From NCBI RefSeq assembly GCF_900109705.1, contig NZ_FOAI01000022.1, positions 1-33,671 of the forward strand: a DNA stretch of 33,671 nucleotides, in the 5' to 3' direction. Both the position numbers and the translations under genes were made by a program. Below are positions 1 to 33,671 of the stretch, one piece after another (position 1 is the first letter of the stretch; the number at the start of each line of letters is the position of its first letter). The notes beneath the pieces were generated by a model. The model was given only the letters and a program-made list of their open reading frames with translations. It had not been told where the DNA came from and did no database searches. Source of the stretch: Roseivivax marinus. GTDB lineage: Bacteria; Pseudomonadota; Alphaproteobacteria; Rhodobacterales; Rhodobacteraceae.

Positions 1-92
1 GCGACCCGCTACGACAAGACGGCGGAAAGCTTCCTCGGCTTCATTGACATCACGTCGATCCGTCTCTGGATCCGCCATTTGTCAACATGACC
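1..92 (+). mobile_element. Right end of an IS5-family (IS427-like) element with transposase C-terminus
   Basis: Codons 1-90 read as the last 29 residues of an IS5-family transposase (RYDKTAESF and FIDITSIRLW, stop at 88-90). The same ending is encoded by a degraded copy at 17487-17569. The DNA ends in the inverted-repeat sequence CATTTGTCAACATGACC at 92, followed by TA, which fits the two-base TA target duplication of the IS427 group. The left end of a similar element, in the same orientation, starts at 33579. The 5' part of the gene lies outside the window. Confidence 0.8.
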
Positions 93-286
93 TAGTGCGT
101 ATGCGCAGACGAGGAATGGTAAAGTTTTACTTTTCCAAAAATATAGAGATATCTGAGGCATTGTCGTTCCTGTCTTTGTGCGCCGACCCGCAATAAGAAC
201 AAATAGTGAGGCAATAATATGGTTTATCCGTGGGCTTGATCTTGTGATCTTGTGATCTTGGTGTCTGTTGCATTGAGCGGTAGGGC

Positions 287-424
287 TTACGGGCCTGGAC
301 ACCGCTCGCGGTAATCGTTGCGCTGCGCCAGGCGTTCGGCCGCAAAGTCGATCATCTCCCGAAGAAGATCCGCATCGCCGCTCCTCTCCACGAGCTCTCT
401 CAGGTCCATCATGGCTTTGGTCAT
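287..424 (-). pseudogene. IS256-family transposase, N-terminal remnant
   Basis: Read from an ATG at 424, this frame gives 45 residues beginning MTKAMMDLRELVERSGDADL and continuing LLREMIDFAAERLAQRND. That matches, from memory, the start of IS256-family transposases. The usual segment between FAAERL and LAQRNGYR is missing and the frame ends at TAA 287-289, so this is a short, internally deleted relic. A C-terminal IS256 relic lies at 11695-11834 in the same orientation; whether they come from one element cannot be told from the sequence. Confidence 0.6.
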
Positions 425-534
425 CTGGGTCGTCCCTTGGTTCAGATTGGCTTTTGCAACCCGACCCTACCGAGAAACCCGATGACCGCCTCAGCTAGAC
501 CACGCCCCGGGACATGACCCTCCTGTTTCTTAAC

Positions 535-543
535 TTATCCACA
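535..543 (+). promoter_or_regulatory. DnaA box
   Basis: TTATCCACA, an exact match to the classical DnaA-binding 9-mer, about 100 bases upstream of the first iteron. Confidence 0.7.
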
Positions 544-563
544 GGGATCAGGCTGGGAGCGGG

Positions 564-592
564 GTGTTAATAAGGTGTTAAGTAGGTGTTAA
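564..592 (+). repeat. Three 11-bp-spaced gtgttaa repeats in the origin
   Basis: GTGTTAA occurs at 564, 575 and 586, exactly one helical turn apart, at the border between the DnaA box and the A+T-rich stretch. Such A+T-rich tandem repeats beside a DnaA box often form the melting region of an origin; that role is inferred. Confidence 0.6.
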
Positions 593-646
593 GGCATTTC
601 GAATCGCTGTTTTCGTTAATATTTTCATAAAGTTACACATACGCCC

Positions 647-712
647 CGTGTGTAAAGTGGTGATTCGGCGTGTGTAAAGTGGTGATTCGGCGTGTGCAAA
701 GTGGTGATTCGA
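647..712 (+). repeat. Iteron array 1: three tandem 22-bp repeats
   Basis: Three head-to-tail 22-bp units start at 647, 669 and 691. They share the core cgtgtgtaaagtggtgattc; the third has C for T at the seventh base. The spacing of two helical turns puts all cores on one face of the DNA. These are the expected binding sites of the RPA-type initiator encoded from 901. Confidence 0.85.
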
Positions 713-790
713 AGCGTCAGGCCGGCAACACCTCTCAGCTGTTCCAGTCCCGAGGAGATCCAGCGTGATAGCGGTTTAAAAAGGGCGGTC

Positions 791-886
791 CGTGTGTAAT
801 GTGTCGTTCCAATCGTGTGTAAAGTGTCGTTTTCCCTTGGCCGTGTGTGAAGTGTCGTTGTAGAGATGTCTGTGTGTGAAGTGTCG
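791..886 (+). repeat. Iteron array 2: four irregularly spaced repeats overlapping the repA leader
   Basis: Copies of cgtgtgtRaagtgtcgtt start at 791, 814, 842 and 870 with uneven spacing (23, 28 and 28 bases). They share the left half of the array-1 unit but carry gtgtcgtt instead of gtggtgatt. The last copy ends 14 bases before the repA start codon, so initiator bound here would also block repA transcription; autoregulation is an inference. Confidence 0.75.
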
Positions 887-900
887 AAAGGCTATGACCG

Positions 901-1932
901 ATGACGATCAACTACCCGCTCCTGCCGGATCGTCACCCACAGGGAGATTTCTTCGTCTGCGACATCCTCGACACGGCACCGAAAGGGGATGTCGGATCGA
1001 TGGAGCATCCGATCTTCTCGCTCTCGACTAAGCCGGACACACGCCCCCGGCGCTACGAGCACAACGGTATGACGATCGAGATCAAACCCTCGGTCGATGG
1101 TCTCGCGACAGTCCATGATCGAGACGTTCTGATCTACTGTATCTCCAGTCTCATAAAGGGCATGAACGAGGGCAAGGAGCCCCAGCAGGTCATCCGTTTC
1201 CATGCCTCCGACCTTCTGAAAGCCACGAACCGCATGACCACGGGGCGCGGCTACACGCTCCTGAAAGCCGCGATGGAGCGGTTGGCCGGCACGCGCATCT
1301 CGACCAACATTACCACCGGTGGACAGGAGGTCTTCGAGACCTTTGGTCTGATCGAACGCGCTAGGATCGTGCGGGAGACGCGCGATGGGCGCATGCAGGA
1401 AGTGGAGGTCAAGCTCTCGGACTGGGTCTTCAACGCGATCCGAGCCCAAGAGGTGCTGACCCTCTCGCGGGAGTATTTCCGCCTGCGCAAACCGCTCGAG
1501 CGGCGCATCTACGAGCTGGCACGAAAGCATTGCGGCCGTCAGCGGGAGTGGCGGATCAATCTTAGCCTTCTCCAGAAGAAATGTGGCTCCGGGTCTTCCC
1601 CGCGCGAATTCCGCCGCCTGGTCGCGGCGATCGCGCACGAGGACAAGGAATACGGCCATATGCCCGACTACGAGATTCGCTTCGATGAAGATCGGGATCT
1701 GATGGTGGTGCGCAGCCGCGGCACGGTCGGCCCGGAGGTTTCGACAGCTGCCGCGGACATCCCGGAGCTGGACCCGGACGTCTACGAGATGGCCAGAGAG
1801 GCGGCCCCGGGCTGGGATGTGCGCATGATCGAAAGCGAGTGGCGTCGCTGGGCCACGGACACCCCGCGCAATCCCGAGATGGCTTTCCTGGGTTTTTGCC
1901 GGAAATGGAGCGACACGCGCGGACGCCCATGA
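901..1932 (+). CDS. repA: Plasmid replication initiator, RPA family
   Basis: A 343-residue protein of the replication initiator protein A (RPA) type. The N-terminal pattern RHPQGDFFVCDILD followed by MEHPIFSLSTKPD (about residues 12-46) is characteristic of these alphaproteobacterial initiators. The middle, roughly residues 60-270, should form the winged-helix DNA-binding part, with the conserved REYFRLRKPLERRIYELARK helix near 190-210. Length is normal for the family. The frame is closed by a stop at 895-897, so ATG 901 is the first possible start; AAAGG lies about 9 bases upstream. It would bind the two iteron arrays just upstream to start replication and probably to repress its own gene. 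It is convergent with the partition genes. The compatibility group cannot be fixed by eye. Confidence 0.92.
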   Translation: MTINYPLLPDRHPQGDFFVCDILDTAPKGDVGSMEHPIFSLSTKPDTRPRRYEHNGMTIEIKPSVDGLATVHDRDVLIYCISSLIKGMNEGKEPQQVIRFHASDLLKATNRMTTGRGYTLLKAAMERLAGTRISTNITTGGQEVFETFGLIERARIVRETRDGRMQEVEVKLSDWVFNAIRAQEVLTLSREYFRLRKPLERRIYELARKHCGRQREWRINLSLLQKKCGSGSSPREFRRLVAAIAHEDKEYGHMPDYEIRFDEDRDLMVVRSRGTVGPEVSTAAADIPELDPDVYEMAREAAPGWDVRMIESEWRRWATDTPRNPEMAFLGFCRKWSDTRGRP

Positions 1933-2150
1933 ACAGGTGGCCAGGCGCGGAGTGCGGGAAGCGTCTGCTTGTTCGAAGGCATCGCCTACGTCTGCATCGT
2001 CCAGGTTGCAGATTTCGGGGGATCCGGAACCAGAAGTGTGAAAGAAATCATCTCCTGCAAATGATTGCGCACTGGTTTTGGGAAGTTGGCTCGCCGAACA
2101 GAGCAGGTGCACAAAGCCCCCGCCCTGCGGCGGAACCAGAACGGCCGATC

Positions 2151-2426
2151 TCAGTCCCGTCTTTCGTACGCGTCCATCAGTATCGATAGCATGTCAGCAT
2201 AGGTGCGGCGATCGTCCTTGCAGAGCTTCCGGAAGCGCGCGAGCACGTCGAGCGGAGCCTTGATGCTGATCTGACCATCGCGGACAGGTTCGCGGCTCGG
2301 CCACCGCTCCGGGGAGGTTTCGGTAACGGGACGCTCGGCCTCTTGTTCCTGCCGGGCTTCGTTCCGAGGTTCGCCCCCTGCCCTCTCGAACTGCTGTAAC
2401 CGGCTGAGATCAAGCGACCGCGGCAT
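2151..2426 (-). CDS. Small ParA-partner protein, ribbon-helix-helix-like (ParB role)
   Basis: A 91-residue basic/acidic protein starting MPRSLDLSRLQQFERAGGEP. The N-terminal half is charged and probably disordered. The C-terminal 45 residues (ISIKAPLDVLARFRKLCKD, then YADMLSILMDAYE) look like a ribbon-helix-helix fold: a short strand followed by two helices. The start codon lies inside the 3' end of parA (17-base overlap), so the two are co-translated. Small RHH proteins after parA commonly act as the centromere-binding partner in type Ib-like partition systems, and may also repress the operon. The frame stays open further upstream inside parA, but that extension is a parA shadow. Function is inferred from fold and position. 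Confidence 0.75.
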   Translation of the reverse strand: MPRSLDLSRLQQFERAGGEPRNEARQEQEAERPVTETSPERWPSREPVRDGQISIKAPLDVLARFRKLCKDDRRTYADMLSILMDAYERRD

Positions 2427-3087
2427 GGCGTGTCTCCTCGAGCATGTCGACGACCTCGGCGGCGAACGCCTGGGCGTTGGCAATGGCCTTGTCGATCCCG
2501 TTGACCTCGGCTGGATCCAGCTGCCGCAACCCGCCACCGGAATTATGGAGAGAAGAGAATGCCGTACGGCGGTGCAGCTCCGTGTCGAAGACACGCGTGG
2601 CGGAGCGCAGCTCGGTGTTGATGTGTTTCTCGAGCTTGCTCTTCACCGCCGCGTTCGTTCGCGCGAAGAGGACGGCAGCGGGGATCGGTCGCCGTCGCGC
2701 CCGTCCTTCCATGGCGATCTGCGCGAGTGTTTCGATAGCTTCGTCGGCATCCTGTTGTTCGTCGCCCGTGGGAACAATGACGAGGTCGGACTCCGAGATG
2801 GAAAACGATGTCAGGCGAGACGCAGAGCCTTCGAGGTCGATCAGGACGAACGACGCGCGCTCTTTCGCGGCGGCGATCTCGTCCTGGATCTCGCGCTCTC
2901 CCTTGCTGGCAATCACTTCGATCCGACCCGGAGTGCGGGAGAGACCCGCCCATCGGGTCAGCCGACCTGCCGGATCCGCATCGATGAGGATGACATCCGT
3001 TCCCTGAGCCAGTTCGGTTGCGAGAATGATAGCTGACGTGGTTTTGCCGGCGCCGCCTTTGGACGACGCAAATGAGATGACCGGCAT
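2410..3087 (-). CDS. parA: ParA-type plasmid partition ATPase
   Basis: A 225-residue MinD/ParA ATPase. The deviant Walker A motif KGGAGKTT is at residues 10-17, DADPAGR follows near 40, and LIDLEGSAS is the switch/Walker B region. It would form ATP-dependent patterns on nucleoid DNA to segregate the plasmid. The small size and lack of an N-terminal helix-turn-helix fit the type Ib class. An upstream in-frame ATG at 3129 would add 14 residues, but ATG 3087 has AAAGG 7 bases ahead and starts the protein at the usual PVISFASSKGG, so it is preferred. The downstream partner overlaps its 3' end. The upstream stretch 3130-3270 is rich in short palindromes and is the likely operator or centromere. 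Confidence 0.92.
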   Translation of the reverse strand: MPVISFASSKGGAGKTTSAIILATELAQGTDVILIDADPAGRLTRWAGLSRTPGRIEVIASKGEREIQDEIAAAKERASFVLIDLEGSASRLTSFSISESDLVIVPTGDEQQDADEAIETLAQIAMEGRARRRPIPAAVLFARTNAAVKSKLEKHINTELRSATRVFDTELHRRTAFSSLHNSGGGLRQLDPAEVNGIDKAIANAQAFAAEVVDMLEETRHAAVA

Positions 3088-3212
3088 TGAACTGCCTTTC
3101 TGTTTGCTGCTCGTGGGTTGAGTATCCATGGCAGGCCCTGCCTAGGGAAGACCTAGCTTCCCTATCTACGCCATGACTAGGAATGGTTGTGACTGCCCTG
3201 CCATGCGTAGAG

Positions 3213-3263
3213 TACCGTACCGTAGCATACCGTAAGGTATGACATGGTACCTGAAGATACCTT
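3213..3263. promoter_or_regulatory. Candidate par centromere/operator
   Basis: Upstream of parA there are three direct copies of taccgta (3213, 3218, 3228; the first two overlap). They are followed by a nested palindrome: aaggtat (3234-3240) pairs with atacctt (3257-3263), and ggtacc (3246-3251) lies between them. Clustered short repeats directly upstream of parA are where type Ib partition systems carry their centromere and autoregulatory operator. Binding by the small RHH-like protein is inferred. Confidence 0.45.
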
Positions 3264-3374
3264 AACTGTCTCAAAGCATTCACGGTACGCCAAACCAGAG
3301 GGCGAATGAGACGGTTACGGTGCCCCTGGACAGCAGCATGCATGGCCGGTTGCGGAGATCACCTGGTGCTGGGG

Positions 3375-3608
3375 TTAGTTGTCTTGATCCTGGATAAGCC
3401 AGTTTTTCTCGGCGATGGTCTCTGCGTACTTGGCTGGAGCGTCGATCTCGATTTTTGAGATCCATAGGTAGCCAAGCTCGTGCTGATCCAGCGTATCCCA
3501 AGCCTGCTGAGCCTTTTCCCGGGTCGAATAGCAGCCCAGTACAGCTTGGCCTTCCCAAGGCAGAAACTCCGCCAGTACAAACACTGCCTGTCCCAAAGCA
3601 CCTCCCAT
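3375..3608 (-). CDS. Small conserved-looking protein of unknown function
   Basis: A 77-residue frame with the segment LPWEGQAVLGCYSTREKAQQ, then WDTLDQHELGYLWISKIEID and a C-terminal WLIQDQDN. The pattern of a strand, 'G.YSTREKAQ' helix and a closing strand ending in IEID resembles small proteins that monitor or bind something unknown (DUF7336-like from memory, not checked). A GTG eight codons in (VFVLAEFLP) is an alternative start, since family members usually begin at that strand. It stands alone between the par region and the phasin block. Amino-acid composition is balanced, unlike the other short frames nearby, which is the main reason to accept it. Confidence 0.5.
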   Translation of the reverse strand: MGGALGQAVFVLAEFLPWEGQAVLGCYSTREKAQQAWDTLDQHELGYLWISKIEIDAPAKYAETIAEKNWLIQDQDN

Positions 3609-3867
3609 TTGCTTGGACGCAGGTGGAGGCTCTCATCCTGTTGCTGACAGGCCAAGCTATTTTTTCATGAAAGACGCAATGACGCGTCGAGACGCCTCTT
3701 CCCAACAGCTATCATGCGACGGTCCCGTCGCTCGGCCGGGGAGGATTAAAGCGATTAAGACAGACTCTAGGTCGCCAGATACTGCGTTTATGGGCCAGTG
3801 GCTTGGTTGTGACATTCAAGGCGCACATCAAAAGCAGCCGCACAGGCCTGGGTAACATCCAGACAGC

Positions 3868-3898
3868 AAAACAGCGGGTCCAGTGGACCCGCTGTTTT
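3868..3898 (-). terminator. Rho-independent terminator of phasin gene 1
   Basis: acagcgggtcca (3871-3882) and tggacccgctgt (3884-3895) are perfect 12-base complements with A/T runs on both outer sides. It lies 30 bases past the stop of the minus-strand phasin gene and could work in both directions. A hairpin of the same design follows phasin gene 2. Confidence 0.85.
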
Positions 3899-3926
3899 GT
3901 CGTTGTTCGCAGACCTCTCCTCGGCC

Positions 3927-4358
3927 TTACGCGGCCTTGTTGGCGGCCGAGGTTGCCTTCTCAGCGGCACCTTGCACGTTCGTGGCAGCCTTCTGGCCCA
4001 TGTCCTCACCGGCTTTGGTGGCCAGCTCAGTGGCTTCGGTCGCCGTGTTCTGGATCACGGTGGCAAAAGCCTGCGCAGTGCGCATGAAGAGATCCATCTG
4101 CTTCTGAGCGAAGTCGCTGTACGCCTTGCCGTAATCAGCCGGCTCGTCGCGCACCTGGGCCACCTCACGCAGGTTCGAGAACGCTTCCCTGGCGGTCTCG
4201 CTGGCGATGTCGGTGGAGCGGGTTGCTGCATCCGTGGTGAGCGCGGTCATGCGCTCGGCCGTCTGCGCCCATGTCTTTGCAGTGTCCTGGTAGCCCTGCA
4301 CGTTGAAGAGGCTCTGCAGGTCTTGAGCTGCGGATTTGGTGTTCTGCTTCGTAGCCAT
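3927..4358 (-). CDS. phaP: Phasin (PHA granule-associated protein), copy 1
   Basis: A 143-residue phasin-family protein (Phasin_2 type) that coats polyhydroxyalkanoate granules in the cytoplasm. It is almost entirely helical and rich in A, T, Q and E. Typical segments are QDLQSLFNVQGYQDTAKTWA (about 12-31) and DYGKAYSDFAQKQMDLFMRT (about 75-94); the tail is a low-complexity alanine/lysine stretch. The start ATG is preceded by AAAGGAG about 7 bases away. It differs from copy 2 (6173-6604) at only 8 of 143 residues. A PhaR-like palindrome lies 67 bases upstream and a strong terminator follows. No PHA synthase or PhaR gene is in the window, so it must work with chromosomal PHA genes. Confidence 0.9.
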   Translation of the reverse strand: MATKQNTKSAAQDLQSLFNVQGYQDTAKTWAQTAERMTALTTDAATRSTDIASETAREAFSNLREVAQVRDEPADYGKAYSDFAQKQMDLFMRTAQAFATVIQNTATEATELATKAGEDMGQKAATNVQGAAEKATSAANKAA

Positions 4359-4424
4359 GTCGGGTCTCCTTTCGAAGAAGATGCTGTCTCGATGGCGCCC
4401 TTTGCGCCGTTAACTTTCATATCA

Positions 4425-4439
4425 TGCTGCAGCGCGGCA
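4425..4439. promoter_or_regulatory. PhaR-like operator, imperfect, upstream of phasin 1
   Basis: tgctgcagcgcggca sits 67 bases from the phasin start. The Paracoccus-type PhaR repressor is known to bind CTGC-N3/4-GCAG; here the core is CTGC-agc-GCGG, one mismatch. The equivalent site of copy 2 is perfect. Binding is inferred. Confidence 0.45.
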
Positions 4440-4649
4440 TTTTCAATGGGTCGATCTGACGGCACCCGAATTTTCTTAGATTTGGAAAGCACTTATTAGG
4501 CGTCATCCAGAGTGAGCGAGCCGAGCTGCTCGGCCAAGAGGGCAGGGGGCTAGAAGCAGGAGCGAGAAGACACGACGCGATCGGTGGGGCGTTCAGGTGC
4601 CATCATCCACGCCTATGGTGCCAGAGGTCTTTTTTCTTGACGGGTTTGC

Positions 4650-4890
4650 CAGAGGTGACGTCAGAATGCGTCATTTCGTGGGGGAGCGTGGAGGCGATCG
4701 TGCCGCCTTCATGTATTCCCTGATCGTCACCGCCAAGATGAACGACATCGACCCGCAGGCTTGGCTCGCCGATGTCTTGGCTCGGCTACCCGGAACGACC
4801 GCCTCCCGGGTGTCGGAACTGCTGCCTTGGAACTGGCAGAAATCGGAGCACCAAATCGCGGCATGACCGCGGCCTACGCCGGATGCTTAC
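4650..4890 (+). pseudogene. IS66-family transposase, C-terminal remnant with right inverted repeat
   Basis: The last 75 or so codons (to 4866) read VRMRHFVGERGGDRAAFMYS, LIVTAKMNDIDPQAWLADVL and ELLPWNW, the highly conserved end of IS66 TnpC. The DNA then runs to gccggatgcttac at 4890, which looks like the IS66 terminal repeat (GTAAGC in the other strand). Everything upstream (tnpA, tnpB, most of tnpC) is missing, and the exact left limit of homology is uncertain. It is a relic placed between the two phasin copies next to the kinase gene, which may have arrived with it. Confidence 0.75.
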
Positions 4891-4981
4891 CATGTCTCTC
4901 CATCACTCTCAGTCGACTGGTCTCACTTCACGCCTATTGGGTTTGGCTTGACGGGCTTCTGAGCTTGAATAAGCTCGTTCG

Positions 4982-5950
4982 ATGGAAGTTGCTACGACTA
5001 GTAAAATAAGTGCTCCGCCTTGGGTGGCAGAGCTACTCGCAGAGGCGGGGCTTGGTTCAGGCTTACAAGTCGCTCCACTATCAACCAGCCAAAACAAGCT
5101 ATCCAAGACGGAGATCTATCAGATCCTACATGGGACTGAGTGCGTAGCATTAGCAAAACGTCAGTTAGGGCAAGATGCGCTAAAAAGAGAGGCTGCTGAG
5201 ACAGAGGCCTGTATCACAGCAGCTTCCGTGTTCGCAGACTGCGAAGGCATGTCTGCGCCTGACGTGCTTGCAGTTCGGCGAGACGGCGGCTTCCTGCTAA
5301 GAGCATTGGTCGGCACACCGGCTAATCTTGCATTTTCGCGCAGCGATCGCGCGTTACGCTCTGAGCAAATCCGCCGGGTGGCATATGCTTTGGGCATCCT
5401 TCATCGCAGTGAACCCGTAAGCATGGCTCCGTACACGCTTGGAAAGCGTATTCTAAGGGTCAGGATGCGTCTCAAGCACTTCCGCGAAAACCCACCAAAT
5501 TGGGAGCCGGGCTGGACGGACGTGATGTACCGCCTCGCTTGTCATGCGCTTACAAAGTACGACAGTATTAGCGGAAAAATGCGTTGCCAGACAGTTCAGC
5601 ATGGAGACCTGACACCGGGAAATATCTTGATAAATTCCCATCACGTAGGACTTGTAGATTTTGAGCACTTCGGACGGAATTGGCAAGTTAATGATGCTGC
5701 AACATTGCTCGACCGCCTTACGATGTTATGCCCGTTTAAAGGGGTTCAGATGAGCAATAACGTCATGTTCGACCCAGCAGACGTTAGTGCTTTCGCGGAA
5801 GGGTATGGAGAAGACCCTACCACACATAAAGAGTTTGATGTGTTTGCCTGCTTTGAGTTGGTCGCACGCATATTTGCCGCGGCTGAGAGACAGTCGAAGG
5901 AGCCTTTATTGTTGCTCCGAACCGCTAAGCGGGCGCTGAATGTTTGCTGA
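4982..5950 (+). CDS. Aminoglycoside phosphotransferase/choline kinase-like (APH family) protein
   Basis: A 322-residue member of the APH kinase-like superfamily. The catalytic loop HGDLTPGN is at residues 207-214 and the metal-binding motif is VDFEHF near 225-230, with DAATLLDRL just after. The N-terminal lobe is less clear; LAKR near 57-60 may carry the ATP-contacting lysine. The substrate is unknown: families with this fold phosphorylate aminoglycosides, choline, homoserine or sugars, and there is no motif here that singles out an antibiotic-resistance enzyme. The base composition is visibly lower in G+C than neighbouring genes, and the gene lies between an IS66 relic and a repeated phasin, which suggests acquisition by transfer. 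No clear ribosome-binding site is visible before ATG 4982. Confidence 0.75.
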   Translation: MEVATTSKISAPPWVAELLAEAGLGSGLQVAPLSTSQNKLSKTEIYQILHGTECVALAKRQLGQDALKREAAETEACITAASVFADCEGMSAPDVLAVRRDGGFLLRALVGTPANLAFSRSDRALRSEQIRRVAYALGILHRSEPVSMAPYTLGKRILRVRMRLKHFRENPPNWEPGWTDVMYRLACHALTKYDSISGKMRCQTVQHGDLTPGNILINSHHVGLVDFEHFGRNWQVNDAATLLDRLTMLCPFKGVQMSNNVMFDPADVSAFAEGYGEDPTTHKEFDVFACFELVARIFAAAERQSKEPLLLLRTAKRALNVC

Positions 5951-6113
5951 TGCGGTGTCTTAACAAATCCAGAGCAGCGATGCGGTCGCGCAAGGTCTCA
6001 AACTCTTGTCTTTCGAAGTCACCTGAACATCGTGGCGGACAACAGATCGCACCATTCGTCATGCTCCGCGTCTAAGATCCGAGGGTAGGAGCGACGCGAT
6101 CCCCTGACAGCAG

Positions 6114-6140
6114 AGTGGCGGGTCCCGAGGACCCGCCACT
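6114..6140 (-). terminator. Rho-independent terminator of phasin gene 2
   Basis: agtggcgggtcc (6114-6125) and ggacccgccact (6129-6140) form a perfect 12-bp stem with a 3-base loop, 33 bases beyond the stop of the minus-strand phasin gene. It has the same plan as the hairpin after copy 1, though the sequence differs. Confidence 0.75.
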
Positions 6141-6172
6141 TGTCGTTGATCTTGCTTTCGGACCGGTTGGCC

Positions 6173-6604
6173 TTATGCAGCCTTGTTCGCGGCCGAGGTT
6201 GCCTTCTCAGCGGCACCTTGCACGTTTGCAGTGGCTTTCTGGGCCATGTCCTCACCGGCTTTGGAGGCCAACTCGGTGGCTTCGGTCGCCGTGTTCTGGC
6301 TCACGGTCGCGAAGGCCTGCACCGTGCGCATGAAGAGATCCATCTGCTTCTGAGCGAAGTCGCTGTACGCCTTGCCGTAATCAGCCGGCTCGTCGCGCAC
6401 CTGGGCCACCTCACGCAGGTTCGAGAACGCTTCCCTGGCGGTCTCGCTGGCGATGTCGGTGGAGCGGGTTGCTGCATCCGTGGTGAGTGCGGTCATGCGC
6501 TCGGCCGTCTGCGCCCATGTCTTTGCAGTGTCTTGGTAGCCCTGCACGTTGAAGAGGCTCTGCAGGTCTTGCGCTGCGAATTTAGTGGTCTGCTTCGTGG
6601 CCAT
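6173..6604 (-). CDS. phaP: Phasin (PHA granule-associated protein), copy 2
   Basis: A 143-residue phasin, 135 of 143 residues identical to copy 1. Substitutions are limited to the first ten residues (N6T, S9F) and the region from the LFMRT motif to the alanine-rich tail. The nucleotide match extends through the ribosome-binding site (AAGGAGACCCGAC before the ATG), the leader and the operator, so the duplicated unit is gene plus promoter. The PhaR-like palindrome at 6671-6685 is perfect in this copy, which may give tighter PHA-dependent control. The two copies are direct repeats about 2.2 kb apart, so recombination between them would delete the IS66 relic and the APH gene. Confidence 0.9.
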   Translation of the reverse strand: MATKQTTKFAAQDLQSLFNVQGYQDTAKTWAQTAERMTALTTDAATRSTDIASETAREAFSNLREVAQVRDEPADYGKAYSDFAQKQMDLFMRTVQAFATVSQNTATEATELASKAGEDMAQKATANVQGAAEKATSAANKAA

Positions 6605-6670
6605 GTCGGGTCTCCTTTTGAAGAAGATGATGTCTCGGTGGCGCCCTCTGCGCCGTTGACCTCTATGTGA

Positions 6671-6685
6671 TGCTGCAGTGCAGCA
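6671..6685. promoter_or_regulatory. PhaR-like operator, perfect palindrome, upstream of phasin 2
   Basis: tgctgcagtgcagca is a perfect 7+1+7 inverted repeat and contains CTGC-agt-GCAG, which fits the CTGC-N3/4-GCAG consensus reported for PhaR of Paracoccus. It lies 67 bases upstream of the phasin start, the same distance as in copy 1. Confidence 0.6.
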
Positions 6686-6745
6686 TTATCAAGGGGGCGA
6701 TCCGGACACGGCCAGATTCTCGAGATCGGAATGCTATCCGAAAGC

Positions 6746-7044
6746 TCACTCTGTGTGAGCGAGGCCAAGCTGCTTGGCCACGGCAGCGAGACGCCGGTCA
6801 CGCGACCAGAGCGTGGAGCCAGGGGCGAGCAGACACGATGCGAGCAGGGACACGTCCACATAACCAATGCCACGGCTCATGAGCTGTCGCGTCTCGATCA
6901 TGGCGCGAACCTCGGCCACGGTGGCGAGCGGTAGGGCAGGGAGATCGTCCAGCAGGCAATCTGACCCGCCTCGAGCCCGCGGGCTAGCTCTGCATCGCCC
7001 TGGCGCAGATGATCGATCCAGACCGACGTGTCGGCGAGGATCAT
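6746..7044 (-). pseudogene. vapC: VapC-type PIN-domain toxin with internal deletion and frameshift
   Basis: From ATG 7044 the frame reads MILADTSVWIDHLRQGDAEL and on to GLEAGQ, the start of a VapC PIN ribonuclease with its first catalytic aspartate (D5). It then loses frame. The next frame resumes at LLDDLPALPLATVAEV and runs to MSRGIGYVDVSLLAS, LWSRDRRLAAVA and a natural end at 6746. Compared with full VapC proteins, the segment of about 20-25 residues normally between 'EAGQ' and 'LLRDLP' (the FVIGELALG region) is missing, so an out-of-frame deletion has removed an active-site acid and joined two frames. The toxin should be dead. ATG overlaps the vapB stop (ATGA), the usual vapBC coupling. 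Confidence 0.75.
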
Positions 7045-7235
7045 GGCGTCTCGCGTGAGCGGGGCGGGGCCGTGATGTCTGGTTCCGTGCCGCCGAGCAG
7101 CGCCAGCCTGCGCGCGCTTTCACGTTCGATCAGCGCCTTGAGGGCCTCCCGGAGCAGGGGGCCCCGATCGTTCATCCCCGTCAGGGCGGTTGCTCGGTCG
7201 AGCAGCGTGTCGTCGAGGGTCACTGTCGTTCGCAT
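7041..7235 (-). CDS. vapB: VapB-type antitoxin (ribbon-helix-helix)
   Basis: A 64-residue protein beginning MRTTVTLDDTLLDRATALTG, the strand and first helix of a ribbon-helix-helix DNA-binding domain, with LLREALKALIERESARRLAL as second helix and C-terminal toxin-binding tail ending PPRSRETP. In VapBC pairs it neutralises the toxin and represses the operon. Its stop overlaps the toxin start by four bases. The partner toxin is broken, so this is now an orphan antitoxin that might still repress or cross-neutralise related toxins. Confidence 0.82.
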   Translation of the reverse strand: MRTTVTLDDTLLDRATALTGMNDRGPLLREALKALIERESARRLALLGGTEPDITAPPRSRETP

Positions 7236-8158
7236 GGCAATCTCACATCAGGATGCTCATAAGATGATGCAGGTGGTGATGCGCATCAAGGGACTGGCAA
7301 CTCAAGCAGAACCGCCAGAATGCCCGACCCAAAATGGCGGCTCACTACAACCATTATGCGAGAAAGCCCGAACACAGAAAGGGCGCCCAAACGGACGCCC
7401 TACGATCTGTATTCACTACGGATGCGCTATCTTATTCAGGCGGATCTGCAGACCCTGCTATCCTATGCCAATCCGTTTTTCCGGCGGCGTACCCAATGGA
7501 CTACCAAGATCCAGTAGAAGCCATGCTAGCCAACGGACTGCCATCCGACGCTATCGGACATGCCAGCGGATGCAACCTTTTTTCTTGGGCGTGATGCCAA
7601 GGGAGAACCAACGGATACTGAGGCTGATCGTGAGAGCAGTCCGACTGGCCTGCCCAAGCGGACTGCGTCGGATCATGTCCACTGAGCCAAGTGGAAACCC
7701 GGGGGAACTGGTAGCGCTGCAATTCAGCTTCGCGAAGGATGAAGCTGTCGGCAGTGGCGTCACGGCTTACGCGTACGCCGAACCAAAATGAGCAGACCAC
7801 ACAGAGCGCCACAGCGCTTCACTGAGGGAGGGTAAGGTCTCGGCGCCACTTTTGCCCCCAAAGGGCCCACAAAAGTTCTCAGTGGCGCACACAGTGCCGC
7901 TGTGGCCATGACATGCTTGATGGCGGGGGTGGCCATGTGCCCGGTGGGTCCAGGTCGAACCAAGAGTGAAACACCTGAACTCGGCTGAGCCAAGAGGCAT
8001 CGGATCCGCTCGAGCATCGATCAAAGGGGGCAAGCTCTGGTCTCGAGTTGGGGCAGGGGCGTCGCGAAGGTCGTGTCAACGCGCGCATGCGTCACGCGCG
8101 CAGAGCTTAGTTTCCCTCGTACTACTCTCTCAAAAATACCATTATAGACAATGTATTA

Positions 8159-8199
8159 GGCAAAGACCCGGCGGGCCAGCGGCCCGCCGGGTCTTTGCC
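8159..8199. terminator. 19-bp perfect hairpin, bidirectional terminator-like
   Basis: ggcaaagacccggcgggcc (8159-8177) pairs perfectly with ggcccgccgggtctttgcc (8181-8199) around the loop agc. A+T-rich DNA flanks both sides. It has terminator form but no gene clearly reads into it. Confidence 0.6.
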
Positions 8200-8294
8200 G
8201 TATTCTTCTATAACAGAGAGTATCTCTATATTTGGGGGATTATACCAAATATTACGTGTTATAAATGGAGAGTCAACAACATCTTCCAATACTC

Positions 8295-8349
8295 CAGGTA
8301 AGAGGCTCCCTACGAGAAGGCTCCGCCTTCTCTCGGAGCCTCTTACCTG
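8295..8349. repeat. Compound inverted repeat (hairpin with a second internal hairpin)
   Basis: caggtaagaggctcc (8295-8309) pairs perfectly with ggagcctcttacctg (8335-8349). Inside it gagaaggc (8314-8321) pairs with gccttctc (8325-8332) around tcc. The total is a nearly uninterrupted 23-bp stem. No T-run follows, so it is not an ordinary terminator; a structured RNA or a recognition site for a DNA-processing enzyme are alternatives. Confidence 0.55.
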
Positions 8350-8587
8350 TCGTTGGGCATGGATCTAAGAAGATCCAGGAAACAAGGAAGAATTTATATT
8401 TAGCGCGCGCGAGGGCGTCCGAAGCCATGCCGTCATCCGCAAGTGGAATCTATGAGGTCCGCCGATCATACCTGCCGGCAGTCAGGCGCCCTGCAGCACG
8501 AAATAAATCCTGAGAGGCCGTGTGCGCGCCGCTGAGTGCGGTTCCGGGCTGTTTGCGGGGATGCGCCCCCAAGACCTGCTTGGCTCA

Positions 8588-8605
8588 CTGTGAGGGCCCT
8601 CACAG
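8588..8605. repeat. Perfect 18-bp palindrome
   Basis: ctgtgagggccctcacag reads identically on both strands, the form of a dimeric regulator's operator or a recombinase site. No adjacent gene explains it. Confidence 0.5.
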
Positions 8606-8817
8606 CTTGTCATGGAGCACGCTCCAGCCGCTCGGCCTAACGCCCGACTGCCACCAAGATTGGCCGAGCCAGCGCTGCCAAAAAGGCGACGAGAACAGTC
8701 AGCCCGAGAGACGGCATGGCGCCTAGGTCGCGACCATGGAACGACCTAAAAACATGGGGTTATAAAAAGTTGAACTTAAGTTGGAACGCTACGGTTTGCG
8801 ACTAGGAGCCCTTGCCT

Positions 8818-8836
8818 TTTAGGTCATCTCAGGCGG
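8818..8836 (+). repeat. Left copy of a 19-bp imperfect direct repeat flanking the long phage-like frame
   Basis: tttaggtcatctcaggcgg here and tttaggtcaccacaggagg at 11445-11463 match at 16 of 19 positions. Further copies of the core lie nearby: ctttTAGGTtcc at about 8855-8865 and, inverted, gacctaaaaa at about 8742-8751. Confidence 0.45.
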
Positions 8837-8869
8837 GGCTGACGAGGGCATTGGCTTTTAGGTTCCGGG

Positions 8870-11449
8870 ATGATGCTCAACATCTACACCTCGGGCGAGG
8901 GCACGCTGAAGTCCTCGCTGGCGGTGTTCGACGGCGTGGAGCTGACCGTAGACGGGGCAGGGCAGGCGTCCGAGACCATCAACGCCTCGGCCTTCAAGGG
9001 CTGGATGGACTCCAACGTCTACCAGTCGATCGCCGACGGGTTCAGCCAGCTCTCCGAGATCGTCACGCAGGACATGATCGACGCCATGCCGCAGCAGACC
9101 CGCGAGCAGGTGCGGCGCGCGCTGCGGGTAGACCCCAAGGACAAGCGGAAGCTGACGCCCCGCATGTTCAAGGAGCGTCAACGCCAGCTCGAGATCTACG
9201 CAGAGCAGTCCCAGGCTCGGAAGCGGGCAATGGCGCGTATGGCGACCTCGACGGACCACATGGCGGGCATGAAGCGCGCCCACCACCGCCCCGGCGAAAC
9301 CACGGCCACCAACACCCCCTTTGCCTACGAGGAGATTGCTGAAAAGCTGAACCAGTTGGCGCGGGAAGAGCAGCAAAAGATTAGGCAGGAGGGCCAGGAT
9401 GCGCAGGCGGAGCCTGCGATCCAAGGCCCGACCTCGAACCTGAGTGAAGCCGTCGAGTCCATTGGCGAGCTGATGCCGGGCGGTGTGCGCAAGGTGGACG
9501 GGGAGACCCTGCTGACCTTCCTGGCTCGGGACAAGGATGCGAGCCCGGAGCAGCGCGAGATTGCCCAGGACCTGCTGAGCAAGCCTACGGGCGGCAAGCG
9601 CGGCACCTTCTACTTCGGCGAGACCGATGCGCTGGCAGACATCGAGGAGGCGACCATCGGCGTTGCCGGGCCGACGATCTCGCTTGGCCGGTCCTACCCG
9701 ACGCCGGGTCTGGCCTTCATCGCCAACACCAGCCCCGAGACCGTGCTGCACGAGATGCTGCACATCCAGACGACGAAGGCGCTGGAGGCGTATGTGGCCG
9801 AGGACGGCACCGCGCCGCGCCACGTCCAGGAGGCGGGCCGCAACATCGAACGGCTCATGCAGCAGATGCGGGACACCCCGCCGACCGACGAGTCCGCCGA
9901 GGCTTGGGGCGATGCTCTGGCAGCCATGAACGGTGCCCCGGACCGGATTGGCCAGATGGGCGAGTTCGTGAGCTGGATGCTGTCGAACCAGCGCCTCATC
10001 GAGCGGGGACAGCAGCGCAAGGCACAGACCAAGCGGACCCCCTTGGCTCGGATCGTAGAGGGTGGCTGGAACGCGCTGATGAAGATGCTGGGCCTGCGGT
10101 CCAAGCCGGGCAACACCGTCTTCACCAACCTACGGTTCAACACCGAGGTCCTGACGGCGAACGCCGCGGCGATCCGCGAGTCCGCGGTGGCGGCGAACCG
10201 CTACATGAGCCAGCAGTCGGCGGGCGACACGCGGCTGGAGTGGGCAGAAAGCCAGTTCGGAAACAAGCTCCAGGAGATCGTGGGCCGCCAGACTGCGACG
10301 ACCGACAGGGTCGAGCGGCAGAAGGCAGTGCAGGAGAGCGTGGAGCGCAACCGGGCAGGGGACCTTGCCATCTCGCAAGCCGGTCAGGCCGGGATCGAGA
10401 TGAACGAGCGGCAGGCGACCGTGTTCAAGATGATCCACACGGTCATGACCTCGGGCGTCCGGCTGGATGCCTCGCTGATGCGGCAGGCCAATGACCAGTA
10501 CGGGCTCGTTCTCGAGACCCTGACGGCCGAGGAGCTGGTGGCGCAGGGACTGACCCAGTCGCAGGCGGAGCGCCGGCTGGCGTTCCTGTCGGACGTGAAG
10601 GCCCGCACAGGTCGCGACGGGCGCACGGATGCCATGGCGACCTTCATGGCGCTGAGCCAGGTCGATCCCAAACTGCGGGCGGCGCTGGAGGCGAAGAAGC
10701 CCCTGCGCAAGACCGAGGTGAAGGCCGACAGCATCGACGGTGTGCTGCGCAACCTGGCTCAGGCAGCCGTGGAGCTGCTGCGCCGGTTGTCGCTGCGCCA
10801 GACGCGGGACAGCAACGTGACCCGTGAGCTGGACATCGTGGCCGAGGGTCTGGCCCAGGTGCAGAAGGAGCGGCGCTACATGTCGGCCGTGAACGCCGTC
10901 AGTGAGCGCGTTGAGCAAGCCAACCGCTATGCGGCCGAGCAACTGGAGACCCGCAGCACACGGGCCACTGACGCGCTCGGACAGCGGGCCATTCGGGCAG
11001 ACCGGAAGGGCCAGCGAGCCAAGAAGGAAGTCTTCAAGGCAGGCGCCCTCATCACCGCTCTTGGCTCGAAGGACCAGACGGCGGCCGCGGCCGAGGGCCT
11101 GACCAAGATGGCGAACCATGTGCCGAACCTGCACACTTGGCGCGCGATGCTCACCGACCTTCGGGGCCAGACCGACACGAACAAGGGCCTGCTGCGGATG
11201 ATTAACCCGGTGAAGGCGCAAGCCGACGCGGCGCGTCAGGACTTCCGGGAAGGCGTCCCGCGGGAGCTGGAGAACCAGTTCAGCCGGGAGTTGGCGCGCG
11301 AGGAGTGGGAAGCGCTCTACGCGGGCATTGCCCGGACGGACCTGACCTCGATCGGTCGCGACGAGGCGGAAGCGCTGATGAGCGACATCAAGATCCAGCA
11401 AAGCGAGAAGGCCGAGTTGGCAGCGAAGCAGGATTTAGATGTCATTTAG
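8870..11449 (+). CDS. Large phage/mobile-element-like protein fragment with HExxH motif
   Basis: An 859-residue frame with very strong high-G+C codon bias and no signal peptide or membrane segment. The only sharp motif is VLHEMLHIQT around residues 292-301 (H294, E295, H298), the zinc-binding HExxH signature, preceded by SYPTPGLAFIANTSPE. Much of the rest is charged helical sequence rich in Q, R, E and A. The style resembles the large polyvalent proteins carried by phages and conjugative elements, which string together peptidase, structural and nucleic-acid modules over thousands of residues. The ORF seems to be an internal slice of one: there is no ribosome-binding site before ATG 8870 (stop in frame at 8840), and its TAG stop lies inside the right flanking repeat. 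Expression is doubtful and function unknown. Confidence 0.6.
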   Translation: MMLNIYTSGEGTLKSSLAVFDGVELTVDGAGQASETINASAFKGWMDSNVYQSIADGFSQLSEIVTQDMIDAMPQQTREQVRRALRVDPKDKRKLTPRMFKERQRQLEIYAEQSQARKRAMARMATSTDHMAGMKRAHHRPGETTATNTPFAYEEIAEKLNQLAREEQQKIRQEGQDAQAEPAIQGPTSNLSEAVESIGELMPGGVRKVDGETLLTFLARDKDASPEQREIAQDLLSKPTGGKRGTFYFGETDALADIEEATIGVAGPTISLGRSYPTPGLAFIANTSPETVLHEMLHIQTTKALEAYVAEDGTAPRHVQEAGRNIERLMQQMRDTPPTDESAEAWGDALAAMNGAPDRIGQMGEFVSWMLSNQRLIERGQQRKAQTKRTPLARIVEGGWNALMKMLGLRSKPGNTVFTNLRFNTEVLTANAAAIRESAVAANRYMSQQSAGDTRLEWAESQFGNKLQEIVGRQTATTDRVERQKAVQESVERNRAGDLAISQAGQAGIEMNERQATVFKMIHTVMTSGVRLDASLMRQANDQYGLVLETLTAEELVAQGLTQSQAERRLAFLSDVKARTGRDGRTDAMATFMALSQVDPKLRAALEAKKPLRKTEVKADSIDGVLRNLAQAAVELLRRLSLRQTRDSNVTRELDIVAEGLAQVQKERRYMSAVNAVSERVEQANRYAAEQLETRSTRATDALGQRAIRADRKGQRAKKEVFKAGALITALGSKDQTAAAAEGLTKMANHVPNLHTWRAMLTDLRGQTDTNKGLLRMINPVKAQADAARQDFREGVPRELENQFSRELAREEWEALYAGIARTDLTSIGRDEAEALMSDIKIQQSEKAELAAKQDLDVI

Positions 11450-11463
11450 GTCACCACAGGAGG
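11445..11463 (+). repeat. Right copy of the 19-bp imperfect direct repeat
   Basis: tttaggtcaccacaggagg; partner of 8818-8836. The stop codon of the long frame (TAG, 11447-11449) falls within it, so the coding sequence ends at the repeat boundary rather than at a natural C-terminus. Confidence 0.45.
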
Positions 11464-11694
11464 CTTGCGAGTTAGTTGGGGCTTAGCCGAAGCAACTTGC
11501 CAACGACCACTAATGGGCCGCCTGGTTCATCGCCTTCGACGATCCGGCACCGATCGCCGCGAGATGTGGCTAAAGACCAAATGGTTGATCTGAAGTTGAA
11601 CAAAGTTGGCAGCTACGCTGCCATGTCTCCGACAAGAAAAACGAGGCCACGTCCGTCAAGCTGGTATAATTTCCCGGATGGTCAGCGGGCATGA

Positions 11695-11834
11695 TCAGGC
11701 GGCTTTTGTTGTGATGCTGAGAATGGGGTAGATCTCCTCCTTGTCGATCTGTGCGAAGGCCTCGCCCATCATGTAGCGGCTGGCGGTCTGCCACTCGTCG
11801 TTCTGTTCGAACAGGACGGCGCCGATCAGACGAA
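11695..11834 (-). pseudogene. IS256-family transposase, C-terminal remnant
   Basis: Read leftward from about 11834 the frame gives RLIGAVLFEQNDEWQTASRY, then MMGEAFAQIDKEEI and a natural-looking stop at 11695-11697. 'L.GAVL.EQNDEW...RYM' is the conserved C-terminus of IS256-family transposases. It abuts the end of the RTX gene, overlapping its last bases. The N-terminal part is absent here; an N-terminal IS256 relic lies at 287-424. Confidence 0.65.
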
Positions 11835-13508
11835 CAGGAAGTCGTCAGAGGTCACGTCAGCGGCTTCAACCCCTTCGAGGATGATCTCGAAGCCGTCATA
11901 TGAGATCAGCGTCGCCACATCGTCCATTGTGCCCGCGGCGGAGATCTGCAGCTCCGCGAACCGACTCTCTACGGACTCGCCTTCGACGCCCGAAAGTTGC
12001 AGACGGTCTACGAACTTCTCCATGTCGCGGACGACGTCGGTGGTGCCGGCGAGCATGTCATCGAACACGAAGACGTCATTTCCGGCGCCGCCCTCCAGCG
12101 TGTCGTTGCCCGGCCCGCCGGACAGCGTGTCATTGCCTTGGCCGCCACTCAGGCTGTCGCTTCCCATGCCGCCCTGCAGAAGGTCGTTCCCCCGGTCCCC
12201 CTCGACCGTATCCGATCCCGCGCCGGCATAGACGGAATCGTCCTGCCAGCCAGCGTCGATCAGATCATCGCCGTGGCCGCCGCCGATGACATCCTTGCCG
12301 CTGCCGGCCTCGACAGTGTCGTCACCCCAGCCGGCGGAGATCACGTCACGGCTAAAAACGGGAGCACTGTTGTTCGAATCGTCACCGAAGATCAGGTCGT
12401 TCCCCCGGCCGCCGCTGAGGACCTCTCGGCCGTCTTCGTAGCTCAGGCCTCCCTCGATCGTGTCATCACCTTGTCCTGCGCGCACGGTGTCGTTGCCGTA
12501 GCCCGTGACGATGCTGTCGTTGCCGAGTCCGCCCCCGATCAGGTCGCTGCCAAATCCGGCCCGAGCGACGTCGTCACCGGCGCCGAGCGCAATTCTGTCA
12601 TCGCCCTCGCCGCCGAAAACCGTGTCGTTGCCGGCCGAGGCGGGAAAACCGTCGTCGCCTGCCAAGCCGTGCATCGAGTTATCCCCGTCGTCCCCGACGA
12701 TGCGGTCCGCGTCCATGGTCCCGATCTCGATGTTCGGAAAGGCGTTGCTTTGGTAAACAAGTTCCTCGACGAGCGCCCCGGTCTCGGGATCGAATGTCGC
12801 CTGAAGCGAGAAATCGCGCTCAGGGTAGGCGCCACTGAGATAGGCATCGCGGTAGTTGAAGCTCCCCTCGAATTCGAGAACAGCCCCGTTGTCTTGCGCG
12901 CTGAGCGACAGGTTGTCAGGCTGCGCATTGTAGCCGGTGTCAGTGCTGTAGAGAACCTCACCGGTTTCGGAGTCGATCCGCGCCAGGGTGAGCGGCATGG
13001 GCGGCTTGGCGGTGTCATACTTCTGGAACGAGTGGCCTGCGGCGAGGATGAGATCGCCGTCCGGCGCAGTCACCGACATGAGCTCGGGCGGGTAGATGTC
13101 CCAGCCCGAAGACGCGTAGGCGACGTCGAAATCGCCCCGGAAACCGAAGCGCGCGGTGCTTCCAACGGTTTCGAGGTCCGCATCATAGTGCTGAACCACC
13201 ACATCGGCGGCGGAATAACCCTCGTAAAGCGGCTCACCGGATTGACCGACCTCGGAGAAGGTGCGCGTCACCACTGCGTAGAAACCGCCGTTGCCATCCG
13301 GGTAGACCGTCGGGTACCAAGTGTAGCCATCTTCGAACGTGGTTCCGGCCTGCGTTTCTTGCCCCTCGAAGTTTGCAGGGACGGCTTCGACGCCCGCCTC
13401 GAAGGACACGGTCTGCACCACCTCCCCGAACCGGGAGAGCGTGATCTCGTAGTTGCCGTTGCCTACGCGATCGACGGACACTAGGCCGTTTGCGGTCTCC
13501 AAAGACAA
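11826..13508 (-). CDS. RTX calcium-binding protein 1, type I secreted
   Basis: A 560-residue acidic protein. Residues 1-260 are a non-repeat region with recurring aromatic and D/G turns (GNGNYEITLSRFG, YTWYPTVYPDGNGGFYAVVT, GEVLYSTDTGYNAQPD), probably a beta-rich or propeller-like domain. About 266-478 is an array of nonapeptide repeats of the GGxGxDxUx type (GNDTVFGGEGDDRIALGAGD), which bind calcium and form a parallel beta roll. Residues 479-560 resemble the serralysin-type C-terminus, ending GVEAADVTSDDFLFV, typical of a type I secretion signal. The frame opens at TTG 13508, with ggaag close upstream; no ATG is available, so the start is uncertain and a 5' truncation is possible. No ABC exporter is in the window. 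The target of the N-terminal domain is unknown. Confidence 0.85.
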   Translation of the reverse strand: MSLETANGLVSVDRVGNGNYEITLSRFGEVVQTVSFEAGVEAVPANFEGQETQAGTTFEDGYTWYPTVYPDGNGGFYAVVTRTFSEVGQSGEPLYEGYSAADVVVQHYDADLETVGSTARFGFRGDFDVAYASSGWDIYPPELMSVTAPDGDLILAAGHSFQKYDTAKPPMPLTLARIDSETGEVLYSTDTGYNAQPDNLSLSAQDNGAVLEFEGSFNYRDAYLSGAYPERDFSLQATFDPETGALVEELVYQSNAFPNIEIGTMDADRIVGDDGDNSMHGLAGDDGFPASAGNDTVFGGEGDDRIALGAGDDVARAGFGSDLIGGGLGNDSIVTGYGNDTVRAGQGDDTIEGGLSYEDGREVLSGGRGNDLIFGDDSNNSAPVFSRDVISAGWGDDTVEAGSGKDVIGGGHGDDLIDAGWQDDSVYAGAGSDTVEGDRGNDLLQGGMGSDSLSGGQGNDTLSGGPGNDTLEGGAGNDVFVFDDMLAGTTDVVRDMEKFVDRLQLSGVEGESVESRFAELQISAAGTMDDVATLISYDGFEIILEGVEAADVTSDDFLFV

Positions 13509-14844
13509 ATCTCTTCCAATCTTGTTGCTAGATCATTGATTTTCCTACGTTGTAATCAACTCGAACCCGCGCATTCAAGCGGACGTCGAGACGCTCCTCA
13601 GGTGCAGAATGCAACCTCGGGCATGCACCGTTGTGGGCCAGCAGCGGCCCCGTAGGCGTTACGCCCACAGCCAGAGCAACAGGCCGACCATCAGCGTAAA
13701 GGTCCGCACGTTGGTCCGGCCTACATCGTTCAATGGGTCACGATCCCGCGAAGCGCGGCATTGCAAGCGAATCAGTTCGTTGTGCGGCGGCGTGTGGGCG
13801 TTGGTTTGGACATAACACTCCACTAACCCGCAGGACGCCAACCATGAAGCTTGCTGGCTTGAGTTCTGCACCAACGCCCATGTGTCTCTCATCGTCCGCA
13901 GAACCATGCCGCTGAAGCGCGGAAAGTTCAATCCTCTCGGCTGCTTAGATGCCCGAAGCCGCTTCTGTACGAGAGCGGGTAGGCACGGTGACGCGACACC
14001 CGCGCCGCGTGCAATCGGTCACCGCGAGGTGAGAGACAAAACTTTAAAAATAGAACCACTGTGGCAGAAAAGACACTATAGAAACTCTAACGTGCAAGAC
14101 AACTCTGAACTTTTTTGACGCCACACCGCGCCAGATTGTTCGCGCTGTTCGAGTCCCCTTGGTCGCCCTTCCTGCAAGTGAGAGCCACCGCGCATTGTCC
14201 GTAGCTCTGAACGCAATGTATTGCTGCGCCCAGGGTTACGTGGGGTAAAGAATATTCTTTTAATAACAATCGGATAAAGTAGCGAATGAATTCCTGATTT
14301 GCTGATGCAGAAGAGCTGTCGTGTCGCGTAGCACAGCAGGTGATCTCCCTTCCCAGTCCATGAAAAGAGATCGGCTTCGAGCCAAAAATGACAACCAAGC
14401 TGGGAATCTCAAAACTCAAGTTTCCCCAAAAAGTGGAAGTATCTAGACTCTAAATATATCAAAAAACTGTTCATAATTGACTTGTAAGTCGAATCACGTA
14501 ATAAAAATTCCCGCGAGAGCTTAAATTTGTAATCAGCGTGCAAAGTCCTAGGTTGGATCGCGCCCTTATTGTAAGCGTTTCAACTATTGGAAATGCATTC
14601 TGTTATCAGGGGACGCTCTCTCATAAGAAGTGAAGAAGTGATACTACATACTGCTCCTGGAGGGGACTAATCTCAGTACTGCGAACGACGGGATTTTAGA
14701 AATTTATTTCAAGAATTCTTTTGTCGTGATCGAAACCTACTCCCACCTCAGTGCGCTGCGTAGCACTTCTCGTTCATGGGAGGCTATGCTCCTCACGGGA
14801 GCATCCTTTCTAAGTCGAGATATTAATCTTAGAGGACTGACAAA
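13509..14844. other. 1.3-kb intergenic region between divergent RTX genes
   Basis: No frame here is convincing. A 90-codon minus-strand frame (13659-13931) ends in a hydrophobic segment, NVRTFTLMVGLLLWLWA, and might be a gene relic. From about 14420 to 14840 the DNA is A+T-rich. It contains a promoter-like pair, ttgact (14477-14482) and taataa (14499-14504), and a small hairpin, atgctcc/gggagcat (14786-14804). A good ribosome-binding site (agagga) is followed by the RTX2 start. The long leader suggests that RTX2 is regulated, but no regulator site is recognisable. Confidence 0.4.
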
Positions 14845-16299
14845 ATGGTCAATACTGTAATCGTCTCAACGGCTGGCGATGACCGCCTTGAAGGTGGTCA
14901 AAACTCCGCAGACTACATCGATGGCGGCCCCGGTAACGATACCATAATTGGCAACGACGGTGCCGATTGGCTTATTGGTAACCTCGGTGACGACGTTGTT
15001 TTCGCCGGCGCGGGTGACACCGATCTCGACATCGTCCAAGGCGACGATGGCAACGACGAACTCTACGGTGGCGGCGGCGGTGACTTCATCGATGGTGGCG
15101 CTGGCGACGACACGATGGCTGGCGGCACTGGTAACGACGTCCTGATCGGCGAAACCGGAGCATTCAGCCTCGATTTCTACAGCGCGTTTGAGCAGGTTCT
15201 TTCCGGCGTTCAGGACGGCGAGCCTCCGGTAACCGCAGACGACTTTGCTGATTTCTCGAGTGCGCTCCAGGTACTGCAATTCCTCAACTTCGGTGGAACG
15301 ACCGTCGGCATCGACGACAACTTCCTCAACTCGTTCAATCGTGCTGACGCAGGCGACGACGACATCTGGGGCGGGTCCGGTAAGGACTTCATCCTCGGCA
15401 GCATCGGCGATGACGAAATGGGTGGCGGGTCTGGCAACGACACGATCAACGGCGGCCGTGATGACGACACCATCTACGGCAGCACAGGTGAAGACGATCT
15501 GACCGGCGGAGATGAAGACGACCTCATTTTTGGCGGCGACGACAATGATGTGATCGGTGGCGACGGCAATATTGTATCCGTAAATCTCGTCAGCTTCATT
15601 GAAGGCGAAACTGACGAGGACGATGGCAATGGCGATGACGATGACGATACTAATGACTCGTCGTCGCGTGCAGATCTTCTTGCTGACTCTATTCTTACCC
15701 CGGACGGTGACGGTGAAAGTGACTCCATCGTTTTCTCCGACTATGAAGGTGACGACGAGATCTATGGCGGCAACGGCGACGACATCATCGATGCACATGG
15801 TGGATCCGACACGATCTGGGGTGGTGCTGGTAACGACGTGATGAGCGCCGGCAGCGACGACGCAGGCACTCTGACACCGGACAACGAAACCGACATCCTC
15901 GGCTTCATCGCAGGCCACGGCATGGACGACGTTTTCGATTTTGGGGTCAACGAGTATCCTGAATCTGTCAACGGAGCCGAAGGCGCCGAAAACTTTGCCA
16001 ACCGCGAAGATATCATTTGGCTCGTGGACGGGGAATACGACGGCGAATTCGGTGACGCGGTATCCGCAGGCATCATCACCCGCGAGGGCCAGAATGCTGA
16101 TACCATGCTCTGGGAGGTCACGATCGACACGTCCGGCTTCGGCTATGCAGGCGGCGACATGATCACGATCCATTTTGACTCCGAGGACGAAATGAACGCC
16201 TTTGCTGGCGACAACATCGTGGTCGGCGACGACTTCCTGGTCAGTGAGACCCTGTCGTTCCTCGGAACAGACGGCTTCACCGGAGACGGCTTCCTCTGA
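14845..16299 (+). CDS. RTX calcium-binding protein 2, type I secreted
   Basis: A 484-residue, extremely acidic protein made largely of RTX nonapeptide repeats in three blocks: about residues 8-108 (DYIDGGPGNDTIIGNDGADW), 170-250 and 300-340. A non-repeat insert (about 110-168, FYSAFEQVLSGVQDGEPP) separates the first two. A run of aspartate, serine and threonine (about 252-275, DDGNGDDDDDTNDSSS) separates the last two. The C-terminal 145 residues lack repeats and end DGFTGDGFL. There is no separate N-terminal domain: repeats begin at once after MVNTVIVSTAGDDRLEGG. It should fold on calcium outside the cell after type I export. AGAGGA lies 8 bases before ATG, and a rho-independent terminator follows. 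Role could be matrix or adhesion; no enzyme motif is seen. Confidence 0.88.
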   Translation: MVNTVIVSTAGDDRLEGGQNSADYIDGGPGNDTIIGNDGADWLIGNLGDDVVFAGAGDTDLDIVQGDDGNDELYGGGGGDFIDGGAGDDTMAGGTGNDVLIGETGAFSLDFYSAFEQVLSGVQDGEPPVTADDFADFSSALQVLQFLNFGGTTVGIDDNFLNSFNRADAGDDDIWGGSGKDFILGSIGDDEMGGGSGNDTINGGRDDDTIYGSTGEDDLTGGDEDDLIFGGDDNDVIGGDGNIVSVNLVSFIEGETDEDDGNGDDDDDTNDSSSRADLLADSILTPDGDGESDSIVFSDYEGDDEIYGGNGDDIIDAHGGSDTIWGGAGNDVMSAGSDDAGTLTPDNETDILGFIAGHGMDDVFDFGVNEYPESVNGAEGAENFANREDIIWLVDGEYDGEFGDAVSAGIITREGQNADTMLWEVTIDTSGFGYAGGDMITIHFDSEDEMNAFAGDNIVVGDDFLVSETLSFLGTDGFTGDGFL

Positions 16300-16316
16300 T
16301 AGCCCTTTAACAGCGC

Positions 16317-16354
16317 GCCGGGCGGAGACTACTTCTATTCCGCCCGGCACTTTT
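16317..16354 (+). terminator. Rho-independent terminator of RTX2
   Basis: gccgggcgga (16317-16326) and tccgcccggc (16339-16348) form a perfect 10-bp stem with a 12-base loop, followed by acttttaaa, 18 bases after the RTX2 stop. Confidence 0.85.
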
Positions 16355-16529
16355 AAACGAAAATTCTCATGAAATTCCGAGTCCTTCAGTCGTGCACCAA
16401 ATTGCGAACAGCTATTAGATGACATTATGCTTCGGCATTCGTTTGCCGAAAATGCCAGCATGATGGGCTGGTCGCTGAAATTGGAGAACCTCGGAAGAAC
16501 GGCACATCCTGGCAGGGAGATTTTGGATC

Positions 16530-16853
16530 ATGCGCCCCAGCAAGTTCTCGGATGCTCAGAAGATCGCGATCTTGCAGGAGGCACAAGATGGAGAGCCGGT
16601 CCGCAATCTCTGTGAGCGCATCGGGATCAGCCAGGCCACGTTTTATAACTGGAAAAAGAGACTTGGAAACCAGGACGTTTCCGATATTCCTCCTGAAGTT
16701 CTTAGAATCCGTGTTCTGGAACAAGAAAACGCGCGACTCAGGCATCTGGTTGCCGATCTAAGCCTCGAGAAAGAAGAGCTTGCTGAAATCATAAAAAAAA
16801 ACTGCATCGGCCTATGGAGTCGGAAGTCAAATCTGACGATGGCTGCACAATAG
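16530..16853 (+). pseudogene. IS3-family OrfA remnant (helix-turn-helix transposase subunit)
   Basis: A 107-residue frame starting MRPSKFSDAQKIAILQEAQD with the helix-turn-helix segment VRNLCERIGISQATFYNWKK and a leucine-rich coiled region ENARLRHLVADLSLEKEELA. This is OrfA of an IS3-type element (IS3/IS911 class). A ribosome-binding site (ggga, 10 bases ahead) is intact, so the protein could still be made. The last 17 residues (CIGLWSRKSNLTMAAQ) do not look native and no orfB follows, so the element is truncated. A stand-alone OrfA could still bind the ends of relatives. Confidence 0.7.
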
Positions 16854-17082
16854 AATCTTCGGAAAGGCGATCCGGTTGCGGTTCCTGACTTTATATTTTC
16901 CTCAAGATTCGTCTAAGTTGGCGAGTGGTCCCGCCCCGAAAGCTGGACCAGATCGGCTTTGAAATTCCGCGGTCTTCTTGAATCGGACTTCCAGTTTCAA
17001 TCGCATCAGCATGGCCGGCCCCTCGCGCTTCGTGTTGCCGGTGCCGATGAGACAGCACTTGCCATCCTGCGCATAAGGGACC

Positions 17083-17569
17083 AACACAGTGGTATGCGCA
17101 CATCATCAGGCGGCGGGCTCAAAAAGGAGACTCCGCGACCGGGTCTCGGCCGTTCTTGGGGTCGCTTCACGACCAAGATCCACCTCCTCGTCAACGCGCT
17201 CGGCCTGCCAATGAGGACGGAGATCACACCGGGCCAAACATCGGACTATCTCGGCTTTGATCTGGTGATGGCCGACAATCTGCCTGCACCGAGCGTCTTG
17301 CTCGCCGACCGGGGATAGGACGCGGACGGCACTCGTAGAACCATAGAGCAGCGCGATGCCTTGCCAGTGATCCCAATGCGGAAGTCCGCAAGAGGCGCGT
17401 CGGCGTGGATCGCTCCCTCTATACGCTGCGCAATCTGGTCGAACGCTGCTTCAACAAGCTCAAGAATACCCGCCGGGTCGCCACCCGCTACGACAAGACT
17501 GCGGAGAGCTTCCTGAGCTTCATCGACATCACGTCGGTCCAGCTTTGGCTCCACCATTTGTCACCATGA
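17083..17569 (+). pseudogene. IS5-family (IS427-like) transposase remnant, frameshifted
   Basis: Pieces in different frames can be joined. One is VVCAHHQAAGSKRRL near 17090 (the DST.VRAHHQAAG motif with its aspartate region altered). Another is LGRSWGRFTTKIHLLVNALG with TPGQTSDY from 17150, ending at a stop where ADRGYD is expected (17317-17319). The last is YTLRNLVERCFNKLKNTRRV with RYDKTAESFL to 17569. At least two frameshifts and one stop inactivate it. The right end, ATTTGTCACCATGACC, reaches 17571 before TA, matching the element at the window start. No left inverted repeat was found; 16854-17082 has no assignable content. Confidence 0.75.
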
Positions 17570-17656
17570 CCTAGAAAAGCTGCCAGCGTGAGCGTAAGCT
17601 CAGCTAAGTTTTTTGCTGTATCAATCTGGCTCGCAAGGCTCCTAGGAGAACCGAAG

Positions 17657-18316
17657 GTGGCGTCAACAGACCTCAACAAGCTGACCGAAGAAACCTTGAA
17701 GGTTTCCCAGCGGTGGGTGGACACTCCGTACTACAATGCCGTGGAGGCCACCGCGCAGAGGCAATGGACGAGTCTTATAGAGCCGTTCCTGGAAGATGCT
17801 TCGATCGACATGACGCATGTTCTGGAGCTTGCCGTCGGGCATGGCCGGATGACTCAGATTCTACTTGAGCGTTCCAAGCGTGTGACGGGAGTGGATGTTC
17901 TTCAGGAAAACATTGATTTTTGTGCAGAGAGATTTGGACAGATCGATAATCTGACCCTCTTGAAAAACGACGGTGTGTCATTGGAAGAAATTGACGATGA
18001 CACTGTCACGTTCGTCTTCTGTTTCGACTCAATGATCCACTTCGATAGCGACGTGGTTCGGAACTACCTCAGGGAATTCAAGAGGATCATGGCCTCAGGC
18101 GCGATGGCTTTTCTTCACCATTCAAATCTCTCACAGAACCCCGGTGGAGATTTTCAGAGAAACGCGCATGCGCGAAACTTCATGTCGACGCAGCTCTTTT
18201 CCCACTACGCCCAGAAGGAGGGCTTAGAGGTGATGAAGCAAGTTGTCATCGACTGGGGGAATGGAGACAAGAAAGTCGAAAACCTTGATGGTCTTGCGCT
18301 CCTACGATGCCCGTGA
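17657..18316 (+). CDS. Class I SAM-dependent methyltransferase
   Basis: A 219-residue Rossmann-fold methyltransferase. Motif I is LELAVGHGRMTQILLE, followed by the acidic end of strand two in VTGVDVLQENIDFC; VTFVFCFDSMIHF is the motif around strand four and FKRIMASGAMAFLHHS the strand-five region. The GTG at 17657 is preferred because AGGAG lies 7 bases ahead; the open frame extends up to 17588, right next to the IS end, without a ribosome-binding site. The substrate cannot be read from the sequence. It is convergent with a sulfotransferase 12 bases away and close to a large glycan operon, so a role in sugar or small-metabolite methylation is possible. Both genes sit just inside an IS relic, which suggests they moved in together. 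Confidence 0.85.
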   Translation: MASTDLNKLTEETLKVSQRWVDTPYYNAVEATAQRQWTSLIEPFLEDASIDMTHVLELAVGHGRMTQILLERSKRVTGVDVLQENIDFCAERFGQIDNLTLLKNDGVSLEEIDDDTVTFVFCFDSMIHFDSDVVRNYLREFKRIMASGAMAFLHHSNLSQNPGGDFQRNAHARNFMSTQLFSHYAQKEGLEVMKQVVIDWGNGDKKVENLDGLALLRCP

Positions 18317-18328
18317 GGTGTATCTGAG

Positions 18329-19090
18329 TCAGTTCGGCGCGGCGTGCTTGAAATTCTTCTTCGCCGCGTCTCGCAGAAATCGCTCGCGCCACTCGCTGTT
18401 GCGGCTATTTCCGACCTTGACCATCTTCCGCGGCGTTTTCGGAACCGGTGTAGCGACACCGGCCAGCTCTGCGAACGTATCGAGATGGCTCATCGTGTCG
18501 TCAAGGATGACATCCTCGTAGGTCAGCTTCAGTGGAGATATCCCCTGGCTCTCAAAGAATCTTTGCCACACCAGGTTTTCCAACGTGATTGCCGTGACAT
18601 GGCTCAAAATGGCGTCGTACTGATACACGGCGTTCTTGTTGTAGTTCGGGTTGTAGCCGCGCATCATGTTCCCCGAAAAGTGGGCGTCTTCGGGCTTGGC
18701 CGTAGCATGGTTAATCCCGGTCTGCTGCGCCATGATCCGGCTGATCGCCTGTGAGACGACATCGTTGCGCCTTAGCCAGACCCAGCGGGCCTGCGGAAAG
18801 GCTGTCGCGACATGGGCAAATTCTCCCTCCCGATCCGCCTTGAGAAAAGTCGCAAGGCAGCGATCGACGGGATCGAGTTGGTTTGCCATGATCTTGATCG
18901 CGGAGACGCCGTTGTCGCCGGTTGCACGGCTCTGAACCGATGTCAGGTGTTCTTCCCAGTTTAGATCGGTCTTGCCTGGATCCCACGGGATGAACCATTC
19001 TTCCGGCTGACCGAGAACGCCTGTGTTTCGCATGTCCTCAATGACAAGGGTCGAGCCGCAGCGCTGCGTTGCGCACAAGATGATGTCCAC
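18329..19090 (-). CDS. Stf0-like sulfotransferase
   Basis: A 253-residue sulfotransferase. The N-terminal IILCATQRCGSTLVIEDMRN is the 5'-phosphosulfate-binding loop as found in Stf0 (trehalose 2-sulfotransferase) proteins, followed by LGQPEEWF. ARWVWLRRNDVVSQAISRI, about two-fifths along, is the 3'-phosphate-binding segment with arginine and serine. It would transfer sulfate from PAPS to a hydroxyl of a sugar or glycolipid. The frame is open to a TTG at 19144, but GTG 19090 has GGAGG directly upstream and gives the typical start next to the phosphate loop. It ends 12 bases from the convergent methyltransferase. The acceptor is unknown; the C-terminus (EWRERFLRDAAKKNFKHAAPN) is complete. Confidence 0.87.
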   Translation of the reverse strand: MDIILCATQRCGSTLVIEDMRNTGVLGQPEEWFIPWDPGKTDLNWEEHLTSVQSRATGDNGVSAIKIMANQLDPVDRCLATFLKADREGEFAHVATAFPQARWVWLRRNDVVSQAISRIMAQQTGINHATAKPEDAHFSGNMMRGYNPNYNKNAVYQYDAILSHVTAITLENLVWQRFFESQGISPLKLTYEDVILDDTMSHLDTFAELAGVATPVPKTPRKMVKVGNSRNSEWRERFLRDAAKKNFKHAAPN

Positions 19091-19192
19091 GAGCCCTCCA
19101 GGCTGCTTTTTTGCGACAATGTGGGAGCGCGCGCGCGAGTGCAAGATGACGATGATCGCCTACCTCGGCCCCTCGGGGTCAAGGAGCGAAAA

Positions 19193-19219
19193 CGGAGGGA
19201 GTCTCATTGAGGCTCCCTC
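19193..19219. other. Hairpin in the Stf0/RTX3 intergenic region
   Basis: ggagggag (19193-19200) pairs with ctccctcc (19212-19219). On the minus strand it is followed by gttttcg, giving weak terminator character. It lies upstream of the sulfotransferase and might insulate it from transcription in the RTX3 leader. Confidence 0.4.
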
Positions 19220-19575
19220 CGGATCTTGTCGAGGTACGAGGCTGGATCGAGCGCCTCTTGATCCAAGCGGCGATCTCACAACGGAAATCTAGTTTTTAGA
19301 ATTGTTGGTGTCAATGCGTAGCTGCCGTGCCTGCCGAAGTTCGTCGTCAAGGTGAAACTTGGCTAACGTAGGGTGATGTAAAATACAATGTTGCCGAAGT
19401 GGCACGCCTTCTCGCGCTCGCTTTTCGCGTGCATGGGTTTCTGGAAAAGATAATTGACACTATTCAAGTCAGGCCGCTAGGTGTTCTCGCGGTATTGCGC
19501 ATGATCTTCCGGGCGCAGTGAGGCTGGGTTTCCGGAGCGCGAACACGCAGAGATCTTATCGAGGAAACGAAAGAC

Positions 19576-21192
19576 ATGGCTAACATTACTCTTCCCGTTG
19601 ACACCGGTGCTACCGGGACTGCGGCTGCTGACATCTTCAATGTTCCCTTCGGAGCCGCCACGGTTGACGGTGCGGCTGGCGTCGATATCGTGAACATTCT
19701 TGATGAGAACGGGCTTATTTCGATCCCGGCTGGCTTCACTGTCGAAGGCGCGTTCAATGGTGGCGTGTACACGGTGACCGCAGGAGATCTGACCCTGCAG
19801 AACTTCGAAGTGGGCAATGTGGCCAACGGCACGCTCACATCCACCGCGACAACGGCCGCCCCCAACTACCTTCAGCTGGGAGACGTCGCCGTCGGTGACC
19901 TCCTGACGCAGAGTGGTGATACCATCAGGGTCGCTGATGCATCCGATGTTATGGCGTGGACCGGTTCGCAGCTCATTACGCTGAACGAAGACTTCACGAT
20001 TTCTTCGGTGAATGGTGTTGAAGCAGAAGAGTCCTTTGAACTCGACGGCCTGGGTACGGTCGCTCTTGTTAATAGTGACCAATCTCTTGATTTCACTGCG
20101 TTCGAATCGTTCCTGGGCACGTTGGGCTGGGGAAATCGCGCCGTTGTTGAACTCGATGTCGAGTTCGAAAACGATGACGACACGGTTTCCTTCACGGAGA
20201 CCTTCTCGGTTACCGTCGAAGGTGGCGCGACTGAAGGTGCCGACTTCTTCAACACGTCGAACACCGAAGACGACGACAGCGATGGCGATTTCCTCAACGG
20301 TCTTGGCGGCGATGACGTCGTTCTGGGCGACGAAGGTGACGACTTCATCTACGGCGGTGCCGGAAACGATGAGATCTACGCTGGTGCGAAGGACGCCGCC
20401 GGTGTCGTAAACGAAGATGCCGGAAACGACGAATTTGCCGGTGGTTCTGGTGACGACACGATCGCTGGTGGTGAAGGTGACGACCTGCTGATCGGTGATG
20501 ATTACGCGGCTGTTTCCGGTGGAGAGTTCAACGCTCAAGGCAATGGTGCTGACATCATCTTCGGCGGCGACGGTGACGACGATATCTACACTGGATCGCT
20601 TAATGGTATCACTCACACCGGCAACGGTGACGACGAAGCCTACGGCGGCGCCGGTGAGGACGAAATCTTCGGCGACAATGGCGACGATACTCTCGGCGGT
20701 GGCGACGGCGACGATGACATCCTCGGCGGTGGCGGCGACGATGAAATCTATGGTGGTCAAGACGATGGTGACGACGACATCGAAGGTGGGAACGGCGACG
20801 ATCTGATCTTTGGTGGCGCTGGAGACGATGACCTCGAAGGCGGCAACGACGACGATACCATTTTCAACGGCGCTGGAGACGATGAAGTCGCTGGTGGTTC
20901 CGGCCAGGATACAATCTGGGGCGGTGCCGGGGACGATCTTCTCGCAGGAGACGGCGACGAAGATACTTTCGCATTCGTTGCTGGAAATGGCGCTGATACC
21001 ATCAGCGACTTCGATGCATCCGAGGATATTCTCGACCTGTCGAATGTCGCGGGTATCAACGCCGACAACATCGGTGACTTCGCGGCCGAAGTGGATAACG
21101 AACTCGTCATCTACTACACGGACGAAGACAGCGTGACGCTTCAGAACGTTGGCCTCGACGATCTCGACAACGTCAACTTCACTTTCGGCTGA
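19576..21192 (+). CDS. RTX calcium-binding protein 3, type I secreted
   Basis: A 538-residue acidic protein. Residues 1-225 are a non-repeat domain rich in T, V and G with beta-strand periodicity (MANITLPVDTGATGTAAADI; GFTVEGAFNGGVYTVTAGDL), similar in style to surface or S-layer-like domains. About 238-480 are RTX nonapeptides (FLNGLGGDDVVLGDEGDDFI). About 485-538 is the C-terminal secretion region ending VGLDDLDNVNFTFG, similar to the end of RTX1. AGGAAA lies 7 bases before ATG. A ttgaca box (19454-19459) with a weak ctaggt 17 bases on is a possible promoter 94 bases upstream. A strong terminator follows. It faces the glycan operon, and its serine/threonine-rich N-terminus could accept O-glycans, which is speculation. 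Confidence 0.88.
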   Translation: MANITLPVDTGATGTAAADIFNVPFGAATVDGAAGVDIVNILDENGLISIPAGFTVEGAFNGGVYTVTAGDLTLQNFEVGNVANGTLTSTATTAAPNYLQLGDVAVGDLLTQSGDTIRVADASDVMAWTGSQLITLNEDFTISSVNGVEAEESFELDGLGTVALVNSDQSLDFTAFESFLGTLGWGNRAVVELDVEFENDDDTVSFTETFSVTVEGGATEGADFFNTSNTEDDDSDGDFLNGLGGDDVVLGDEGDDFIYGGAGNDEIYAGAKDAAGVVNEDAGNDEFAGGSGDDTIAGGEGDDLLIGDDYAAVSGGEFNAQGNGADIIFGGDGDDDIYTGSLNGITHTGNGDDEAYGGAGEDEIFGDNGDDTLGGGDGDDDILGGGGDDEIYGGQDDGDDDIEGGNGDDLIFGGAGDDDLEGGNDDDTIFNGAGDDEVAGGSGQDTIWGGAGDDLLAGDGDEDTFAFVAGNGADTISDFDASEDILDLSNVAGINADNIGDFAAEVDNELVIYYTDEDSVTLQNVGLDDLDNVNFTFG

Positions 21193-21220
21193 TCCTTCGG
21201 GACCGGTACGAGACATCGAA

Positions 21221-21245
21221 AGGGCGCCCCACGGGCGCCCTTTTT
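21221..21245. terminator. Rho-independent terminator between RTX3 and the glycan operon
   Basis: agggcgccc (21221-21229) and gggcgccct (21233-21241) form a 9-bp stem with loop cac and run into TTTTT on the plus strand, 28 bases after RTX3. It lies between convergent transcription units and may also serve the minus-strand operon, although the T-run on that side is shorter. Confidence 0.9.
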
Positions 21246-21267
21246 CGTGTTCGATTATCATCGGTTG

Positions 21268-21936
21268 CTAGTAGCGAGAAAGGCAGACGACGGCCCCCGA
21301 AGACCCGCGCGGATCGTAAGCAAACCCGCGTGCCGCCAAACGGGCGAAGATGTCGGCCAGCGTCTTGCGATCATAGCGCTCCGGGTGCAGCTCCAGCACG
21401 ATGAGACGCAAGCTACTGGGCAAGGAATGGTCGAAGTATCCCGCCTCCGCGCCCTCCACGTCCACCACGAGCACGCTCGGTGCGGTTTCTGCGATCAGCG
21501 CGGGAAGAGACAGCGCAGGCACGCGCACGGCATCAGCCCCGTCCGTCGCATCAAGGCTCGCCGCCCAGTACGCCCTGGGAACATTGAACAGGATATCATC
21601 GGTCTCGGCCCCGGCGGTCACCGCACCATGGAGCAGCCGCACGCCATCGGCATCGTTGGCAGCAAGGTTGGCCCGGATGACGGGTAGCATGGCAGGATTG
21701 GCTTCGACCGTGGTCACGGCCTCTGGGCCCACGGCGCGGGCCGCTACGCAAGCCAGAAGCCCCGCCCCGCCGCCGATCTCGAGTACGGTATCTCCACGAA
21801 TAAGATGGGCGTGAAGCGCGCGCCGCTCCTCGACCTCGTACCAGCCCTTGTCGCACATGCGCGTGATACCGGGGGTGAGCATCTTCTCGGGCAACGCGAA
21901 GGAGAGGCCGTCAATCGTCCAGCATCGAGTGGCCAT
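21268..21936 (-). CDS. FkbM-family SAM methyltransferase
   Basis: A 222-residue methyltransferase of the FkbM family. Motif I is VLEIGGGAGLLACVAA (51-66), the SAM-ribose acid is in VTTVEANPAM (about 74-83), and the family signature VVDVEGAE is at 157-164. FkbM enzymes O-methylate hydroxyls, often on sugars of surface glycans. It is the last gene of the five-gene minus-strand operon, starting 30 bases after the sulfotransferase stop with AAAGGATC upstream of its ATG. Combined with the sulfotransferase it suggests that the glycan is both sulfated and methylated. The acceptor position cannot be read from the sequence. Confidence 0.88.
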   Translation of the reverse strand: MATRCWTIDGLSFALPEKMLTPGITRMCDKGWYEVEERRALHAHLIRGDTVLEIGGGAGLLACVAARAVGPEAVTTVEANPAMLPVIRANLAANDADGVRLLHGAVTAGAETDDILFNVPRAYWAASLDATDGADAVRVPALSLPALIAETAPSVLVVDVEGAEAGYFDHSLPSSLRLIVLELHPERYDRKTLADIFARLAARGFAYDPRGSSGAVVCLSRY

Positions 21937-21966
21937 GCGGGATCCTTTCGCGATCTTGGGCAGCGC

Positions 21967-22689
21967 TCAGCCGCTCTGCAAATGGGTCAACCGGTGCCCG
22001 AGAACATCCTGGACGAGCCCAGCGTCGAAGGGCTCTCCGAGAAAGTCGAAAAGCGGGCGCCATCTCTCCGGTCCGCGGGTGTAATCATTGTAGTGCAATT
22101 TCAGGCAGCGATCGGGATGATCCGCGATGTACTTCTCGAAGAGGGCCTCGGCGGTCTCGAGCTGGCGAGCGACAACCTGGGGGTTCATCCATTTCCACCA
22201 GCCCGATTGCGCCACCTGGTCGTGTTGCCGAGTGTTGAAGATGAAGCGGGTACGCGGAAAGAACCGGGTCAGGAAATCGAGGATGACGGGAAAGAGCGCG
22301 GGATCGGAATGCCAGCGGATCTCCTTGCAGCCGATCACCCGGGTCTCCTCGCTCGGGCGGAGTATGGTCTGAAGGTAGCTTTCGGCGAGTGAAGCCCCCA
22401 GCATGTCTGGATCAATCGCTTCGAAGCCGTACCATGGATCGCTGGGGTCGGACGTCTTACCTGTCGAGAGCATCTTGTCGCGCTGAGATGAATGCTGAAG
22501 CGTGCTCCAGGCCCGTGCAAGCGGCGCGACGAGGTTCTCGTTCTCTCCGCGAATTGTATACCCCGGCAAGGCGTTCAGCAGGTTCTGGACAAGGGTCGAG
22601 CCGGACCGGCCATAGGTGATGATGAAGACGCTGCTCTCGAGCCGAGGATAGAGCTCTTCGATGGTTCTAGGATTGCTTTTCAGAACCAT
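21967..22689 (-). CDS. Sulfotransferase (PAPS-dependent)
   Basis: A 240-residue sulfotransferase with the phosphosulfate loop ITYGRSGSTLVQNLLNALPG at residues 24-43 and the 3'-phosphate segment TRFIFNTRQHDQVAQSGWW around 145-165, in which the usual serine of 'R.P....S' is present as QSG. A sequence WHSDPALFPVILDFLTRFFP separates them. It belongs to the Sulfotransfer_3 type rather than the Stf0 type encoded at 18329-19090. The ATG lies inside the end of the preceding glycosyltransferase gene (10-base overlap, ATGGTTCTGA), so translation is coupled. Sulfation of the glycan made by the upstream glycosyltransferases is the simplest role. Confidence 0.87.
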   Translation of the reverse strand: MVLKSNPRTIEELYPRLESSVFIITYGRSGSTLVQNLLNALPGYTIRGENENLVAPLARAWSTLQHSSQRDKMLSTGKTSDPSDPWYGFEAIDPDMLGASLAESYLQTILRPSEETRVIGCKEIRWHSDPALFPVILDFLTRFFPRTRFIFNTRQHDQVAQSGWWKWMNPQVVARQLETAEALFEKYIADHPDRCLKLHYNDYTRGPERWRPLFDFLGEPFDAGLVQDVLGHRLTHLQSG

Positions 22690-24626
22690 GGGCTCACCTC
22701 GATCTTGGTGCCGGGAACGCCGCGGGTGTGCAGATATGTTGCGAGTTTCGGAGTCGCCGCAAAAATGCGCTCATACGCATGCTCGTAGGCCAGGGCGTGA
22801 ACAATGTTCGATGCATCGGACAGGCGCTCATCATCGGGGGGCGACAGGTGAAGATAGGTCCGTACGCCGAGCCGCCGCAGAGGCCCCATCAGGCGATGCC
22901 CTCCGAGGCAATCGAGATTGTGAATCTCGTCGAGCCAGAAGAGCATGGCCAGCGCCGCTGCTCCGGCCTCTGGCACACCTGGAGCCCGTAGGGGCACGTT
23001 CTCGTAGTGGAGGTTCTGGGGGTCTCGCGCATCGAGCCGACCATCACAAAGCAAGGCCAAGCTATCGATTGATCGATAATCCACCTGACTGACCATCGCC
23101 CCGGGGACAAACAGGTGAAGACCCGCGCCTTGGGACCGTTTGGGCTGGAACGCCTCGACGACGTTATGGAGACCGTCTTTCTGGCCCAGTGTGAGAATGC
23201 CTATCTCGTCTGTTCGCTCCGATGGCAGGCGCGGAGCTACCGGCTGACCTGAAAAGCTCTTACGCAGGATGGTATGTTCACGGCCTCGAAGCGCGATAGA
23301 TGGCTGACGCCAGGTCCAGCGGCGAAGGCCCGCGGCACGGAACCGCGAGCCATGAAGACAAGCCAGCGCCTTGCTAAGTCCTTTAGCCGCGGGACCCACG
23401 CGGACCGGAAGATCCACACGAACCGCATGACAGTTTGCCGGTGATGTTTCGGCGGTTTCCCTTGCGGGATCTGAGACGCAATCCTCGTTCAGCAGAGCCT
23501 CGAGGCGCTTGTGACCGATCATCCAGGCCACGGCCTGGCGACGCCGGTGAGGCGTATCCGCCACCTCGGTCTGGATTGCCAGACCCGTGGCCCTGATGCC
23601 GGGACCCAAGGTTAAATACCCCAGATCATCTTGCGCAGCGGTGTGTTCGAGCCTCCAGAGCATCCAGTGCAGAAGGCCCTTGGCCTGCATCGCGTCTTCA
23701 AGATCAGGAGACAGAACAACAAGATAGGGCGGCACTCGGTATCGCATCGGGGTTGTCCGGCTTCGCCAGTAGAGCGCGGCGTAAGCCTCGAGCGACATTT
23801 CCTCGCCGAGGTGTTCCGGATCCGTGGTGAGACGTACGCGGCCTTCTTCGGGTGCTACGAGCGCATAGCGAGGAGCCTCACTTTGTTCGAGGACTACCTG
23901 AGTGCGGGGGGAATACAGATCCTCATGAGCTTGCCGGACGGTTCCGGCGAGAAAGGCCACGTTGCGGTCGGCATCAGCCAACATGCTTTCCGGGCGCTTG
24001 CGGTAGAAGAAGCCGAAATCCTCAAGGTTGATGCCTGAAAAACCCGCATCTCCGGCCGACAGGAAAAAGTGCCAGTCTTCGAAGCCCTGAGTGAAGGTTT
24101 CATCAAACATCACGCCTTGTTCGAACACCTCTCGCCGGATCAGGCTACCAGCTTCCGAGATATTCATCTGGCTATGGATCAGGCGGGAATAGCGCCCACT
24201 GTAGTCGCAGCGGGCCTTGATGCCGAACATGTCGATGCTGGGGTATACCCATCCGGCTTCGGGATGCGCCTCGAGCGCCTGCATGGCGCGGGCCATGGCC
24301 CCGGGCCGCAGGCGGTTGTCGGCATCAAGCATGAATAACGCTTCGACAGAGGGAAAATGCGCGAGCACATGTCGGATCCCGAAATTCCTTGCCGAGCTCA
24401 AGCCACCATTTGGTTTTCGAAGATAGGTCAGGTGATCCTTGTGCGCGGCTGCCAAGGTCGAGATCACAAAATCCGTTTCAGGGTTCGGGCACCCGTCGTT
24501 GACGACGAGAACATGGATTCCGAACGAGGCCTGCTGCGACAGAGCTGCACAGAGCGCTTCGGAGACCAGCACGGAATGGCCGTAGACCGGCACAATGATG
24601 GCAAGACGTGGAGACGCGCGATGCAT
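22680..24626 (-). CDS. GT2 glycosyltransferase with truncated second glycosyltransferase domain
   Basis: A 648-residue cytoplasmic protein. Residues 8-260 are a GT-A family 2 domain: AIIVPVYGHS (9-18), VVNDGCPNPE (41-50), KPNGGLSSARNFGI (71-84), the DAD metal site (101-103) and the acceptor-side GFEDWHF (181-187). Residues 260-430 have no clear match. About 430-648 resemble the N-terminal Rossmann half of a GT-B enzyme (GHRLMGPLRRLGVRTYLHLS; ERIFAATPKLATYLHTRGVP). The protein stops at IEVSPWF, where GT-B proteins normally enter the nucleotide-sugar-binding half, so the second domain seems cut. Start: the ATG at 24626 overlaps the upstream stop (TGATG); an earlier in-frame ATG at 24662 lies inside the previous gene and is less likely. 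Donor and acceptor sugars are unknown. Confidence 0.87.
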   Translation of the reverse strand: MHRASPRLAIIVPVYGHSVLVSEALCAALSQQASFGIHVLVVNDGCPNPETDFVISTLAAAHKDHLTYLRKPNGGLSSARNFGIRHVLAHFPSVEALFMLDADNRLRPGAMARAMQALEAHPEAGWVYPSIDMFGIKARCDYSGRYSRLIHSQMNISEAGSLIRREVFEQGVMFDETFTQGFEDWHFFLSAGDAGFSGINLEDFGFFYRKRPESMLADADRNVAFLAGTVRQAHEDLYSPRTQVVLEQSEAPRYALVAPEEGRVRLTTDPEHLGEEMSLEAYAALYWRSRTTPMRYRVPPYLVVLSPDLEDAMQAKGLLHWMLWRLEHTAAQDDLGYLTLGPGIRATGLAIQTEVADTPHRRRQAVAWMIGHKRLEALLNEDCVSDPARETAETSPANCHAVRVDLPVRVGPAAKGLSKALACLHGSRFRAAGLRRWTWRQPSIALRGREHTILRKSFSGQPVAPRLPSERTDEIGILTLGQKDGLHNVVEAFQPKRSQGAGLHLFVPGAMVSQVDYRSIDSLALLCDGRLDARDPQNLHYENVPLRAPGVPEAGAAALAMLFWLDEIHNLDCLGGHRLMGPLRRLGVRTYLHLSPPDDERLSDASNIVHALAYEHAYERIFAATPKLATYLHTRGVPGTKIEVSPWF

Positions 24627-26038
24627 CAAATGCGCAGCCATATGTCGCGAAAGGTGGCCCACCCGTAGGCTGGCGCAGCGCCCGGGCCAAGCCGGGTCAG
24701 AAGATAGAGATCAAGACCCTGATCGGCAGGTTCTGGCAAGATAAGCTCCAGCTCGTCTTCCCGGTCTCCGCTCAGGCCAACCCAATCCGATATGCACCGG
24801 GTCTGCTGACAATGATGAACAAGATCGAACAGTTCGCGCACCGGCCGGGAAGGCGCGACTGCCAAAGCGTATTCGACGTTGGGCCCTTGTGGGTGGCGCC
24901 CTCCGATCGTGGCGGTAACCATACGAATTCCGGGATAGACCGCACCGGAGAGACGGGCAGAGCTGATCTTCTCGGGGCGCGGATGAACCTGAAGGGCTTC
25001 GAGATCGGAGAAGTACTTCAAGTCCTCTCCCGCGGAGGCCGCCAGAGCGGCGAGCCGGAGCGGGTCCACGTACATCTGCGGAGGAACAGGCCCCTCGGGC
25101 CAGTGCCCGTCTTCCGGCATCGGAGGATGGCTCCCGGGGCTGTGCTTCCAAATCCTGTGGGCCAGGATGCGGTCTGCGCGCACCTCGCCGATGATGGCGC
25201 AGTAATCTGGGTCGGGATGAAACACGCCGCCGCCAATCCGGAGGGAGTGGTCCGAGTGCCAAGCCAGATGCAGAGACGGCGTCTGCTCGTCATCGTCAAG
25301 CGCGTCGGGAAGAGACAGGCGCAGCCAACCGGGAGACAAACCGGGGGCCTCCAAAGACCAGGTTGCTGCCTCCGTGCCCGACTCGATCAAGCTAAGCGTG
25401 GCCTTCAGCTGTCCCGTCTCTGGCAATTGTTGTTCCGGCAAGAAGATCGCAATGTCGGAAAGGCCTATGCTGTTGGCTGCAAGGCGCTGGCTCAGTGAGC
25501 TGTGCGGGGGCATCTCGAGCGCAGGCGCCTGATGGCCGGGCAGGGGGCCGTTCGCTTGAGCCAGCCACCGTTTCGTACCAAGAGACCCGGCTATGAAGGT
25601 GCGCAGAGCATGAACCGTTCGGCTGGCCGCCTCATGTTCGATGCGGAGTTGCGACAACATCTCCAGAAGTTCTGCATTGTGCTGGACGACCGCCTCCGCC
25701 TGCATCCGGTAAATGCTGGCCAGCGCGCCAAGCGCGTGAGTTCGGCGCGCCTCGCGATCTGGATCCTGTGCATCCGAGAGATCGATCAGGGGCGGCGAAG
25801 CGATGCCACACCGTGCGGCCCAGCAAGTGGCCACCTCGTCTAGAAGAGCTCGGCTCTCCGGCGAGCCGACGATCAGCCCCGCGACCTCTCCCGTCATCGT
25901 TTCCGGGAGGAATGGCTGTCCGTTATCGAGGCAGATGTCACCTCTTTCCGAAAGACGCACCACGACAAGTTCGACAGGGAGATTGAGATCATTCATCTCG
26001 GCGAAATCGGCCGCCGCAAGGAGCATCTTGTGACGCAT
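24626..26038 (-). CDS. Uncharacterised 470-residue protein of the glycan operon
   Basis: Not confidently recognised; from memory the N-terminus (MRHKMLLAAADFAEMNDLNL) resembles a domain family restricted to Rhodobacterales glycan loci (DUF6212-like), which should be checked. Visible parts: an alpha/beta N-terminal region, 1-100; a helical, coiled-coil-like stretch, about 105-150 (AEAVVQHNAELLEMLSQLRI); then a long beta-rich region with LSLIESGTEAATWSLEAPGL and LHLAWHSDHSLRIGGGVFHP, which looks like a carbohydrate-binding or jelly-roll fold. No signal peptide or membrane segment. It begins 2 bases after the giant glycosyltransferase stop (GGAGA 6 bases ahead) and shares its stop with the next start. 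A non-catalytic partner or scaffold for the glycosyltransferases is a guess from context. Confidence 0.8.
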   Translation of the reverse strand: MRHKMLLAAADFAEMNDLNLPVELVVVRLSERGDICLDNGQPFLPETMTGEVAGLIVGSPESRALLDEVATCWAARCGIASPPLIDLSDAQDPDREARRTHALGALASIYRMQAEAVVQHNAELLEMLSQLRIEHEAASRTVHALRTFIAGSLGTKRWLAQANGPLPGHQAPALEMPPHSSLSQRLAANSIGLSDIAIFLPEQQLPETGQLKATLSLIESGTEAATWSLEAPGLSPGWLRLSLPDALDDDEQTPSLHLAWHSDHSLRIGGGVFHPDPDYCAIIGEVRADRILAHRIWKHSPGSHPPMPEDGHWPEGPVPPQMYVDPLRLAALAASAGEDLKYFSDLEALQVHPRPEKISSARLSGAVYPGIRMVTATIGGRHPQGPNVEYALAVAPSRPVRELFDLVHHCQQTRCISDWVGLSGDREDELELILPEPADQGLDLYLLTRLGPGAAPAYGWATFRDIWLRI

Positions 26039-26040
26039 CG

Positions 26041-29000
26041 TCAGTCTCCACGACTTGGAAGATCTGCCTCGTGGCCCTCAGCTATGGCGCGAGCGGAGTA
26101 CAATCCAGCGCGCCAGCCGCGATGCTTGGCCGCGATCGCACCGTGCCGACGGTCGATCTCGGCGGCGTCGACCCCGTTCTTGGCCGCCCACTTCAAAAAG
26201 GCGGTCTGCTCACGATCAATGCGAAGTTCGAGCTCTTCCTCGGTTCCGGTTCCAAGTTCCCAACCGAACTGCTCGAAGAAGAAGGCCGACTCGATCTTGG
26301 ATCGCTTGAAAGTCTCGTCCGCGTCATAGTCGTGGCTGTGATAGACGGTCGCGGTGGGCGCGTAGAGCTTGGTGTAACCCGCTTCCAGAATCATGCTGGC
26401 CCAGACTTGATCCTCTCCATAATCGATTTCGGGGTAGGGGATCTCGCGCCAGACGTCTCGGCGCATGGCCGAGTTGTTGTCCGAATAGAAGTAGAGGGCC
26501 TGCCGCCAAGCGATCTCGCCGGTATTCCAGCGCAGCGGATCGGTCTCCTTCGAGACCGCGAGAGGGCGGCTGCGCATGTTCTCGAAATGCCTCTCGATCT
26601 CGCGCCGAACGAAGAGCGGGTGATGCGGATGCGGCAAATGCCGCCCGAATAGGCCCGCGGCCTCGGGGTAGTGCGCCATCATCTTGGCGATGTCGGTGGC
26701 CCAGTCTCGGGTGGCAGGGATCGCGTCCTGGGTCAGAAAGGCGATCAGCGGCGCGCTGCCGAGGCTCGCTCCGAAATTTCGGGTGCGGCCGTGCTGGAAG
26801 TCCTTCTGCGCGATCACCGTCGTGCTCACGTCCTCCTGCGCGTGGAGCCATTCGGTCGTGCCATCCGAGGAGGAGGAATCGATGCAGTGGATCTGTATCC
26901 GATCTGCCAGCCTCTGCTCGCGCAGGGACGCGATCACCTCTTCGATCTCTCCCATCCCGTTGTAAGTGGGAATGACCACGTCGAGGATCGGTGCAGGGGT
27001 CGGGACGATCGCTGGCGCCGCGATTTCCACGCCCGTCTCGCGCAGGCGCTCGAGAAGCGCGCCCTCGACCTCGCGGGCGGTGGTCTCCCAAGTCATCGGG
27101 CCAACCCAGTCCGCAGCTCGATCCCGCTGCGACGCCCGCGCCGCGGGATCGTCCAGAAGGCTACCGAGCGCATCCGCAATGCCATCCGGCGTGGGCGCGG
27201 CCAGCGTCACCACGCCCTCCGGGAAAATCGCGCGGGTGCTTTCGCCGTCGAGTTCGACCACTGGCAGCCCACAGGCCATCATCTCCTGGGGAACCAGCGA
27301 GTAGTTGGTGGCCGACACGCAGAGACCGAGATCGCAATCTCCGTAAAGACGGGCCAGTTCTTCGGCGCTCAGCACCCCGTGATTATAGGCTTCGAACGGT
27401 GTCTCATCGAAAGGCATCTCCGCCTGACCGAAGAAGTGCACCTCAAAATCGTCCCGCCGTGCGCCGAGAATGTCGAGTCCCAAGAGACACAGTTGCACGC
27501 AGCGCCTTGCGGTGTGCTCGCGCCCGTAGACTGCAATCTTCAGGCGGCCGGTGCGCGAGGCTGGGACCTCGCGCCGACGATAGATCTCGGGATCGTAGGC
27601 AAGGTGGAAACCCCGGCTCCAGCGTCCATAGCGCTCGCGCATGATCGTCTCGAGCCATGGGCTGGCGCAGATACACGCGAGGTCGAACGCGTAGGTCTGC
27701 TGGGCAAGGATGCGCTCGCTTCCGGCGGGGTAGAAGTCGGGCTCGTGATCCTGGACGAAATAGTACTTCGCCGCAAAGCCGCGCGAGGCATCGGCCAGAT
27801 GGGCAGTCGACCAGCCGGTTGCGATGACCGCGTCGCCACGTACCTCGAACAGCCCGTCCCGAACCAGACGCACCTCGGCCTGAACGCACTGAAAGTACTT
27901 AACCAGGGTCTCGTAAGCCGCGTCGGTGGTGTCATGCTGCGTCGGTCGCTCGATCCAAATCGTACAGCGGTGACCGAAATTCTCCAGCAGGCGGACGATC
28001 CGGAAGATCGTCATGTGTCCGCCACTTCCCGGCGAGAAATCGGGAACGATCCAATGCAGGTCGAGGGCGCGAGCATCGATCATTGCAGGAGGCGCAGGCT
28101 GCTCCATATGGCTCGCGTCTCGCGCATCGAGAACGCTCTGCATGCCCCTCAGCCCTGTCATTTCGGCTCGTGGCCGGTGCACGAAGCGGGCCGGTTGCCC
28201 TTCGGCGGCGCGCCGCGGTGGCTTGTGCGGGACGAGCCTATAATCGGCAAGTGGGCAGATAACCGAGTCGGGCGTGTAGGTCCGCAGGTAGAACTCGGTT
28301 GAGAAGTCGGGAGCCGGATCGAAACCCTTATGCCAGCCCTTATCGACATAGTGCCGCAGAGCCTCGCGGTCGTCTTCGGGCAGACCAGAGACCTGTGCAC
28401 GGTAATAATCTGGATCAAACCCACCGGCGAGAATGGCTTCCTCATCGGCGGTCATGTCTTGTAGACGTACCGGAAAGGGCCGGACCGTCTCGCGTTCCTG
28501 CATCTTCCCCGAGGTTGCGTAATGCAGAAGGGGGTTGATCTCCGCCAAACGCACGTCGGGGTGCAGTTTGAGGTACCCTGAAACCGAGAAATCCGGAGAT
28601 GGATCGCGTCTGTGTTTCCAACCGCGCGTCAGGAAAATCTCGAGCAGCCGATCATCGCTCACATCGGTGAGGCTCGGATGGGTGATCCGGTAATAGTCGG
28701 CGTGAAAATAGGGGCGTGTGGCCTCCATCTCCGCATCGAGGCCGCAGGCCGGACGGGACGTACGGCCCTCCGCGCGCCCCGATTGCAGATAATGTAAAAG
28801 TGGATTCATTTCTGCCAGCGCGACGTCTGCGTAGGCCTCAAGATACCGCCGAACGCAGAACTCCGGGGAGGGGTCGCGTCCCTCTTTCCAGCCGTGCCGA
28901 TTAAAATGGGTAAGAAGACGCGAGTCTGAAAAGTTCGCAAGGTCTGGGCAGACTGCCCGGTAGAAGCTCGCGTCAAAAAACGGGGCTATGATTTCGGCAT

Positions 29001-29379
29001 CGCGCTCGTCTGGGGTCGGTGGGCGAGGATCAAGCCCCCTAGCGCGACCGGTGGTGATGTAGTGGTAGAATGGGTTGATCTGTCGCTGGCGGATGCTTGG
29101 ATGTGCCGCGAGATAGCGCTCGGTCGAAAAATCCGGTGTGGGATCGAGATTACGCTCCCAGCCGCAGTTGCAGTAGTGCTGAAGTAGCGAGCGGTCGTTG
29201 TGTCCTGCGAGACCGGGGACCTGCTTGCGATAGTGCTCGGCATCAAAATACGGCTCCAGGGTCCGAAGGACCTTCTCCTCGCTGTGCAATCGCGGCATGT
29301 GGAGTCGTCGGAATACCATGGAAAGCCATCGCTCTGAGTGCGGAGTTGTCAGCCAGCGGGGGTTTAGGAGACCGGGCAT
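26041..29379 (-). CDS. Giant multidomain glycosyltransferase: four N-terminal repeats, WsaF-like GT4, GT2
   Basis: A 1112-residue cytoplasmic protein and first gene of the operon. Residues about 42-388 hold four repeats of roughly 90 residues: a 'FDAxxYR...P.L....D..LL.HY...GW..GRDPSPDFS...YL...PDV..AEINPLLHY..SG' unit (FDAEHY 45, FDASFY 135, FHADYY 225, FDPDYY 321). About 438-785 resembles the WsaF rhamnosyltransferase (LDLHWIVPDFSPGSGGHMTI, YFVQDHEPDFYPAG, and the donor-site NYSLVPQEMMACGLPVVELD). About 799-1075 is a GT2 domain (DVVIPTYNGMGEIEEV, IDSSSSDGTTEW, and the rhamnosyltransferase-like QHGRTRNFGASLG). It could build a rhamnose-containing disaccharide unit in one polypeptide; sugar identity is inferred. 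No clear ribosome-binding site precedes ATG 29379; ATG at about 29319 is an alternative. Confidence 0.9.
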   Translation of the reverse strand: MPGLLNPRWLTTPHSERWLSMVFRRLHMPRLHSEEKVLRTLEPYFDAEHYRKQVPGLAGHNDRSLLQHYCNCGWERNLDPTPDFSTERYLAAHPSIRQRQINPFYHYITTGRARGLDPRPPTPDERDAEIIAPFFDASFYRAVCPDLANFSDSRLLTHFNRHGWKEGRDPSPEFCVRRYLEAYADVALAEMNPLLHYLQSGRAEGRTSRPACGLDAEMEATRPYFHADYYRITHPSLTDVSDDRLLEIFLTRGWKHRRDPSPDFSVSGYLKLHPDVRLAEINPLLHYATSGKMQERETVRPFPVRLQDMTADEEAILAGGFDPDYYRAQVSGLPEDDREALRHYVDKGWHKGFDPAPDFSTEFYLRTYTPDSVICPLADYRLVPHKPPRRAAEGQPARFVHRPRAEMTGLRGMQSVLDARDASHMEQPAPPAMIDARALDLHWIVPDFSPGSGGHMTIFRIVRLLENFGHRCTIWIERPTQHDTTDAAYETLVKYFQCVQAEVRLVRDGLFEVRGDAVIATGWSTAHLADASRGFAAKYYFVQDHEPDFYPAGSERILAQQTYAFDLACICASPWLETIMRERYGRWSRGFHLAYDPEIYRRREVPASRTGRLKIAVYGREHTARRCVQLCLLGLDILGARRDDFEVHFFGQAEMPFDETPFEAYNHGVLSAEELARLYGDCDLGLCVSATNYSLVPQEMMACGLPVVELDGESTRAIFPEGVVTLAAPTPDGIADALGSLLDDPAARASQRDRAADWVGPMTWETTAREVEGALLERLRETGVEIAAPAIVPTPAPILDVVIPTYNGMGEIEEVIASLREQRLADRIQIHCIDSSSSDGTTEWLHAQEDVSTTVIAQKDFQHGRTRNFGASLGSAPLIAFLTQDAIPATRDWATDIAKMMAHYPEAAGLFGRHLPHPHHPLFVRREIERHFENMRSRPLAVSKETDPLRWNTGEIAWRQALYFYSDNNSAMRRDVWREIPYPEIDYGEDQVWASMILEAGYTKLYAPTATVYHSHDYDADETFKRSKIESAFFFEQFGWELGTGTEEELELRIDREQTAFLKWAAKNGVDAAEIDRRHGAIAAKHRGWRAGLYSARAIAEGHEADLPSRGD

Positions 29380-29493
29380 GACATGGCAAGCTTTCGGCCC
29401 CGAGCCAAGCGCGAACGCGCACCGTATGGCGTTATGGTTCTATGTGGAAGAGAAGCGACTGCCCCCGCGGCATTAGCATGCTTCTCTCCTGCC

Positions 29494-29592
29494 TTCCAAA
29501 AACGGTCGTTTTAGAACGATTTGACTAGCCTGTTCGTTGTCAGTGCCTTAAGCGCTCCATAAACCCCGTTCCAAACCGACAAGGTTTTGGAA
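29494..29592 (+). promoter_or_regulatory. Candidate res site of the serine resolvase
   Basis: Directly upstream of the resolvase lie tcgtt-ttag-aacga (29506-29519), a short inverted repeat that could be the crossover subsite, and ttccaaacc/ggttttggaa (29569-29592), a larger imperfect inverted repeat that could be an accessory subsite; ttccaaa also occurs at 29494-29500. Tn3-type resolvases act at res sites of about 100-130 bp with paired inverted subsites, often next to their gene. The region is also the 5' flank of the glycan operon. Function inferred. Confidence 0.45.
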
Positions 29593-29612
29593 GGTTTGTG
29601 GAGGGACGAGAG

Positions 29613-30152
29613 ATGATCTTGGGCTATGCACGGGTCTCGACTGAGGGGCAGAGCCTGGAGGCTCAACTCGATGCCCTTCGCGCTGCTGGTGTCGAGCGGA
29701 TCTTCTCAGAAAAGATCTCAGGGTCGAAGCGTGCTCGCCCTGAGCTTGATAAGCTGATTGATCAGCTCCGGCCCGGAGATGTTGTGTCGGTCACCAAGTA
29801 CGACCGGCTTTCTCGCTCGCTCCAAGATCTGCTCTCCATCGTAGAGGCGATCCGTGCAAAGGGCGCGGGCTTCCGGTCCCTGGCGGAAGACATCGACACT
29901 ACGACCTCTGCCGGTCGCCTCATCTTCCACGTCTTTGCCTCGATCGCGCAGTTCGAGCGTGAGCGGATCTCCGAGCGCACACGGGAGGGGCTGGCAAGCG
30001 CACGCAAGTTAGGCCGGATCGGTGGAAGGCCCCCTGCCCTCACACACCAGCAGCGCGAAGAGGTGCGGCGTTTGCGCGACGAGGAAGGTCGGCGAGTGGC
30101 CGAGATCGCCCGCCTGTTCGAGGTCAGCCCCAACACGGTCCGACGCGCTTAA
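29613..30152 (+). CDS. Serine recombinase (resolvase/invertase family)
   Basis: A 179-residue small serine recombinase. MILGYARVSTEGQSLEAQLD carries the nucleophilic serine (residue 9); conserved parts include SGSKRARPELDKLI, VTKYDRLSRSLQDLL (arginines of the active site) and FASIAQFERERISERTREGL. A C-terminal helix-turn-helix (REEVRRLRDEEGRRVAEIAR...VSPNTVRR) binds the site. Length is typical of Tn3 resolvases and DNA invertases. ATG 29613 with GAGGGA 6 bases ahead is chosen over the GTG five codons earlier. The likely role is multimer resolution or inversion of DNA, helpful to plasmid stability. It is divergent from the glycan operon, with 233 bases between. Confidence 0.92.
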   Translation: MILGYARVSTEGQSLEAQLDALRAAGVERIFSEKISGSKRARPELDKLIDQLRPGDVVSVTKYDRLSRSLQDLLSIVEAIRAKGAGFRSLAEDIDTTTSAGRLIFHVFASIAQFERERISERTREGLASARKLGRIGGRPPALTHQQREEVRRLRDEEGRRVAEIARLFEVSPNTVRRA

Positions 30153-30518
30153 GAGAGCGGCCTTGAATGAAAGACTACCTTCGTACGTACACAAAAGCGT
30201 AGTGATAGCGGCGGCGGTCATTCGGTTCAGGCAGCGCGCGGGGAAAGCACGAAAACAACGGCTTTTCGCTGCGCGCTCGCAACCGACCAACCGATGCGTC
30301 TGCCCCGCGATCTCAACGACTGTCGGGCGCCATGGAAAGCTGCCCCCCTAACGACATGAGGAACTGCCCCCTTTGTCCGAAGGAGGTCACATGAAGCTCT
30401 CGCCCCCGCTGGACATACGTGTCTGTAGTGGAACAGCCGGTCGAGGATTGCTAACGATAGGGACCATGCACGTATCAGCCACTAGCGCGGCCCTGAGCGA
30501 CACGGACCTTCCCAAAAA
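30153..30518. other. Gene-free stretch after the resolvase
   Basis: No supported gene. Short direct repeats ctgcccccct (30340-30349) and ctgcccccTt (30364-30373) resemble the end of an insertion sequence, but no transposase is attached. The border between high-G+C backbone and the A+T-richer PAP2 block falls here. Confidence 0.4.
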
Positions 30519-31505
30519 TCAGACCGACATCTCTGCTTCAACAGACAAAAAATGCGCTGCCGAACCACTTCGGTTATGAAGACGGGTTACCAGCCAAATG
30601 CTCATCAAGGCGACAAGCGCTCCCGAGATTAGATCAACGAAATAATGCCCTCCGTGTACGGGTGTGGCTGCAATCATCACAGATGAATAAATCCATGCTG
30701 GAACTGAAAGATTGGTTCTACGGCAAGCCCAGATAATTAGAACTCCCGACGCCGTGTGAAAGGATGGAAAGGTCACTAAACCAGGAAGCTTGGCAGGATC
30801 CAACACTATTGGTCCGCTTGGAGAGCGCAACACATCCATATAGGGTACGTGGTAGACGCCAGGCACCCAGCCCAATGGCTCAAAAATGGATAAGTCTTGA
30901 ACGAGGAAAAGAACGGCGGCCTCTGCCGGGAAAAAGGCTCCAATAATCAAGCACGCCAATGCGGTTATCAGGAAGGCCTCGATAAACTTTCTAGCTTGCG
31001 CTATATAACCGAAAGAAATTAACGCGACTAGCACAGCCGCACTTAGGAAAGTTAAAGAAGTATAGCTTGAAGCGAGCGCTTGGAACAAAATCCGACTGGA
31101 CACAACGGCATTGAGGTACGCTAACCAATCGAGATGTAGGGCTGCATCCCAGTCTGCCAGAACTTCATCCACATATGGAAATGGCACCATCATTGATAAA
31201 TGGTTCATGATTCTTAAATTAAGCCAAGAAATGTGGAGAAAAAAGAAGCCTTCCGCAAGATAGTGCAGACGGACTAAAAATGTTTTAGGCCGATCAGCTT
31301 CCCGCAACAGGCGCCGTGCCGCCACGAATACTGCCAGCAGAGTAACGCCCTGAAAGAAGAAGAGGGGCAATCGATCTGTCACCAGCTCAGCTCGAGAGAA
31401 CGTAATAATTATGACGTTGAGCGTGGTTAGAATACCGATGCAAACATAACTCGGCATGCACACCATCGGCAGGATTGGAGGGGAATCGTACTTACGCAAA
31501 AGCAA
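30519..31505 (-). CDS. PAP2-superfamily integral membrane protein 1
   Basis: A 328-residue membrane protein with about six or more hydrophobic segments (for example about 17-37, 46-63, 152-168, 176-200, 255-262 and 270-283, 290-308). The PAP2_3 (inositolphosphotransferase/Aur1-like) phosphatase motifs are at FPSFHTA (246-252) and TPVHGGHYFVD (281-291), which supply the catalytic histidines and aspartate. Such enzymes remove or exchange phosphate head groups on lipids or polyprenyl carriers in the membrane. The open frame starts at TTG 31505, which has GAGG 5 bases ahead; later ATGs (residues 14 and 17) are alternatives. Base composition is lower in G+C than in the flanking genes, suggesting a foreign origin. 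A second PAP2 gene lies on the other side of an IS element. Confidence 0.8.
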   Translation of the reverse strand: MLLRKYDSPPILPMVCMPSYVCIGILTTLNVIIITFSRAELVTDRLPLFFFQGVTLLAVFVAARRLLREADRPKTFLVRLHYLAEGFFFLHISWLNLRIMNHLSMMVPFPYVDEVLADWDAALHLDWLAYLNAVVSSRILFQALASSYTSLTFLSAAVLVALISFGYIAQARKFIEAFLITALACLIIGAFFPAEAAVLFLVQDLSIFEPLGWVPGVYHVPYMDVLRSPSGPIVLDPAKLPGLVTFPSFHTASGVLIIWACRRTNLSVPAWIYSSVMIAATPVHGGHYFVDLISGALVALMSIWLVTRLHNRSGSAAHFLSVEAEMSV

Positions 31506-31608
31506 CTCTACCTCGGGCTGATCTGATCATTCTAATAGACTTTGCAAAGTAAGTTGCAGTGTATTATGTTTTTTTTAAGCCACTCCTTAGTCGTCGGGGA
31601 GTCTTATC

Positions 31609-32661
31609 GGCTTTGTTGCGCAAAGGTCGAGCGAGGGATTCATCTCGTGAATCCAGCGTGGTAGCAGGGGCGGCATGAGTAGACCTCTCCCGCAGAGCGA
31701 CAAAACCAAGAACTGGCCGTCCTACAACGAAGCGCTGAAGCAGCGTGGCTCCCTGACGATATGGTTCGATCCGGACATGGTCTGGGTGCCGTCGCCGACC
31801 GGCAAGCGAGGCCGGCAGCCGCTATACAGCGACGCCGCGATCCAGACGTGCCTGACGATGAAGGTGCTCTTCGGCATGGCCCTCCGGCAAACGACCGGGT
31901 TCGTTGAAAGCCTCCTACGGCTGGTCGGCCTCGACTGGGCGGTGCCGGATTTCAGCACATTGAGCAGGCGGCAGAAGGCTCTGGCCGTGACCATCCCCTA
32001 CCGCGGCTCGCAAGGGCCGCTGAACCTGCTGATCGACAGCACCGGCATCAAGGCAGAGGGTGAAGGCGAGTGGCATGCCCGCTAGCACGGCGGCGCGAAA
32101 CGCCGTCTATGGCGCAAGATCCACATCGGCGTCGATGAACAGACGCTGGAGATCCGCGCCATCGAGGACACCGGAAGTCACATCGGTGACGCGCCCATGC
32201 TGCCCGAACTCCTTGACCAGATCCCCGCTGATGTAGAGATCAGCTCGGTCACCGCCGAGGGCGCCTACGACCCCTTCAAGTGCCATGACGCCGTCGCCGA
32301 CCGTGGCGCCCATGCCGTCATACCGCCCCGAGAAAACGCCAGGCCCTGGAAGCCCTCGACCGCAAGCGCCATCCCCAGAAACGAGGCCCTTCGTGCGGCG
32401 AAATACCTCGGCCGTGCCATCTAGCGACAATGGAGTGGATACCACCGCCGAAGCCGCGCCGAGACGAAGATGCACTGCGTGAAGCTTCTGGGGCAGAGCC
32501 TCATGGCGCGCGACTTCGATCGCCAGGTCGCAAAACTCCAAGTCCGCGCCGCCGTGTTAAACGGCTAAATCGCGCTTGGCATACCTGTCACCGAACCCAC
32601 GGGATAAGTGCATCCGGGGAAAGGGGAAGTGCATCCTTCATCCTCTTTGCACAACAAAGCC
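31609..32661 (+). mobile_element. IS903-like element of the IS5 family, 1053 bp, inactive
   Basis: Terminal inverted repeats ggctttgttgcgcaaag (31609-31625) and ctttgcacaacaaagcc (32645-32661) differ at one base. The length is right for the IS903 group. The nine bases on either side (agtcttatc and attttcacc) do not match, so the nine-base target duplication expected for this group is missing, which suggests a rearrangement or deletion next to the element. The transposase inside has three stop codons. Confidence 0.88.
31675..32607 (+). pseudogene. IS903-group transposase with three in-frame stops
   Basis: A 310-codon frame reads SRPLPQSDKTKNWPSYNEAL, TGKRGRQPLYSDAAIQTCLT, VPDFSTLSRRQKALA, then the DDE acidic sites LLIDSTGIK and TAEGAYD (normally TADGAYD), and RSRAETKMHCVKLLGQSLMA with the conserved glutamate. 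TAG at 32083 (where K is usual), TAG at 32422 (where W is usual) and TAA at 32566 interrupt it; no insertion or deletion is needed to follow the frame. It is dead without suppression and could move only with a transposase supplied in trans. Confidence 0.92.
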
Positions 32662-33564
32662 ATTTTCACCCCCCAATTTAACCCTCCTCACCTTCCTTTG
32701 AGCTAATTTCGTCACGCGCCAAACAGAACATACCACAATTATAGATACATATCCGTCTAACGCATAGTGCCATCCAAGATATACTGATCCAACGAGTATA
32801 ATTGCAGCGTACGCGCCTACGAAGGCACCAAGTATTTTTCGAGTATCAATAGCGGCGAGTGTTTGTAGTGTAACGACCGCTACGTGCATACTAGGCATTG
32901 CGGAAATGCCTGTGCCAAAACTGTTATTTCCATCGGCATAGGCACTCCAAAGATAATCAGAAACATCTCGTATTTTATCACCCGGTCCAGATGCGTATAC
33001 TTCAGACATCAACCTTTGGAAACGTGTACCCCCATAAATGGCTTCATAATATACAGGACCGACGGAACTCAATACAGTGGCCAGAACTGTACCGAGCAGT
33101 AAGAAACTCAAAGCGCAGGTCCACCAATACCTTTGCCTAAGCTCTCTATCATCACAAAATGCGACTGCAAAGAATCCCCCAACCCAGACCAATGCCCAAA
33201 TAGGGCCATAAGAAATGGCGATTGGCCATGCCGAAAATTTTGGTAACACTTGCTGGAGCACGAGTCCTGGCTCTGCTCCATGCAGCATATAATCTAGGTC
33301 TGCGATCATTGGATCGAGATAGAATGGCACGCTCTCTGGGATCATGAGTTTGAATGTGGTGAAGCCCGTGAGGCCCAAACACATGAAAAGCGCGGGCCAG
33401 AAAAAATTCCCTATCAGGCCAGTTATTGAGGTGACCAAAGATATTCTTTTTTGACGTCGCTTGACGATCAGGAAGATTGTCGCCAAGCAAACTATAACAG
33501 GAGCCAGCGCAATGAGCTGGTTTACATACATCGGAAATATCTCTGAGAAGGTATTCCAGTGCAA
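32638..33564 (-). CDS. PAP2-superfamily integral membrane protein 2, C-terminus altered by IS
   Basis: A 308-residue membrane protein with multiple hydrophobic segments (about 16-35, 46-72, 118-137, 147-170, 243-262, 272-285). The PAP2 motifs are AMPSMHVAV (222-230) and GSVYLGWHYALDGY (259-272). The spacing and the SMH/GWHY forms fit the PAP2_3 group, as in gene 30519-31505, but the two are quite different in sequence. The last seven residues (GFVVQRG) and the stop are encoded by the right inverted repeat of the IS903-like element, so the native end is lost. The frame opens at TTG 33564, only 14 bases from the left end of the IS5-family element at 33579; ATG 33531 is an alternative. Both ends are thus bounded by IS DNA and the native promoter is probably gone. 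Confidence 0.78.
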   Translation of the reverse strand: MHWNTFSEIFPMYVNQLIALAPVIVCLATIFLIVKRRQKRISLVTSITGLIGNFFWPALFMCLGLTGFTTFKLMIPESVPFYLDPMIADLDYMLHGAEPGLVLQQVLPKFSAWPIAISYGPIWALVWVGGFFAVAFCDDRELRQRYWWTCALSFLLLGTVLATVLSSVGPVYYEAIYGGTRFQRLMSEVYASGPGDKIRDVSDYLWSAYADGNNSFGTGISAMPSMHVAVVTLQTLAAIDTRKILGAFVGAYAAIILVGSVYLGWHYALDGYVSIIVVCSVWRVTKLAQRKVRRVKLGGENGFVVQRG

Positions 33565-33578
33565 GATAGCCGCAGTTA

Positions 33579-33671
33579 GGTCGTGTTGACAAAAGGGATT
33601 CCCCTCGGGCGTAGGGCATGATTCAAGCTGGCATCTGCGATGGAGACCAGCTTGGCACGAAACCTTATATC
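33579..33671 (+). mobile_element. Left end of an IS5-family (IS427-like) element, with start of its transposase
   Basis: ggtcgtgttgacaaaag from 33579 is the inverted partner of the right end at window position 92 (two or three mismatches), and TA precedes it (33577-33578). A frame starting at ATG 33640 reads METSLARNLIS and runs off the window; LARNLIS resembles the start of IS427-group transposases. The rest of the element is outside. Confidence 0.75.

Follow-up and report, generated by a model that had tools for sequence, protein, structure and literature searches.

The window analysed here, i.e. the whole 33,671-nucleotide stretch of Roseivivax marinus contig NZ_FOAI01000022.1, is plasmid-like by its sequence. 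It carries a replication initiator A (PF10134) and a ParA-type ATPase, and it is partly identical to a 39-kb Roseivivax marinus plasmid. As listed in Table 1, all five minus-strand ORFs of the operon were found where the initial annotation had placed them, and Pfam matched the families it had named (WsaF plus GT2, GT2, sulfotransferase and FkbM). The three neighbouring proteins are indeed RTX proteins, with PF00353 matches of E 7.5e-28 to 1.6e-38. From the 1112-aa to the 222-aa gene, the successive spacings are +2, -37, -10 and +30 bases; the range of 2-30 bases given earlier thus fits both gaps and the shorter overlap, while the overlap of 37 bases exceeds it. Of the traits of the Roseobacter 'biofilm plasmid', a rhamnose operon on a RepA-I plasmid, the window shows the replication initiator A. 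Transposase-like stretches lie between the 484-aa RTX gene and the operon. Two PAP2-type membrane proteins (30519-31505 and 32638-33564) are encoded beyond a resolvase gene.

Table 1. Genes of the operon and its surroundings in the window
Feature	Coordinates	Strand	Evidence
1112-aa repeat-WsaF-GT2 protein	26041-29379	-	Pfam, structure model, homologues
470-aa DUF6212 protein (PF19717), WgaA family	24626-26038	-	Pfam E 1.4e-69, AlphaFold2
660-aa WgaB-type glycosyltransferase, GTG start	22680-24662	-	Pfam GT2, similarity, alignment
240-aa sulfotransferase (PF13469, Sulfotransfer_3)	21967-22689	-	Pfam
222-aa FkbM-type methyltransferase	21268-21936	-	Pfam; NCBIfam TIGR01444 over cut-off
538-aa RTX protein, convergent with operon	19576-21192	+	PF00353
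Stf0-family sulfotransferase	18329-19144	-	PF09037
Class I methyltransferase	17588-18316	+	PF13649
484-aa RTX protein; membership uncertain	14845-16299	+	PF00353
560-aa RTX protein; membership uncertain	11826-13508	-	PF00353

The Stf0 sulfotransferase and the class I methyltransferase probably belong to the same gene set, because relatives of both adjoin DUF6212 in Roseibaca: the former matches a gene next to DUF6212 at 62-63%, and the latter a gene of the DUF6212 locus at 65%. Relatives of the 240-aa sulfotransferase were found near the 1112-aa homologue in Roseibaca (L054, 55%) and Pararhodobacter (L101, 58%).

The DUF6212 protein and the two glycosyltransferases

The 470-aa protein, initially taken as uncharacterised, is a member of the DUF6212 family (PF19717). 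The profile scored 235 bits against a cut-off of 26.4, covering residues 63-449 of 470 and profile positions 2-395 of 395. The AlphaFold2 model (mean pLDDT 86, pTM 0.49) predicts an alpha/beta head, a long helix (95-152) and two jelly rolls (155-301 and 316-470), which by fold comparison are of a kind common in sugar-binding modules. The Sinorhizobium meliloti protein at the WgaA position belongs to the same family (E 4e-126), and its similarity to the window protein is 24% (E 2e-13). S. meliloti gene names are assigned here by gene content and order. The name DUF6212 was not met in the literature searched, and the present work proposes a function class for the family.

The gene order is also the same: DUF6212 is followed by a WgaB-like gene in S. 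meliloti as in the window, where the two overlap by the 37 bases noted above. The 660-aa enzyme aligned with the S. meliloti protein at the WgaB position at 29% over 688 columns (E 5e-67). It consists of a GT2 domain and a second domain that ends before its C-terminal half. This partial second domain had been recognised from the start, and the identical cut-off is now seen in Pararhodobacter (L053) and Roseibaca (L054), the other five alignment rows being full-length.

The 1112-aa protein contains repeats of ~90 residues at about residues 45-385, modelled as helical, followed by a WsaF-type glycosyltransferase (497-738) and a GT2 domain (801-925). WsaF_N and WsaF_C scored 30.1 and 41.4 bits against a cut-off of 27, and GT2 was over its cut-off as well. 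Single-ORF homologues spanning both glycosyltransferase parts occur in six other genomes. The neighbourhood survey of these homologues, suggested at the outset, gave a divided answer: type I secretion genes adjoin the homologue in Pararhodobacter and Roseibaca, whereas around four of the seven single-ORF homologues the sequence read contains no RTX motif and no pair of type I secretion genes. Three of these four are as similar to the window enzyme as that of Roseibaca.

Linkage to RTX genes across genomes

Between the end of the 538-aa RTX gene and the operon lie 75 bases. The two nearest relatives are Pararhodobacter CCB-MM2 and Roseibaca Y0-43; in both, the DUF6212-glycosyltransferase pair lies 242-374 bases from an RTX gene, and this gene is in each case the genome's best match to the 538-aa protein. 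In Pararhodobacter it scored 150 bits, against 78 for the runner-up, and in Roseibaca 75.8 bits, against 68.9 for the best gene elsewhere. In a further genome (G284) the best match lies on another contig (95.6 bits), the RTX protein beside DUF6212 reaching 76.2 bits. The matches fall mostly within the RTX-repeat part. This comparison covered the 538-aa protein in four genomes, and it points to that protein as the best-supported candidate for a secreted partner.

The Pararhodobacter locus reads WgcA-like gene (PF12000), 476-aa gene, DUF6212, glycosyltransferase and RTX, its WgcA-like protein being 35% similar to the S. meliloti protein (E 4e-79). In Roseibaca, DUF6212, glycosyltransferase, RTX, methyltransferase, sulfotransferase, RTX, 1112-aa homologue, type I ABC and HlyD genes follow one another on one strand. 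A type I ABC-HlyD gene pair is present on contig C30 of the host genome.

On a wider scale, all 10 of the 10 loci read outside Rhodobacterales have RTX genes flanking DUF6212: five belong to the five further genomes that exceeded the cut-off in the class sample (four from one genus), and five are the Hyphomicrobiales plasmid loci read. Homologous operons thus do occur near RTX genes, whereas their never doing so was to have refuted the RTX link. Within Rhodobacterales, however, RTX lies near DUF6212 in only 5 of the 22 genomes over the cut-off, a count in which a contig end cuts off the view on one side in three more genomes. RTX is likewise not near DUF6212 in two genomes found later (G462 and G538), nor in any of the five Paracoccus plasmid loci read, where neither RTX nor type I secretion genes turned up within 12-15 kb. 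The tie of the gene set to RTX proteins draws its support from the nearest relatives and from the loci outside the order. Neighbour labels were assigned by BLASTP against a small reference set and by an RTX regular expression, with Pfam on selected ORFs. On the DUF6212 tree, the RTX label requires 4 changes against a shuffled mean of 12.4, and none of 500 shuffles was as low. A random-position background estimate, with RTX positions read by eye and independence assumed, overstates significance because these genomes are rich in RTX genes and surface genes tend to lie together.

A proposed sulfating relative of the galactoglucan system

The S. meliloti pSymB locus (21 genes, 27 kb) matches, in gene content and order, the published galactoglucan cluster of 22 genes and 27 kb; the 22nd gene would be WgaC if the 893-aa enzyme is counted as two. 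This cluster is reported to direct a high-molecular-weight polysaccharide, and galactoglucan is described as requiring both ExpE1/WgeA, an RTX protein, and the transporter of this protein. Among 19 of the 21 genes of the cluster no multi-spanning protein was seen, those checked being all except the type I ABC transporter gene and a methyltransferase gene. For want of a polymerase or flippase, the initial annotation had found that the operon looked like a short-glycan decorating machine. This step is not supported, because neither was seen among the checked genes of the galactoglucan cluster, whose product is nevertheless of high molecular weight. The set had also been suggested to be undescribed, which is only partly right, although the DUF6212-glycosyltransferase pair has a studied relative in this cluster.

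We therefore favour, at somewhat better than even chances, the reading that the set is a compact plasmid-borne sulfating and methylating relative of the galactoglucan (Wga/Wgc/Wgd/Wge) system, coupled to a type-I-secreted RTX protein. In this scheme, the WgaA-like DUF6212 protein would hold the growing glycan for the WgaB-like glycosyltransferase, and the WsaF-GT2 enzyme would add further sugars. The two sulfotransferases and two methyltransferases would then decorate the glycan, all steps being cytoplasmic. Export of the product would accompany, or depend on, that of the RTX protein, with the type I transporter encoded elsewhere in the genome. The gene families, the shared truncation, the recurrent linkage and the ABC-HlyD pair on C30 are observed, whereas we infer which sugars are used, how the steps follow one another, that DUF6212 binds sugar and that export is joint. 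Since this reading covers a glycan bound to the RTX protein or not, and so overlaps with the two alternatives considered next, the probabilities expressed here do not sum to one.

A real possibility, though short of even, is that the set makes a secreted or capsular polysaccharide and that the neighbouring RTX gene encodes a distinct secreted protein, a lectin or matrix component, which binds the finished glycan non-covalently. The galactoglucan product of the homologous cluster is consistent with this, as are the many DUF6212 loci that hold pyruvyl transferases or sulfotransferases with no RTX gene. Rhizobial RapA2, a calcium-binding lectin, is described as binding acidic exopolysaccharide (PMC10574481). 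However, a tolC mutant is reported to be without galactoglucan, which was attributed to missing WgeA secretion (PMC2912261), an effect beyond what would be expected of a bystander lectin.

RTX glycosylation proper, in which a sulfated, methylated oligosaccharide is built covalently on the unfolded cytoplasmic RTX protein before type I export, is rather unlikely but deserves weighing. No membrane-span-like stretch showed up in any of the set's eight proteins in the window, and sulfate and methyl donors are cytoplasmic. WgcA-like glycosyltransferase genes adjoin RTX genes on one strand at locus L126 and in the host itself, where the only PF12000 gene follows two RTX genes on contig C21. SwmA and oscillin, two RTX proteins of cyanobacteria, have been described as glycosylated (PMC3034196). 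On the other hand, the known S. meliloti product is a polysaccharide, and no report of a glycan on an RTX protein of this group was met in the literature consulted.

A bolder version, which we consider distinctly unlikely, makes the RTX protein the carrier: WgcA- and WgaAB-type enzymes would build the glycan on the RTX protein while it is still in the cytoplasm, and export of the loaded protein by the type I transporter would take the place of the lipid carrier, flippase and polymerase known from ordinary polysaccharide pathways. The window would then be the sulfated marine version and galactoglucan the rhizobial one. This would explain the ExpE1/WgeA requirement, and, if true, would represent a glycan export route without lipid carrier or flippase.

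It is improbable that the neighbourhood is due to chance, i.e. that interchangeable glycan cargo sits on a small plasmid also holding RTX genes. A related 39-kb Roseivivax plasmid does share backbone genes with different glycosyltransferase cargo, and RTX genes are frequent in the host, with at least 163 repeat matches, a lower bound since 150 of 316 candidates were scored. The lack of RTX at most Rhodobacterales DUF6212 loci read and the off-locus best match in G284 point the same way. Nevertheless, the RTX gene with the best match lies next to this gene pair in both nearest relatives, where the 1112-aa homologue also has type I secretion genes as neighbours. Modification of an O-antigen or glycolipid is very improbable: WsaF, FkbM and sulfotransferase families do occur in such loci, and a review describes rhizobial exopolysaccharides in general as following a lipid-linked Wzx/Wzy scheme, but no initiating phosphoglycosyltransferase, flippase, ligase or ABC-2 exporter appeared in the 23 Pfam-scanned ORFs, a subset of those in the window.

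Comparison with known systems

WsaF is a family of S-layer glycan rhamnosyltransferases. Both of its domains are over cut-off in the 1112-aa protein, which fuses them to repeats and GT2; other genes of S-layer glycan loci were not seen in the window. SwmA and oscillin are RTX proteins like those of the window, from a different phylum. In Paracoccus (e.g. L030), DUF6212 adjoins a WgaB-like enzyme and a sulfotransferase as in the window, but a pyruvyltransferase follows and WgaB is full-length. The closest relatives are Roseibaca Y0-43 (L054/L063) and Pararhodobacter CCB-MM2 (L053/L062, L101; split over two contigs), with close DUF6212, short WgaB, 1112-aa enzyme and sulfotransferase relatives together with RTX and type I secretion genes. 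Roseibaca also shares the Stf0 sulfotransferase and the methyltransferase with the window. Unlike the window, both have a PF10119-domain methyltransferase, and no FkbM relative was seen in their stretches by BLASTP.

Compared with the galactoglucan cluster, the window has sulfotransferases and the repeat-WsaF-GT2 enzyme in addition, and its shortened WgaB departs from the full-length GT2 plus GT4 arrangement. Genes for a pyruvyl transferase, WgcA, MarR or type I secretion were not found on the contig, none of these references being the best BLASTP match of any window ORF of at least 100 aa. As to orthology with WgeA/ExpE1, an RTX protein is present and matched a rhizobial 219-aa protein at 44% over 207 aa, a level expected from shared repeats alone. 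Nevertheless, both loci contain DUF6212 followed by a GT2-type glycosyltransferase, an RTX calcium-binding protein and a methyltransferase, and type I secretion is involved in the rhizobial case. The comparison connects marine genes for sulfated glycans with a rhizobial exopolysaccharide system for which genetic data exist. It also sharpens the old question of why galactoglucan production needs a type-I-secreted RTX protein.

Gene content of the operon and its plasmid

The five minus-strand genes of the initial annotation were confirmed by an ORF check and Pfam, with intergenic spacings of +2, -37, -10 and +30 bases. In the 1112-aa protein, Pfam detected a GT2 domain alongside both WsaF domains, and the N-terminal repeats were helical in an AlphaFold2 model (mean pLDDT 79). 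The 470-aa protein, formerly regarded as uncharacterised, belongs to DUF6212 (PF19717, E 1.4e-69). Its model (mean pLDDT 86, pTM 0.49) shows an alpha/beta head, then a long helix and a pair of jelly rolls, and fold comparison indicated that both jelly rolls are similar to carbohydrate-binding modules and other jelly-roll domains. The simplest reading is that DUF6212 would serve to hold sugar. Because relatives of a Stf0-type sulfotransferase and a methyltransferase of the window adjoin DUF6212 in Roseibaca sp. Y0-43, the gene set is probably larger than the five genes first reported.

Features of the window, in order of position
Feature	Position	Remark
Near-identical pair of 143-aa ORFs, minus strand	3927-4358; 6173-6604	phasin gene of equal length in related Roseivivax plasmid
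859-aa protein, predicted phage-type piece on the plasmid	8870-11449	first 132 residues match virion RNA polymerase domain PF21769, E 5.5e-17
Methyltransferase	17588-18316	relative beside DUF6212 in Roseibaca sp. Y0-43, 65%
Stf0-type sulfotransferase	18329-19144	relative beside DUF6212 in Roseibaca sp. Y0-43, 62%
RTX gene	19576-21192	end 75 bases from FkbM gene
Five-gene operon, minus strand	21268-29379	
Two PAP2-family membrane proteins	30519-31505; 32638-33564	past resolvase gene

The host genome comprises 4.0 Mb in 39 contigs, and the window (contig C36) encodes replication initiator A and a ParA-type ATPase. A 39-kb Roseivivax marinus plasmid matched part of the window (26% of a 25,000-base query covered, 91.5% identity); its glycosyltransferase cargo is different. 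The window yielded neither a WgcA-like gene nor a regulator or transporter gene. In the host genome, contig C30 carries a type I ABC-HlyD pair, and contig C21 the genome's single PF12000 (WgcA-like) glycosyltransferase, directly after two RTX genes on the same strand. This enzyme matched the PF12000 enzyme near DUF6212 in Pararhodobacter at 58%. The three C21 genes lie at 276.8-282.4 kb (locus L139, 8757-14420), and both RTX genes contain CAP domains.

RTX genes around DUF6212 and the 1112-aa enzyme

DUF6212 was matched in 24 of 390 genomes of the order and exceeded the cut-off in 22, for all of which the surrounding stretches were read. RTX genes were near DUF6212 in five of these 22, namely the window, Pararhodobacter sp. 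CCB-MM2, Roseibaca sp. Y0-43, G284 and G017, the evidence in G017 being weak (one RTX stretch). The stretches of two below-cut-off genomes (G129, G278) and two additional finds (G462, G538) contained no RTX gene. In three more of the 22, at loci L045, L046 and L049 (G224, G345, G220), the contig begins about 100-200 bases upstream of DUF6212, and RTX repeats may have broken these assemblies. The near-identical locus of G017 (L047) has an RTX-like gene exactly where those three contigs break off.

The class sample gave a match in 7 of 385 genomes, six over the cut-off including the window's own; sub-cut-off G642 was left out of the reading. All five others had an RTX gene in the stretch, four of them coming from one genus. 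The plasmid loci read were nine of 86 records with a DUF6212 match plus one found via the 660-aa protein. An RTX gene was present in all five Hyphomicrobiales loci and, within 12-15 kb, in none of the five Paracoccus loci, which thus show that the DUF6212 pair can occur without a linked RTX gene. In a tree of 41 DUF6212 rows, the window grouped with Pararhodobacter and Roseibaca at 100/99, and the RTX label required 4 changes versus a shuffled mean of 12.4. The label was carried by 10/10 rows from outside the order, which, owing to near copies, represent fewer than ten independent cases.

Evidence against the RTX link comes from the 1112-aa homologues in G274, G375, G275 and G087 (52%, 53%, 53% and 40% identity to the window's enzyme; Roseibaca 53%, Pararhodobacter 37%). 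Neither an RTX motif nor a type I secretion pair was found in the stretches read around these four, which gave only generic ABC ATPase matches and an efflux-type adaptor. A sulfotransferase-like neighbour was observed in three of the four.

Nearest relatives in Pararhodobacter and Roseibaca

When the three closest proteins were compared with the named-genome collection, two loci were returned, from Pararhodobacter sp. CCB-MM2 and Roseibaca sp. Y0-43. The Roseibaca locus (L054) encodes on one strand DUF6212, a short WgaB, RTX, a PF10119 methyltransferase and a sulfotransferase, then another RTX protein, which has serralysin-type domains, and finally the 1112-aa homologue, a type I ABC transporter and HlyD. 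In Pararhodobacter, one contig carries a WgcA-like glycosyltransferase, a 476-aa gene, DUF6212, a short WgaB and RTX, and a second carries a methyltransferase, a sulfotransferase, the 1112-aa homologue, an ABC transporter and HlyD. The PF10119 methyltransferases (L054 9788-11323; Pararhodobacter locus L101 993-2549) are 50% identical, each adjoining a sulfotransferase. The PF10119 domain also occurs in rickettsial protein lysine methyltransferases, which would be consistent with a protein as the substrate.

Four whole genomes were searched for matches to the window's RTX protein, and the aligned parts were mostly RTX repeats. The protein's best match was the RTX gene adjoining DUF6212 in Pararhodobacter (150 bits vs 78 for the next) and, by a narrow margin, in Roseibaca (75.8 bits vs 68.9 elsewhere). 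In G284 the best match was off-locus (C24, 95.6 bits vs 76.2 at the DUF6212 locus, C29). The genome fraction lying no more than 2 kb from an RTX gene, a rough figure assuming random placement, was at least 2.9% for the window's genome, 1.2% for Pararhodobacter and 0.8% for Roseibaca. The RTX connection, originally drawn from position, is strengthened by recurrence across loci and by the matching RTX gene in two relatives; the off-locus match in G284 counts against it.

Comparison with the galactoglucan cluster

On pSymB of S. meliloti, the DUF6212 gene lies within a 27-kb block containing four rfb genes, a glycoside hydrolase, two pyruvyl transferases, a GT2-GT4 enzyme, a PF12000 glycosyltransferase, a MarR regulator, a type I ABC transporter, HlyD, a 219-aa RTX protein, further glycosyltransferases and a methyltransferase. 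This block matches the galactoglucan cluster as outlined in portions of two reports (22 genes, 27 kb, operons wga, wgcA, wggR, wgd and wge; PMC3233446; PMC1403797). Hence, by position, the S. meliloti DUF6212 protein is WgaA and its partner WgaB. According to a portion of another report, wgaA insertion abolished EPS-II-dependent swarming (PMC3418255). In galactoglucan-type clusters, glycosyltransferase and HlyD ORFs of Neorhizobium galegae CP090555 (L060) look split, as does the type I ABC gene of S. meliloti CP140948 (L029), through sequencing error or decay.

A short glycan had been proposed from the missing flippase and polymerase. However, no more than one membrane-span-like window was found in any of 19 of the 21 galactoglucan cluster proteins (all except the ABC transporter and a methyltransferase), so this absence is no argument for a short glycan. 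Another possibility is that the glycan is built on a cytoplasmic RTX protein and exported by the type I transporter. The lipid-linked Wzx/Wzy scheme, given for rhizobial exopolysaccharides generally in a portion of a review, counts against it, unless the galactoglucan cluster is an exception. Covalent glycan attachment to the RTX protein is a candidate reading, and the most interesting of the testable ones. In the best reading, the window set would be a plasmid-borne relative of the RTX-coupled galactoglucan machinery, one that sulfates and methylates its glycan.
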